Origin: Linanthus parryae
Taxonomy: Eukaryota > Streptophyta > Magnoliopsida > Ericales > Polemoniaceae
Length of the DNA: 64,000 bases
Direction of reading: 5' to 3'
NCBI GenBank assembly: GCA_023055425.1
Contig: JALGPY010000003.1
Location: 73,259,491-73,323,490 of the forward strand
In this document: piece after piece, positions 1 to 64,000 of the stretch
Position numbering within the stretch: the stretch's first letter is position 1
Layout: each line of letters begins with the position of its first letter
Made by a program: the position numbers and the translations under genes
The notes under the pieces: model-generated
Told to the model about the DNA's origin: nothing
Database searches by the model: none
Seen by the model: the letters and a program-made list of their open reading frames with translations, nothing else

Positions 1-1
1 T

Positions 2-1469
2 TTGGTGGAACCACCCAAAGGGGCTCGACCCATAGGGTGCAAGTGGGTCTTCAAGAAGAAGACCGACATGGATGGCAAGGTAGTTGCCTATAAGGGCCAA
101 TTGGTGGCCAAAGGTTATAGACAAATTCATTGTATTGACTATGATGAGACCTTTTCACCAGTCGCCATGACTAAATCCATTCGAATCTTACTTGCTATTG
201 CAGCATACTACGACTATGAGATTTGGCAAATGGATGTCAAAACAGCGTTCCTTTATGGAAACCTCCTTGAGGATGTGTACATGACACAGCCAGAGGGTTT
301 TGAGGATCCAGAGAATGCCAATAAAGTCTGTAAGCTGCAAAGGTCCATTTATGGATTAAAGCAAGCTTCTAGGAGCTGGAATCGACGTTTTGATGACGCG
401 GTCAAAGAGTTTGGCTTCATCAAGAACGAAGATGAGCCTTGTGTTTACAAGAAGGTTAGTGGGAGCTCTATAGTATTTCTGGTCTTGTATGTGGATGACA
501 TACTAATCATTGGCAATGATATTCCTACTCTGCAATCTGTTAAAGATTGGATAGGAAAGTGCTTTGCGATGAAAGACTTAGGAGACGCAGCCTATATACT
601 GGGTATAATGATCTATAGAGATAGATCTAAAAGGTTGCTTGGCCTAAGTCAGAGTACATATATTGACAAGGTGTTGAAGAGGTTCAACATGCAAGATTCC
701 AAGAAGTGATTCTTGCCCATGTCACATGGAGTCACTCTTTCCAAGAATGACTGTCCCTCCAATGAGATGGAGAAGGACCGCATGAGCAGGATACCCTATG
801 CTTCGGCCATAGGATCCATCATGTACGCCATGCTATGTACTAGACCAGACGTATCATACGCGTTGAGTATGGTGAGCAGATATCAGTCCAATCCGGGTGA
901 GAGTCACTGGATTGCTGTCAAGAACATCCTAAAGTACTTGAGAAGAACTAAGGATGTATTCTTGATATTTTGGAGGAATGGAAGAGCTAAGTGTAAAGGG
1001 TTACACTGGCGCAAGCTTCCAAACCGACAAGGATGATTACAGATCGCAGTCTGGATACGTGTTTTGTCTGAATGGAGGAGCTGTGAGCTGGAAGAGTTCC
1101 AAGTAAGGCACAGTTGCTGATTCTACAATAGAAGCTGAGTACATTGCTGCTGCGGAAGCGGCGAAAGAGGCAGTATGGATAAAGAAGTTTATCGCTGAGC
1201 TCGGTGTGGTCCCTAGCATAGTGGATCCCATAGAGTTGTACTGTGACAACTCTGGGGCAATCGCACAGGCGAAGGAACCAAGATCGCACCAAAAGTCAAA
1301 GCATGTACTTAGGAGATTCCATCTCATTCGTGATATGATCGATCGAGGAGATGTGAAGATATGCAAGATTCCGACGGATGACGTGTCAGATCCGCTCACG
1401 AAACCTCTTGCGCAGCGAAAGCATGAAGGGCACTCCAGATCTATAGGCATACGAAATGCGCCAGATTGA
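2..1469 (+). pseudogene. Ty1/copia pol fragment: reverse transcriptase and RNase H
   Basis: This is the 3' part of a copia polyprotein; the 5' part lies outside the window. RT starts in the conserved CKWVFKKKTD segment (about 45-75), continues through MDVKTAFLYGNL and IYGLKQASRSW, and has the catalytic LYVDDIL at about 487-507. The frame stops at TGA 707-709, where other copies here read a Gly codon (KKG-FLPMSHG), so one base change explains it. RNase H follows from 713, shifts frame near 985 and has an in-frame TAA near 1104. It resumes with STIEAEYIAAA and YCDNSGAIA, containing expected catalytic acidic residues, and ends at 1469. Copia pol makes RT/RNase H for cDNA synthesis in virus-like particles; this copy cannot make an intact protein. 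The gene runs into a polypurine tract and LTR, as expected for a 3' end. Confidence 0.95.
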
Positions 1470-1474
1470 CTCTA

Positions 1475-1489
1475 GTGCAAGTGGGAGAC
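1475..1489 (+). other. Polypurine tract of the copia element
   Basis: The purine-rich GTGCAAGTGGGAGAC lies between the pol stop and the TG of the LTR. This is the usual place for the plus-strand primer of LTR retrotransposons. Its reverse complement recurs beside the minus-strand copia LTRs near 29821-29836. Confidence 0.8.
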
Positions 1490-2933
1490 TGTTGGAATAG
1501 ATGCCCTAGAGGCAATCGTAGATTTAGTATGAACAATGTTTTGGCTAGAATATTCATTTATTATTTATGGCGATATTTTATATAATGAAGTCCTTAGATA
1601 AATTGTGTTATTTATCTTAAATATCCCTAGTCCATTATATTGATTAATAGGACAATCAAATATAGACTAGTATGTGGGTAGATTGATATGGAGATATCAA
1701 ATCTAACACATGGGTATGCATTAGGAGTAATGGCATACTGGATTGACCCACGACGAAAAGGATACATTAGATTATGTGAAGTCACAATCACTTTTCATAG
1801 TGCTAATATTATTGCAATCCTTGGACTTGAAGTCACTAGATACTCTAGTTGTGAAATATTGCGCTTTGATGTTATCAAACGTTACACCGTAACTGGGTAA
1901 TCATAAAGGTGGCTATCGGGCGTGATAGGAAGCAAGCTTAGAGATCGTAGTGATGTAGATAGGATTTTTCCCTCCCACATAATGGGGGTAAATATCCACG
2001 GCCACTCGAGGGATGAGGCTTATTGAATGTCTAGCCAGACTCAGATAAATTAATATAGAGATATTAATGTTATCTGCAAGTATAAGCATATTCCCAGGAT
2101 CGAGGAACTATGGATTGGATATACGAGTGTGACTATTTATGTCTCGTGTCCAATCCGGATATGGAGACAAAGGGATAATGCAATATGACATATTGGGCAC
2201 AAAGGTTTGTCGGGATCAGTGACTATTTCTATTTGTTGGGTGGCATGGATGTGTTGCTAGACACCGCTCCATGTTAGTAATAGTTACTACCAACTATATA
2301 GAAACCTATGGGGTCACACGTCAAATAGAGTAGAGCTAGATTTGGGATTAATTAATATGGATTAATTAATAGAAGGATCATTGTGCAACACCTTGCAAAC
2401 TTAGTAGGACTAATTTGCAAAGAAGGGAATAGTTCTAGTCCTCCTAGAACAAGAAAACTCTAATATGGAAACAACAAGGAGTTGTTGGAGTATATATATA
2501 AGAGGCTCTAGCTTCCTTACCACTTGATATGAGTTATTATTAGACATAACAAAAAGAGGGGGAGAGAGCAAAAGAGAGAGCAAGACAAGGAGCTAGGGCC
2601 GAAACCCTAGCCCCCGTCCGCCCCCTCTACCCGACGGCAAAAGGGTGGCCGAGCCCCCTTTGTGCTTTGTTGCTTTGTTGCTTTGATCTTCATCCCTCTT
2701 CCTCCGGGTTCAAGCTAGCACTTGTGGAGAAGGAAGAATCTAGATCTCACCTCTAGACGTGGATCAACCGTAGAGACGAGGACATCATTCTTCGTGTGAT
2801 CTCACAAATCAAAAGGTACACATCTTCTATGACCTTAATCATGTTATGATGTCTCTTCCTGTGATCCTTGGTGGGCTTTGAGTAGGATTAAATTTTTGTT
2901 ATTCCGCTGCGTTACCTACGTCAAAACCCAACA
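1490..2933 (+). repeat. Copia 3' LTR, complete, about 1,444 bp
   Basis: It begins TGTTGGAATAGATGCCC directly after the polypurine tract and ends GTCAAAACCCAACA. Right of it the sequence changes at once into an Athila-like gag gene on the minus strand, so the copia element inserted into that gag. The partner TSD is outside the window (right flank GATAT). Related LTRs are at 12219-12983 plus 22192-22784, 28392-29808 and 11340-12218 (minus), and at 59230-60650 and 60963-62175 (plus). The U5 end carries the motif TTCCGCTGCGTTACC also seen in the 60963-62175 copy. Confidence 0.93.
2491..2502 (+). promoter_or_regulatory. LTR TATA box
   Basis: TATATATATAAG lies inside the LTR, with a conserved GAGGCTCTAG just downstream. 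The 60963-62175 copy has TATAAAGGAGGCTCTAG in the same place (61751 on). Conservation between copies supports this as the element's promoter; the transcription start is inferred to lie about 30 bp downstream. Confidence 0.65.
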
Positions 2934-4304
2934 GATATGCAGTTTAGAGAAGACATTCAAAAAGCGCTTGTATTCCTCAGAATCATCCTTCTTCTTCCTA
3001 GTACGTAATGGGTATGGAAGTTCTGAAGAAGAAGGAGAAGATGAAAGTGGTATCTGAGTATGCTCCTCCTCGTCTGGTGGAGTCATGCCCTTTGATTGGG
3101 GGATCATGACAGGTTTCTTCTCAGAATCGAAGACTTCATGTTCCTTCGCCTTTGAGGCTTCCGCTCTGGCATGACTCGGATATGGAGGATCTGTAAGTGC
3201 AATACCACTTCGAGTGGTAATGGCTTGAGCCTGTCCCTCTGATGTGTCAACAATGCTACCCAGTGCCCTTTGTTCAAGTTGTTCCTTTAGATCTTTTATT
3301 TCTGCTTGAGCAACTTGAAGTGCAATTGCTACAGAGCTGACCTGTGTGGACATGTCTGTCATGTGCTGAGCCATTGTCTTTATTATCCCTGTCATCTGGG
3401 TCAACTCTAATGGTGGTACTGGCAGCTGCTGATGCATCTCTGAAACATTTGCTTCATGCACTACCTCTACCGCATTCACCTGAACAGTGTTATAAGCCAT
3501 CTTTTCATCTCTTACCAGTTCCATGTGCCTGTACTGGTAATCCATGCTCTCTTCTTGCTGAACCAAGCATCTCATCAATGCATATGCCCCTTCATGATCA
3601 CAGCTAAATAATAAGTTTCCCCCAGCTTCTATATCCATCTTGTCTCTATTGGGCTGTCCAAGTGAATCATAGAAGACCTGGATTAACTGTCTCTTGTCAA
3701 TACCATGGTTGGGACATCTACGTAGCAAATGATTGAAGCGATGCCATGCTTTGACAAGTGATTCATCCTTCTTTTGCCTGAACGTCCAGATCTCATTCTG
3801 AAGTTGAATCACACGTGAGATAGGATAAAACTTACTCATGAACAGTGTGACACACTCTTCCCACGATTTGATTGAACAGGATGGCATAGAGTCCAGCCAA
3901 TCCATAGCAGCTCCCTTGAGACAATGAGGAAAGAGCATCAGTTTGAGCGCTTCAGATGTGACCCCACTATATCGAATTAGCCCACAGTGGCTCTGAAATC
4001 TCCCAATGAATGCATGTGGGTCTTCCTCGTCTGTCCCAGCAAAAGTGCACTGATCCTGAGCAAATTGAATTGTGCGCAGCTTGAGACAGAAGGTTTCTGC
4101 CTGAATTGGTGGCACCACAATTGCTGGCTCCCTTCCTTTAAGATCCGCCTCAAATGCCTGGATTATTGCTTTCCCTGATCGATTATATGGCATTGAGGTC
4201 GGGTGCTGTATAGATGTTGCTGCCAATGCTTTCTCTACAGCTTCAGCCACCAAAGCTTGTAGCTGCTCTGTGGTGAGGCTAATATGTCCTTGACCTTCCG
4301 CCAT
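2934..4304 (-). CDS. Athila-like Ty3/gypsy gag, C-terminus truncated by a copia insertion
   Basis: Open frame of about 456 codons starting MAEGQGHISL at 4304; the reading frame extends further upstream but without a better ATG. A retrotransposon gag domain is visible at about residues 85-220, with motifs DEEDPHAFIGRFQSHC, GAAMDWLDSMP, FMSKFYPISRV and AWHRFNHLLRRCPNHG. This 'CPNHG/CPHHG' form is typical of Athila gags. A heptad-rich part (about 320-360) and a polar tail follow. Gag is the structural protein of the particle. The frame is uninterrupted for its whole length, which suggests a fairly recent copy, then ends where the copia LTR begins at 2933. Protease and pol would lie left of the copia insertion. 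It reads away from the tRNA-Asp primer site and LTR on its right. Confidence 0.85.
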
Positions 4305-4416
4305 AGCTACCTGAAAAAGCAACACTAGCACACCCGTGAGGTAAACAGATAGTAACAAAAGAAACTAAAAGAAGTATCCTAAATTAATTTTTAATTAAAC
4401 TAATAAACCGTTTAAT

Positions 4417-4434
4417 TCCCCGGCAACGGCGCCA
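4417..4434 (-). other. Primer-binding site for tRNA-Asp
   Basis: The plus strand reads TCCCCGGCAACGGCGCCA, identical as far as I recall to the 3' end (with CCA) of plant tRNA-Asp, so the minus strand can bind that tRNA. It lies 6 bp inside the LTR at 4441-6103 and upstream of gag. tRNA-Asp priming is known for Athila-type gypsy elements. Confidence 0.85.
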
Positions 4435-4440
4435 AAAACT

Positions 4441-6103
4441 TGACACGAATTCTTATGTGTATGCGCAAGTGCACGGCCAAGTAGTAAAAGTGGAGTATTT
4501 TACGACTCCGAGTATCGAACCCAAGGGAAATAGACGACTACTAGCTAATTAAGAATCAATTAGAAGATACATAAGTGGTTTAAGTTTGAATGTTCGTCGC
4601 CCACAAACAAGCGACTAAATAAAATGAATGTAGAGACAATATTTCTGTATTTTTCAATTAAGAGAATTTAATCAAAGTATGGAGAAAACTAGGCGATCTA
4701 TGAATCACCTACGGTCTTTAGACAGTTCCGGAATTTGTATTGAAACACATTACGCACTAACTGATTATGCCGGGTAATAGCACTTACAATCTTCTGTCGA
4801 TCTCATGTAATTTTACGTAACAGTTTACTTTGGGTCCTGTCGGTCCACCTCCATCTACCGTTACGTTCTAGCTGGCTAGTCAACTTCGTTCACCGGGTCC
4901 TGTCGGTCCACCGATTCACTCACCTAACTAGTTCAACCGAATCTACCCACACATGACTACTCCTATTCATCTCACCTATCGGTCTCAATGATTCGGGTAT
5001 AAAAACATGATCTTATTCGTAACCGGGTTAAGTCTCTGTCAAGCACCCACCTAGTTCACTAACAACTCCGGTTCGCGACTCCCTTGTTGCTAAGAATTAA
5101 ACCTAGATCATGATTTCTAATCAATTAGTTTGTAACATTAAGCTATGAATTCAACTAGTTCATCATCTTGATCTAACATGGTCGTTCCATTCATCACTAA
5201 AACGTGTCAATAGCCTTAGCTTACGGATTCACAATACAAGATGAAGAATAATAAACATTAATTGGATCAAACGCATGAATCAATCAACAAAATCCGGAAA
5301 ATAAGTCTAAGTCATAACCCTAGGCTCTCCATAGAGCCTAACAAAGAAATTAGCTACTCATTGTTATGCTAAAATCACAAGTATTCTCCATAGAATGATA
5401 AAGAGAGGGTAAGAGAAGAATCAAACGATGAAATCGCCAAAGCTTTGGCGAATCCGTGCAATCCCCAAGCTCCTAGGTGCTCTCCAATGGCTCCCGTACG
5501 TGAATCTTATCCTATTAGGTCTTCTCTCCCCGTTTTTTACCAGCTGGGCACGCTTCTTAATGTTATTTTGCCGAAATTGCACTTCAGCCCCTCTACTTTG
5601 TAATTCTTGGACAGAATTATTTGCTGATTTTGCGCGGGCTGTATCTCCCTCATACGAACTCGTATTTGGGCCTACCATATACCGTTGGAAAGATACGGAT
5701 GTCTACTTTCCAATGCCGCAAGCCTTGCTTCAAAATTCTTTGTAGATTTTTCTGGGCATCGAAAAGAGTGCAGGCTGGTCCTGTGTGACTTTTCCAACTT
5801 TTCTTCGTTTGTGCGTCTCCTTTTCTCCTCTTCATCTAGCTCCATTCAAAGCATATCCAAGCACCTCATAATCTCCATTGCACCTATTTTGCCTGAGATA
5901 CACAACACTAAACAACCCGTGCAATTATCATAGCAAATATGAGAGAAAACTTGCACAAATAAGCTAGAAACACAACTTTTCACTCTTAGGCTTATACATC
6001 ATCTAATTCACATATTTGTGCAAATATAGCATATAAATCATGTGAAATAAGCCTATTACAAGTAATATGGAAGTATAAAGATAACTCCTAAAGAGAGTTA
6101 TCA
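4441..6103 (-). repeat. Athila-like 5' LTR, about 1,663 bp
   Basis: On the minus strand it begins TGATAACTCTC and ends GTGTCA. Internal landmarks shared with the LTRs at 12984-14602, 16629-18187, 20534-22191 and 62810-64000 are TATGCGCAAGTGCACGG near its 3' end, GAGAAAACTAGGCGATCTATG, and several GGTCCTGTCGGTCCAC-like blocks. The right flank (ATAAT, 6104-6108) should be one TSD copy; the other is outside the window. Confidence 0.88.
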
Positions 6104-6299
6104 ATAATGTTCGTGCATGAAACAAATTCCGTACCGATGACGTACAAACATTGGCGTGACAAATAATTGGACAGTTAATGAAAACACGAGCTTCCAAAAT
6201 AACTAGGTCGATTTATTACACATGACTTCATTACATGGACTGAAGCCTAACACTTGAAAATAAACACAATATCGACCAAATTGCCCCGATGTCCCCTTC
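6104..6299. other. Intergenic DNA between the Athila-like LTR and the Myb-like gene
   Basis: No coding potential is visible. Its right part could be 3' UTR of the minus-strand gene ending at 6300. This is the first non-retrotransposon DNA in the window. Confidence 0.4.
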
Positions 6300-6778
6300 C
6301 TACTCACTCCCGTTACCCTGAGCAATTTCGGTGGTGTCAATGACGTCGGGAGCAGTCGCGATGTTAGCAGTTGGGTCAAAGTAGGGAAGATCGAACAGGT
6401 TGCAAAGGATAGCCTCGTTACCCTCGATGAAGAAAGGGAGACGATACGGACGCTGGGGATTCACATTATCCACCGCAGCTTCATCAGGGGCTCCCACGGC
6501 ACGTACCCACGCTTTGAACGCCCTCTTCAGGTGTTCGTAATGGTTTCGATAAACCATCTCGGTCTGGTGAACTCCGGTCCGAGTGAACCAAGTCTGGCTG
6601 ATATTGTGGTATACCATTCTAAAAAAAACAGCCCACGCATCTGGCGGCGGTCCTTCTCAGCGAGCAGTAGTTCAATGAACAAACGCCATTCCTCTGACCC
6701 CCATTCTTCACGTGTCGCAATAACTCTCATGCGCACATTTCGGGAGAGATGGACAGGCTCAGCACCGTTCGCAGCCAT
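6300..6778 (-). pseudogene. Probable Myb/SANT-like DNA-binding domain protein, frameshifted
   Basis: Translation starts at ATG 6778 in a good plant context (AACGATGGCTGC). Frame 1 gives EEWRLFIELLLAEKDRRQMRGLFF. The matching continuation is in another frame, from 6617 down to the stop at 6300, and includes TRTGVHQTEMVYRNHYEHLKRAFKAW. Together they resemble the Myb/SANT-like domain of plant transposase-related and LIMYB-like proteins (W/F helix, F-x-x-M, TG-x-x-x-T, N-H-x-x-L-K). The frame change falls at an A8 run (6621-6628), so one base indel, real or a sequencing error, is the simplest cause. The tail is acidic and Asp/Asn rich. A TATA box lies about 180 bp upstream. It is either a short host gene or the Myb partner of a Harbinger-type transposon; no transposase was seen beside it. 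Confidence 0.5.
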
Positions 6779-6955
6779 CGTTTACGCCTAAAATAGAACA
6801 AAATTTTTGTATATAAGCGAAACAGATCAACAAACCACGAGGGAAAAAAATTAAATAAGAGGGTAGGAACGAACAACATAGAGAGAGAGTTTTCTTCTAT
6901 TGTTTGCCAAAAGCTGATAGTTGTGTGTGGGTGATCTGGTGAACAATCGAAGCTC

Positions 6956-6963
6956 TTTAAATA
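6956..6963 (-). promoter_or_regulatory. TATA box for the Myb/SANT-like gene
   Basis: The minus strand reads TATTTAAA, about 178 bp before ATG 6778. Between them a pyrimidine-rich stretch ending in TTTTAG sits just before the ATG, which could be a 5' UTR intron acceptor. Confidence 0.45.
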
Positions 6964-6979
6964 GGCAGAAGGCAATCAT

Positions 6980-8236
6980 GGAGCATGTAGACCAGGGCAA
7001 CGGTACACTTGACCCGGACACCGGAAATGTACCCTTTGCTGAAAACCGATGCCCGGGGTTATCAGACGTCGCACCGGTTATGCCCGATACATTTTTTTAT
7101 TCTGTTGAAATGACCGGTGCCAGGGTATGTAATACCGTTGCAACAGATACAACAAAAACCCAAAAAAAATCAAACGCATCCAAACATCGGTGTTTATATC
7201 TTAATAAAATCAAAAAGCGAGCCATCCAAACTAACCCAACTGATTGAGTTGAGTGGTATTGAATTGGATTGGGTGATTTTAGGATTGAGTCAATTCGACT
7301 TTGAAGGAGATTCATTCCTGCTAGAGGGAAATTGGGGGTGGAAGACTATTGTGGTGTATATTTAGGCTGAAGAATATGGGGCCATGTTTGGTTTTTGGCT
7401 TGTGAACTGAGTATTGGATTCACAAGCCAAAACAGTCTAAGGCCAGTGTTTTTTGGTAGTACGATTGAGGTAAGTATGATTATTACCAAGGCCACTCTAA
7501 GATCTCTAACGGAGGACTATTAAATACCTGCACTGCTTTTGATTGTTCACAAAATTACTTAGCTGTCCTTGCTATATAAGATTTATACAGCACTGCTTTT
7601 GATTGAAACAGCATGTGCTTTCTCTCTTTGATTGTGAATGTTAGATCAATGAGTTGATTGGGGCACCCTATGAAATCTACAGATCCGATGGTAACAATTG
7701 TAGATTGACGCCAATGTTTTGTTCAGTGTGAACAATTGGTACCACATAACAGTCATATGATCCTTTTGTGGCAGAAAATGGAAAAGAGAACATAACAGTC
7801 AACATGATAGCATAAAACTGGGAATACCAAATCAGTATACACATGATAATTTCAGCGAATCCACATGATATTTTTAGGGGAACCAGATATGTTTGAAATG
7901 TTCTCTTTGTCCGCATATCTGTCAGGGTACTTTAGGAGTTGTGTAACTATAGTACTTGTTTGTTTCCCCTGTTTCTTGAATCTGGGTACTGCCTTCAAGA
8001 TTTGGTTTGTGTGTAAAGGAGGGAGCTTTCTTGCAATTTGAGCATCTTTGTAGTGACAAAAACCTGTACTCACAAACGAAATATGTCAAGGTAAAGAGTA
8101 AACATAAGTTACATAAATAGAAGAAATTTTCAGTTGAGCTCGTATAGAGCAGAGTGATGCATTGCTAGTCTTGATTGGCTTTAGTTATTGCTAAAATTTG
8201 TCATTTTGAGCTGATTGACCTTGCTTGTTGCTTTCA
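6980..8236. other. Noncoding stretch without a recognisable gene
   Basis: AT-rich sequence with only short chance frames. The one clear structure is the 14-bp inverted repeat at 7393-7432. Nothing else is supported. Confidence 0.4.
7393..7432. repeat. Perfect 14-bp inverted repeat
   Basis: TTTTGGCTTGTGAA at 7393-7406 is the exact reverse complement of TTCACAAGCCAAAA at 7419-7432, with a 12-bp loop. It could be the core of a small foldback element: GGCCATG-TTTGG-like sequence lies on its left and GGCCAGTGTTTTTTGG on its right. Confidence 0.6.
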
Positions 8237-8237
8237 G

Positions 8238-8348
8238 GTTTTTGGAGAACTTTCAAGCATACCAGAATTATGCAAGAGACTATGTAATGAGAAGTTTGGC
8301 ACTGCCAAACATATGAAGGAGACTTGCTTGTTTCTTCCCGGCTTTTAG
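8238..8348 (+). pseudogene. Exon-like gene fragment of unknown function
   Basis: A pyrimidine-rich tract ending TTGCTTTCAG looks like a 3' splice site. It is followed by a 36-codon frame starting VFGELSSIPELCKRLCNEKF and ending CLFLPGF before TAG at 8346-8348. Amino-acid use looks protein-like rather than random. No upstream exon was found and I do not recognise the family. It lies just left of a CACTA-type end, so it may be a transposon gene remnant or a captured host exon. Confidence 0.35.
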
Positions 8349-8569
8349 TTGTATAATCGAATGTAATGCACTGCCAAACTTATTTGCTTCGGATCATTTG
8401 AATTCAAACTCATTTGAATTTGTAATTAGATTGATACTTTTATGGAAATTTGAAGTATGTAGCTTGATATGATTTTGGATTTGATTGTAATGCAAGTGAA
8501 TTGTCTCTTTGTGGTGTTGGGACAGTATTGTTTTAAAATTTACATTTGTAGGTAGTAAATGTAGTTGTT

Positions 8570-8796
8570 AAAACTCCTTCTGAGCACATAATTTTGTCGA
8601 AAAAATTAGGTTTTAGGGAGGAAATTTGTTATAGGGAGAAAATTAAGTTCTAAAAGACTCTTTCAAGGACAAACTTTTTTGTCCCAAGAGGTACTTTTAG
8701 GGAGGAAATATAGTTTTGGAGAGGAAATTAAGTTATAAAAAATTATTTTTGAGGATAAATCATTTTTTCCCAACAGGTACTTTTTAGGGAGGATTT

Positions 8797-8835
<39 letters not shown>

Positions 8836-9136
8836 TTCGGGAGGAAAGTAAGTTGTGTAAAATTTTTTTTAAGGACAAAATTTTCCTTGTTAAATGTACT
8901 ATCTAGAGACGAAATTTGTTATAAATTTTGCAACAAAACATACGATTTTTTTTTTTTTGCCAAAAAAGATGCCTTCTGAGACAATTTCAAAATTTTGTCA
9001 AAAAAACTTTCCCGGATAGACTTTTGGCCACAAACTGCGCGACGAAACATTTTCGTCTCAAATTACTTTTAAGGAGGAAAAAATGATATTTAGCTACAAA
9101 AAATGTTTGTCCCTAAATGGCTAATTCCTTGTAGTG
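8570..9136 (-). mobile_element. CACTA-type DNA transposon end (remnant)
   Basis: The right end reads, on the minus strand, CACTACAAGGAATTAG, matching the CACTACAA ends of plant En/Spm elements. Inward are several copies of a subterminal motif (TACTTTTAGGGAGGAAAT and variants near 8690, 8775 and 9063; GGACAAA/TTTGTCC pairs). A poly-T run occupies about 8799-8829. I found no matching left end, so this is a one-ended remnant or the left end is degraded. Confidence 0.5.
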
Positions 9137-9295
9137 AACAGACGATTCGCATGATTGTTTTATTCATTGTGACTAGCAGTTATAACTCAGTAAACACCAT
9201 TAAGGAAAATTAAATTTATCTTTTATGTTCGGCTACTGAGTAGAACAGTAACAAAAACGAATCGCATTGTGGTCAAGAACTAGGATAACCATATA

Positions 9296-9550
9296 CCACT
9301 CCGTCCCCGGCGATTTCTATCATTTAGACTTTTTCACCCGTAACTAGGTCACTTTAACCCGCTGATTTGGATCGCAAAACGATGTAATTTTTTGATATTT
9401 TTTACAGTCTTGTAGAATAAGAGTTATTACACAACATTACAAAGAGTTATTTAAAATTTTTAAAATTTTACTATCCAAATCACAGGATCAAAATGACCCA
9501 ATCAATAGTGATAAAAGTCCAAATAGTGCAAAAGAGTTGGGACGGAGTGA
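9296..9550. mobile_element. Stowaway-like MITE, 255 bp
   Basis: The ends are CCACTCCGTCCC and GGGACGGAGTGA, inverted repeats matching in 11 of 12 bases, flanked by TA on both sides (9294-9295 and 9551-9552). Size, TA target and CTCCGTCCC ends fit Stowaway/Tc1-mariner MITEs. No coding frame inside. Confidence 0.8.
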
Positions 9551-9948
9551 TATTATTGTTTATTTGTGATGAAAACGCGTAAGAGAACAAATGTTACTAG
9601 CACTAGTACAATTGAAACCTTTACAAATTTCTTGATTTCCCGTGTAACTTGGAAGCAAACATATCATCATGTTTTATGTAAATTTCTAAATTCAGTGAAT
9701 CATCTGCTGATTGAGTGTTAAAGAAATCATTTGAAAATAATTACTTCGCATCTTATAAACTGTAGAAAGCAATCAACGCAAAGAAGTAAACACAAATTGT
9801 TTAACGGCTTAATAAGAAGATTATTTCATTAAATCACCAAAACTTGAACCATAACCATCTTGCCTACATTAGACGATAATAAAATTCTCAAAATAAAGAC
9901 ATACTTTCTAACCCATAATACTTGATACTACTACATGGAAACCTTTCC
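9551..9948. other. Intergenic DNA and probable 3' UTR of the glycine-rich gene
   Basis: AT-rich with no coding frame. The part next to 9949 (about 9830-9948) is probably 3' UTR of the minus-strand gene. Confidence 0.4.
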
Positions 9949-10173
9949 TCATTTACCCTTGCTAGAACCATGAAGACCAGAGAAGTAACCCTGTGGGTTA
10001 CTCTCAAACCCAGCCCTTGAAATGTAGGCTCCGCCTCCTCCCGGGGCCTTCATTGCTCCAGAACCTCCTCCGCTGACACCTCCACCACCGCTGCCTTTAG
10101 AAGAGGAGTTTCCTCCACCACCTCCTCCGCCCTTGCTTCCACCACCGCCACCACCTTTGCCGCCTCCACCCAT
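9949..10173 (-). CDS. Small glycine-rich protein (74 aa)
   Basis: Starts at ATG 10173. A longer frame to 10191 begins with TTG and is not used here. The protein has a Gly/Lys-rich N-terminal half (MGGGGKGGGGGG, then GGG/Ser/Lys blocks) and a compact C-terminus APGGGGAYISRAGFESNPQG followed by YFSGLHGSSKGK. The C-terminal motif is not low complexity and recurs, to my knowledge, in short plant glycine-rich proteins of unknown role. No signal peptide or membrane segment is visible, so secretion is not supported. A TATATATA box lies about 100 bp upstream. One exon, no breaks; this is the clearest intact host gene in the window. Function unknown. Confidence 0.8.
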   Translation of the reverse strand: MGGGGKGGGGGGSKGGGGGGGNSSSKGSGGGGVSGGGSGAMKAPGGGGAYISRAGFESNPQGYFSGLHGSSKGK

Positions 10174-10270
10174 TTGCAAAATTGTTTTCAACTAGCTAAT
10201 CTTCTTTTGACTGAATTGGAACTGGTAACAGATTGTTATTGGGATGAGGAGGGAAGGGTTGGGAGTGTCC

Positions 10271-10278
10271 TATATATA
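10271..10278 (-). promoter_or_regulatory. TATA box of the glycine-rich protein gene
   Basis: TATATATA in the context CTCTATATATAGGAC on the minus strand, 98 bp before the ATG. The spacing allows a 5' UTR of about 65 nt. Confidence 0.7.
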
Positions 10279-10466
10279 GAGGGAAGATGAAACTTGGTAA
10301 TCAATTTTACTATGCATTAAATCGTTCTAGTAAACATAAAAGTCTTTTCTTTTTTCACTCTCCATATTTGGTTTCAAATAATCCCGTAATTAGCCTTGGA
10401 AATTGTGTCATATTGCATGAATAGATGAAAAGCCAAGCACAGAGTTTTTGATTCATTGAATAGACT

Positions 10467-10468
<2 letters not shown>

Positions 10469-10538
<70 letters not shown>
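10469..10538. repeat. (AT)n microsatellite, about 35 units
   Basis: Uninterrupted AT dinucleotides over about 70 bp, about 190 bp upstream of the glycine-rich gene's TATA box. Confidence 0.97.
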
Positions 10539-10541
<3 letters not shown>

Positions 10542-10832
10542 CACCATACTATGTTTGTTTTATTTGGTTACAATGGTTAAGTTTATGGTGGGACAGTGCC
10601 TATGAACGCATCCTTTCATATAATATCTCTTCAATTATCTATTGATCATTCGACCAAGGACAATTAAAAGTGCAAACGCATCAAGCAGAGCAGATAGATG
10701 TTTAGGCATGGGGCTTTAATCAATGATAGCATAGAAGCATGCACACTTAACTGATCAATAAATTTCTTATAATTTTAATTTAACCAAATAAGATTGTAGA
10801 TAATAATGTATGTCGGCTGAGTGATTCCAGAG

Positions 10833-11001
10833 TAGGGCTGTCAAAGGGCCGGGTTTGCTTTGGGTTTGGGTAAACCCGTGACAGTCATTGTTATTACTAG
10901 ACCAGGACCCAAACCCGAGTCTGAAAAGTATAAAAGTGTCCGTGCCAGAACCACTACCGTCCCGGAACCACTGTTCAAACCCAAAACCTTGAACAGCTCT
11001 A
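10833..11001. mobile_element. Possible hAT-like MITE, about 169 bp
   Basis: Left end TAGGGCTGTCAAAGG and right end (reverse complement) TAGAGCTGTTCAAGG form an imperfect inverted repeat. Plant repeats beginning TAGGGCTGTCAA are often non-autonomous hAT-type elements. I see no clean 8-bp duplication, so the call is tentative. Confidence 0.4.
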
Positions 11002-11339
11002 CAAGCTATCAAGTGCATCCAAAGTAATCTCAGAGTGTTATACGTATATTTTCAATATGTTTTATCTGTTGTGTAAAGTAACAGTACTCAATTATTTTTT
11101 GGAAAAATCGCATCGATGGTACCCATTTTTTAACATTTGTTACATTTTGGTATGGTAATACCCAAATTTTAATTTTGTTGCATTCTTGGTACCAACGTGG
11201 CAACGTCTACTAGAATGACCGTTTTACCTAAAATTTCTCTCCAATATATTGCCACTTAAATTATATTTATTTTATTTTGTTAAAAATATTTACAAAACAT
11301 TGTTAATTAGTCCAATATATTGCCACTTGATCGATGTAA
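11002..11339. other. AT-rich spacer with an 18-bp direct repeat
   Basis: TCCAATATATTGCCACTT occurs at 11240-11257 and again at 11311-11328. The second copy sits just before the point where similarity to copia LTRs starts. A GGTACC-containing part (about 11118-11195) resembles dispersed plant repeats. No gene seen. Confidence 0.5.
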
Positions 11340-12218
11340 TTGTTATTTAGTCCTACTAATTAACATCCATATCTAGTCTAATCCTTTTGGTGTGTAACCC
11401 TATAGGTTCCTATTTAAGTTGGTAGTAACAATTACAAACATTGAGCGGTGTCTAGCAACACATCAATGCCACCCAACTAATAGAAATAGTCAGTGATTTG
11501 ACAAACCTTGTGCTCAATGTTACCGTGTTGTATATGTCCCTTTGTCACCATATCCGGATTGGACACAAGACATAAATGTCACACTCGTTTAACCAATCCA
11601 TAGTTTCTCGATCCTGGGAATAGACTTATCTGTACAGATAACAACGCGATCACATATTGTTTTATTTGAGTCTGTCTAGACATTCCATAAGCACTACCCC
11701 TCGAGTGGCCCATTGGATATTTGCTCCCATTATGTGGGACGGGAAAATCCTATCTACATCACTACCATATCTCTGCTTGCTTCCTATCATGTCTGATTTT
11801 CATCTTTATAGTTACCCAGTTACGGAGTAATGTTTAATGATATCAAAACATGATATTACTAGAGTATGTAGTGACTTCAAGTCTAAGGGCTACAACACCA
11901 TCGTCACTACGAGAAGCACTTGTGATATTAACATAGTTTATATGTTGCCTTCTCGTGGCAGGTCAATCCAATATACCATTACTCCTAATGCATACCCATG
12001 TGTTAGAATTGATATCTCTATATCAATCAACCCACATACTAGTGTCCATACATATTAATTGTCATATTGATCAATATACTCGACTAGGGACATTTAATAT
12101 AAACAACAATTGTAATCTTAGAACTTCATTATATTAAATATCTCCATAAATAATAAATGAATAATCTAGCCGAAAACAATGTTCATACTAAATATAAGAT
12201 TGTCTCTAGGGCATCTAC
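11340..12218 (-). repeat. Copia A 3' LTR, main part (truncated, then split)
   Basis: It reads on the minus strand like the LTR at 59230-60650: shared ATTAGACTAGATATNGATG and AACCTATAGGGTTACACAC-type blocks, then GATGCCCTAGAGACAATC. The minus-strand 3' part (U5 side) is missing left of about 11340. Its first bases are displaced: TATTGGA at 29814-29820 completes the LTR start once the Copia B insertion and one TCTAC copy are removed. Followed logically by the PPT at 29821 and RNase H at 29845 on. Confidence 0.75.
12214..12218. other. TSD of Copia B, left copy (TCTAC)
   Basis: TCTAC directly precedes the LTR start TGTAGGATTTT at 12219. The same five bases directly follow the other LTR end at 29809-29813. 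Confidence 0.88.
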
Positions 12219-12983
12219 TGTAGGATTTTGTAACGGATTAGCAGTGGAAAAACAATAACAATGATCCGCACAAGACCCTCCAAGGATCACAGGAAGAGAC
12301 ATCATAATGATAGTGCAGGTTTTAGCAACATTTACCTTGTTTGTCTCCTGTGATGACTTCAAATGCAAACTATTGTTTCCGTCTATATAGCTAGTCCACA
12401 CCTAGGATCGAAAACTAGATTCCTCCACGTCTTGTGCTAGAAACTGGTGGAAGAAGGTAGAAGAAGAATCACAAAATGGAGACCAAAAGAGGCTCGGTCT
12501 CTTTTTGGCCGACGGGTAGAGGGGGAACGGACGGGTCTAGGCTTGGTCTAGGCTTGTCTGCTTTCTCTTTTTCCTTTGTTCTCTCTCACTCAAAGTTTGT
12601 TATGAGCATTGGTGAGAAAAATAAGCTAGGAGTGTCATTTATATAGTCCAACAACTCCTTGTTAACTACATAAAGGCCCCTGTCATAATCCCGTCCATGC
12701 ACAGATTAGTCCAACTGGCAAATTAGTCCTACTAAGTTCTCAAGTAGGTGCGTATTGATCCTTTTATTTAATTAATCATATTAATTAATTCCTAAGTCTA
12801 GTTTAACCCATACGGCGTGTGACCCCATATGTGTCTACTTAGTTGGTAGTAACGATTACTAACATGGAGAGGTGTCTGGCAACACATCCATGCCACCAAA
12901 CTAATATAAATAGTCATTACTTTGACAAACCTTGTGCAAGTATTGTCTCATGCCTTTGTCTCTATATCCGGATTGGACACGAG
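12219..12983 (-). repeat. Copia B 3' LTR, U5-side half
   Basis: Plus strand begins TGTAGGATTTTGTAACGGAT and matches 28392 on nearly base for base, including GATCCGCACAAGACCCTCCA. It stops at GGACACGAG, where the Athila-like element enters, and resumes at 22192. A TATATAA-like promoter core on the minus strand lies near 12640. Confidence 0.88.
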
Positions 12984-14602
12984 TGACGTGATTGCTTAAC
13001 GCTATGCGCAAGTGCACGATAAAGTAATATAGGGGTGGTATTTCGACCCCACGAGGACAGACTCGAGACTATTTAATTAGTTACTTAATTTATCGTACGG
13101 TAGAGGAGGAAATATTTGATTGATTTAAGAATTGAAATAACAACTAAGCTAATTATTTTTGTATTTTTTTTTAAAATTTTAATCAAATAGATATGGAGAA
13201 ACTAGGCGATCTCTAGATCACCTAGGGCTGTAGAAGATTTCCGGTTCAGCTATGTAACACGTTAATCATATTCTAGTTCAGCCGGGTAATTGCACTGAGA
13301 CTCTCCTGTCGGTCTAATGTCATTCTACTTCTCGGTTCACTACAATCTCCTCTTGGTCTCATGTTGTCTACCTGTCCGTTCTAGCAGGTTATCCACTGGT
13401 ACGATAACAAGTCCTGTTGGCCCACCGTTTCATGGAATAGCTAAATAATTCTACCGAATCTAGCCACACTAGGCCAATCCTAACACTTCTCCTCTCCGTC
13501 GCGGTGATTCGGGATTGTTATTCACGTCTCATCCTAGCTAGTTAGAATCACTCTCGCGCCTTCACTAGATAAGTAGTATTTCCGGGTCATGACTCCTTCA
13601 ACACTAAGAATTAAGTGTAGCACGTGAACAATTGACAAGAATGAAATCAACATTAAGCGAGATTTAATCCACGAAGAACCCTAGTTTTCATGAATGTCGG
13701 TATCCTAATCTAACCGTGTCAATAGACAAGATTCGATAACAAGTTCAAGAAACTAGCATTCAATTGAAGAATCAAATTCAAACGCATGAAACAAAGTCTG
13801 AAATCCGGAAATTAATCATCTACATGAAACCCTAGGCTTTAATAGAGATGCCTAGCAAATTGTCTAGAAAATCGAAATCAACCAAACAAGACTTACAAGT
13901 TTCTCCATAAAAGATTTGAAAAGAAGAAGAAGATGAAACCCTAGATCTTCAATGGAGGAGCTTTAGTTCTTTGTAGTCTCCGTCTTCTCCTCTTGCGCGA
14001 GTCCCCTCTCTCCTTCTCTTTTTCAAGTTCCTCCCCTTTTATTTTTTGTCTAGGGTGTATTAATTAATCCCCCAAAGAGTGTTAATTAATAACCCTAAAA
14101 TCTGTCTTTTTTTCGTGCGTGTAATGGAACTTCCTTCTGGTCGCACGACCAGGATTTTCTTGTCCTGCGAACAGCTTCTGATCGTGCGACCAGACCCCCT
14201 GGTCGTGAGTTACAGTTAGTTTCTCAAGTTTCTGGTCGCAAGACCAGAAAATCCTGGTCCTGCGACCTCCTAGGTATTTTTTTTTTCTTTTCGGCCTTCT
14301 TGAGATATTGTTCGACTTCATATTTCTCAAGCTTACGCATATATTCCAAAGTTCGTTTCTCCTCTCGTTTTGATCCATGAGCTCCGTTTCCTGTCAAACA
14401 CAACACGAAAACACCCCGTGCAATCAAAAGTGACAAAATAAATTTAAATAACGCGAGAAACGCCCGAATTTACAAATTAATGCTCAAAGCTTAACTCCTA
14501 CGTTTTCTCTATATTCATAGTGTTAAAACAATATAATCAACCCAGAAAGCACGCAAAAGATATAAAACGTGCGAGAAATATAACTCTAACAGAGAGTTAT
14601 CA
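12984..14602 (-). repeat. 3' LTR of the non-autonomous Athila-like element
   Basis: Plus strand starts TGACGTGATTGC and ends GAGAGTTATCA, 1,619 bp. It is closely similar to 20534-22191 throughout, including the palindromic CTGGTCG cluster near 14130-14270 and the long AACATTAAGCGAGAT block. The two LTRs differ by scattered substitutions and small indels, for example GAA repeat length. Confidence 0.9.
14130..14272. repeat. Cluster of CTGGTCG/CGACCAG palindromes in the LTR
   Basis: Several short dyads occur in 140 bp: GGTCGCACGACC, GATCGTGCGACCAG, CTGGTCGTGAG, CTGGTCGCAAGACCAG and CTGGTCCTGCGACC. The corresponding part of the partner LTR (about 21705-21840) keeps the cluster. Confidence 0.7.
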
Positions 14603-14616
14603 AATCCCCCGCACTA
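14603..14616 (-). other. Polypurine tract of the non-autonomous Athila-like element
   Basis: Minus strand reads TAGTGCGGGGGATT directly before the LTR start TGATAACTC. This fixes 12984-14602 as the 3' LTR. Confidence 0.75.
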
Positions 14617-14790
14617 CCTTTTTGCGCGTCCTGAGCAAAATCAAACATTACACAAAGTTTTTAATCCACAAAATTGCATAAAACTTTACTAGCCATGTGA
14701 CACAAACAACTCACACACACATTGTAATCTACATGACTATAAACAATGCAAGAATTGAAACAACGTATTTTATTTTCTTTTTAGAACTTC

Positions 14791-16045
14791 TGACATATAA
14801 CCCCCTTGTAGTATTGGTTTTTTGACACTCTGATACATGCAGTATGCATTTTTCCACTTATCTACTATGCAGTATTCAATTTACTGATATTGAGCCCCAA
14901 TTGACTAACACCGTTAATTAATTCCGTTCTTTAAAAAAAAATCATCATAAATGACTAGCATTTTAGTCTTTTCAAACCTAAAAGGAGGGTAGTATTGTCT
15001 TCTATCATTTATTTATCTTTTTCTTCTTTTTTGTCAAAATTCTTTCTTCTTCGTCTCATTCCTATTCCTCTTCCATGACCACCACAAACACAACACCGGT
15101 GCGGCTACGCCGAACCCAAACGAAGAAACTACCATCAGTCTTCTCTTTCTTTTCTCCGACCCGAGACAACACAGGTGCCGAGCAATTTCTTCTTCCCCCA
15201 ATCCCGCCACCGCGACAAACCATCTCGCTCTCCTTCTCTATTCTCTCTCTCTCTCTCTCTCTCTCTCAATCTCTCCTTCTCTGCACCGAAACCCTCGAAC
15301 CCACCCATTAAAGCAGGCAATGGGTCTCGATATGGGTTAACTTTCAGGGTTTTCCCTCTTTTCTAGTTCTCTCTTTCTCTCTCTCAATTTCTGGGTTGGG
15401 GGGGGGGTTGATGGGTCTCAGATCTGGTGTGGGTGTTTGGTGGTGATTAGTTCGATGGAGGTGGTGGTGGTTGTTGGGGTATTTGGTTCTGGTTGTTGGT
15501 TCGCTGGTGGAGGTGGAGGAGGCTGTGGTGGTGTTGATGTGGTTGTGGTTGTATTGGTGGCTGTGGTGGTGGTGGTTGTTGAAGCTCTCAAATTCTTGCT
15601 GGACTGTGAGGATTTGGAAATTATGGTGATGTAGATGAATTGTGTGCTTGAGATTGGGTATATTATGAAAGGAAACAAGTCATTACGATGTTTGAAGGAG
15701 GATTTGATAATGAAATTGGGGGAGTTAAGAGAGGTCTGAGTTGGGTAAGGACTTGATTGAGTTGGGAAATCGCAGGGTGATGGAGACAATAAGATGGAGA
15801 AGGCTACGAGAAAAGATGAAGAAAATGAAGATGTAAGAAGAAAATTAAAGGGGCAAAAGAAAAATAAAAACATAGAGACTAAAATTACCTTCACTTGATC
15901 AATACTTAACGGAATTAATTAACGGTGTTAGTCAATTGGAGCTCAATGTCAATAAACTGAATACTGCAGAGTAGATAAGTGGAAAAGTGCATACTGCATG
16001 TACCAAAGTGTCAGGAAACTAATACTGCAAGGGGGTTATATGTCA
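14791..16045. mobile_element. DNA element with 138-bp terminal inverted repeats (MULE-like)
   Basis: The left end 14791-14928 (TGACATATAACCCCCTTG...) and right end 15908-16045 are inverted copies over 138 bp, with close to 90% identity by eye; both arms keep CTAACACCGTTAATTAATTC. Long inverted repeats and lack of a transposase fit a non-autonomous Mutator-like element. The 9-bp flanks do not match clearly, so the superfamily is an inference. The interior resembles a plant 5' UTR: CT-rich tracts, (CT)n at 15246-15268, a C/T-rich leader, then a GGT/GTT-rich part (15440-15590). Confidence 0.7.
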
Positions 16046-16628
16046 AAAATTCTTCTTTTTATTAAGAGACGGGCAATCTCGCTATCACTAACCAAAATAA
16101 TCAAGTTCTCACAAATCTCTTTTGCAATTCAAACAACCGCAACAAGGAATTGAAAATACGATGACCCTGCGCACAAGCTCACTAAGGAGTCCCCAAACAT
16201 GTACCAAACTCAATCCAAGATCCGGGCACGTCCTTTAGCTCAGATGGTCCAGGAATCCGTAGTCCTAAAATAGTCTTTCGTCGCCAAGTCATATGAGGTT
16301 TTCAGAACCTCTTAGCTGTTATTGCAGTGAATGAAAACTGTCCCAGTGACGGGAGACACAACTCCGTGTAATACGGATTTACTTTAATTTTCCGTAGATA
16401 CTCTAATTGGATTGAATCCAAATTCCCCGCGCGAACGGGGGCACATTAGGCTCTTCAACGTATCTAGTCCAAGAGAATATTTTGATTTGTTTTTCATTCT
16501 CTTTCAATTTATTTCAGCCGTGCATTTAGAGATAATAAGTGTGGGATTTTTCGGTTAGCTCTTGAAACCGCCTTAAGGGATGGTGGTGTACACTCCCTAA
16601 CTTCACTTAGGCTAGAGAAATGTACCAC
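16046..16628. other. Internal DNA of the non-autonomous Athila-like element
   Basis: No coding frame of note. It belongs to the 3' untranslated part of the element (minus strand), between the two inserts. The last five bases ACCAC are one TSD of the solo LTR. Confidence 0.5.
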
Positions 16629-18187
16629 TGACAAGTATTCTTACGTGTGTACGCAAGTGCACGGTTGAGTAATAAAGTGTGAATATTTTTAATACTCGGG
16701 TTGTCGAATCCCAGACGACAAGCTCGTAACAAGCTTTAACCAGCTAATTAGTTGAGTTTACTAAGTAACCGGTAAAAAGTGTTGAGAATTGTGAGGTTGC
16801 CACCCCCAAACAAGTGGCTGTATGTAACGACTGAAATAGTAGAAAAGTGAATTAAGAAGTTGTTCTTAATAAATTTTGGAGAAACTAGGCGATCTATGGA
16901 TCACCTAGGGTTGCTAGACAATTCCGGATACTGTATTGAAATACGCTAATCCTAATTCAGTTATGCCAGGTAACTAGTCACTACGATCTTCTCTCGATCT
17001 CATGCAGTCCTACGTCACGGTCTACTACAGGTCCTGTCGGTCCACTGTCGTCTACCAAATGGTCTATCCTATTCAAATCACCTCTCAGTCTCATTGATTA
17101 TGGATTGTGATCATGTTCTCTATCACACTAAGTTAGGTCTCTCTCGAGCACCCCACCTAATTACTAGCAATTCCGGGCAGCTACTCCATTGTTCCTAAGG
17201 ATTAAGCATAGAACATGAACAATAACTAAACTAAATTAAACGTTAAGTAAGATAACATAATCATGAAGAAAACTCATTCTCTAATGGCCATTCATCTCAT
17301 AAATAGAGTGTGTCAATAACCCTAGTTCAACAATACACCAAAAGATGTGAAGAATCGTCACAATCATGAATCCAAAACATGTATCAATCTCAATAATTCG
17401 GAAAAGATGAGTCTAACATAACCCTAGGCTCTCCATAGAGCCTATAAAAGAATCTAGCTGCTCATAACCATGAAAAGATGCACAAGTTTCTCCATAGATG
17501 ATGAAAGAGAAGAGAAGAAGTGATCAAACGGTGAAATCGCCGAAGAGTAGACGAATCCGGGCAATCCCCAAGCTCCAAGATGCTCTCCAATGGTGTCCCG
17601 TTGCTCTCCTCCTTTTTCTGGACTCCCACTATGCCTGAATCATCTATTTTCCGTCCCCAGGTCATTTTTTAGTCATAACCCGTCACAAGTCTTCAGTAAT
17701 TGCACAATAGCCCCCTGAAATCTGCTCCTGACTTCGCCGAGCCATATCTTCTTCGTCCGAACTCGGATTTAGCACCGTGACCTACAGTTGGAAAGCTCTC
17801 GGATTCTACTTTCATTTGGAACCATTCTCACTCCAAAATTATTTGTATAACTCCATCTAGGATCAAAATAGTGTAGAGTGGTCATCCAAGCTCCTCCAAT
17901 TCGGCTTCTCTTGACTCCACTTGAGCTCCCGTTGTTTCCGAAGTTCGTCCTATGCCTCCTATCAACAGATTAGCATCCGTCCCTGCCAAAACAACATGAA
18001 CAAACATACCAAGCGATTATATTTGACAAATAACAATGAAATATGCATAGAAAACGCCCGGACTAACAATATAGCACATGGTAGCAACAAGTGATAAAAC
18101 GACCTTTATTCTCTAAAATTAGGCTCAAATCACTCGTGATAATGTGGTAAAATGGAGATAATAGATAGCTTCTAAAAGGCGCTATCA
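16629..18187 (-). repeat. Solo Athila-like LTR with TSD ACCAC
   Basis: Plus strand TGACAAGTATTCTTACG to GGCGCTATCA, 1,559 bp, flanked by ACCAC at 16624-16628 and 18188-18192. It shares the Athila-like LTR landmarks but is a different subfamily from the host element: TGATAGCGCC start rather than TGATAACTCTC. The same subfamily start appears at 50229. No internal region remains, so the element was reduced by LTR-LTR recombination after insertion. Confidence 0.88.
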
Positions 18188-18192
18188 ACCAC

Positions 18193-19942
18193 ATAGAACG
18201 GACTCTACATGAAGGTCCACCCCAGATTTACAAGAGGCCACAAGTTTCCACTCGAAAACAGACTATTCAACTCCTTAGGACTAAATCCTCCTAGCACAAT
18301 AAAGGAACTAAAGGTATGCCCTCGTCTTCTTTCCACTTTTGCCTGAATACCCGGGACTTCCTTCCCTGAAACTTGTGCGCAAGATACTGAAAATTAAGGT
18401 TTTCCCCACTACGGTGCTTCCTATTCATTGAGACTCTTTAATTGATCTCTCTCTGGTTTCAAGCTTCATCAATTGCCCAACTCAAAATATTTATTTTTTA
18501 TGGATTTTCGTTGTTTTCTCTATTTTTTTCTTTTCTCATATTTTTCTAAACTCTATATGCTTTTGGCCAACTCGATAATCACAACGATTGGGTAGGGGAA
18601 TCGATAAAGTAAAAGTGCTAAACAATGCAGAAATTTTAAACTATCACAATACGACACTGTATCAAACATTCTACACTAACCAGACGTGCTACACAATATC
18701 ACACAACTACATGTAACTGGCGATGCATAACTGACATGGCTAGCAAAATTGTACACAGACCCCCCACACTTAAGCGTTTCGTTGTCCTCGAGGAATTTAG
18801 AGATATAATTAGAGTACTCATCGCTTAAATGTGTTGGCGCTGGATCTACACAATTATCGCTCAAAACGTAGAACAGAGAGAGTTAGAGGTACCTGGGATG
18901 CCCGGACTACATGCGCACCGTTGCCGCGAAACTGCAACAAGAAGGGGTCTTGTGGACTGTTGACAGTTTGCAGAAAAGTCTCACCTTGCATCCGGATTCC
19001 GATGCGCCTACTCAACATTCTATCGCACGCATCAAGAAGGGGAACCCGGAGCGTCACACTGATTGGAAGAATTAACACTACTCTCTCTCACCCCTCAAAA
19101 TCATATATGGAGAACTAAAAGAAAAAAACACAAATAAATAGCATCCTACTCTATATTGGGTTGCCTCCCAAGCAGCGCTTGTTTAAGGGTCGACGGCCCG
19201 ACCGGGTTACCTCAACCGAAAAGGATGGTGGAGGATGCTTTATCCCTCCACTTCTTCTTCCTCCACCATCTCTTTTCAATGAACTTTTTCCCCTGAGCAC
19301 CCATGTGGTCTGAAGATGGTGGATAGTTGTGGAAGCTGACTCCTTTCATTTTGCATTTGATCTTCTTCATAAACTTCCACCAAGTACCACTGGGCTCAAA
19401 TGAATATATGGCCATAAAATCATCCCACTAATACATCATCTGTGCTAGATGCTCTTCACTCGACACATGCAATTCATCCACACCCGCACACTTGTTTGTT
19501 TTCAACTCCTTGACTATGGCGTTTGTATCATCAATATAATAGCTAATATGACACGAAATTGAAAACTTCTCATGATGCTCTTACCTATAAGAATCTCCAT
19601 ACACAAGTCTTTCCAACTCATCACAGACTTGATTAACATGAGATATGGAGAATTCTTCAAAATTATGAGTAAGGGCTTTTACCTCAACCGATATGGGCAC
19701 AAGTGCTTCATCAGCTTCATCATCAGCACACAATAGGCTTCCAATGTCGGTTTCTTCCCATTCATGCTAAGGAAGTGAGGGCTCTTGGAGTTTTGGCTGG
19801 CAATATGGAAGGTCCTCCCATCTTGGGCACACAGATCCACCGTATTCTGAATCAGAGTCTGCGTCCTCATACATGGCAGAGTCCCCCAATGGTTCTTGGA
19901 CACTGAAGTCTTCGCTCGGATCAAGTATCTCTTCTTTTATTT
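18193..19942 (-). other. Degenerate internal region of the Athila-like element
   Basis: It contains Athila landmarks on the minus strand: TTAAGTGTGGGGGGTCT (about 18755-18776, following FLEDNETLKCGG) and GCTGCTTGGGAGGCAACCC (about 19157-19175), both recurrent in plant Athila internal regions. Frames here are short and broken. No pol domain was found. Confidence 0.55.
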
Positions 19943-20432
19943 ATGGCGGCGATGGTGAAGGTTCAATTTTTGGCTCACTGTCATATGGCAAGGTCACTTC
20001 TTGTGGCTCTTGAATACTTGATTCCCCTGCTGTTGACAGTTTCTCTAGTCGTTCCTTTATCATCTCCATCATCTCCCTCACGTATTCCATACCTATGGTT
20101 GAATCCTCTTGTGGCACTTGTCAAGCTATGGACAAAATCTTTGTGCACACTTGGATGTCCTCCATAATATTGTGTCGTTCTGTCATACTCGATGATGAAT
20201 CCTCCTGGTGCTGATGAAGATGGGGTGCATGAACTCGGCACAGGTCTCTGTTTTCATGATAAATTCCGCATCGATAGAACCAAACTATGCATGCGTCCTC
20301 TTCTTCATGGTGACCCCTGCAATAGAAACAGTAGGGGGAACCCGAATAACAGTCTTCGCTCCACATGCTTAGTATAATCTCCTGCTTCCCGTGTTCCTGA
20401 GAAAACAAACTCACAAGACACCCGTGAAGCAC
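19943..20432 (-). pseudogene. Small gag-region frame with Cys/His spacing
   Basis: The frame opening near 20432 includes CFYCRGHHEEEDACIVW then RCGIYHENRDLC, a pair of C-x2-C/H-x2-H-like clusters reminiscent of short zinc knuckles. A second frame at about 20091-19943 reads MEYVREMMEMIKERLEKL and ends in a Pro-rich tail (EPSPSPP), likely the shifted C-terminal part. The position just inside the primer site is where gag belongs. There is no match to a full gag domain, so it may be a reduced gag or a spare small protein of a non-autonomous family. Confidence 0.4.
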
Positions 20433-20510
20433 AAAGATAGAAAAGAAAATAATATAAAACTAAAATATAAGTACTCTAAACTAACTCCTAACCAAATAAT
20501 CTACATCTGT

Positions 20511-20527
20511 CCCCGGCAACGGCGTCA
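20511..20527 (-). other. Primer-binding site, tRNA-Asp type with one change
   Basis: Plus strand CCCCGGCAACGGCGTCA differs from the tRNA-Asp 3' end at one base (T for C). It lies next to the LTR start at 20534. Confidence 0.8.
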
Positions 20528-20533
20528 AAAACT

Positions 20534-22191
20534 TGACGCGATTTCTTAACGCGTATGCGCAAGTGCACGGTCAAGAAATATAGGGGTGGTATTTCAACCC
20601 CGAGTTATCGATCCCACGAGGACACACTCGACAATATTTAATTAGTTAATTTATAGTACGGTAGAGGAGGAAAGATTTGATTGATTTAAGAATTGAAATA
20701 ACAACTAAGCTATTTATTTTTTTATTTTTTAATTTCAATAAAATAGATATGGAGAAACTAGGCGATCTCAGGATCACCAAGGGCTGTAGACGATTTTCGG
20801 TTCAGCTACGTAAAACATTAATCCAATTCTAGTTCATCCGGGTAATTTTACTGACACTCTCCTGTCGGTCTCATGTCATTCTACTTCTCGGTTGACTACA
20901 ATCTCCTCTCGGTCTCATGTTGTCTACCGGTCCGTTCTAGCAGGTCATCCACAGGTATGATAACGGGTCCTGTCGGCCCACTATTTCACGGAACAGCTAA
21001 ATAATCCTACCGAATCTACCCACACTAGGCCAATCCTAACGCTTCTCCTCTCAGCCGCAGTTATTCGGGATAGTTATTCACATCTCATCCTAGCTAGTTA
21101 GAATCACTGTCGCGCATTCGCTAGCTAAGTATTATTTCCGGGTCATGACTCCTTCAACACTAAGAATTAAGTATAGCACGTGAACAATTGACAAGAATGA
21201 AATCAACATTAAGCGAGATATAATCCACGAAGAACCCTAGTTTTCATGAATGTCAATATCCTAATCTAGCTGTGTCAATAGACCAGATTCAATAACAAGT
21301 TCAAGAAACTAGCGTTCAATTGAAGAATCAAATCCAAACGCATGAAACACAGTCAGAATTCCGGAAATTAATCATCTACATGAAACTCTATGCTCTCATA
21401 GAGATGCCTAGCAAAACTTCTAGCTAATCGAAATCAACCAAACAAAACTTAAAAGTTTCTCCATACAAGATTTGAAAGAAGAAGAAGAAGAAGAAGAAGA
21501 TGAAACCCTAGATCTTCAATGGAGGAGCTTCAGTTCTTTGTAGTCTCCGTCTTCTCCTCTTGTGTGAGTCCCCACCCTCCCTCTCTTTTTCACGTTCCTC
21601 CCCTTTTATTTTTGGTCGAGGGTGTATTAATTAATCCCCCAAAGAGTGCTAATTAATAACCCTAAAATATGTCTTTTTTTTTCGTGCGTGTGCTGGAACT
21701 TCCTTCTAGTCGCACAACAAGGATTTTCTGGTCCTGAGACCAGCTTCTGCTCATGCGACCAGACCCCCTGGTCGTGAGTTAGAGTTAGTTTCTCAAGTTT
21801 CTGGTCGCAGGACCAGAAAATCCTGGTCCTGCGACCTCCTGGATATTTTTTATTTATTTATTTATTTATTTTTTTATTTCCGGCCTTCTTGAGAAACTGT
21901 TCGGCTTCATCTTTCTCAAGCTTACACATATGTTCCGAAGTTCGTTTCTCCTATCCTTTTGATCCATGAGCTCCGTTTCCTGTCAAGCACAACACGAAAA
22001 CACCCCGTGCAATCAAAAGTGACAAAATGAATGTAAATAACGCGAGAAACGCCCGAGTTTACAAATTAATGCTCAAAGCTAAACTCCTACGTTTCTCTCC
22101 ATTCATAGTGTAAAACCAATATAATCAACCCGGAAAGCACGTAAAACGATATAAAATATGCGAGAAATATAACTCTAACTGAGAGTTATCA
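20534..22191 (-). repeat. 5' LTR of the non-autonomous Athila-like element
   Basis: Plus strand TGACGCGATTTC to GAGAGTTATCA, 1,658 bp. Partner of 12984-14602. It holds a longer GAA run (about 21479-21501) and a (TTTA)n run (about 21848-21873). Confidence 0.9.
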
Positions 22192-22784
22192 ACGAGACAT
22201 ACAAGTCACACCCGTATATCCAATCAATAGTTTCTCGATCCTGGAAATAGTCTTATCCATGCAGATAACATCAATATCCTATATTGATTTATCTGAGTCT
22301 GGCCAGCCATTCTATAAGCACCATCCCTCGAGTGGCCGTGGATATTTTCTCCCGTTATGTGGGAGGGACGAATTCTATCTATATCACAACCATCTCTATT
22401 GTGTCTGATTAACGCCTCTATAGCTACCCACTCACGGTGTAGCGTTTGACGATACCAAAACACGATATTCCACAACTAGAGGATCTAGTGACTACAAGTC
22501 TAAGGATGACAATGCTGTTGTCACTACGAGAAGCACTTGTGACGTTACATAACATGTATGTAGCCTCCTCGTTGTGGGTCAATCCTGTATGCTATTTCCA
22601 TTAATGCATACCCATGTGTTGGATCTTGATATCTCCATTTCAATCCAACCCCATATTAGTCTATAGTTGATCGTTCTGTTAATCAGTGTAATTGACTATG
22701 GATATTTAAGATAAACAACATGTTTGCAATCTAAGGACTTCATTATATTAAATATCTCTATAAATAATACAATGAATATTCTCC
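22192..22784 (-). repeat. Copia B 3' LTR, U3-side half, start deleted
   Basis: Continues the LTR interrupted at 12983, first repeating ACGAG (22192-22196). It matches 29166-29750. At 22784 it passes directly from ...ATGAATATTCT into pol-side sequence CCCATTTGCACTATAGCC; the last 65 or so bases expected (LTR start and part of the PPT) are missing. Confidence 0.82.
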
Positions 22785-23475
22785 CATTTGCACTATAGCC
22801 AATCTGGTGCATCTCGTATGCCAATAGAACTAATGTTCCCTTAATCCTTGCGCTGGACAAGCGACTTCGTGAGAGGATCTGACAGATTCTCATACGTAAG
22901 AATCTTTCATATCTTCACAGCTCCTCTATCGATGATATATCGAATAATTAGGAACTTTCTGAGCACGTGTTTGGATTTCTCGTGTGACCTGGGTTCTTTT
23001 GATAGTGCGATCGCTCCAGTGCTGTCACAATAAAACTTTATTGGATCCACAATGCTAGGAACCACACCAATTAGTAATGAACTTCCTAGTCCAAACAATT
23101 TCCTTTGATGCGCCACTCGCAGCAATGTACTCAGCCTCAGTTGTAGAATCAGCAATCGTCTCTTGCTTGGAACTCTTCCAGCTCACAGCTACTTCATTCA
23201 GGCAATACACAAATCCTGACTGCGATCATATTTGTCAGTTTGGAAGCTTGCATCTGTCTAACCCCTTACACGCAACTCTTCCTCCCCTCCATAGATTAAG
23301 AACACATCCTTAGTTCTTCTTAAGTACTTTATGATATTCTTCACCGCTATCCAGCGACTCTCACCCGGATTAGACTGATATCTCCTGGTCATACTCAACG
23401 CGTATGACACATCTGGTATAGTACATAACATGACGTACATGATGGATCATATAGCCGAAGCATAGGGAACCCGAC
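22785..23475 (-). pseudogene. Copia B RNase H region
   Basis: Pieces in two frames: TIPDVSYALSMTRRYQSNPG and LKYLRRTKDVFLIYGG-like at 23440-23258, then EAEYIAASGASKEIVW-like and FYCDSTGAIALSKEPRSHEK at 23155-22907. The C-terminal tail is degraded up to 22785. Catalytic acidic positions can still be seen, but frameshifts make it non-functional. It would remove RNA from the RNA-DNA hybrid in an active element. Confidence 0.88.
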
Positions 23476-24622
23476 TCATGCGGCCCTTCTCAATCTCATT
23501 GGAAGGACAATCTTTCTCGAAAGAGTGATTCCATGCGACATGGGCAAGAATCCCTTCTTGGAATCTTGCATGTTGAACCGATTCAACACATTGTCTATAT
23601 ATGTACTTTGACTTAGGCCTAGCAGCTTCCTCGATCTATCGCTATAGATCTTGATACCAAGTATATAAGATGCATCCCCTAAGTATTTCATTAAGAAACA
23701 CTTTCCTAGCCAATTTCACTGATTGCAGCATGGGAATGTCGTCTCCAATGAGTAGTATGTCATCCACATACAAGATCAGAAATACAACAGAGCTCCCACT
23801 AACCTTCTTGTAGACACAAGACTCATCTTCGTTCTTGATGAAGTCAAAATCTTTGATTTCTTCATCAAAACGTTGATTCCAACTCTTAGAAGCTTGATTC
23901 AATCCATAAATGGATCGATCCAACTTACATACTTTATTTGCATGCTATGGATCCACAAAATCCTCAGGTTGTGTCATGTACACATCCTCGAGGAGGTTTC
24001 CATACACAAATGTTGTTTTGACATCCATCTTCCAAATCTCATAGTCGTAGTAAGCTGCAATAGCAAGTAGGATTCGAATGGATTTGGTCATCGCGACTGG
24101 TAAAAAGGTTTCATCATAGTCTATAACTTGAATCTGTCTGAATCCTTTCACCACCAATGGGCCCTTAGAGGTAATCACATTACCATGCATGTTGGTTTTC
24201 TTCTTGAAGACCCATTTACACCCAATGGGCTGCGACCCTTGGGGTGGTTCCACCAAAGTCCATACTTTGTTGGTATACATGGATTCCATTTGAGATTCTA
24301 TGGCTTTACGCCACTTCTGAGAGTCCGGACCTTTCATGGCCAGTCCATGGGTAGTAGGCTCATCATCTATGAGCAAGGCGTCACAAGACTCAGTCACGAG
24401 AAGTCCATATCTCTCTGTCTCCTGGCGCACTCTACTCGCCATACGAAGCACTTGTGTTACTTGAAAAGGTTCATCCACAACATCTTGTGGTTCCTGTTCA
24501 TGTTCCATAGTAGGATTAGTGTTTTGTGGTTCTTGAACTTGTTCAAGTTGTACAGTTCTCCAACTTGCTTCTTTAGAGACAAACTCTCTTTCTAGAAACA
24601 GGCCGGACCAGGCAACAAACAC
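23476..24622 (-). pseudogene. Copia B reverse transcriptase
   Basis: The N-terminal frame 24622-23945 holds CKWVFKKKTNMHG, AIAAYYDYEIWKMDVKT and YGNLLEDVYMTQPE, then a stop near 23945. The C-terminal frame 23923-23642 holds SIYGLNQASKSWNQRFDEEI and the catalytic LYVDDILLIGDD. A further frame, 23691-23476, gives YLGDASYILGIKIYSDRSRK. At least one stop and one shift separate them, so no intact RT is made. Confidence 0.92.
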
Positions 24623-24721
24623 TTTGTTCTCGGTTGGATTGTAGAAGTAATATCCCTTAGTTTCCTTAGGGTATCCAACAAACTTACACTTATCCGACTT
24701 AGGCTCGATCTTGTCTGATTG

Positions 24722-25453
24722 TTAACGTTTTACATAGACTTCGCAGCCCCAAATCCTCAAGAAGGACACTGTGGGACGCCTCCCACCCCACATATCATAT
24801 GGAGTATTCATGGCTGATTTGAATGGAACACGGTTAATAGTGAAAGCTGCAGACAACAGAGCGTAGCCCCAAAATGATAATGGAATATCAGTTTGACACA
24901 TCATAGATCGAACCATGTCTAACATTGTTCGATTAGTCCTCACCGACACGCCATTCCATTGTGGCGTTCCTGGTGGAGTGAGTTGGGATAATATCCCACA
25001 CTCTCTAAGATAGTCGTCAAACTCTTGGCTCAAGTATTCTCCTCCACGATCTGATCGTAAAGACTTAATACTTTTTCCAAGCTGCTTCTCTACTTCATTC
25101 TTGAATTTTTTGAACTTTTCAAAGGATTCGGATTTGAACTTCATAAGATATACAAATCCATATCTACTGAAATCATCAGTAAATGTAATGAAGTAGACAT
25201 AACCACCCCTGAAAGGCGTGGAAAATGGTCCACATACATCAGTATGCACGAGAGCCAATTGCTCACTAGTCCTCTCACCTTTCTTATTGAGAGGGGACTT
25301 TGTCATCTTTCTTAATAACCAAGCTTCACATGTCTCATATGATTCAAAATCAAATGAGTCTAGAAATTCATCCTTATGGAGTCTAGATACACGTTTCTCA
25401 TTTATATGGTCTAGACAACAGTGCCATGGATAAGCATGATTTAAATCATTCAT
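24722..25453 (-). pseudogene. Copia B integrase with damaged catalytic and zinc sites
   Basis: Open over 243 codons. N-terminal zinc region WHCCLDHINEKR ... YETCEAW has lost the second Cys of CxxC (Trp instead). The core keeps HTDVCGPF and LRSDRGGEYLSQEFDDYL. The third catalytic residue in NGVSVRTNRTMLDMVRS is Val where copia integrases, including the copies at 47962 and 51378, have Glu (NGVSER). C-terminal part reads GYALLSAAFTINRVPFKSAM. An open frame with two functional sites lost suggests decay after insertion. Confidence 0.92.
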
Positions 25454-25619
25454 TTTAATCCATTAAATAATTGCGCACTACAATAGCGAATAATATCAAA
25501 ATAAATGGAGCAACAATTGTCCTTTATTGAAATAGTAAAACCTTCCTTGTCCAAAAAGAAATAAAAATAATGTTTGTGGTCATAGTAGGAACAAAATAGC
25601 AATTATTTAACTCTTAAAC

Positions 25620-25844
25620 TTATCCTGAAGGCAGAGAGAGCTCGTACACACCCATGGCCAATGCAACAACCTTTGCTCCATTCCCAACGCGCTGATCTAT
25701 CTCTCCTTTAGCCAACCATCTACTTCTCGTTAGATCCTGCACATTTGGACAAATGTGCGATCCACATAAAGTATCCAAAACCCACGATGAAGAGATAGTT
25801 AAATTGGCATCTATAATAAAAATATATGGTGGTGGTGGAATCAC
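25620..25844 (-). pseudogene. Copia B aspartic protease remnant
   Basis: The frame includes SSSWVLDTLCGSHICPNVQD and YELSLPSG. Copia proteases have D-T/S-G at the active site; here Gly is Leu (DTL), so proteolysis would probably fail. Located between gag and integrase as in copia. Confidence 0.85.
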
Positions 25845-25972
25845 TATTCTAAGCCTCTTTTCCTCCAGATAATTTGGGCAGTTCCTCTTCCATTATCCAG
25901 GGTGAATGCAGTAGTGACAATCACCCTTAGTCACGCCCTTGGCAACGCCACCAGCAGGTTTAAGGGCAATCC

Positions 25973-26697
25973 TTAGGTTTTGAACCTGACTTGCCTTTTT
26001 CCTTTGGAGGTAGAATCAAACCTTTTGCTCTTTCCTTTTCTAACCATCATTATGGCTTTGCCCTTTCCCTTGTTGATGCTTTGTTCAGCTCTCCTCAACA
26101 TATTGAGTAGATCTGGAAGAGGCTTGACAATCTCATTCATGTTATAGTTCATGATGAACTGTCCATAACTATCAGGCAACGATTGCAAGATGAGATCAGT
26201 CGCCAACTCTTGGCCCACGGGAAACCCTAGGCGTGTGAGGCTCTCTAGGTACCCGATCATACGGAGCACGTGAGGCCCCGCAGGGTTTCCCTCCAACATA
26301 TGACATTTGAACAATTCCTTGGAAACTTCATACCGCTCAACCCTCGTCTGCTCATCAAAGAGTTGCTTCAAGTGAATGATCATATCAAACGCGGCCATGT
26401 TCTCATGTTGCATCTGAAGCTCAGAGTTCAAGGTACAATTTCTTTTACTGCTTGAGGCATAAGGCATGCCACGTCATTAGCATCGTCAACGAACTTCTGA
26501 TGCGCCTTTAGGGCTGCAGGGGTATTATTATATGGACCTTCAGGAACTTCTTCCTCTAGAGTGTAAAATTTCTTTTACTGCTTGAGAACGATTCTCAAGT
26601 TCCTGTAGTAGTCTACAAAGTTGGTTCCCGAAAGATTTTCTCTCAAGGATGGCTCATAGGGAATGTGATGAATTCGACGAATTTTTTTCCATTGGAA
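25973..26697 (-). pseudogene. Copia B gag
   Basis: The main open part (26467-25973) has the copia gag pattern: HLKQLFDEQTRVERYEVSKE, KCHMLEGNPAGPHVLRMIGY, ATDLILQSLPDSYGQFIMNY and LLNMLRRAEQSI, then a basic tail. Upstream toward 26697 are FSGTNFVDYYRNLRIVLKQ-like and KAHQKFVDDANDVACLM pieces broken by stops. A GCAGTAAAAGAAATT segment appears twice (about 26447 and 26566), suggesting a small internal duplication. A Cys-His knuckle-like CHYCIHPG region is out of frame near 25900. Confidence 0.85.
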
Positions 26698-28391
26698 TTC
26701 TACAAAATTAGATATATACAAGTTTTAGTATTTTGTGAACAGATAACTACATTTAATAATGGCTAGATTATTAAACATTGCTCCCACTATTTTTTGCGGA
26801 TTAATAACCCTCAATATTAATGCGGAAAATATCATTATATTTTATAGTGGGTCCAAGATCCATATTTCACTTCTTTTCGAGCTTGCTTTGGCAAGTCACC
26901 CGAAAATTCGTTATTTAGGTAGGAATAATTCCAATATTATCCTTATGCAACTCTTGGTTCAATTTGGGAAAATAACTCCTTATTTTTATATCCCATAGAT
27001 AATCACAATTGGTTTCCTCTAGGCTTTTAATCTTATTGAAATCACCCAGTTGCGTCCAACCACTTACTCAAAAAGTTTCATATTACTTGCTTTTGCCATC
27101 GCATCACATCATGATGAACCAAGTCTCCCTGCTTTGGCACGCACGCTCTTGGTAAATCATGATCATTATGAGTGTTTAAGTAATGAGAAGGCAAAACGCA
27201 ATATGTAAATTTGAGGGATTTTACCTTTTAATTTTAATTGTTTTGTTGATCCATATCAACTGATCTACTTATTTTGAGTTGGGCAAACTCATAAATAAAA
27301 GATCCGGGTTGTTAATTATCTTATTATCAATTTTGCATGCATCATCCATACACCAACAATAAACAATAAGACAATAAATAAACAACCACAAACTAAAATT
27401 AAACGTGATATGGATATGGCCTCTAAACTAAGATATTCCCAAGCCAATGAGAATATCTATGAACCCTAAAACGGCAGGCTCATTTCCATGTTCCTCCATC
27501 TTTTGGACCATGTTCCATAGCTTGTGAAATGCTCCTGCTCCTTAGCTTTGTTGAATGTTCCATCATGTGGTCCTATAACTCTTTTACGCTTCTTCTTCTC
27601 CATATCTTGACTATCATCTATTTTATCTAAACTAGCCAGCATCTATATTAAATAAAAATATCACACAAGTTGAGAAGAAAACCGACTCGCAGGCCGTAAA
27701 ACACAATTAACTATTACATAAATTTTATCAACTCGCAGACTGTAAAACCAAATCACAAAAATAAACATTCACAACATCCATATCTGAGGCCATATCCAAT
27801 CACCATGCAAATAGCACTTAAATAGTTAAATTCAATTTTAACGCGTTTGGTCAATTTTAGTTGATTTTGGATGAATTAGGGTCAAAACGGTCCAAGAGGG
27901 CCCACCATCATTATGGCCAAACCCATAAAGCACCGCCAAAAGCCTTGGGGCCAGCCGGCCCCTAGCAAACACGGCGAGGCCGTGCGCTAGGGCGGCCCGG
28001 CCCCTTATTCGTGGCTTTACTTGGGTGGCAAGGAAGAGAGGGGCGGTCCCCTAGGGGGGCCGAACCTCTTTGTGAATTTTTTTCCAAAAAAATTTGTTAC
28101 TTGTTGCCCAAGTTTAGTTGTTTCTTAGCAAAAAAACCCTTTTTCCAATTTGTGCCCAAACCCTAGTTTTATAGATCCAAAATTTCACATCCTATGTGAT
28201 CCAAATTCACTAATCCATACATGGAATGTAATATTAGGTTTTGTTTGGTTGAATTTTATAAAAAAACTCATCAAATATGCTCAATTTCTTTCCGTTTTAC
28301 GCCATAAACAATGATTAATTTGTAAAATAGACATAATTGTAACACATAAACTACGTTATGCTCTACGACCTGTGGTTAATTCTTGTACCAC
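26698..28391 (-). other. Copia B leader (5' untranslated region)
   Basis: No coding frame. The part 26750-27060 is clearly similar to the leader at 62176-62530 of the plus-strand copia (shared TTAATAATCTAGCCATT and GGTGACTTGCCAAAGCA). A GC-rich block with GGCCCGGCCCCTTA lies at about 27950-28070. At the LTR edge the minus strand reads GTGGTACAAGAATTAACCAC, a decayed version of the Met-type primer site seen intact-like at 60652. Confidence 0.7.
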
Positions 28392-29808
28392 TGTAGGGTT
28401 TTGTAACCGATTACGCAGCGGAAAAAGAATTACAATGATCCGCACAAGACCCTCCAAGGATAAGAGGAAGAGACATCATAACGATAGTGAAGGTTCTAGT
28501 AACAATTACCTTGTTTGTCTCCTGTGATGACTTCAAACGCAAAATATTGTTTTCGTCTCTATAGCTAGTCCACACCTAGGATCAAGAACTAGATTCCTCC
28601 ACGTCTTGTTCTAGCAACCAGTGGAAGAAGTAATATGAAGAATCACACAACGAAGACCAAAAGAGGCTCGGCCTCTTTTTGGCCGACGGGTAGAGGGGGG
28701 GGGACGGGTCTAGGCTCGGTCTAGGCTTGTCTTGCTCTCTCTCCTTGATTTTTTTCTCTCTCACTCAAAGTATGATGAGCATTAGTGAGACAAATAAGCT
28801 AGGAGTGTCCTTTATATATTCGAACAACTCCTTCTTAACTACATATGGTTCCTATCCTAATATTGTCCATACAAGGGTTAGTCCAACTTGCAAATTAGTC
28901 CTACTAAGTTTGCAAGTAGTTGCATTGATCCTTCTATTTAATTAATCATATTAATTAATTCCCAATTCTAGTTTAACCCATATGGCGTGTGACCCCATAG
29001 GTTTCTACTTAGTTTTTGGTAACGATTACTAACCTGGATTGGTGTCTAGCAACACATGAATGCCACTCAACTAATAGAAATAGTCATTACTTTGACAAAT
29101 CTTGTGCAAATATTGTCTCATCCCTTTGTCTCTATATCTGGATTAGACACGAGACATAAAGTTTACACTCGTATATCCAATTCATAGTTTCTCGATCCTG
29201 GGAATAGTCCTATCCACGCAGATAACATCAATATCCTATATTGGTTTATCTGAGTCTGGTTAGACATTCTATAAGCACCATCCCTCGAGTGGCCGTGGAT
29301 ATTTGCTCCCGTTATGTGGGAGGGAAAAATTCTATCGACATCACTAACATCTCTAATCTTGGTACCTATTGTGTCCGATTAATGCCTTTATAGCTACCCT
29401 GTCATGATGTAACATTTGACGATATCAAAACACAATATTCATAACTAGAGGATCTAGTGACTTCAAGTCTAAGGATGATAATACCGTTTTCACTACGAGA
29501 AGCACTTGAGACTTTACATAACATGTATGTAGCCTCCTCGTTGTGGGTCAATCTAGTATGCTATTACCATTAATGCATACCTACGTGTTGGATCTTGATA
29601 TCTCCATATCAATCCAACTCCATACTAGTCTATAGTTGATCGTCTTGTTAATCAGTATAATTAACTAGGGATATTTAAGATAAACAACGCGTTTGTAATA
29701 TAAGGAATTCATCATATTAAATATCTCCTTAAAATTATACAATGAATATTCTAGCCAAAAGTAATATTCATACTAAATAAGATTGCTTCTAGGCCATCTA
29801 TTCCAACA
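28392..29808 (-). repeat. Copia B 5' LTR, 1,417 bp
   Basis: Plus strand TGTAGGGTTTTGTAACC to CTATTCCAACA; TG...CA on the minus strand as TGTTGGAATAG...ACCCTACA. Followed by TSD TCTAC at 29809-29813. A TATATAAAG core on the minus strand lies near 28810. Partner of the split LTR 12219-12983/22192-22784. Confidence 0.9.
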
Positions 29809-29813
29809 TCTAC

Positions 29814-30226
29814 TCCAATAGTCTCACACTTGCACTAGAGCCAATCTGGTGCATCTCGTATGCCTATAGATCTACTGTACCCTTCATACGTTCGCTGCAC
29901 AAGTGGCTTTGTAAGTGGATCTTAAAGATTATCGTCTGTTGGAATCGTGCATATCTTCACATCTCCTCGATCGACAATCTCTCCAATAAGATATAATCTC
30001 CTGAGTATGTGTTTGGATTTCTGAAGTGAGATGGGTTCCTTGACTTGTGCAATCGCCCCAGTGTTGTCACAATACAACGAAATGGGATCCACTATACTAG
30101 GAACCACATCCAGGTCAGTGATGAACTTGTTAATCCAAACAGCTTCCTTCGCTGCACCCGATGCAACAATGTACTAAGCTTCAGTTGTAGAATATGCAAC
30201 TGTCTCATGGTTGGAACTCTTCCAGC
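29814..30226 (-). pseudogene. Copia A: LTR start, PPT and RNase H C-terminus
   Basis: 29814-29820 is the displaced LTR start (TATTGGA on minus), 29821-29836 the polypurine tract, and 29845-30226 RNase H coding for YCDNTGAIAQVKEPISLQKS and nearby segments, with stops. The gene is cut at CCAGC (30222-30226) by the gypsy insertion and resumes at 46288. Confidence 0.85.
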
Positions 30227-30835
30227 TGTGTACGAGAGAATCCTTTAGGGAGGACTCAATATACACCAAGAGAAGAGGATAAGAACACACGAGGAGTAGG
30301 GTTGTGTGTAGGGAGAGAGTAGACAATAGTACTGTATGAGAGAGAGAGACATAATTTTGGCAGCGCTTCCGCATATCTCAGGTGATTCGCCCTTGTATGG
30401 AAGGGTTATCGATCCTATATATAACGGAGAAAGTGACCGTTGTAGTGGGTTAATGCGCCCATTAATGGCGGCTTAATTAGCTTAACCACAACAGCACGTT
30501 CGTCCGCTTATATAGGAACCGTTACGCACGTCCTCCGCGTATACCGGAACCGTTATGAGGTTGACCGGGTTTATGGAGCTCGTGGCATAAATCTCTCAAA
30601 TCAGTTAATAAAGGTCGCGCGCGAGCTTGGTTGTCGCTCGCACGCGACAGGACTTACTCTAGCCTCCAAACCACTAAGTCCCTACAAGTCCCGTGTGGTG
30701 GTATGCGAGGGCCTTGTCTCGCAGCCCCCACGTGGATCAGCGCGGGTGGTGATCCAGTGTGTGTGGAGCACAGTTAGGTGTGCTGGATGATCGCCACGTG
30801 GCTAAGATCTGCTTGACTGGAAAGCACTATCTACA
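30227..30835 (-). repeat. 3' LTR of the Tat-like element, 609 bp
   Basis: Plus strand TGTGTACGAGAGAATCC to AAGCACTATCTACA. Differs from 45680-46287 by scattered substitutions (a few percent by eye), implying the insertion is not brand new. The minus-strand TATA core TTATATATAGG is at about 30412-30424. Confidence 0.92.
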
Positions 30836-30853
30836 TTAGCCCCCTTTCTGCGC
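30836..30853 (-). other. Polypurine tract of the Tat-like element
   Basis: Minus strand CGCAGAAAGGGGGCTAA immediately precedes the LTR start TGTAGATAG. Confidence 0.82.
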
Positions 30854-31574
30854 GTGAAGACACATAGCCGGATAGGCTTCAATGCGCAGGAACCAATGCA
30901 CGCGTCGCTACCACGCACCAATTTAAATACATGCAAAATCAGCCCCCGTGCGTGTCATTATGACCTAGAATCCCTAGAGTCGTGCCGTCTGTTCTTTTAG
31001 GGTTTTAGGCGTGACGTCAGCTTGTCTTGTGATTGCGCGATTCGACGGTGACGGTTGCGATTCGACTACTGAAAGGACCCGACTCCTCATTGTTCTTGAA
31101 TAAGTACTCTATGCCCTCCATTGTTACAAAGCATCACTTCTCTCTCTAAAGTGAATGGTACCCGGAAGCCTTCAAGAACAGATTCAAGTAATCAATCATC
31201 AGTTCTTCCTTGTCAATCGTCTCCTTCAACTTGCTTCACCAAAACAAGATTGGCTTTGCTAAATTCCATTAATGTACTCAAATATTCTTTGAACTGTCTT
31301 GGATCTATAAACCCATAGTTATTTGGGATATGTCGTTCATTGAGAACTGCAAAAGAGGCCCTTTTCTTAAACCCAGAACCGATCGAATTACCAGATTGTG
31401 ACGATTTTGAATGTAGAACTTCTGAAATTCTGAGCAATGTACACAAATTCTGAACTTCTAATCCCAGAATTGACCCCGGACGTTCATCTTCTTTGACAAA
31501 ACATAATTGCTTCCTGAAATTCAAACTGAAATTGTGTATATTTCTCCCCCATTTTTTTTTGCTCTTCTGCAAGA
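30854..31574 (+). other. Possible promoter and 5' UTR of the antisense PMD gene
   Basis: No long frame on either strand carries a known domain. A TTTAAATAC at about 30910-30918 could be a TATA element for the plus-strand gene. TTC-rich, A-rich sequence leads to ATG 31575. The assignment is positional only. Confidence 0.35.
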
Positions 31575-31639
31575 ATGGCCAAGACAAAAGGATCCAAACC
31601 CATTAAAGAGGCCGAAGAAATACCCATCTTCCCCAGACC

Positions 31640-33455
31640 TTGTGGCGAAAAGCCCCCTATTTGGGTGGAAAATATTTCTATCATTCTAGGGTTAAGGTGA
31701 AGAATCTACCGACTCCTGTTTCCTCCGGAGAATTGCGGACATTGACCCCGCCTGTCAATGCAGCCATGCTAGAGTTAATCGACTCCAAGGATGTGATTAG
31801 GTTAGGAGTTGAAAATGGGTTTTTCTCCCATACTGAAATTTCTACCCAAGCGTTTGTCCAAAAATTAGACTTCATGGATGAGTGGATCGACCATGTATTG
31901 ACCCACCACGCCATGGCATTGAACAATGCTGGTATTTATTTCGCAGTTCGTGCTATGAAGGGTGCTTCCGTGAAGTTGGATCCGTCCATGCTTCTAAACC
32001 TTATTTCTCGCTATTCACCTGCGACTCATACCTTCCACTTTGCTGAGTTCGAGCCTGCTCCCACTATGGAGGATGTGCACATGTTGTATGACCTTTCTCC
32101 CGTTGGTGAAGTGGATCCTCTGAGCCCTTTGAGGACTGATCCAGAACTTTCTCTATACAAGCAGATGGAGGAATGCTTGTCCGAGGGAAAGAAAATCTCC
32201 ACTCGTTGGACATCTGCGAAAGTTCTTCCTGACTGGCAGCTTGTTGATACTTCTGCGGAGAACACCTGGGGCAAATGGGTGCAATACTTCTTTCGCAACT
32301 ATGCGAATAGTAGTATCACCAAGAAACTTCTAGACAAGAACCCAAATGCGAAAAATTATGTAAATGGGAAAGGGTACCATCTAACCTTGTGCGGCTTCCT
32401 CTGTGCCTGGCTGTCAAGGTACCTGATCGATGGTCACCCTCATGATGGGGTTTTTTTATCATGTCCTTCCTCTTGCTGTCAAGTTGGCCCTCGTCCAGAG
32501 AGTCGCACTTGGCCCTCTGGTCTTGGGAACTTTATATCACAGATTGGACCAATTGGTAGTGGCGATCAAGGACTCTCGCGGTCGTCTTGATGTGCTGACT
32601 TATGTTAACATCGCATTCCTGACCATGTGGGTTTTTGAGCGATGGCCCTCCTATGCTCCTGTTCCTTCTAGGCCCAGCAAGTGGTGTGACCCAGGTTCGG
32701 AGGATGAACTTTCCAGTGGGAGAGCTGCTCGATGGTTTAGAACCAATCCTCCCAAGTGCACCTGGAGCCTGATATGCAATGACCGGAGCAAGTTTACAGC
32801 TAGGCCCTATGCCACGCGCATTGAGAATTTGCGATGGTTCCCGAAGCTGTATCCCACCAAATCTCTTGCTTTTTCAGAAGAGCTCCTTTTCGAAGGTCAT
32901 GAGCGCTTTCATGAGCGCTATCGCGAATTCTTATGCTGGTGTTTAAGGGGTTCTCTCCCTTCTCTTGCTGAGTATGTTCCTGAACTTACTCCTAGGTATG
33001 AAAGGATCACGGTCAACGTTGATCCAACTCGCGTCTCTCCCCAGTTTGGCTTTGATGCAGTGGCGCCTTCCGTTTGGCCTAGATCAATCGTGAGAGGCTG
33101 CTACAAGCGACTGTTGTCGGGCGAGTGCCAAACGATCTTCCGGAGCAACTTGCCCTTCGTTTAACCTTCAGGTGACCATGAAGGTCGCTTCTCCAAAAAT
33201 TGGATTGCTTACTGGACTACTCAGCAGGCCAGGTTCGAGACGCACTCGGCTCCTCAGCCCAGCAGAGCTCCTACAATCAAGAGGAATGCCTTCCCATTCC
33301 GTCCTAATTGCAGTTTGGATGATTCTCAGTATGGATTCTACTCTTTTTTGGATCTTGACAATCACTTGTGCCCATCCACCATTCTTGAGGAGAAGATGAC
33401 CGCTGTTAGGGATGGTGCTTCGCATATTATCAAGTACAACAAAGTTTTTTCCAAG
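31640..33455 (+). other. PMD domain coding part (exon 1)
   Basis: Motifs in order: RLGVENGFFSHTEISTQAF, HTFHFAEFEPAPTMEDVHML, YHLTLCGFLCAWLSRYLIDG, then across the T7 shift YHVLPLAVKLALVQRVALGP and LVLGTLYHRLDQLV, FERWPSYAPVPSRP, and RVSPQFGFDAVAP. These match the PMD layout: 'TLEDV', an 'L-x-x-WLS-x-Y-hF' segment, 'PLA-x-x-LA-x-G-x-x-ALGPLVLASLYRGLD', and 'HRVARQFGFDQ'. After the TAA at 33162 the same frame continues (DHEGRFSKNWIAYW to IIKYNKVFSK) to the donor site at 33456, so the stop is likely a point mutation. Confidence 0.78.
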
Positions 33456-35455
33456 GTAAACAATTTCCTCTTTGCGTGCTAAGCTACTTTTTCTTGTTGT
33501 ATTGAAAGTTATTCCCCATTTACTTTTTTAGTGCTATCTGCGGATGTTCGCATCTGGAGGGCGCTCTAAATCGCTGATCAACTCCATCGTCACCGCGAGA
33601 AGACAGGGCGAGAAAATGCTTTTAACAAAGGGAATGTCTCCCCAGGTAGAGGCTCGGAGTCGCGAGGTAATAGATGCATTTGCTAACTCGCTGATAGACA
33701 ATAACCCGGCTCTGTCTCCTCCCAGGAATGCTCCGTCTCCTCCAGCAGATGTTGCCCCGAGGGCCAAAGACAAAAGCAGAAGGGTATTGCAATCTCCTCC
33801 CCTCCTAAGAGTGCTCCAAATTCATCTCTTGTGAAGTCTCTTGCTTCTAAGGACAAAGGCAAAGGTCGCATGCCAAGAAAAGTACAGAAAGAGCTCGCAG
33901 TTGAGACTTTTGTTCCTTTTGGTCAGGAGGAAGAGATGGATGAGAGGAGAGAAGTGAGAGGAAGAGATGATGATGAAGAAGAAAGAGGCGAAAGCGAAGG
34001 AGAAGAAGCAAGAGGTGAGATACAAGAAGAAGATTCGGAAGGTATCTCAAACAAACTTATCTTCTTCGTACTTTAGTTCTTGCAATAGTTGTTGAACAGT
34101 TTGTTCTTTTGCAGGTGATGACACAGAAACCATCGGCGGCCTCCTGGCCAAGAAAAAGAAGAAAACCAAGGGTTGTCACTCTGGCGTTTCCACCGAAGAC
34201 ATAGACGAAGATATCCTTGCTGAGTCTGAAAGAAAGACTGCAGAAGCCGCAGAGAGAAGGAGGAAGCGAAAAGAAGATGAGATCGAGCTCATAAAGAGGA
34301 GAAGTTTGGAAGAACAGCATGTTGATGACTTGGTGGAGCAAGTTGATGATTTAGATGCGACTGCTTTGGAACAAGCTCAAGAGGACTTTGAGGAAATCGC
34401 AGGTGGAAAACAAGGTGAGATTTTTAACCTTGATGTGACTTGCCAAGAAGTGATTACTGGTGCGTTAAAGCATGTCTTATCCAAAGCTGATATTCGCCGA
34501 TGGCTAGTAGGCAAGTGTGGTGAACCCTCAGGTAATCATTCAAGTAATGTTTGTAAACCAGACTTAGTAACCCAATCATCATCGTAACGAGTTTCTTCGC
34601 ACCCCAGATCACGCTCACCTTAAAGATGTGCTTAATGAAGATACCCTAGTTGTATATGGTGTCGCATATTTAACATATGATGAAGGTGCTGCAATCCCAC
34701 CTAAGTGTGGAGGTGCCCGCTTTTGATCTATTAAAATAACAAAACACTGTTTAATACAAGTTACCTCACTATTTTCCTGTCTTGTATTGCAGGCGATGCT
34801 GAAGAGGATGTGCCGGAGCGAAGGAGTTAGTCAGCCTCCTACATCTTATGCTCCAGAGCAAAGCCCTTACGTTGAGAAGCCTGTCGCAGCTACTGAGTAT
34901 GCAGGAGAGCCTTTGGAGTAATATAATTAAGATATCTGATGATATCGAAGCCGACACCGTTCTAAGAGAGGAAGACACTGATGCTGCAGTTGAGGAAATG
35001 GAAACAGATGGTGCTGGAGATGAAGTTCATGAAAATGAACAAGTCATGGAAGACACAGCATCGCACGCAAATGTTGATGTCCAAATGAATGCTCCCGAGC
35101 CACAAGAGCCCCTCGCAGCCGAAGAAGTTCCTGGCCAAGCAACAGCTGCCACTATTGCTGTTCCTTCAACAGAGGTAGAGCTTTTAGAGGTTCCCCAAGC
35201 ATGGAGTTTTTGGAGCTCGCAAGTTGGAGCTGCTGTAGAACCTGTTACGGCCTATACTCTTCCCAGGAACTACGATGAGCTCGAGCTCGCAGCTGACAGA
35301 CGAGCAATGGAGCGAGGAAAGACTTCAGCTTTCCCAAGAATGCGCATTCCCTCTTTGCGTGAAATCATTGAAGTGACTTGTATGTTATCATTCTTCGTAT
35401 TCTACATCCTTGTTTTTAAAGCTTTCACGCTCTAAACTTGAATTGACTTGATCAG

Positions 35456-35931
35456 GAATGAAGCAAGCTGATGTGGACTGGCTGGTTCATATGTGCCTCT
35501 CATACCCCTGGTCATTCGCGAGATCTCTGGAGATAGAGCCATATGACAGGAGGCTTTTCGTGACTGAAGCCATCTGGATTCTGGTGCAACTATCTGTGGC
35601 CACTCCTGCGACCATTTCTCCTCACAGTGCACAGCTGCTTTTCAGCACATGCAAAGGGCTTCAAGCTAAAGTTCAAGGCAAGCTGGGCTTCGGGTATCTC
35701 CTCAACAGGATCACCAAAATTCTCGCAACTGTGAGTTTAAAGCGCGGCTACCATAACCTCGCATCTGAAAGGCGGAAGGTAGAGGAACAAAGGCAGAAGG
35801 CTGAAGAAGCTGTCAACCTCTTTCATGCGATGAACGCCAAGTATAAACAGCTGAAGCGAGAAGTGGACCAAGCAAAAGAGATGTCACTCTCGTTTTCTCC
35901 AGAGGACCCTTTGATCAAGGATTTGTTTTAG
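35456..35931 (+). other. Last exon of the antisense PMD gene
   Basis: After the acceptor TTGATCAG at 35455 the frame reads MKQADVDWLVHMCLSYPWSF, a globular segment with EAIWILVQLSVATPATI, then a helical tail SERRKVEEQRQKAEEAVNLF and KQLKREVDQAKEMSL likely to form a coiled coil. It ends at TAG 35929-35931 and is uninterrupted, unlike the upstream exons. Confidence 0.65.
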
Positions 35932-36919
35932 AAACAAAATATTATTGTAATGGTAGTGTTTCTCCCCCTTTTTTTATCTAGAACTCTATGTCCCGTTTTG
36001 CCCTTTTGAGGATTTGCACAAATATCATGATGCGTATCAATTATGACGTCACATAGTGACGTATCTGCCTTGATTTTTGCTCTAATGATTTATTAGATAA
36101 GCACGATTTCCTTGGGAAGCCCATCCTTATTATGACCTTCCGTCATTAATTAGGGCGTGCCACCGAATCGTCATAGCCTTTAGTAGGGTAATTGAATTTT
36201 ACCTCTTTTGAGACGTAAGTAATTGATTCTTACCCGTTTTCCAAGCTTTGTTGAATCAGCGAGGGAACTGAAGAGTCCCCCTAAGGTCTATATAAACCCT
36301 GCCTCTTGCTGCTTGGGTTCTTAATCCCAAAATGTAGCTTGCCATGAGTCCTTACGACTGCTGGCCTCATTGCTTGTCTTTTGTTGAGTCATGGGAATTT
36401 CCAGTTGTGAAATATGAGTTTGTGCCTTGTGCCATAGAAATAGGTTGCAAGATCTTCTTTATAAATCTTATTGTTCTTCATGATTGCTTTGAAGAAGATA
36501 TAGACAATACCTCATGCTTCTACGAAGATTCTTCTTCGTCTATTTTGTTTGCAGTTCATATCTCTGGCTTCCTTCCGGCGAGGTACAGTTCCATACTGAC
36601 CTTTTTACCGACTCGGAATGGAGTGTTTCTCCTCTAGCTTTCCTGGAGGAGAATTATTTGCCTCCACGTTCTTGAACAAGGTTTGACGAGCCATGGCGCT
36701 CGCCTCTTTGGACAATAAGCTTTCTGCCCCGGGAGCTGTTCTCCACTTATTCTTCACCACCGCATCCGCCTGGACATGGGGTTCATCTGGCACATCTCTT
36801 GGGCAGAAGACCAGTAAAGAGCCTTGTTCAGATATAGGACCTCGACAATAGCGTCGCATAGCTTTTGTTAGCATTTGTAGGCCGATCATTTTATAGTAAG
36901 AATTTTCTTAGTATGAGCT
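35932..36919. other. 3' region between the PMD gene and the tandem array
   Basis: Short frames exist on both strands (36344-36637 plus; 36605-36889 minus, with ADAVVKNKWRTAPGAESLLS), but none has a recognised domain. Part of the long noncoding 3' region of the element. Confidence 0.4.
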
Positions 36920-37680
36920 TTTGCCTGTAAGCAGCTATCTACACAGATAAGTTGCTAGTCATTTTCACTGTTAATGAAACGTGCTTTAGCTCAGTATGAA
37001 CTTTCGCTTGTAAGCTGCTATCTAGACAGATAAATTGTAAGTCATTTTTACTGTTAATGAAATGCACTTTAGTATTTGCTGTTCTTGTTTGATACAACAA
37101 ATTGTAATATCGCATGCGTGTTGGCTATAAAACACGTTATGTTTCTTTCGCCTTTTGCATTTGGATGTTCGCCTGAATAATTCTTTATTTCAAGCTTGAT
37201 AAATTTTGCATTCGCACAGGGCATTGCTGCTATAGCTTGCTATCTAAACAGATAGGCTTGCAGACCAGTTAAGATCGTGATTAAATATTATTACTATCTG
37301 AGCAAATAGGCTTGGATCGCACAAAGGCGTTTATCATAATTGCTGCTATCTAAGCAGATAGGCTTTTGGATCAGTTAAGATCATATATCACGGCTGCTAT
37401 CTACGCAGATAGGCTTTTAGATCACTTAAGATTGTTTTTGAACATTGCTGCTATCTCGCCAGATAGGCTTTGGATCGCATAGGATCATACATTATGGCTG
37501 ATATCTAGGCAGATAGGCTTTTAGATAACTTAAGATCGCATTTGAACATTGCTGCTATCTCGGCAGATAGGCTTTGGCTCGCATAAGATCGCGTATTATA
37601 GCTGCTATCTTGGCAGATAGGCTTTTAGATCACTTAAGATCGCATGTGAACATTGTTGCTATCTCGGCAGATAGGCTTTT
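36920..37680. repeat. Dimeric tandem array built on TATCTNNGCAGATA
   Basis: Eleven copies of a near-palindrome, GCTATCTNNGCAGATAGGCTT and variants, at about 36933, 37016, 37239, 37297, 37343, 37394, 37450, 37500, 37553, 37605 and 37660. From 37340 on, spacing alternates about 51 and 55 bp. Two unit types alternate, one followed by TTTTAGATCACTTAAGATCG, the other by TTTGGATCGCATAAGATCG, giving a dimer of about 106 bp. The first two copies sit in a separate pair of about 85-bp units (CTTTTGCCTGTAAGC... / CTTTCGCTTGTAAGC...). Such arrays are known in the 3' region of Tat/Ogre-type elements. Confidence 0.88.
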
Positions 37681-37740
37681 GTTGTAAATGAGTAGAGAAG
37701 TAGATAGATGTCAAGAGATGACTAAGGTAATAAAATTCTT

Positions 37741-37815
37741 CTCATATGGGAGAATTCTTTCATTAAAATCACCCTCATATGGGAGAGGCAAGATTACAAG
37801 TTCCTCATATGGGAG
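37741..37815. repeat. Three copies of CTCATATGGGAG
   Basis: The 12-mer is at 37741-37752, 37774-37785 and 37804-37815, spaced 33 and 30 bp, between the tandem array and the integrase stop. It contains an NdeI-like CATATG palindrome (E-box form). Confidence 0.85.
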
Positions 37816-37898
37816 GAAACAACGCATGAATCTATCAGAGTAATTAGACATACATTTCAATAGACATTTGAATCCGATCTATGTAAAGAGAGAGAGTT

Positions 37899-39143
37899 TT
37901 AAGGATAATACTTTTTAATCCAGCGCATATTGATCGGACTTGGGATTGTGGCAGTCCCATGAAGCCTCTGTATTGTGCAGTAACCACAGTCAAAGACCTC
38001 TTTAACTTCGAACGGTCCCTCCCAATTAGCTGCGAACTTTGGATGGGATGCCTCCCACATGCAATGATCTGAAGCGCGCAAGACCAAGTCCCCGACCGCG
38101 GAATCTCGATGTTGGAATGTTTTGTTGTATGCGCGAGCGATCCTCTCCTTGTACCGCTTGTTAGCCCGCTTAGCTTGCTCTCGCTTCTCCTCCAACAAGA
38201 TCAAGTCGTGGTCGCGTTGATTGTCATATAATTCATGAAAGGCCAATCTCGCAGACTTGATTTTTACCAACGCCGGTACAACAGCTTCAGCTCCATAGCA
38301 TAGAAGGAACAGGGAGACTCCTGTGCGAGTCCTCGGCGAAGATCGATATGCCCATAATGCTATGTTCAAAGAATCGGCCCATTTCTTGTGATCGTGTGCG
38401 ACCATCTTGCTCAGAATTCTTAGTAGTGTCTTGTTGGTTGCTTCTGCTTGACCATTCCCTTTCGGATAATAAGGAGTGGAACAGACCTGCCTTATGTTGT
38501 ACTCTGCTAGTTTTGCGGCTACTTGTCGATTTACAAAGGGCGTGCCATTATCCGAAAGGATTGTGTTGGGGATTCTGAACCTGTATATGATGTTTTCTTG
38601 AACGAAATTCACCACTGCGAGCGCATTAGCTGTCTTGAGCGGTATTGCCTCTACCCACTTAGTAAACAACTCAGTCGTAGTCAGGATGAACTGGTTCCCA
38701 TGTGAGGCCGGTCGAATGGGGCCAACAAAATCTAGAGCCCGAGTGTGGAATGGCCATGGCGTACCTAATGCGTGTAGGTCTACGGCAGGGGCATGTACGA
38801 GGTTGCCCTTAAATTGACATTTCTGGCATCTCCTTACTTTGGTGCGAAAATCTTCCTCCATTGTGGGCCAAAAATAACCAACTGTGAGGAGCTGTCTGCA
38901 TAGCTTTGCGCCCCCTAGATGCTCTACTTGGTGAGATAGATCCATCACCTCTTGCACTTCTTTGTTATCTAGGCATCGAAGTAGATTACCCTCTTGACCC
39001 CTTCGCCAGAGTATGTTTTCCTGTACCACGTATCGAGCCGCCTTTCTTTTCAGTTTCTCGGCTTCTTTCCTTTGCTCAGGCTCGATTCCTTTTGTGAGAA
39101 AGTCGAAGAGTGGCTTTCTCCAGTCCGTGTCATCATCGACCAA
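37899..39143 (-). CDS. Integrase of the Tat-like element
   Basis: Open for 414 codons. The N-terminal linker is WRKPLFDFLTKGIEPEQRKE; the zinc region is LLRCLDNKEVQEVMDLSHQVEHLGG then VGYFWPTMEEDFRTKVRRCQKCQ, with two His and CxxC. The catalytic core has ALDFVGPIRP (Asp), TILSDNGTPF (Asp) and YPKGNGQAEATNKTLL (Glu), so the DDE triad is complete. The C-terminal part GDLVLRASDH ... KFAANWEGPFEVKEV ... MRWIKKYYP is the GPY/F-like module of gypsy integrases, ending the polyprotein. Integrase inserts cDNA with the 5-bp duplication seen here. The frame upstream is broken in the preceding zinc-like module. Confidence 0.93.
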   Translation of the reverse strand: MVDDDTDWRKPLFDFLTKGIEPEQRKEAEKLKRKAARYVVQENILWRRGQEGNLLRCLDNKEVQEVMDLSHQVEHLGGAKLCRQLLTVGYFWPTMEEDFRTKVRRCQKCQFKGNLVHAPAVDLHALGTPWPFHTRALDFVGPIRPASHGNQFILTTTELFTKWVEAIPLKTANALAVVNFVQENIIYRFRIPNTILSDNGTPFVNRQVAAKLAEYNIRQVCSTPYYPKGNGQAEATNKTLLRILSKMVAHDHKKWADSLNIALWAYRSSPRTRTGVSLFLLCYGAEAVVPALVKIKSARLAFHELYDNQRDHDLILLEEKREQAKRANKRYKERIARAYNKTFQHRDSAVGDLVLRASDHCMWEASHPKFAANWEGPFEVKEVFDCGYCTIQRLHGTATIPSPINMRWIKKYYP

Positions 39144-39515
39144 GTGATTGTTAGAGAATCCTTGATCAATGCGCAGCTTTCACAATTCCCTTGAATTATC
39201 GCAGCAGCCCTTGACATGTCCGGCCAAGGAATTCCATATCTTTGGGCTTTTCGATAGATCGACACCTCACCTTCTCCAAACGTGTGCTGGTGAATCTTTT
39301 CCAATAACGCTTGCCCCTCCTGCTGCGAGACGCATCGCATAAGTATTCCTCCTGGGCCTTTTTAGTAGAGGGCGTTATCATGTATACAATATCCCTTAGT
39401 GGATGCCCAGTTCTCTTTGCTCGTCCCCTCAGCAATTGCATGCAATATCGGTTTTCTCCAATCTTCGGCATCCATGGACTCATCCTTGCATGGGTTCTTT
39501 GTCAATGCCGGTGAC
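39144..39515 (-). pseudogene. Extra zinc-finger-like module upstream of integrase, frameshifted
   Basis: Frames 39340-39050 and 39483-39196 together resemble the pre-integrase module found again at 39143-38800: DWRKPI-like start, LLEKIHQHTFGEG, YRKAQRYGIPWPDM and CESC correspond to VMDLSHQVEHLGG, CRQLLTVGYFWPTM and CQKC. An in-frame stop near 39364 and a shift near 39270 break it. The left edge carries TSD GTGAC (39511-39515) of the solo LTR. Confidence 0.6.
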
Positions 39516-40934
39516 TGTAATATCCCGAGTCACTAAATTTGTTTAAATAAGATTTATTTTTGATAAAATGTGATTGTGAGTTTCTAAGTGTCATTAGAAG
39601 CTATTTTTTTAGTAGAATTTATTGCCAATATTGAATTATAATCCCAATTATGTAAAAAAAATGTTATTTCACGTGGGGTGTATTTATGTAGATAAATTAC
39701 TTTGGTGATCCTTCAAATAGATAAAAAAAAAGGAGAAGGATGTGAATTTGTTGTCCAATAAAGTTTACTTCTGAACTAAGGTATTGAATTATAGTAGTAC
39801 GGTACTTCATCTACAGTAGTCAACCTAATGTAATTATGTATAGTGTGGTGTTAACATATTATTGGGAGACATTTCTTTTTTTTCCTTGTGTCTAAAAAAG
39901 AAGTTTAGAAAACTTTGATACCATCTTTATCTAGTCGGCTACTGCAGTGAAACTTATGAGGTCTTATCTTTGTTCTTGAGACATATGTTTGGGGAGAGAG
40001 AAATGGTGTGTCTTGGTGAGGATTGGGAATTGGTGAGTCTTGAGGAAGACATGGGTTGAGCCAGATTTTAAAGTGAGGACTGGAGGAGTAAGAGACGGGG
40101 GAAAAGATAGCTTGGGTTTGAGTTGTTAGTTCGAGCAGTGATGAGAGAGAGAGAGAGGACATAAGAGATGGCGAAGGGTAGTGGTAGCCATAGTTAAAAG
40201 AGTTGTATTATATAAACTAATACCATGAGAGGTTAGGGTTAACTGGAAGCTATGTATTTGGGTATACTTTGCCGTGGAAATTAATTTCAAGTACTTGGAC
40301 TTGGTCCGGTCAATCGCAGAGGCTCTAGTTTGTTTCGAATTCGGTTAAGGTATGGAAAATCTAATTTTTGAGGTTTCTACAATTACAGCCGATAATTGTA
40401 TATTTTGTATGAGTGATTTTTACAGCTTTATAATTATACGGTTATTGACCGGTGATTAATAAATCACGGTGGTTGTGTATTTGGTGTCACATGTTGATGT
40501 GCGACAATTGATTGTTGTAATAAGTGAATTTTAGATTGTTATGCTAATGATTAGGTAGTGCCTATTGAGTTGTTTGGCTCAACCCCTATATCTTACAGGT
40601 TGAGTCGGAACGCGACTGGATCGCGGACTAGTGGTTAAAAAGTAGATTTTCAGCTAAAATTATTGTTTTTAGCTATTTTTTGTGAAAGTTTGAACTTTTC
40701 AGTCGAATCGCGATATTTTATAAAAAATGACATTTTTGATGAGTTGGTGTAATTTTAAATAATTGAGTCACGTACCAGTTTTTCAGAATTTTGATTTAAT
40801 TATTGTTTTGGAGGATTGTGTGTCCTGCTGGTTGAGGTTTGAACGTCTGAAAGTGTAATACGGGTTAACATTAAATTGTAATTTTTATCGTAAATCGATA
40901 AGTTATATATTAAAAGTGTGACCGAGTCGTTACA
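39516..40934 (+). repeat. Solo LTR inside the Tat-like pol, TSD GTGAC
   Basis: Begins TGTAATATCCCGAGTCAC and ends CCGAGTCGTTACA, 1,419 bp, flanked by GTGAC at 39511-39515 and 40935-40939. Removing it and one TSD restores the pol frame from the RNase H end into the next segment (EVRMS then PALTKNP), confirming the boundaries. The TGTAAYAYCCCG start is common in plant gypsy chromovirus LTRs. A (GA)n run at about 40144-40158 lies inside. No coding capacity. Confidence 0.9.
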
Positions 40935-40939
40935 GTGAC

Positions 40940-41886
40940 ATTCGGACCTCTATCGAGATTCTCGCAGGGCATTTGTCTGTACTCACTTTAGATCCCAGGG
41001 TGGCTAAAGCATCAGCTCTAGGCGTGTGTTCGTACCTAACATCGCAGAATTGTTGTACCTGCTTCTGCACCAAAGTCCGATAGGGTAACAAATTTACCTC
41101 TTTCAATCCGTACTCGCCTGAAGCCTGTTTGACGATTAACTTAGAATCCCCCATAACCGTCAAATTGCTTACTTCCAGTGCCCTGGCTGCACGGAGGCCC
41201 GCAATGAGAGCCTCATACTCCGCTTCATTGTTGGTCATTAAGAAATCAAGTTTTGTGGACATTTGGATGACCTCCCCATCTGGTTTAGTCAAAACGATTC
41301 CAATTCCTCCACCTATCCTTGTTGACGATCCATCAAAATGAAGCGTCCTGTAAGGTAACTCGACTGCATAAATCTCGGGTCCTTCTAGTTCCTCTTCGAT
41401 CATGGGCTCATAGTTGTTATCCGGGAACTGTGCCAGAAGATCCACCACTGCTTGCGATTTGATTGCTCGTGGACGCACACACGTGATGTGGTATTGGGAA
41501 ATGGTCATATACAATTTTGCCAATCTTCCTCCGGGAGAGGTGTGAGTGAAGAGATACCGTATGGGGTCGCTCTTTGTAACCACCACAACTTTGTGCGAGG
41601 CGAAGTAGTGTTTTAACTTTTCTATTACGAAGAATAAGGCAAGACAATGGCGTTCGATATCTGTGTACCTTGATTCATCTGGCTGCATTATGCGAGAAAT
41701 ATAGTAAATTGGCCTTTCTTGCCCTTCATATTCTTGAGCCAAAAGCGCCCCTATAGACTTCTTTGTCGACGTCAGGTACAACAGAAGAGACGATCCAAGC
41801 TGCGGTGCGATCATTACCCTTTGCGATGTCAGCAGGTCCTTTAGCTTCCCGAACGCGACCTCATGTTCCTCTGTGCAATTGTACAC
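40940..41886 (-). CDS. Tat-like RT connection domain and second (archaeal-type) RNase H
   Basis: First unit: EHEVAFGKLKDLLTSQRVMI, RPIYYISRIMQPDESRYTDI and KVVVVTKSDPIRYLF, the gypsy RNase H in a form lacking several catalytic acidic residues. Second unit from about residue 185: LHFDGSSTRIGGGIGIVLTK (Asp), TNNEAEYEALIAGLRAA (Glu), TVMGDSKLIVKQASGEYG (Asp) and RADALATLGS (Asp), a complete RNase HI site of the archaeal-like type. Double RNase H is a hallmark of the Tat clade and of a few oomycete elements. The frame is open until the solo LTR insertion at 40935. Confidence 0.9.
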
Positions 41887-41921
41887 AACATTCTTCTTGA
41901 GAAGATCGCTGAAGCAGAAGG

Positions 41922-43031
41922 TTATTTATGCGATTGCTGGGATGAATCTCCGCAGGTAAGAAAATTTCCCCAAAAACGTCTTAGAGCATTTTGATTGTGT
42001 GGCGCCGTCATGCTTGTGATAGTTGATACCTTCGCGGGGTCAGGCTCGATCCCATGGCGATGTAATACGCATCCCAAGAACTTCCCTGAAGTCACTCCAA
42101 ATGCACACTTCATGGGCTTCATCTTTAGCTGGAAACTCCTGCACCTTTCAAATACTTTACCCAGGTCCCCCAAATGGTCAGCTTCCTCTTTGGACTTGAA
42201 AACCAAATCATCAACATAGATCTCCACTTCGTGGTGCATCATGTCGTGGAATAGAGCCATCATTGCTCGCTGATAGGTCGCGCCTGCGTTCTTGAGCCCG
42301 AACGGCATAACCGTGTAATTAAAGACTCCCACCGGTGTGATGAACGCGGTTTTGCGTGCATCTTCAGGGTCCATTTTGATCTGGTTGTACCCACTGAAAC
42401 CATCCATGAAGCTGAACGTTCGATGACCCGCAGTAGAATCCATGAGCAGATCTATGTTGGGTAACAGAAAATCATCCTTGGGACAGAAGCGGTTGAGATC
42501 TCTGAAGTCTACACAAATGTGAAGCTGTCCATTCTTTTTTACCACAGGCACAATGTTGGCCAACCAGGTGGGATGGTGATTCGGCTCGATAAACTTGGCA
42601 GCCAACAACTTGACAATTTCTTGCTTAATTTTTACATTTATCTCCGGCCTGAAACTTCTTGTACTTTGCTTTACTGCTTTAGATCATGGGATGACATCTA
42701 ACCTGTGCATAGTGATGCTCGCGTCCAAACCAGGCATTTCATCGTATTCCAACGCAAACACATCTTAGTACTCAGTCAGCAGTTGCAGCAATCTTGCCTC
42801 TTCGTCTCTTGTGAGGTCTCCACTTTAAAAGACGGGCCTCTTCTTTTCTTCGCTTGGGCTCAGAAACAGTTCATTCAGCTCTTGCTTCTGGTGCCTTGGC
42901 TTATCCTCCATGCATTCATGTGCTTCTTTCAGCTTTTCCTCTGAAAACTCGGATGTTGGTTTGACATGCTCGATTTGATTGATTTGCTCAAGGATATCCC
43001 CATGCTCGGATGGGGGTACCCCCGCGCACCT
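41922..43031 (-). pseudogene. Reverse transcriptase of the Tat-like element
   Basis: The open part 42608-41922 reads LAAKFIEPNHHPTWLANIVP, CVDFRDLNRFCPKDDFLLPN, FMDGFSGYNQIKMDPEDARK, the catalytic EIYVDDLVFKS, and GKFLGCVLHRHGIEPDP, the usual gypsy RT blocks. Upstream toward 43031 the same frame carries MPGLDASITMHRLDVIP and FRPEINVKIKQEIVKLL but has stops at 42684-42686, 42765-42767 and 42825-42827. A shift near 41922-41886 separates RT from RNase H. RT copies the element RNA from the tRNA primer. Confidence 0.92.
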
Positions 43032-44048
43032 TCATATGCGATGGCATTTCTTTCCATTGGAGTAGAAACTTTCTATCTCCTTGGCTGCGAGATTATGTTT
43101 TACCACTCTTTTCAGAGTGTACACGTTCTTTCTTTGGTAGGCAACCGGCGGTGCCTCTTCGCGTGTGGAAAACTTTTCCTTAGCATCCTCCCTTGTCACC
43201 ATCACTCCCGCTGGTGATTGATCCTTGATGTCTTCCCATCGAGGAAAAGGAGTCGGATTAAACGGACCCGGCGTTTGCTCGTCCGCCATTTCGGTAAACC
43301 ACACCGCTTCAGTGAGGTGCGCCTCGTTTGGATTGATGGGATTTACCGAAGCCGGTATCTCCACTACTCTGTCGTTCCAGATGGCCTTCATCACCTGGTG
43401 AGCTGTTGAGGGAACCGCGTCAAAACGGTGAATCCAAGCTCGCCCTATGATCATGTGATACGTAGTATTCGCATCGATGACATAGAATTTGGCTGAGCAC
43501 TTGATCTTCCCTATCTGAACGCCCAAACGAATCCATCCTTTCGTCATCCTAGAATCACTCCCGAATCCCATCAGCGGGGAGGGGAGTCTGACAATCTTCT
43601 TCTTCGAGATTCCTGCCAATTTTAGATTGTTAAGCGAGAACACGTTGACGGCTGCTCCACCATCAACGAATTCCCTCTTAAATTCGACATCATTGATCAC
43701 CGCTGTTACATATAAGGGCTTCTGGTGGCCCGAGTCCGTCTTCTTATCGCTTGCGGAGAAGGTCATAACCTTTTCCGTAGAGCAAGACGCCCTAATAACT
43801 TTTCCATTCGAGACCACGATATCATCCTCGAAGTCTTCTGCCACCCTTAGAATCGAATTTTTCATTTCTTTCTGGCAATTCTCCGAAAAGTTCATTTCGT
43901 CGAAGAACTTGCTGAACCCGTGCGACCCCATCATTCGATTGGCACGCTCGTCCTCCGTGTCTATGTTGTATTCCTCATCATTGTGAATTTCAGCAATGAT
44001 AGGCAAGCCATCTTCCGCAATCTCTTCAAGATCCATAATCGCAATCAT
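43032..44048 (-). CDS. Aspartic protease region of the Tat-like element
   Basis: Open for 338 codons. The protease core is LYVTAVINDVEFKREFVDGG with AAVNVFSLNNLKLAG (Asp-Gly-Gly-Ala in place of the common D-S/T-G-A), then LGVQIGKIKCSAKFYVID and TYHMIIGRAWIHRFDAVPST. These are the flap and hydrophobic-GR segments of Tat-type proteases. The tail after about residue 250 is a linker to RT (VYTLKRVVKHNLAAKEIESF). It cuts the polyprotein. Separated from gag by stops at about 44049-44117. Confidence 0.85.
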   Translation of the reverse strand: MIAIMDLEEIAEDGLPIIAEIHNDEEYNIDTEDERANRMMGSHGFSKFFDEMNFSENCQKEMKNSILRVAEDFEDDIVVSNGKVIRASCSTEKVMTFSASDKKTDSGHQKPLYVTAVINDVEFKREFVDGGAAVNVFSLNNLKLAGISKKKIVRLPSPLMGFGSDSRMTKGWIRLGVQIGKIKCSAKFYVIDANTTYHMIIGRAWIHRFDAVPSTAHQVMKAIWNDRVVEIPASVNPINPNEAHLTEAVWFTEMADEQTPGPFNPTPFPRWEDIKDQSPAGVMVTREDAKEKFSTREEAPPVAYQRKNVYTLKRVVKHNLAAKEIESFYSNGKKCHRI

Positions 44049-44117
44049 GGCTACTTATTTTCCTTTCGGCTCTTGCTCCGCGTGGGCTGGCAGCGGATTG
44101 TTTCACACGTCTTGTCT

Positions 44118-44471
44118 CTAATCGCTGACAATAAACTCGCCGTCCTTCATTTTTTGGCTCACCATGTACCTGAGTTTCTTGAAGTCAGCTGTGGGGTGCA
44201 TAATTTTCCCGTGGCATTCGCACCACTTCGGGTCCCTCATCATCTCCTTAGAGGGTATCCTTTCAAGCGGAGGCAAGATTCCATCCTTACGCCACTGTTT
44301 GCATAAGTCGATCACTTCCTCTATCGAGCATGGCAGAGGCGGCGCATCTGAGTTGGTAACCCTGGGCTGCTTGTGCGGCGAAACTGCATTAACCTCAGGT
44401 TCGCGCCCCCTCTTATAGCTAAATCTTCCAATCTTGAAATTCGTTCCCCCTTTAGGGTAGTTCAGGGGCAT
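44118..44471 (-). CDS. Gag C-terminal region with a Cys/His box
   Basis: Encodes PPLPCSIEEVIDLCKQWRKD, then KWCECHGKIMHPTADFKKLR, a C-x-C-H ... H pattern like the CxYHxxxGHxTxxC box at the end of Tat gags. It overlaps the upstream gag frame by 20 bp in another frame (44452-44471), where ...HAPELP stops and KGGTNFKIGRFSYK continues. Either a one-base indel or a normal frame change between gag and pro; the indel is more likely because the sense continues smoothly. Confidence 0.7.
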   Translation of the reverse strand: MPLNYPKGGTNFKIGRFSYKRGREPEVNAVSPHKQPRVTNSDAPPLPCSIEEVIDLCKQWRKDGILPPLERIPSKEMMRDPKWCECHGKIMHPTADFKKLRYMVSQKMKDGEFIVSD

Positions 44472-45639
44472 GCTTCTTCTTCTGCCTTTCCACTATAGGC
44501 TCTATGTTTATCATGCATTCAATCAGCTTTGAAAAGGTAGGAGTCTGTAGGTTGATCAGCATACCTTTGTACTCATCTCGCATGCGTTGTAGACATATCT
44601 CCACGAGCCTGCCCTCGAGCACTTCGTCTCTGCTCTCCAAGGATTTGTCCCTGAATTTCTTGATGAATGTGACTCCATCTTCCTCATGCTTCTGGTACAT
44701 ACAAGAGAGATGAATCATTGTAACCTTCTCTTCCACCTGGAAGAATTTGGTGTAGAACTTCTGAACCATGTCATCCCAAGTTTTAACAGATCCGGCCTCC
44801 AACGTTCTATACCATTTGTAGGCCACATTTCCCAAAGATTTTGGGAACTCGCGCATCAGCAACTTGGGATCAGCCCCGTATGGTCCCATCACATCGATGA
44901 AACGCATGACGTGCTCGTGGGCATTCCCGTTCACATCTTCAAAATTTTCCCACTTAGGAGCCTTATACCCTGCGGGGTTAGGCATGAGATAGATCTCACG
45001 TGGGATAGGTGGATCGTTGTCTACCTTTGGAATAATGGTGTCTGCAAACGGCTGATTGGCCAAGAAGGTCTCTATGCGCCGCTGCAGCGACGTCATACAT
45101 TCCAGTGCACTTCCCCCAGCAGCAGGAGGAAGGGTTGTTGTAGCCGGCGGGGACACATATGCTGCGGTCGGGCTAGGGGTGTAAGTCACGTTGCCCAGCA
45201 TTGCCGGCGGAGGAGGCAAGGGGTATTGTGAAGAAAGGTTGGGTGCCACAGTTGGTGGTTGAGGAATATGTGTGGTAAGAGGCAGTATCTGGGCTGTCTG
45301 CCCCTGAACAGAGGGTAATTGCACCATTGCTGGTGGGGTTTGCGAATTAGGGTTAGGTGGTGTCGGTACCACTCCAGTCCCCTGAGTGGTAGAGGTTCCC
45401 CCTCCCTGAGAGATGGCAGTGCCCGCTGTACGATTCGGAGCAAGGGTTACCAGAATGGCCATTATACGTTCCATCTGTGCGGATTGAGCCTGAAGGGCCT
45501 TTCCCTGATTCTGGATGGTGGCGTTTAGAGCCTCCAACGTCGGAGTCCCACTGGCGACCACAGAGGCGTGACGAGTCTCCTTTCCTAAGGTTGTCTCCGT
45601 GGAGGGTGATCTGTTACTGACATCATCTTTGTGAGACAT
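44452..45639 (-). CDS. Gag of the Tat-like element
   Basis: Open for 395 codons from MSHKDDVSNRSPS at 45639, 17 bp after the primer site. A Pro/Thr/Gln-rich region occupies residues 70-175. The retrotransposon gag domain follows at about 215-360: GYKAPKWENFEDVNGNAHEH, KSLGNVAYKWYRTLEAGSVK, TWDDMVQKFYTKFFQVEEKV and KHEEDGVTFIKKFRDKSLES. Gag forms the particle. No stop inside; the end joins the Cys/His-box frame by a shift. Confidence 0.88.
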   Translation of the reverse strand: MSHKDDVSNRSPSTETTLGKETRHASVVASGTPTLEALNATIQNQGKALQAQSAQMERIMAILVTLAPNRTAGTAISQGGGTSTTQGTGVVPTPPNPNSQTPPAMVQLPSVQGQTAQILPLTTHIPQPPTVAPNLSSQYPLPPPPAMLGNVTYTPSPTAAYVSPPATTTLPPAAGGSALECMTSLQRRIETFLANQPFADTIIPKVDNDPPIPREIYLMPNPAGYKAPKWENFEDVNGNAHEHVMRFIDVMGPYGADPKLLMREFPKSLGNVAYKWYRTLEAGSVKTWDDMVQKFYTKFFQVEEKVTMIHLSCMYQKHEEDGVTFIKKFRDKSLESRDEVLEGRLVEICLQRMRDEYKGMLINLQTPTFSKLIECMINIEPIVERQKKKHAPELP

Positions 45640-45656
45640 GGTTGCTTGCAGTGGTT

Positions 45657-45679
45657 CGATTCACGTCGGGTTCACCAAA
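45657..45679 (-). other. Primer-binding site of the Tat-like element
   Basis: The minus strand right after the LTR reads TTTGGTGAACCCGACGTGAA; the plus strand therefore contains GTTCGATTCACG then GGGTTCACCA, looking like the 3' end of a tRNA with its terminal CCA. I cannot name the tRNA with certainty. Confidence 0.65.
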
Positions 45680-46287
45680 TGTGTACGAGAGAATCCTTTA
45701 GGGAGGACTCAATATACACCAAGATCAGAGGATAAGAACACAGGAAGAGTAGGGTTGTGTGTAGGGAGACAGTAAGGCAATAGTACTGTATGAGAGAGAG
45801 ACAGAATATTGGCAGAGCTTCCGCAAATCTCAGGTGATTCGCCCTTGTATGGAAGGGTTATCGATCCTATATATAACGGAGAATGTGAGCGTTGTAGTGG
45901 GTTAATGCGCCCATTAAGGGCGGCTTAATTAGCTTAACCACAACGGCACGTTCGTCCGCGTATATAGGAACCGTTACGCACGTCGTCCGCGTATACCGGA
46001 ACCGTTATGAGGTTCACCGGGTTTATGGAGCTCGTGCCATAAATCTCTCAAAGCAGTTACTAAAGGTCGCGCGTAAGCTTGGTTGTCGCTCGCACGTGAC
46101 AGGACTTACTCTAGCCTCCAAACCACTAAGTCCCTACAAGTCCCGTGTGGTGGTATGCGAGGGCCCTGTCTCGCAGCCCCCACATGGATCAGCGCGGGTG
46201 GTGATTCAGTGTGTGTGGAGCACAGTTAGGTGTGCTGGATGATCGCCACATGGCTAAGATCTGCTTGCCTAGAAAGCACTATCTACA
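45680..46287 (-). repeat. 5' LTR of the Tat-like element, 608 bp
   Basis: Plus strand TGTGTACGAGAGAATCC to AAGCACTATCTACA, followed by TSD CCAGC (46288-46292). The minus-strand TATA core TTATATATA is at 45868-45876. Partner of 30227-30835. Confidence 0.93.
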
Positions 46288-47950
46288 CCAGCTCACAACT
46301 CCTCCATTTAGGAAAAACACATAATGCGACTGCGATATGAAATCATCCTTGTCAGTTTGGAAGCTCGCGTCAGTGTAACCTATTACACTGAGTTCTTCCT
46401 ACCGTCCATATATCAAAAATGCATCATTAGTTCTTCTCAAGTACTTCAGGATGTTCTTGATAGCAATTTAGTGACTCTCACCTGATTTGACTGGTATCTG
46501 CTTGTCATAATCAATGCATATGACACATCTGGTCTAGTACATACCAAGGCGTACATGATAGAACCAATAGTCGACGCATACGAGATCTTACTCATGCGGT
46601 CCTTCTTAATATGATTGGAACAGTCAGCCTTCTTAAGGGTGACTCAATGCGACATGGGCAAGAATCCTTTCTCCTATTCTTGCATGTTGAGTCGTTTCAA
46701 CACCTTGTCTAAATATGTACCTTGACATAGCCGAGCAACTTCATAGATCTATCCTTATAGATCTTGATACCAAGTATATAAGCTGCATCCCCTATGTATT
46801 TTATTGAGAAACACTTTCCTAGCCAATCTTTAATAGATTGCAAGGTAGGGACATCGTTTCCAATGAGTAGTATGTCATCCACATACAAGAAAAGAATACA
46901 ACAGAGCTCCCACTAAACTTTTTGTAGACACAAGGTTCTTCTTCGTTCTTGATAAAGCCAAATTCTTTGAATGCATCATCAAAACTTAGATTTCAACTTC
47001 TAGAAGCTTGCTTCATTACATAACTGGATCGCTGCAACTTACACATTTTGTTAGCTTGTTCTAGATCCTCAAAATCCTCTGGTTATGTCATGTACACATC
47101 CTCAAGGACGTTTCCACAGAGAAACGCTGTTTTGACTTCCATATGGCAAATCATAGTCATGATAAGCTGCAAGAGCAAGTAAAATACGAATGGATTTGGC
47201 CATTGGGACTGGGGAAAAGGTTTCATCATAGTGAATACAATGAATCTATCTAGGTACTTTTGCTACCAATCGACCCTTATAGGAAATCGCATTACCATCC
47301 TTGTCGGTTTTCTTCTTGAAAACCCACTTGCACCCTACGGCCCGAGCCCCTTGGGGTGGTTTCACCAAGGTCCATACTTTGTTGGTATACATGGATTCCA
47401 TCTCGGATCTCATGGATTCATGCAACTTTTGAGAGTTCATCCCTTTCAATAGCCTCCCATAGGTAGTAGGATCATCATCTATGAGAAACGCGTCACCAGG
47501 CTCAGTCACGAGAAGTCCATACCTCTTAGGCTCATCACCTACAATGTTCTTGTGTTACTTGAGCAGGTTGCTCCACAACACCTTGCGGTTCCTTCTGATG
47601 CTCCATTGTTGGATCAGTGCTTTGTGGCTCTTGAACTTCTTCAAGTTCTACAGTCCTCCCACTGGCTTCTTTAGATACAAATTCTTTTTCTAGAAACACA
47701 CCGGTCTGAACAACAAAGACTTTGTTCTCGATTGGATTGTAGAAATAATATCCTTTTTTTTCCTTAGGGTATCCCACAATTTACATTTATCCGACTTGGT
47801 TTCGAGCTTTTGTGATTGTAAATGCTTTACGTAGACTTCGCAACCCCAAATCTTCATAAACGACACAATGGGACGCCTCCTAGTTCATATTTCATATGGT
47901 GTCTTCATGACTGATTTTGATGGAACACGTTTAAGGGAAAAAGATGGAGT
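46288..47950 (-). pseudogene. Copia A RNase H (rest) and reverse transcriptase, decayed
   Basis: Continues the pol interrupted at 30226. RNase H pieces lie at about 46288-46600. RT signs: TTTTG-YVDDIL-coding sequence near 46870-46890 (plus-strand ...GTCATCCACATACAAG), and the open piece 47509-47246 with TNKVWTLVKPPQGARAVGCK then WVFKKKTDKDGNAISYKGRL. The RT/integrase linker 47777-47535 reads GYYFYNPIENKVFVVQTGVF. Many shifts and stops show this copy is older than Copia B. Confidence 0.88.
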
Positions 47951-47961
47951 TGAGCATGGCC

Positions 47962-48312
47962 TCAAAATGATATTGGAAGATTAGTTTGACACATCATAGA
48001 TCGAACCATGTCCAACAGTGTTCGATTCCTCCTTTCAGACACACCATTCCACTGTGGTGTTCCAGGTGGAGTGAGTTGGGACAAGATCCCACACTCTCTA
48101 AGATAGTCGTCAAACTCTTGGCTTAAGTATTCTCCTCCAAGATCCGATCGTAGAGCGTTAATACTCTTGCCATGTTGCTTCTCTACTTCATTCTTGAATT
48201 CTTTAAACTTTTCAACGAATTCATATTTGTTCTTCATAAGATACACAAACCCGTATCTACTGAATTCATTATAGTCCACACACACCAGTATGTACGATTT
48301 CCAATAGCTCAC
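47962..48312 (-). pseudogene. Copia A integrase core fragment (copy 1)
   Basis: Frame with FSRYGFVYLMKNKYEFVEKF, ALRSDLGGEYLSQEFDDYL and NGVSERRNRTLLDMVRS. Second Asp and Glu of the DDE triad are present; the residue after Asp is Leu where copy 2 keeps the usual Arg (SDRGGEY), so copy 1 acquired the change after duplication. The N-terminal part is out of frame. Confidence 0.9.
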
Positions 48313-48385
48313 AAGTCATCTCACCTTTCTTATTGAAAGGAGACTTAGTCATCTTTCCCAATAAACAAGATTCACATGTCTCATA

Positions 48386-49585
48386 TTATTCATAATCAAA
48401 TGAGTCTAGGAGTCCATCCTTATGGTGTCTAGAAATGTGCTTCTTGTTTGTATGGCCTAAACAAAAAATGCCATAGATAAGTGGATTTAAATTATTAATT
48501 TTAATCCTTTTGATATTTATGTTATAGACGGAATTACCTAGATCAAGGATATAAAATCCATCAGACAAAAGTGCATTACAATAACGCATACTATCAAAAT
48601 AAATGGAGCAAAATTTGTCCTTTATTGTGATAGAAAACCTATCTTGTCCAAACAAGAAATATAAATAATTTTTCTACTCATAGCAGGGACATAAAAACAA
48701 TTGTCTAATTCTAGAATAAATCCTGAAGGTAAAGGTAACTCATAAACGCCTACGGCTAATGCATAAACTCCTGCACCATTCCCTACGCGCAAATCTATCT
48801 CCCCTTTAGCCAGTCGTCTGCTTCTCTTGAGATCCTGCACATTTCAAGAAATGTGAGATCCACGTCCAGTATCCTATAACCAAGATGAAGAGATAAACAG
48901 ATCGACATCTATAACAAAAATACCTGGAGGTGGTGGAATCCATACTCCAAGCCTTTTATCTTCCAGATAATTTCAACAGTTCCTCTTCTAGTGGACAGTC
49001 TGGCTACAATAGTGATATGAGCCCTTAGCAACCCCACCAGTAGGCTTCACGACAACTTCCTTGGGCTTGGCAACTAATTTACTCTTCCCTTTAGATTTCA
49101 TAGCAATTTTCTTGCTCTTCCCTTTGTTGACCAAAATTATGACCTTGCCTTTACCTTTATTAATGCTCTATTCAGCGGTCCTCAACATATTAAGCAAGTC
49201 TGGAAGAGTTTTATTTATCTCATTCATATTTTAGTTCATGATGAACTGACTATAACTGTCCGAAAACAATTGCAAGATGAGATCAGTAGCCAACTCTTGG
49301 CTAAATTGAAACCCCTACCTATTGAGATCCTCAAGATACCCGATCATACGGAGTACATGAGGTCATACTAGGTTTCCCTCTGGCAGACTACACTTGAACA
49401 GTGCTTTTGAAACTTCATACTGCTCATACCTTGCTTTTTCTTGGAAGAGCTGTCTCAAATTTATGATCATATCATACGCCTCCACGTTCTCATGTTGCCT
49501 ATGATGCTCAGAGGTCATGGTGCAAAGCATTAGGCAAGCACATTAATAGAGTCACCAAAAATCTTCTGATGTGTAACTCTAAAAT
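48386..49585 (-). pseudogene. Copia A protease, pre-integrase and gag remnants (copy 1)
   Basis: The GAG-pre-integrase region at 48655-48386 reads IFCLGHTNKKHISRHHKDGL then LDSFDYE. The frame at 48840-48622 reads RVGNGAGVYALAVGVYELPL then FYVPAMSRKIIYISCLDKIG (protease C-terminal side). Gag is recognised at nucleotide level from about 49000 to 49585 by similarity to 25973-26500 (GATGAGATCAGT, CCCGATCATACGGAG) but has many stops. Confidence 0.82.
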
Positions 49586-50228
49586 GAGTTCATGTATGTT
49601 TCTTTACTTATCTAAGCTTGACTCTTCTCTCCGAAATTGTTTTCTCAAACTCACATGCTTCATGTTTAAAAATCTAATACGTCCTGATTTATATTTAAAC
49701 TACCCATAGTAATATCACGAGTATCTTCTTAGTTGTATCACTTTGTGCAAGTATTTCTAGTATCTCATTCGGTTCATTTAGGATTTGGATCGAGTGAGTT
49801 CATGTGTGAGTGATTTTTAAGAGAAGTTGTTTGCTTGTTCTTTCTAGATTTATAGGTTGAAGATTATGAATTTATCATATGTTTTTTATGATGTGATTTT
49901 GGCGTCTTGTCTCATTTGTTGCATGATGTCGATTTGGTTTTCTTGTTTTGTGGCTTTAGAGTGTAAATTTTAGGTACTTTTGTTTGATTTGAGGCTTGGA
50001 TAGGAATTGAACTAGCTTGCTGTTAAGTACCCTTGCGTTGCGTGTCCCTGAAGCCTTATAAACGAGAGAAATGCTTGGAATCTCATCGAATTGGAATTGA
50101 GATTATTTTCATTTAAGATCTTGAATCCTACGGTTGATATGGACTACATAAAAGTGAAAATAAATTCTCAAAGATAAAATGTGAACCAAATTAGTCAACG
50201 ATCTGTCATGTCCCTCAAGCTTTATGGG
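49586..50228. other. Unassigned noncoding stretch (copy 1; repeated at 53002-53644)
   Basis: After the copia similarity ends, no frame or known repeat is recognised up to the LTR fragment at 50229. It may be the internal 3' region of the Athila-like subfamily whose LTR follows (ends CTTTATGGGCCAC), but I could not show this. Confidence 0.35.
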
Positions 50229-50604
50229 CCACTGATAGCGCCTTTTAGGAGCTATATCTTATTGCCATTTACCACATTAATATGAGAGATTTGAGATTAA
50301 TTTCAGAGAAAATTAGTCATTTTGCCACTTGTTGCTTCCTATGCGCTATATTGTTAGTTCAAGCGTTTCGATGCATATTTAGTTATTATTTGTCAAATAT
50401 AATCGCTTTTTATGTTTGTTCATGCTGTCTTGACAGAAATAGATGCTAATTGGTTGGTAGGAGGCATGGAACGAACTTCGGAAACAACGAGATCTCAAGT
50501 GGAGTGAAGAGAAGCAAATTGGAGAAGCTAGAATGACTAGTCTGCATTTACTTGATCAGATCTGGAATTCTACAACGAATTTGGGAGTGAGACTGGTGCC
50601 AAAT
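50229..50604 (+). repeat. Truncated Athila-like LTR fragment (copy 1; also 53645-54020)
   Basis: TGATAGCGCCTTTTAGGAGC and the following ~375 bp are the reverse complement of the solo LTR's right end (17810-18187), including CAAATATAATCGCTT and AACTTCGGAAACAACG. Only the LTR's first quarter is present; it then changes to gypsy sequence at about 50605. Confidence 0.85.
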
Positions 50605-50723
50605 GAAAGTAGACATAAATAGTATGGTGGGGGTTGTTTTGTGAAATTTCATAGACTTTAGAACCTTTCCGAGACGTAGAGAACCTAGCTTCAAGGACGA
50701 AGATCTCTTTAAGGGGGGAAGGA
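50605..50723 (+). other. Gypsy LTR scrap plus internal tail and PPT (copy 1; also 54021-54139)
   Basis: Positions 50605-50640 resemble the LTR piece at 57130-57165; then CATAGACTTTAGAACCTTTCCGAGACG (50641 on) matches 56949 on, the end of the short internal region of the element at 54140-59106. It finishes with AAGGGGGGAAGGA before the LTR, a polypurine tract. Confidence 0.75.
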
Positions 50724-51366
50724 TGTAACACCCCGTCTTTTTCTAAGTATAATTGACGCCTTTTTGTAAAGTTTAAATGTTAATTTTAGAGAATATATAG
50801 CTAGTTGGGGAGGTAGTTGTAATTATATGACATTAAATAGTATGGGTGGGGGTTGTATTGTGACATTTAATGAACTACGGGGATGCCTTTGTCTTTACCT
50901 AGATGTTGGCTAAGGGAAACACATTTTTTGTTCCCAATGTTTCTCTCTTTCTCTCCCCGTACGTCTCTCCCCCTCTCCCTATATATTCTCCCTCTCTTTC
51001 TCTTCATCGGCACCACCACCCCCGAGACTAACACCACCCCCAATGCCACCTCCATCTCTTCTCTCCTCTCTGCCTATCTCTCAGTCTCTCTCTCTCTTCT
51101 CTCTGTTCTGTGCCGACAAGAAACAGCAGCAGCAGTAGCGGCAACAACAGCCGCTTCCTTCCACGACGAGGAATGACCACCACCGCCACCAATTTTTCCG
51201 TCTCCATTCCTCTCGTCCTCTCCATCCCTATCTCTCGTTCGACCTCAGAAGAAGAAATAGACGAAGAAACAGCAACCACAGCAACAGGAGCAAGAAACTC
51301 CGGCGACCCACCATTGTTTCCGACGAGGAGTTTGCCGGAGCTCAACCAACGACACCCACCCATTAT

Positions 51367-54300
51367 TGAGCATGGCCTCAAAATGATATTGGAAGATTAG
51401 TTTGACACATCATAGATCGAACCATGTCCAACAGTGTTCGATTCCTCCTTTCAGACACACCATTCCACTGTGGTGTTCCAGGTGGAGTGAGTTGGGACAA
51501 GATCCCACACTCTCTAAGATAGTCGTCAAACTCTTGGCTTAAGTATTCTCCTCCACGATCCGATCGTAGAGCGTTAATACTCTTGCCATGTTGCTTCTCT
51601 ACTTCATTCTTGAATTCTTTAAACTTTTCAACGAATTCATATTTGTTCTTCATAAGATACACAAACCCGTATCTACTGAATTCATTATAGTCCACACACA
51701 CCAGTATGTACGATTTCCAATAGCTCACAAGTCATCTCACCTTTCTTATTGAAAGGAGACTTAGTCATCTTTCCCAATAAACAAGATTCACATGTCTCAT
51801 ATTATTCATAATCAAATGAGTCTAGGAGTCCATCCTTATGGTGTCTAGAAATGTGCTTCTTGTTTGTATGTCCTAAACAAAAAATGCCATAGATAAGTGG
51901 ATTTAAATTATTAATTTTAATCCTTTTGATATTTATGTTATAGACGGAATTACCTAGATCAAGGATATAAAATCCATCAGACAAAAGTGCATTACAATAA
52001 CGCATACTATCAAAATAAATGGAGCAAAATTTGTCCTTTATTGTGATAGAAAACCTATCTTGTCCAAACAAGAAATATAAATAATTTTTCTACTCATAGC
52101 AGGGACATAAAAACAATTGTCTAATTCTAGAATAAATCCTGAAGGTAAAGGTAACTCATAAACACCTACGGCTAATGCATAAACTCCTGCACCATTCCCT
52201 ACGCGCAAATCTATCTCCCCTTTAGCCAGTCGTCTGCTTCTCTTGAGATCCTGCGCATTTCAAGAAATGTGAGATCCACGTCCAGTATCCTATAACCAAG
52301 ATGAAGAGATAAACAGATCGACATCTATAACAAAAATACCTGGAGGTGGTGGAATCCATACTCCAAGCCTTTTATCTTCCAGATAATTTCAACAGTTCCT
52401 CTTCTAGTGGACAGTCTGGCTACAATAGTGATATGAGCCCTTAGCAACCCCACCAGTAGGCTTCACGACAACTTCCTTGGGCTTGGCAACTAATTTACTC
52501 TTCCCTTTAGATTTCATAGCAATTTTCTTGCTCTTCCCTTTGTTGACCAAAATTATGACCTTGCCTTTACCTTTATTAATGCTCTATTCAGCGGTCCTCA
52601 ACATATTAAGCAAGTCTGGAAGAGTTTTATTTATCTCATTCATATTTTAGTTCATGATGAACTGACTATAACTGTCCGAAAACAATTGCAAGATGAGATC
52701 AGTAGCCAACTCTTGGCTAAATTGAAACCCCAACCTATTGAGATCCTCAAGATACCCGATCATACGGAGTACATGAGGTCATACTGGGTTTCCCTCTGGC
52801 AGACTACACTTGAACAGTGCTTTTGAAACTTCATACTGCTCATACCTTGCTTTTTCTTGGAAGAGCTGTCTCAAATTTATGATCATATCATACGCCTCCA
52901 CGTTCTCATGTTGCCTATGATGCTCAGAGGTCATGGTGCAAAGCATTAGGCAAGCACATTAATAGAGTCACCAAAAATCTTCTGATGTGTAACTCTAAAA
53001 TGAGTTCATGTATGTTTCTTTACTTATCTAAGCTTGACTCTTCTCTCCGAAATTGTTTTCTCAAACTCACATGCTTCATGTTTAAAAATCTAATACGTCC
53101 TGATTTATATTTAAACTACCCATAGTAATATCACGAGTATCTTCTTAGTTGTATCACTTTGTGCAAGTATTTCTAGTATCTCATTCGGTTCATTTAGGAT
53201 TTCGATCGAGTGAGTTCATGTGTGAGTGATTTTTAAGAGAAGTTGTTTGCTTGTTCTTTCTAGATTTATAGGTTGAAGATTATGAATTTATCATATGTTT
53301 TTTATGATGTGATTTTGGCGTCTTGTCTCATTTGTTGCATGATGTCGATTTGGTTTTCTTGTTTTGTGGCTTTAGAGTGTAAATTTTAGGTACTTTTGTT
53401 TGATTTGAGGCTTGGATAGGAATTGAACTAGCTTGCTGTTAAGTACCCTTGCGTTGCGTGTCCCTGAAGCCTTATAAACGAGAGAAATGCTTGGAATCTC
53501 ATCGAATTGGAATTGAGATTATTTTCATTTAAGATCTTGAATCCTACGGTTGATATGGACTACATAAAAGTGAAAATAAATTCTCAAAGATAAAATGTGA
53601 ACCAAATTAGTCAACGATCTGTCATGTCCCTCAAGCTTTATGGGCCACTGATAGCGCCTTTTAGGAGCTATATCTTATTGCCATTTACCACATTAATATG
53701 AGAGATTTGAGATTAATTTCAGAGAAAATTAGTCATTTTGCCACTTGTTGCTTCCTATGCGCTATATTGTTAGTTCAAGCGTTTCGATGCATATTTAGTT
53801 ATTATTTGTCAAATATAATCGCTTTTTATGTTTGTTCATGCTGTCTTGACAGAAATAGATGCTAATTGGTTGGTAGGAGGCATGGAACGAACTTCGGAAA
53901 CAACGAGATCTCAAGTGGAGTGAAGAGAAGCAAATTGGAGAAGCTAGAATGACTAGTCTGCATTTACTTGATCAGATCTGGAATTCTACAACGAATTTGG
54001 GAGTGAGACTGGTGCCAAATGAAAGTAGACATAAATAGTATGGTGGGGGTTGTTTTGTGAAATTTCATAGACTTTAGAACCTTTCCGAGACGTAGAGAAC
54101 CTAGCTTCAAGGACGAAGATCTCTTTAAGGGGGGAAGGATGTAACACCCCGTCTTTTTCTAAGTATAATTGACGCCTTTTTGTAAAGTTTAAATGTTAAT
54201 TTTAGAGAATATATAGCTAGTTGGGGAGGTAGTTGTAATTATATGACATTAAATAGTATGGGTGGGGGTTGTATTGTGACATTTAATGAACTACGGGGAT

Positions 54301-54782
54301 GCCTTTGTCTTTACCTAGATGTTGGCTAAGGGAAACACATTTTTTGTTCCCAATGTTTCTCTCTTTCTCTCCCCGTACGTCTCTCCCCTTCTCCCTATAT
54401 ATTCTCCCTCTCTTTCTCTTCATCGGCACCACCACCCCCGAGACTAACACCACCCCCAATGCCACCTCCATCTCTTCTCTCCTCTCTGCCTATCTCTCAG
54501 TCTCTCTCTCTCTTCTCTCTGTTCTGTGCCGACAAGAAACAGCAGCAGCAGTAGCGGCAACAACAGCCGCTTCCTTCCACGACGAGGAATGACCACCACC
54601 GCCACCAATTTTTCCGTCTCCATTCCTCTCGTCCTCTCCATCCCTATCTCTCGTTCGACCTCAGAAGAAGAAATAGACGAAGAAACAGCAACCACAGCAA
54701 CAGGAGCAAGAAACTCCGGCGACCCACCATTGTTTCCGACGAGGAGTTTGCCGGAGCTCAACCAACGACACCCACCCATTAT
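51367..54782. repeat. Tandem duplication, copy 2 (3,416 bp)
   Basis: Second copy of 47951-51366, continuing without a break into the rest of the gypsy LTR at 54783. Therefore copy 2 is joined to the original right flank and copy 1 to the original left flank. It contains integrase core 51378-51728 (SDRGGEY intact), GAG-pre-integrase 51802-52071, gag remnant to about 53001, LTR fragment 53645-54020 and LTR start 54140. Confidence 0.95.
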
Positions 54783-56687
54783 TTTCTGCCGCAAGCAACT
54801 CCTGGAGGTCCGAAGAATCTAGAGGCAGCCTCAACCGAGACCACGAATAGCCGGAGAAGCCCCGACGAAGCTCCACCTCCGGCGACCCAATGCGTGTTTC
54901 GACCCGTTCGATTTCTTGACCTTTTCTCGCAAAATTTGGTATGGGTATTCTCTAAATATTCCCCTAAGTCGTTATTTGTAATCAAAACCGCGTATTTAGG
55001 CTTTGAATCCATGTTTTCATCGATAGATTTGAGTGTTCATGGTTGGGGGGTTAAACTGCAATTTTTTTAAAGTATTTTGGGGTGTTATCTTGTCGTTTTA
55101 GAAACTTAGGGGGGGTGCAGATTACTTTTTCCAAACTTTTGGGGTACTAGATGAAGTTTTCAATTTTGGTTTCAATAACAAAATTGGTTTTTCCTAAATT
55201 TGTCTAGATTATTATTTGTAGATTAATAACCATATTTCTCATAAAATGGTTGGGTTGAACATCATAGAAAAAGACATTTTTGTGAAAAATAATTGGAGAT
55301 AGAATATATAGATTGTTTTTATTAGAGAAAATAAATTTGGTTGAGTTTGTATTGAGTTAGAAGTTCCAACTTGTAGGTGACGTTTTCGTAGGCAATAACT
55401 ACATCTAGGACACACTTTTGTATTTCAGTATGTTAATATGCCTAGCCTTGTGTTCCTTTCATTCTTTCGGGTATCGCGTGAGTTATTTCTGAAATACTAT
55501 ATACATGTTTTATTTGAGTTGTTTACTTGTTTTTGAGAAAACTCTTCTTTGGAAGTATTGTATGAAATTGGTAATCCAAATCCAAAATAACGAATCCGAA
55601 AGAAGAAGATAGAAAATCTTATTGTGAAATGAAAACGTACCGTTCCAATCACAACTACCAAATTAGGCCGTGTTTACCTAGTTCACGGGCCACGATTATC
55701 AATAGTAGCACACCGCTCACTTATTGGTCAAATCTGAATATCTCTCACAATCGTACATCGATTATTATGTTAATTGCCACACCGGCTTTACTTGGATCTC
55801 CCGATTTACATATTGTGATATTTTGGAAGAAAAGTCGTAATTATGTAAAGTGGAAGCCGTTGTGCGTGGGTTTGTGCCATATCCCTGATACGATACGTTT
55901 CTGACATATTGTGATTGGTTACTGTTACGAGATTATGAGGAGCTATGATGCGAACCTCCTTTTGATTATATTATGGATATGAGGCGCTGTGATGCGAACC
56001 TACTGTAATTGAGTTATGGGTATGGTAGTGCTTTTGCACAGTATGAGAAAGTGGTTGTGGATTGGATATGGTCACGCCCCGTATCAACTAGTTGGTAAAA
56101 TGAACTCCTGGACTCGATTATCTTTTCATTGAGAAGGATGAAATTTATTATCTTGAGTTTTAAAGTGATATTGTGAAATGCTGTTAACAGTAATTTCCCA
56201 TGATGGACCACATCTTTGGGTTGGAGAAATGCTATTGACGTAGTTTGACACATCAAATCAACGTGAACGCTATTCCCACATATCTGATCTTTATTATTTT
56301 ATCAGCGAACATGTTATTCCTGTCACATGCCTCATAATTTGTTTACGTGCTATGGGTGTTAGCTTACTCAGCCGTTTGATGATCATTTTCTGTAAAACTG
56401 CGTCGGCTTTTGCCATTTTAAAAACGCAGTTTGGCTATCAAGTTGGGAGATGTTCACGACACTGCTGGACAGGAAGGCTAGTTGCTAGAATATCACCTAG
56501 TATTATCATTTCAGATGTACTCATAACTTTTCAAAAGATTATGACTGGTTTATTTTGGAATGTAATAAAATGTATTATGTTCAGTTGATGGTTGTTATAG
56601 CTATGAACCGACCATCCTTATCCGTTTCCAATGAGGCTCATCACCTTGGGCGGAGGCATTTCCCTTGTTTAATAGGGGTGTGTTAAA
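54140..56687 (+). repeat. Left LTR of the reduced gypsy element, 2,548 bp
   Basis: Begins TGTAACACCCCGTCTTTTTC and ends GGGGTGTGTTAAA. A CT-rich and CCACCG-rich part (54350-54780) with small frames looks like a UTR and was not called as a gene. Compared with the right LTR it has about 286 extra bp (55620-55913) flanked by ATTGTGA. Confidence 0.85.
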
Positions 56688-56689
56688 AT

Positions 56690-56702
56690 TGGTATCAGAG
56701 CC
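56690..56702 (+). other. Primer-binding site, initiator-Met tRNA
   Basis: TGGTATCAGAGCC is the standard Met-tRNA primer site of plant LTR retrotransposons, 2 bp after the LTR end. Confidence 0.92.
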
Positions 56703-57024
56703 AGGTTCTAAGTTAGTAAAATCCTTCGGTTTTAATTAAAGTAAGATTTTTCGAAACTAAAATGGATATAGGACAACTAAAACCGGTAATAAAATTGAAC
56801 TAGCCGGGATTTGCGGGATAGCTTAAGTTTTTATGTGCCAGGTGTGCTAATTTGTGATTCTTGTTAGCTTGAGTTGCTACTTGTTGCTATGAGATTATCT
56901 GTGATACTTGCTACATACTTATTTTGTTTTGTTGTCGGGACGATAGTCATAGACTTTAGAACCTTTCCGAGACGTAGCGAACAAAGCTTCGAGGATGAAG
57001 CTCTCTTTAGGGGGGGGGGGAGGA
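56703..57024 (+). other. Residual internal region and PPT
   Basis: About 320 bp without coding capacity, ending CTCTCTTTAGGGGGGGGGGGAGGA just before LTR 57025. This keeps only the two priming sites, as in LARD/TRIM-like derivatives, although its LTRs are long. Confidence 0.8.
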
Positions 57025-59106
57025 TGTAACATCCCATCTTTTTCTAAGTATAATTGACGCCTTTTTGTAAATTTTTAATGTTTTTTTTCGAAAATATATA
57101 GCTAGATGGGGAGGTACTTGTAATTAGATGATATTAAATAGTATGGGTGGGGGTTGTTTTGTGACATTTCGTTAACCAGGGGGGATGCATTTGTCTTTAC
57201 CTAGAAGTTTGATTAGGGAAACACATTTTTTGTTCCCAACGTTTCTCTCTCTCCCCGTACGTCTCTCCCCCTCTCCCTATATCTTCTCCCTCTCTTTCTC
57301 TTCATCGGCACCACCACCCCCGAGAGTAAGACATCCCCAACTCCACCTCCATCTCTTCTCTCCTCTCTTCCTATCTCTCTAACTCTATCTCTCTTCTCTC
57401 TGTTCTGTGCCGACGAGAAACAGCAGCTGCAGCAGCGGAACAACGGCTGCTGCCTTCCCCGACGAGGAACGACCACCACCACCACCACCACCAATTGTTC
57501 TTTCTCTATTCCTCTCTTCCTCTCCCTCCCTCTCTCTGTTTCGACCTCAGAAGAAGAAATATACGAAGAAACAGCAACCACATCAGCAGGAGCAAGAAAC
57601 TCCGGCGACCCACCATTATTTCCGACGAAGCCGGAGCTCAACCAACAACACCCACCCATTCTTTTCTATCCCAGGCGACTCTTGGAGGTCCAACCAAGCT
57701 AGAGGAGGCATCACCCGAGGCCAATAACAGCCGGAGAAGCCCCGGCGAAGCGCCACCTCTGGCGACCCGATGCGTGTTTCGACCCGTTCAATTTCTTGAC
57801 CGTTTCTCGCAAAGTTTGATATGGGTATGCTCTAAATCTTTCCCTAATTCGTTATTTGTAATAAAAATCGCCCCCTTAGGCTTTGAATCCATGTTTTTAT
57901 CTGTAGATTTGAGTGTTCTTGGTTGGGGGGTTAAACTGCAATTTTTAGAAAGTAATTTAGGGGGTTATCTTGTCGTTTCAAAAACTTAGGGGGGTGCAGA
58001 TGCCTTTTTCTAAAATTTTGGGGTACTAGATGCAGTTTTTATTTCGATTTCACTAACAAATTTTTTTTCCTAAATTTGTCTAGATTATTATTTGTAAATT
58101 AATAACTATATCTTTCATAAAATGGTTGGGGTGAATATTATAGAAAAATACATTTTTGAGAAAAATAAACGGAGATAGAATATATAGATTGTTTTTATTA
58201 GATAAAATAAATTTTGTTGCGTTTGTATTGAGTTAGAAGTTCCAACTTGTAGGTGACGTTTTTTGTAGGCAAGAACTACATCTAGGACGCGCTTTTGGAT
58301 TTCGGTAAGTTAATATGCCTAGCCTTGTGTGCCTTTCATTCTTTCGGGTATCGCGTGAGTTATTTATGAACTACTACCATACATGTTTTATTTGAGTTGT
58401 TTACTTTTTTTTGAAAAACTCTTCTTTGGAAGTATCGCATGAAATTGGTAATCCAAATTCAAAATAACGAATCCGAAAGAAGATCATCTAAAATCATATT
58501 GTGATTGGTTACTGTTATGAGATTATGAGGCGCTATGATGCGAATCTCCTTTTAATTATGTTATGGTTATGAGGCGATGTGATGCCAACCTCCTGTGAAA
58601 GGCTATTAACAGTAATTTCCCATGATGGACCACATCTTTGGGTTGGAGATACGAAATTTGAATCGTGACGAATTTTGACACATCAAATCAACGTGAACGC
58701 TATTCCCACATATCTGATATTTATTATTTTATCAGTGAACATGTTATTCCTGTCACATGCCTCATAATCTGTTTACGTGCTATGGGTGTTATCTTACTCA
58801 GCCGTTTGCTGATCACTTTCTGTAAAATTGCGTATTATTGCCATTTTATAACCGCAGGTTGGCTATCAAGGTGGGGGACGTTCACGACACTGCTGGACAG
58901 GAAGGCTAGTATCACCTAGTATTATCATTTCAGATGTACTCATAACTTTTTAAAATATTATCACTGGTTTATTTTGGAATGTAATAAATTGTATTATGTT
59001 TAGTTTGTAATTGTACTTGCTATGAACCGACGATCCTTATCCTCTCCTATGAGGCTCATCACCTCTGGCGGAGGCATGTCCCTTGTTTAATAACCGGGGT
59101 GTTAAA
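57025..59106 (+). repeat. Right LTR of the reduced gypsy element, 2,082 bp
   Basis: Begins TGTAACATCCCATCTTTTTC and ends CCGGGGTGTTAAA. Matches the left LTR with scattered differences and lacks the 286-bp block and some sequence near 58580-58650. Confidence 0.85.
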
Positions 59107-59229
59107 TGTGGATTTCAGGAAATCCCAATTTAGGACACTAGATTACAGTCACAAGGATACTCAGATAACTTTATGCCATGGATCACGTGCTATGATTATC
59201 AGAGATAGATACTAAGATTAGTTTATTGG
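59107..59229. other. Spacer between two LTR elements
   Basis: 123 bp with no recognised feature. Confidence 0.4.
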
Positions 59230-60650
59230 TGTCGAAGCCCTAGAGGCAATCTACTTTAGTGTGAACAATGTTCTGGCCAGAATATTCATTTTATTATATA
59301 TGGAGATATTAATATAATGAAGTACTTATATTGCAATTGTTGTTTATCATAAATTATACCTAGTCAAGTATATTGGTTAGTATGGCGATCACTATGCATG
59401 GAGACTTGTATGTGGGTAGATTGATATGGAGATTCTAAGTCTAACACATGGGTATGCATGAGGAGTAATGGCATACTGGATTGACCAACCTGGAGAAGGC
59501 TACATGAGAGTTATGTTAATGTCACAAGTGGATCTCATAGTGAAGATGGTGTTGTCCTTTGACTTGAAGTCACTAGATAATCTAGTTGTGAATTATCATG
59601 TTTTGATATCATCAAACGTTACACAGTAACATGGTAATTATAAAGATGATAATCGGTAAGGATAGGAAGCAAGCTAGCAGAGAGTTGTTTGTGATGTAGA
59701 GAGGATTTGTCCCTCGCACATAACGGCAGTATGTATCCGCGACCACTGGATGGTTATTACTTATAAATGCCTGGCCAGACTCATATAGATCAATATATGA
59801 TATTGTTGTTATCTGTTCAGATAAACAGATTCCTAGGATCGGGAAACCATGGATTGGATATACGAGTGCGACATCTGTGTCTCGTGTCAAATTCGAATAT
59901 TGCGACAAAGTGACGTATACAGCAAGGTAACATTTTTCACAGAGGTTGTCAGAGCACTGACTATTCATATTAGTTGGTTAGCATTGATGTGATGCTAGAC
60001 ACCGCTCAATGTTTGTAATTGTTACTGCCAACAAAATAGGAACCTGCAGGGTCACACACCAAATGATTAGACTAGATATAGATGTTAATTAGTTGGAATA
60101 ATTAACAAGGAAAAGAATCAAGGATCAAATGGAAATAACATGCGTATTTAGTTAGAATAAATAGCAAAGTGGAATAAACTACTAATTAATCCTAGTATGG
60201 ACCGGCTTAGTAGTGGGGAAGTTTTGTAATTAATAAAGAGTTATTAATTATAAAACCCTAGTCCATCCCTAATATTTCATTAGATAAAAAAATAAGATCA
60301 AGGAAGAGAAGAGAGCAAGAGAGGCCAAACCCCCTTGCACCGACGGCAAAAGAGGGTCGACCCACTCCTTGTCCTTTGTTGCGTGCTCCAAGGTTGATTG
60401 GATCAAGCTCCTTGGTGGTTCCTCATTCTTCTACGCTGCTAGCACAAACAGTAGAGGGAGCTCTAGTTGGAGATCCTACGGTGTGGATATATGTAGAGAC
60501 GTGGTCATCAATTCTACGTAGTGATCAGTCAGATTAACAAGGTAACTTAATCTCATTTATCACGTTCCGAATACTTCACCTGCGATTCGTGGATAGTTTT
60601 GTGCAGAAAATTTTGTATTTCCGCTGCGGAACCTGCATCAAAACCCTACA
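59230..60650 (+). repeat. Copia 5' LTR, plus strand, 1,421 bp
   Basis: Begins TGTCGAAGCCCTAGAGGCAAT and ends GCATCAAAACCCTACA, followed 1 bp later by the primer site. Closest in this window to the Copia A LTR at 11340-12218. Confidence 0.88.
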
Positions 60651-60651
60651 G

Positions 60652-60664
60652 TGGTATTAGAGCC
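60652..60664 (+). other. Met-type primer-binding site
   Basis: TGGTATTAGAGCC differs from TGGTATCAGAGCC at one base and lies right after the LTR. Confidence 0.85.
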
Positions 60665-60962
60665 ACAGGTCGATAGCGCATAATGTGATTTATGTGGTTA
60701 TCTGTTTTATCACCTTACACCGTTTTTGTAAAATTTTGCGTAAAACTGATATGCTTATTATGATACGCCAGGAATGTGGTTCATGAGAGAATTCGCCAAT
60801 TTTACATATGATGTGAAAATAATGAATTTTTGTGTACCCATGATGTATGAATTCATTGGTGATGTAAAACTACGGTTAGGGCATAGTTGGGAAGAAAAAG
60901 GCTGTTTTTCTGTTCCATATTGGGATTCAGCCACAAGTGGAAGGAAAAAGTTTGATTTTTAG
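60665..60962 (+). other. Copia leader, first part
   Basis: Contains a 62-codon frame (60774-60962, WFMREFANFTYDVKIM...) of unknown meaning, probably chance. The leader resumes at 62176 after an inserted LTR. Confidence 0.55.
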
Positions 60963-62175
60963 ACCCATGGGTATGCATTAAGAGTAATGGAATAATGGAT
61001 TGACCAAAACGAGAAGGATACATTAGATTATGTTAAAGTAACAATCGCTTCTCGTAGTGCTAATATAATTGCAATCCTTAGACTTGAAGTCACTAGATAC
61101 TCTAGTTGTGGAATATTGTGCTTTGATGTTATCAAACGTTACACCGTAACTGGGTAATTATAAAGATAGCTATCGGGCATGATAGGAAGCAATATTAGAG
61201 ATCGTAGTGATGTAGATAGGATTTGTCCCTCCCACATAACGGGAGTAAATATCCACGACCACTCGAGGGATGAGGCTTATTGAATGTCTGGCCAGACTCA
61301 GATAAATCAATATGGAGATATTGATGTTATCTGCTTGCATAAGCATATTCCCAGGATCGAGGAACTATAGATTGGATATACGATTTTGACTATTTATGTC
61401 TCGTGTCCATTCCGAATATGGAGACAAAGGGATAGTGCAATATGAGATATTGGGCACAAGAGGTTTGTCGGGATCATTGACTATTTCTATTACTTGGGTG
61501 GCATGAATGTGTTTCTAGACACCGCGCCATGTTAGTAATAAGTTGCTACCAACTATGTAGAAACCTATGGGGTCACCCGTCAAATAGAGTAGATCAAGAT
61601 TTGGATTAATTAATATGATTAATTCATAAGAAGGATCGTTGTGCAACACCTTGCAAACTTAGTAGGACTAATATGCAAGGAAGGGACTAATCCAAGTTCA
61701 TGTTGAACTAGGAAGGACCTTTATGTAGTTAACAAGGAGTTGTTGGACTATATAAAGGAGGCTCTAGATTCCTTCCCACTTAATGTTATTAGACATAACA
61801 CAAGAGAGTGGGAGAGAGCAAAGAGAGAGAGCAAGACAAGCTTAGAGGCCGCCGCCCCTAAGCCCGTCCGCCCCCTTCCCGTCGGAGCAAAAAGGAGAGC
61901 CGAACCCCTCCTTGTCCCTCGTTGTTTGATTCCTTCTTCCCTCTTCCTCCGGTTCAAGCTAGCAGTTTTTCAAGGAAGAATCTAGATCTCACCTCTAGAC
62001 GTGGATCAACCGTAGAGACGAGGACATCATTCTTCGTGTGATCTCTCAAACCAAAAGGTACACAATTACTATGTCCCTTATCATGTTATGATATCTCTTC
62101 TTGTGATCCTTGGTGGGCTTTGAGTAGGATTAAATTTTTGTTATTCCGCTGCGTTACCTACGTCAAGACCCGACA
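60963..62175 (+). repeat. Truncated copia LTR inside the leader
   Basis: Matches 1704-2933 (same orientation) from ACCCATGGGTATGCATTA to CGTCAAGACCCGACA; the first 215 bp or so of the LTR are absent. TATAAA is at 61751-61756. No TSD is expected or seen because one end is lost. Confidence 0.85.
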
Positions 62176-62809
62176 ACTATGCTATTTCAATAGGATTGAA
62201 AGATTAGAGGCGTGGCAGATAGGAGTTATCTATGAGATAGATAAGGAACAAGGAGTTATTTTCCTAATAGAACCACGAATTGAGTTCGGTGCAATTAGAA
62301 AGCATTCCTGCCTATATAGCTGAATTTTGGGTGACTTGCCAAAGCAGGCCCAAGAGGAGGTGAATATGGATCTTGGCCCACTAGCAAATATATTATATTT
62401 TGCATTAATAGTGAGGGCTGTTAAACCAAGAAAAATAGTGGGAGCTATATTTAATAATCTAGCCATTGTTAAGTATAGTACAAACGTTCGCAATACTAAA
62501 ATTACATGTTTCTCATTAATTGTAGAATTTTAATGGCAAACAATCAACAAACATCGACAATTGTGTTCGGTCTTTGAGAAGGACAAATAGTCTGGAATGA
62601 ATATCCTAGACTGGTACAGAAACTTGAGAATTGTTCTCAAGCTATAAAAGCTGTATATAGTAGAGCGGAAAATTTCTTCTCCACCAACAGCCAATACCAC
62701 TAAAACCTGAAGGAATGAAAACTAAAAGATGATTCTTTGGATGTGACTTGCCTCATGATAGCTCCCAACAGCTCTGAGCTTCAGAAGAAAGATGCGGATA
62801 TGGAGGCCT
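62176..62809 (+). pseudogene. Copia leader (second part) and start of gag
   Basis: 62176-62530 matches the Copia B leader (reverse complement of 26760-27060). From ATG 62533 (MANNQQTSTIV-like) gag begins, with WNEYPRLVQKLENCSQ-like sequence where Copia B has the DYYRNLRIVLKQ segment. It is interrupted at 62809 by the Athila-like LTR. Confidence 0.7.
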
Positions 62810-62998
62810 TGATAACTCTCTATTAGAGTTATATCTCTTTCATGTTTATATCATTTTGCTTGCTTTGCGGGTTGATAATCTTAGTTTTATACTATGAATT
62901 GGGAAAAAACAAAGACATTTAGCTTTGAGCATGAATGAGGAAGACGACCAAGGCGGCGGACGAAGGCACAAGAACTTCATTGGAGATGTAGGCTCTTC

Positions 62999-63030
<32 letters not shown>

Positions 63031-63062
63031 CTTCTTCTTCTTCTTCTTCTTCTTCTTCTTCT

Positions 63063-63124
<62 letters not shown>

Positions 63125-64000
63125 TTCTTCTTGTATGGAGAAACTACTTAGCTTTTCTAGATTGATTTCAATTAGCTAAATAATTTTGATAGGCATCTCT
63201 ACGAGAGACTATAATTATATAGATGAATAATTTTTCGGGTTTAGACTTGTTTCATGCTCTTGATTTAGATCTATTAAACAGACATATTCTTTGAACTTGT
63301 TGACGATTCTAGCCTATCGAAACGGTTAGAGTATGAATTGATAATCAACGAGACTAGGGTTTTGTTCATAGACATTAATCATGCTTAATGTTAGTTTTGT
63401 TCTCGTTCAAGTTCTAATATTGTGCTGAATCCTTAACAAGAATGTATTCGCGACCCGGACTTTTTAATTAACTAGAGAGTGCACGGACGTGACTTAAACT
63501 AGTTGTACAGAGTGTACGAACACAATCCTGAATCACCGACCGAAAAGGAGAGGTGTTTTTATTGGACTTAGTGGGTATATTTGGTAGGTTATACGACTGT
63601 TCCGTGCAACGGTGGGCCGACATGACCCTTTTCCGTGCACGTAGTTAGCCTACTAGAATGGATCGTTAGTTTCATGAAACCGATAAGAGATTGTAGTCAA
63701 CCTAGAAGTAGAATGACATGAGACCGACGGGAGATTGTCAGTGAAATTGCCTTGCTGAACTAGAATATGATTAGAGTGTTACATAGCTGAACCGCAAATC
63801 CTCTACAGCCCTAGGTGATCTAGAGATCGCCTAGTTTCTCCTTATCTGATTATTAATAAAAAAATACAAAAATATTAGTTAGTCCCTATTTTAATGCAGT
63901 TTCTTGTCTGGGGGGCGACGACTTCTTTAAATCTCAATTCTTCATCCTTGTACTGTACTCTAAATTAATCGTCTAATTATATAATTTCAAGTCTGTCCTA
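62810..64000 (+). repeat. Athila-like LTR, plus strand, cut by the window end
   Basis: Begins TGATAACTCTCTATTAGAG and carries the family landmarks in direct orientation, such as GTGATCTAGAGATCGCCTAG (63813-63832) and the GACCGACGGGAGATTG blocks. Its 3' end lies beyond 64000. The TTC array at 62995-63131 occupies the place of the short GAA run of the minus-strand copies. Confidence 0.85.
62995..63131. repeat. (TTC)n microsatellite, about 45 units
   Basis: TTC repeats with three CTC interruptions inside the Athila-like LTR. It produces a chance poly-Ser frame (62925-63179) that is not a gene. Confidence 0.97.

What the first reader, a model, noticed from the sequence alone, without database searches (positions are those of the whole stretch)
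31575..35931. Multi-exon plant mobile domain gene carried antisense inside a Tat-like gypsy element
Seen: a plus-strand gene between the integrase and 3' LTR of a minus-strand element, with PMD motifs (GFLCAWLSRYLIDG, PLAVKLALVQRVALGPLVLG, RVSPQFGFDAVAP) and five well-formed GT-AG introns of 73-80 bp. Established: Tat-clade elements such as Grande/RIRE2 can have antisense extra ORFs, and PMD proteins include MAIL1/MAIN, which act in silencing. Inference: the element carries a spliced accessory gene, possibly one that counters or borrows host silencing. Introns survive because the gene is transcribed opposite to the genomic RNA. This copy is broken, so an intact sibling is what would matter.
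Basis: partly seen in the sequence, partly recalled or inferred. Interest (0 to 1): 0.85.

Follow-up and report, generated by a model that had tools for sequence, protein, structure and literature searches.

The report
Spliced antisense gene inside plant retrotransposon
A large plant jumping element carries, on its opposite strand, a now-broken extra gene of a family related to plant gene-silencing proteins; the gene looks as if it was read through five introns, which such elements normally cannot keep.

Summary
Confirmed: 30227-46287 is a minus-strand Ty3/gypsy element. Its LTRs are 94.8% identical, with TSD CCAGC and an empty-site paralogue in the window. RH and a second RNase H precede INT, as in the angiosperm Tat clades (Ogre, Retand). 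Between INT and the 3' LTR lies a plus-strand gene, 31575-35931. Two pieces of its first exon each pass Pfam's cut-off for PF10536 (plant mobile domain, PMD) and abut in order on 13 of the 15 homologues that match both. Five GT-AG introns (73-80 bp) follow. The gene's four lowest-GC windows overlap four of them, and all five rank in the top 16 of 784 GT-AG pairs by splice-site score. Reading frame alone does not single them out. The gene is broken (about five frame changes, two stops), but no more than expected since insertion, so the parent gene was probably intact.
Not new: PMD genes in Ogre elements, antisense extra ORFs in Tat elements and the counter-silencing idea are in print. Apparently new: an antisense PMD gene with several introns, shielded from loss because the genomic RNA is the other strand. 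Function is inferred, not shown. No sibling copy or RNA data could be reached.

The parts
30227..46287 (-). Whole Tat-type Ty3/gypsy element, TSD CCAGC on both sides (includes a nested 1.4-kb insertion)
   Evidence: Self-comparison, LTR ends, TSD and empty-site paralogue
30227..30835 (-). 3' LTR
   Evidence: 94.75% identical to 45680-46287
45680..46287 (-). 5' LTR; primer binding site just inside, from about 45677 downwards (tRNA-Trp type by recall)
   Evidence: tRNA type recalled, not tested
44452..45660 (-). gag ORF, directly after the 5' LTR (no ORF1 before it)
   Evidence: PF03732 1.8e-6; ORF list
43032..44054 (-). ORF in the protease position (no Pfam hit)
   Evidence: assigned by position
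41925..42683 (-). reverse transcriptase
   Evidence: PF00078 3.7e-27
40933..41925 (-). RNase H followed by a second RNase H (aRH position)
   Evidence: PF17919/PF17917 then PF13456
37899..39179 (-). integrase
   Evidence: PF00665 8e-13, PF17921 1.3e-7
31575..33455 (+). Exon 1 of the antisense gene: start codon and plant mobile domain; broken by two frame changes and a stop
   Evidence: PF10536 on two pieces; collinear PMD homologues
33456..33531 (+). Intron 1 (76 bp, phase 0)
33532..34041 (+). Exon 2, broken by one frame change
34042..34114 (+). Intron 2 (73 bp, phase 1); a donor at 34015 scores slightly higher with the same acceptor
34115..34531 (+). Exon 3, one open frame, with basic clusters resembling nuclear localisation signals
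34532..34607 (+). Intron 3 (76 bp, phase 1), the weakest of the five by composition and acceptor
34608..34712 (+). Exon 4
34713..34792 (+). Intron 4 (80 bp, phase 1); a donor at 34686 scores higher with the same acceptor
34793..35379 (+). Exon 5, acidic, broken near its 5' end by two frame changes
35380..35455 (+). Intron 5 (76 bp, phase 1); the present junction reads as a stop codon
35456..35931 (+). Exon 6 with stop codon; ends in a long predicted helix (coiled-coil-like)
   Evidence: AlphaFold2 on the single sequence: helix 76-143, block pLDDT 87-91 over residues 111-140, whole model mean 63
36910..37680 (.). Tandem-repeat arrays between the gene's 3' end and INT

Best explanation
A Tat-type (Ogre/Retand) Ty3/gypsy element carried an accessory gene on the strand opposite to gag-pol, between pol and the 3' LTR. 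The gene encodes an N-terminal plant mobile domain, a charged middle with nuclear-localisation-like clusters and a C-terminal long helix. It was transcribed rightwards from its own or an antisense LTR promoter (inferred) and spliced through five short introns (inferred from sequence). The introns persist because the genomic RNA, the template for reverse transcription, is the other strand, where they cannot be spliced (inferred). The protein most likely enters the nucleus and acts on the host PMD/PP7L-type silencing machinery, as decoy or recruiter, to tune the element's own transcription (inferred; about 0.3 likely). Shown here: element, position, PMD identity, intron-like segments, decay no greater than expected since insertion. 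The confidence below is for the element-borne, spliced, formerly working gene, not for the silencing role.
For: LTRs, TSD and empty site; gag, RT, RH, second RH, INT on minus; PF10536 on two separate pieces; 15 of 70 homologues match both pieces (14 of the 15 bear a PF10536 label), and in 13 of 15 the pieces abut in order; intron composition and splice scores; in nine exon pieces, chosen as open, codon usage of the element's gag-pol favours the proposed frame over shuffles (z 1.6 to 5.8); about 5 frame changes and 2 stops against 4.3-6.4 frameshifts and 4.1 (1-8) stops expected from LTR divergence K80 0.0494. Precedents: own-promoter antisense transcription and a nuclear protein in Grande (PMC7264820, passages); MAIN/MAIL1/PP7L complex (PMC7156037, passages).
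Against: No sibling copy, transcript or dN/dS could be obtained. Frame-only scoring does not single out the introns (ranks 22, 19, 85, 422, 727 of 784), and the minus strand has almost as many frame-joining pairs as the plus strand (204 against 241). By splice score the best pair of all and the third best are not the proposed ones, though they share the acceptors of introns 2 and 4. By codon usage the proposed frame is best of six in only 5 of 9 pieces. Intron 3 is weak by composition and acceptor. Exons 2-6 matched none of the 70 homologues at E 1e-3, but these were selected with exon 1 and a length limit. The PMD model is too poor for a fold search (pLDDT 50.6, pTM 0.36), so nothing structural supports a function.
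Confidence: 0.6

Rival explanations
1. Coding-dead passenger: the element once picked up a PMD gene with its introns in antisense orientation, and the gene has no role in transposition.
For: Introns and antisense orientation are what a DNA-level capture of a host gene would leave; Neumann et al. question whether divergent extra ORFs have any function (PMC6317226, passages).
Against: Damage is no more than expected since insertion, so the frame was probably still open in the parent; PMD is recurrent in Ogre elements (57%) and PMD-A clades are exclusively gypsy-encoded.
Confidence: 0.2
2. The locus works through antisense RNA: plus-strand transcripts pair with the genomic RNA, feed small-RNA silencing or limit transposition, and the protein matters little. 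This can coexist with the best explanation.
For: Proposed for antisense ORFs in PMC7264820 (passages); 175 PHAS loci at PMD genes in tea plant (PMC10673657, passages).
Against: Does not explain a frame of more than 1200 codons kept open with a PMD.
Confidence: 0.15
3. A separate transposon (for example a MULE that carries PMD) or a host gene is nested in the element and is not part of it.
For: PMD occurs in MULE transposases and host genes (PMC5418596, passages).
Against: Of the 25 inverted-repeat pairs listed (28 found, 12 nt or more) none brackets the gene; no long direct repeats flank it apart from the element's own LTRs; the pol-to-3'LTR position is a usual one for antisense extra ORFs. 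Short target duplications around the gene were not searched for.
Confidence: 0.08
4. The introns are not introns: only exon 1 is a gene and the rest is a set of chance or degenerate open frames.
For: Frame-only ranking is uninformative; exons 2-6 have no homologue among the 70.
Against: The four lowest-GC separate windows of the gene overlap introns 1, 4, 5 and 2; the five pairs rank 2, 4, 6, 12 and 16 of 784 by splice score; exons 2-6 read like a charged protein with a C-terminal helix.
Confidence: 0.12

Closest known systems
PMD extra ORFs of Ogre-lineage Ty3/gypsy elements (PMD-A1/A2; Neumann 2019, Ikeda 2017)
   Same: PF10536 protein encoded by a Tat-clade element with aRH before INT
   Different: Here antisense and split by five introns; the passages read do not mention introns in, or the orientation of, PMD ORFs. 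No ORF1 before gag here. Membership in PMD-A was not tested by a tree.
[quoted passage not shown]
   Same: Same place and orientation; own-promoter transcription and a nuclear protein reported for Grande; tandem repeats in the same region
   Different: Domain is PMD, not TRP28 (no PF04195 hit in the 8 pieces); no introns are mentioned for those ORFs in the passages read
HBZ and APH antisense genes of HTLV
   Same: Antisense gene expressed and spliced; HBZ and some APH proteins nuclear and acting on the virus's own transcription (PMC10186651, passages)
   Different: 3'-LTR promoter shown there; different protein (bZIP); works-like comparison only, no sequence comparison run
Host MAIN/MAIL1 (PMD-C) and PP7L complex
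   Same: Same Pfam domain family
   Different: Host genes; no direct comparison with MAIN or MAIL1 was run
ORF3 genes of bdelloid rotifer LTR elements
   Same: Separate transcription units expressed from spliced messages (PMC5408684, passages)
   Different: The passages read name neither antisense coding nor PMD for them

Membership tests
Ty3/gypsy, Tat clade (Ogre/Retand) | Second RNase H (aRH) between RH and INT | tested here: met
   PF17919/PF17917 then PF13456 in one ORF upstream of INT; criterion from PMC6317226
Ty3/gypsy, Tat clade (Ogre/Retand) | LTRs with TG..CA ends, 5-bp TSD, gag-RT-RH-INT order | tested here: met
Ogre lineage proper | RT/INT phylogeny, and the gag-pro/pol intron | not tested
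   No reference RTs at hand; the RT looks Ogre-like by recall only; a ~350-bp stretch with stops lies between the protease-position ORF and RT
Plant mobile domain PF10536 | Score above the Pfam gathering cut-off | tested here: met
   35.9 and 38.4 bits against 34.9, each piece alone
PMD-A clade | Phylogenetic position among gypsy PMDs | not tested
   No labelled reference sequences available
Antisense aORF-3R class | ORF antisense to gag-pol between pol and 3' LTR | tested here: met
   INT ends 37899 on minus; gene 31575-35931 on plus; LTR ends at 30835
Spliceosomal multi-exon gene | RNA reads across the junctions | not testable with these tools
   No transcriptome available
Spliceosomal multi-exon gene | AT/T-rich GT-AG introns between coding segments | tested here: met
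   (intron 3 weak); the frame-only test was uninformative
MULE-borne PMD | Terminal inverted repeats around the gene | tested here: not met
   No bracketing pair among the 25 of 28 inverted repeats listed

The most novel reading that the evidence does not exclude
Some Tat-clade elements carry a true multi-exon nuclear gene whose introns are kept for good because it is coded opposite to the genomic RNA, and use its PMD protein to interfere with the host PMD/PP7L silencing complex. Introns would also let the element tell its accessory mRNA from its genomic RNA.
Probability: 0.25. Interest if true: 0.78.

Novelty: new variant of a known kind. Interest (0 to 1): 0.52.

Why it matters
A review dated December 2025 states that plant LTR elements generally lack introns, naming Ogre and EVADE among the exceptions (PMC12786077, passages). 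A five-intron antisense gene would be a different solution: full eukaryotic gene structure inside a reverse-transcribed element. An ORF scan with a 250-codon floor, as in PMC6317226 (passages), would see only its first exon in a working copy, so the C-terminal half of such proteins may be missed. It also gives a concrete candidate for the printed idea that TE-encoded PMD proteins counter host PMD silencing.

Tried and rejected
Siblings: PMD, INT and RT pieces against viral contigs, PMD piece and P0009 against genome contigs, P0009 against viral contigs, PMD piece against plasmids, most of the gene against phages: no relatives. First protein search, with the first PMD piece: none of 350 candidates at E 1e-3. 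PDB by sequence: only marginal matches, lowest E 0.14. AlphaFold of PMD homologue P0009: pLDDT 50.6, pTM 0.36, judged too poor, so no fold search was run. Nested MULE: no bracketing inverted repeats listed. Intron duplication: the five introns align poorly (46% mean column identity in a gapped alignment). Frame-only intron test: uninformative. Bacterial-type promoter scan: not suited to a plant gene. Of 70 homologues, 45 went into alignment A2 and 25 were left out, chosen by eye as matching the window piece weakly, briefly or not at all. Literature: the listings of nine searches showed no title on a multi-intron antisense gene in a plant LTR element; Steinbauerova et al. 2011, the key survey, was not read (its abstract is recalled only), and supplements were not open to me.
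Full report
The element. Self-comparison of the window gives the LTR pair 30227-30835 and 45680-46287, 94.75% identical. The LTRs end in TG and CA, the 5-bp direct repeat CCAGC flanks them, and the paralogous copy at 22775-25176 runs uninterrupted through the insertion point, which fixes the element's limits. On the minus strand Pfam finds gag, RT, RNase H, a second RNase H and INT in that order. A second RNase H between RH and INT marks the angiosperm Tat clades Ogre and Retand according to Neumann et al. (PMC6317226, passages). I could not run a phylogeny; my impression that the RT is Ogre-like, and the primer site tRNA-Trp-like, is recall. Gag starts directly behind the 5' LTR, so there is no ORF1 before it.

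The gene. Between INT (ending at 37899) and the 3' LTR (ending at 30835) the plus strand carries the gene 31575-35931. Two pieces of its first exon, taken separately, each pass the PF10536 cut-off of 34.9 bits: 35.9 and 38.4. A protein search with the first piece found nothing; one with the second piece gave one PMD protein (P0001, 31% over 80%), and a search with the two-row alignment gave 70, mostly from unnamed ENA contigs, with three proteins named Quercus suber and one Papaver somniferum. At E of 1e-3 the first piece matches 18 of 70, the second 42 of 70, and 15 match both, 14 of these with a PF10536 label. In 13 of the 15 the two pieces abut in order with 3 to 9 residues between them; in the other two (P0063, P0070) the matches overlap or leave a gap in the window. 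So the two pieces are one PMD interrupted by a frame change, not two chance ORFs. No later exon matches any of the 70 at that threshold; the candidates were limited to lengths near that of the exon 1 piece, so this is weak evidence.

The introns. Five GT-AG segments of 76, 73, 76, 80 and 76 bp separate six exons, the first in phase 0 and the rest in phase 1. Their GC is 0.32, 0.33, 0.39, 0.34 and 0.33; 76-mers of the joined exons average 0.48 and never fall below 0.342. The four lowest-GC separate 76-bp windows in the gene overlap introns 1, 4, 5 and 2 by 48 to 72 bases; intron 3 is covered by the window listed ninth. With a simple plant splice matrix, whose values I recalled, the five donors rank 4, 7, 2, 42 and 27 of 218, the acceptors 20, 1, 49, 2 and 10 of 347, and the five pairs 6, 2, 12, 4 and 16 of the 784 pairs that are 65 to 110 bases long. 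The pairs ranked first and third are not mine but share the acceptors of introns 2 and 4, so other donors are possible there. Against the introns, a score that uses only the open frame on both sides does not single them out (ranks 22, 19, 85, 422 and 727 of 784, introns 1 to 5); the plus strand has 241 pairs with at least 25 open codons on each side, more than any of 200 shuffles (largest 203), but the minus strand has 204. The copy is broken near introns 4 and 5, which lowers their frame scores. Codon usage trained on the element's own gag-pol favours the proposed frame over shuffles in nine of nine pieces (z 1.6 to 5.8; the pieces were chosen as open) but makes it best of six in only five of nine. 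I judge the introns real with about 0.8 probability.

Age and decay. LTR divergence is K80 0.0494 (11 transitions, 18 transversions in 607 sites, 2 gap events), or about 1.9-3.5 million years at rates of 1.3e-8 and 7e-9 (recalled). From that, 4.1 stops (95% range 1-8) and 4.3-6.4 frameshifts are expected in the 3.9 kb of coding pieces since insertion. I count about five frame changes and two stops by reading. The indel rate rests on two events, so the comparison is rough, but there is no sign that the gene was dead before insertion. A parent gene that kept more than 1200 codons open through earlier rounds of reverse transcription was probably under selection; this is inference.

Working. Exons 3 and 5 and the second half of exon 2 are acidic, and exon 3 has basic clusters that resemble nuclear localisation signals; the last exon ends in a long helix, predicted with fair confidence over about 30 residues from the single sequence. 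A model of a PMD homologue was too poor to search with. TATA-like strings lie on the plus strand at 30416 and 30509 in the 3' LTR and at 31306 and 31537; none is evidence of a promoter. The most economical account is a gene transcribed opposite to the genomic RNA, with introns that the genomic RNA shows only as reverse complements and so cannot lose. In Arabidopsis the PMD proteins MAIN and MAIL1 form a complex with PP7L needed for TE silencing (PMC7156037, passages), and a review suggests that TE-encoded PMDs may counter it (PMC8616336, passages). I place a decoy or recruiter role at about 0.3.

What is known. PMD was reported in 57% of Ogre elements (PMC6317226, passages), in gypsy consensus sequences of 10 species, or 40 without a copy filter (PMC9289625, passages), and as gypsy-only clades PMD-A1 and A2 (PMC5418596, passages). 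[quoted passage not shown] PMC11963269, parts 1-2 of 5 and passages). A review of December 2025 says that plant LTR elements generally lack introns, with Ogre and EVADE among the exceptions (PMC12786077, passages). Vicient and Casacuberta call for attention to antisense and spliced transcripts (PMC7264820, passages). In the nine search listings named under Tried and rejected I saw no report of a multi-intron antisense gene, but the key 2011 survey was not available. Hence: new variant of a known kind, of moderate interest until siblings or RNA are seen.

Noticed in passing
window 39516-40934 (minus): A 1,419-bp stretch between the second RNase H and INT begins TGTAAC, ends TTACA and is flanked by GTCAC on both sides: a nested insertion with solo-LTR-like ends.
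   Followed up: partly
window 47950-51367 and 51366-54783: Head-to-tail tandem duplication of 3.4 kb at 99.77% identity, much younger than the LTR element.
   Followed up: no
window 22775-25176 and 29817-30227 + 46288-48269: The element sits in a copy of a Ty1/copia-type repeat (RVT_2, rve and copia-gag hits in or next to the paralogous copy) that recurs across the window in both orientations.
   Followed up: partly
window 36910-37062 and 37339-37680: Two tandem-repeat arrays (83 bp; 104/54 bp) between the PMD gene's end and INT; [quoted passage not shown] PMC11963269).
   Followed up: partly
window 39050-39361 (minus): ORF just upstream of the INT zinc finger with a His/Cys pattern of its own (by eye) and no Pfam hit; possibly an extra finger-like segment.
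   Followed up: no
window 36288-36296 (plus): A clean CTATATAAA on the plus strand just past the gene's 3' end; matches to this TATA pattern are enriched in the window (10 against 2.6 expected).
   Followed up: no
window 2919-4364 (minus): A 482-aa stop-to-stop open frame with a gag domain (PF03732 8.9e-22) of another element.
   Followed up: no
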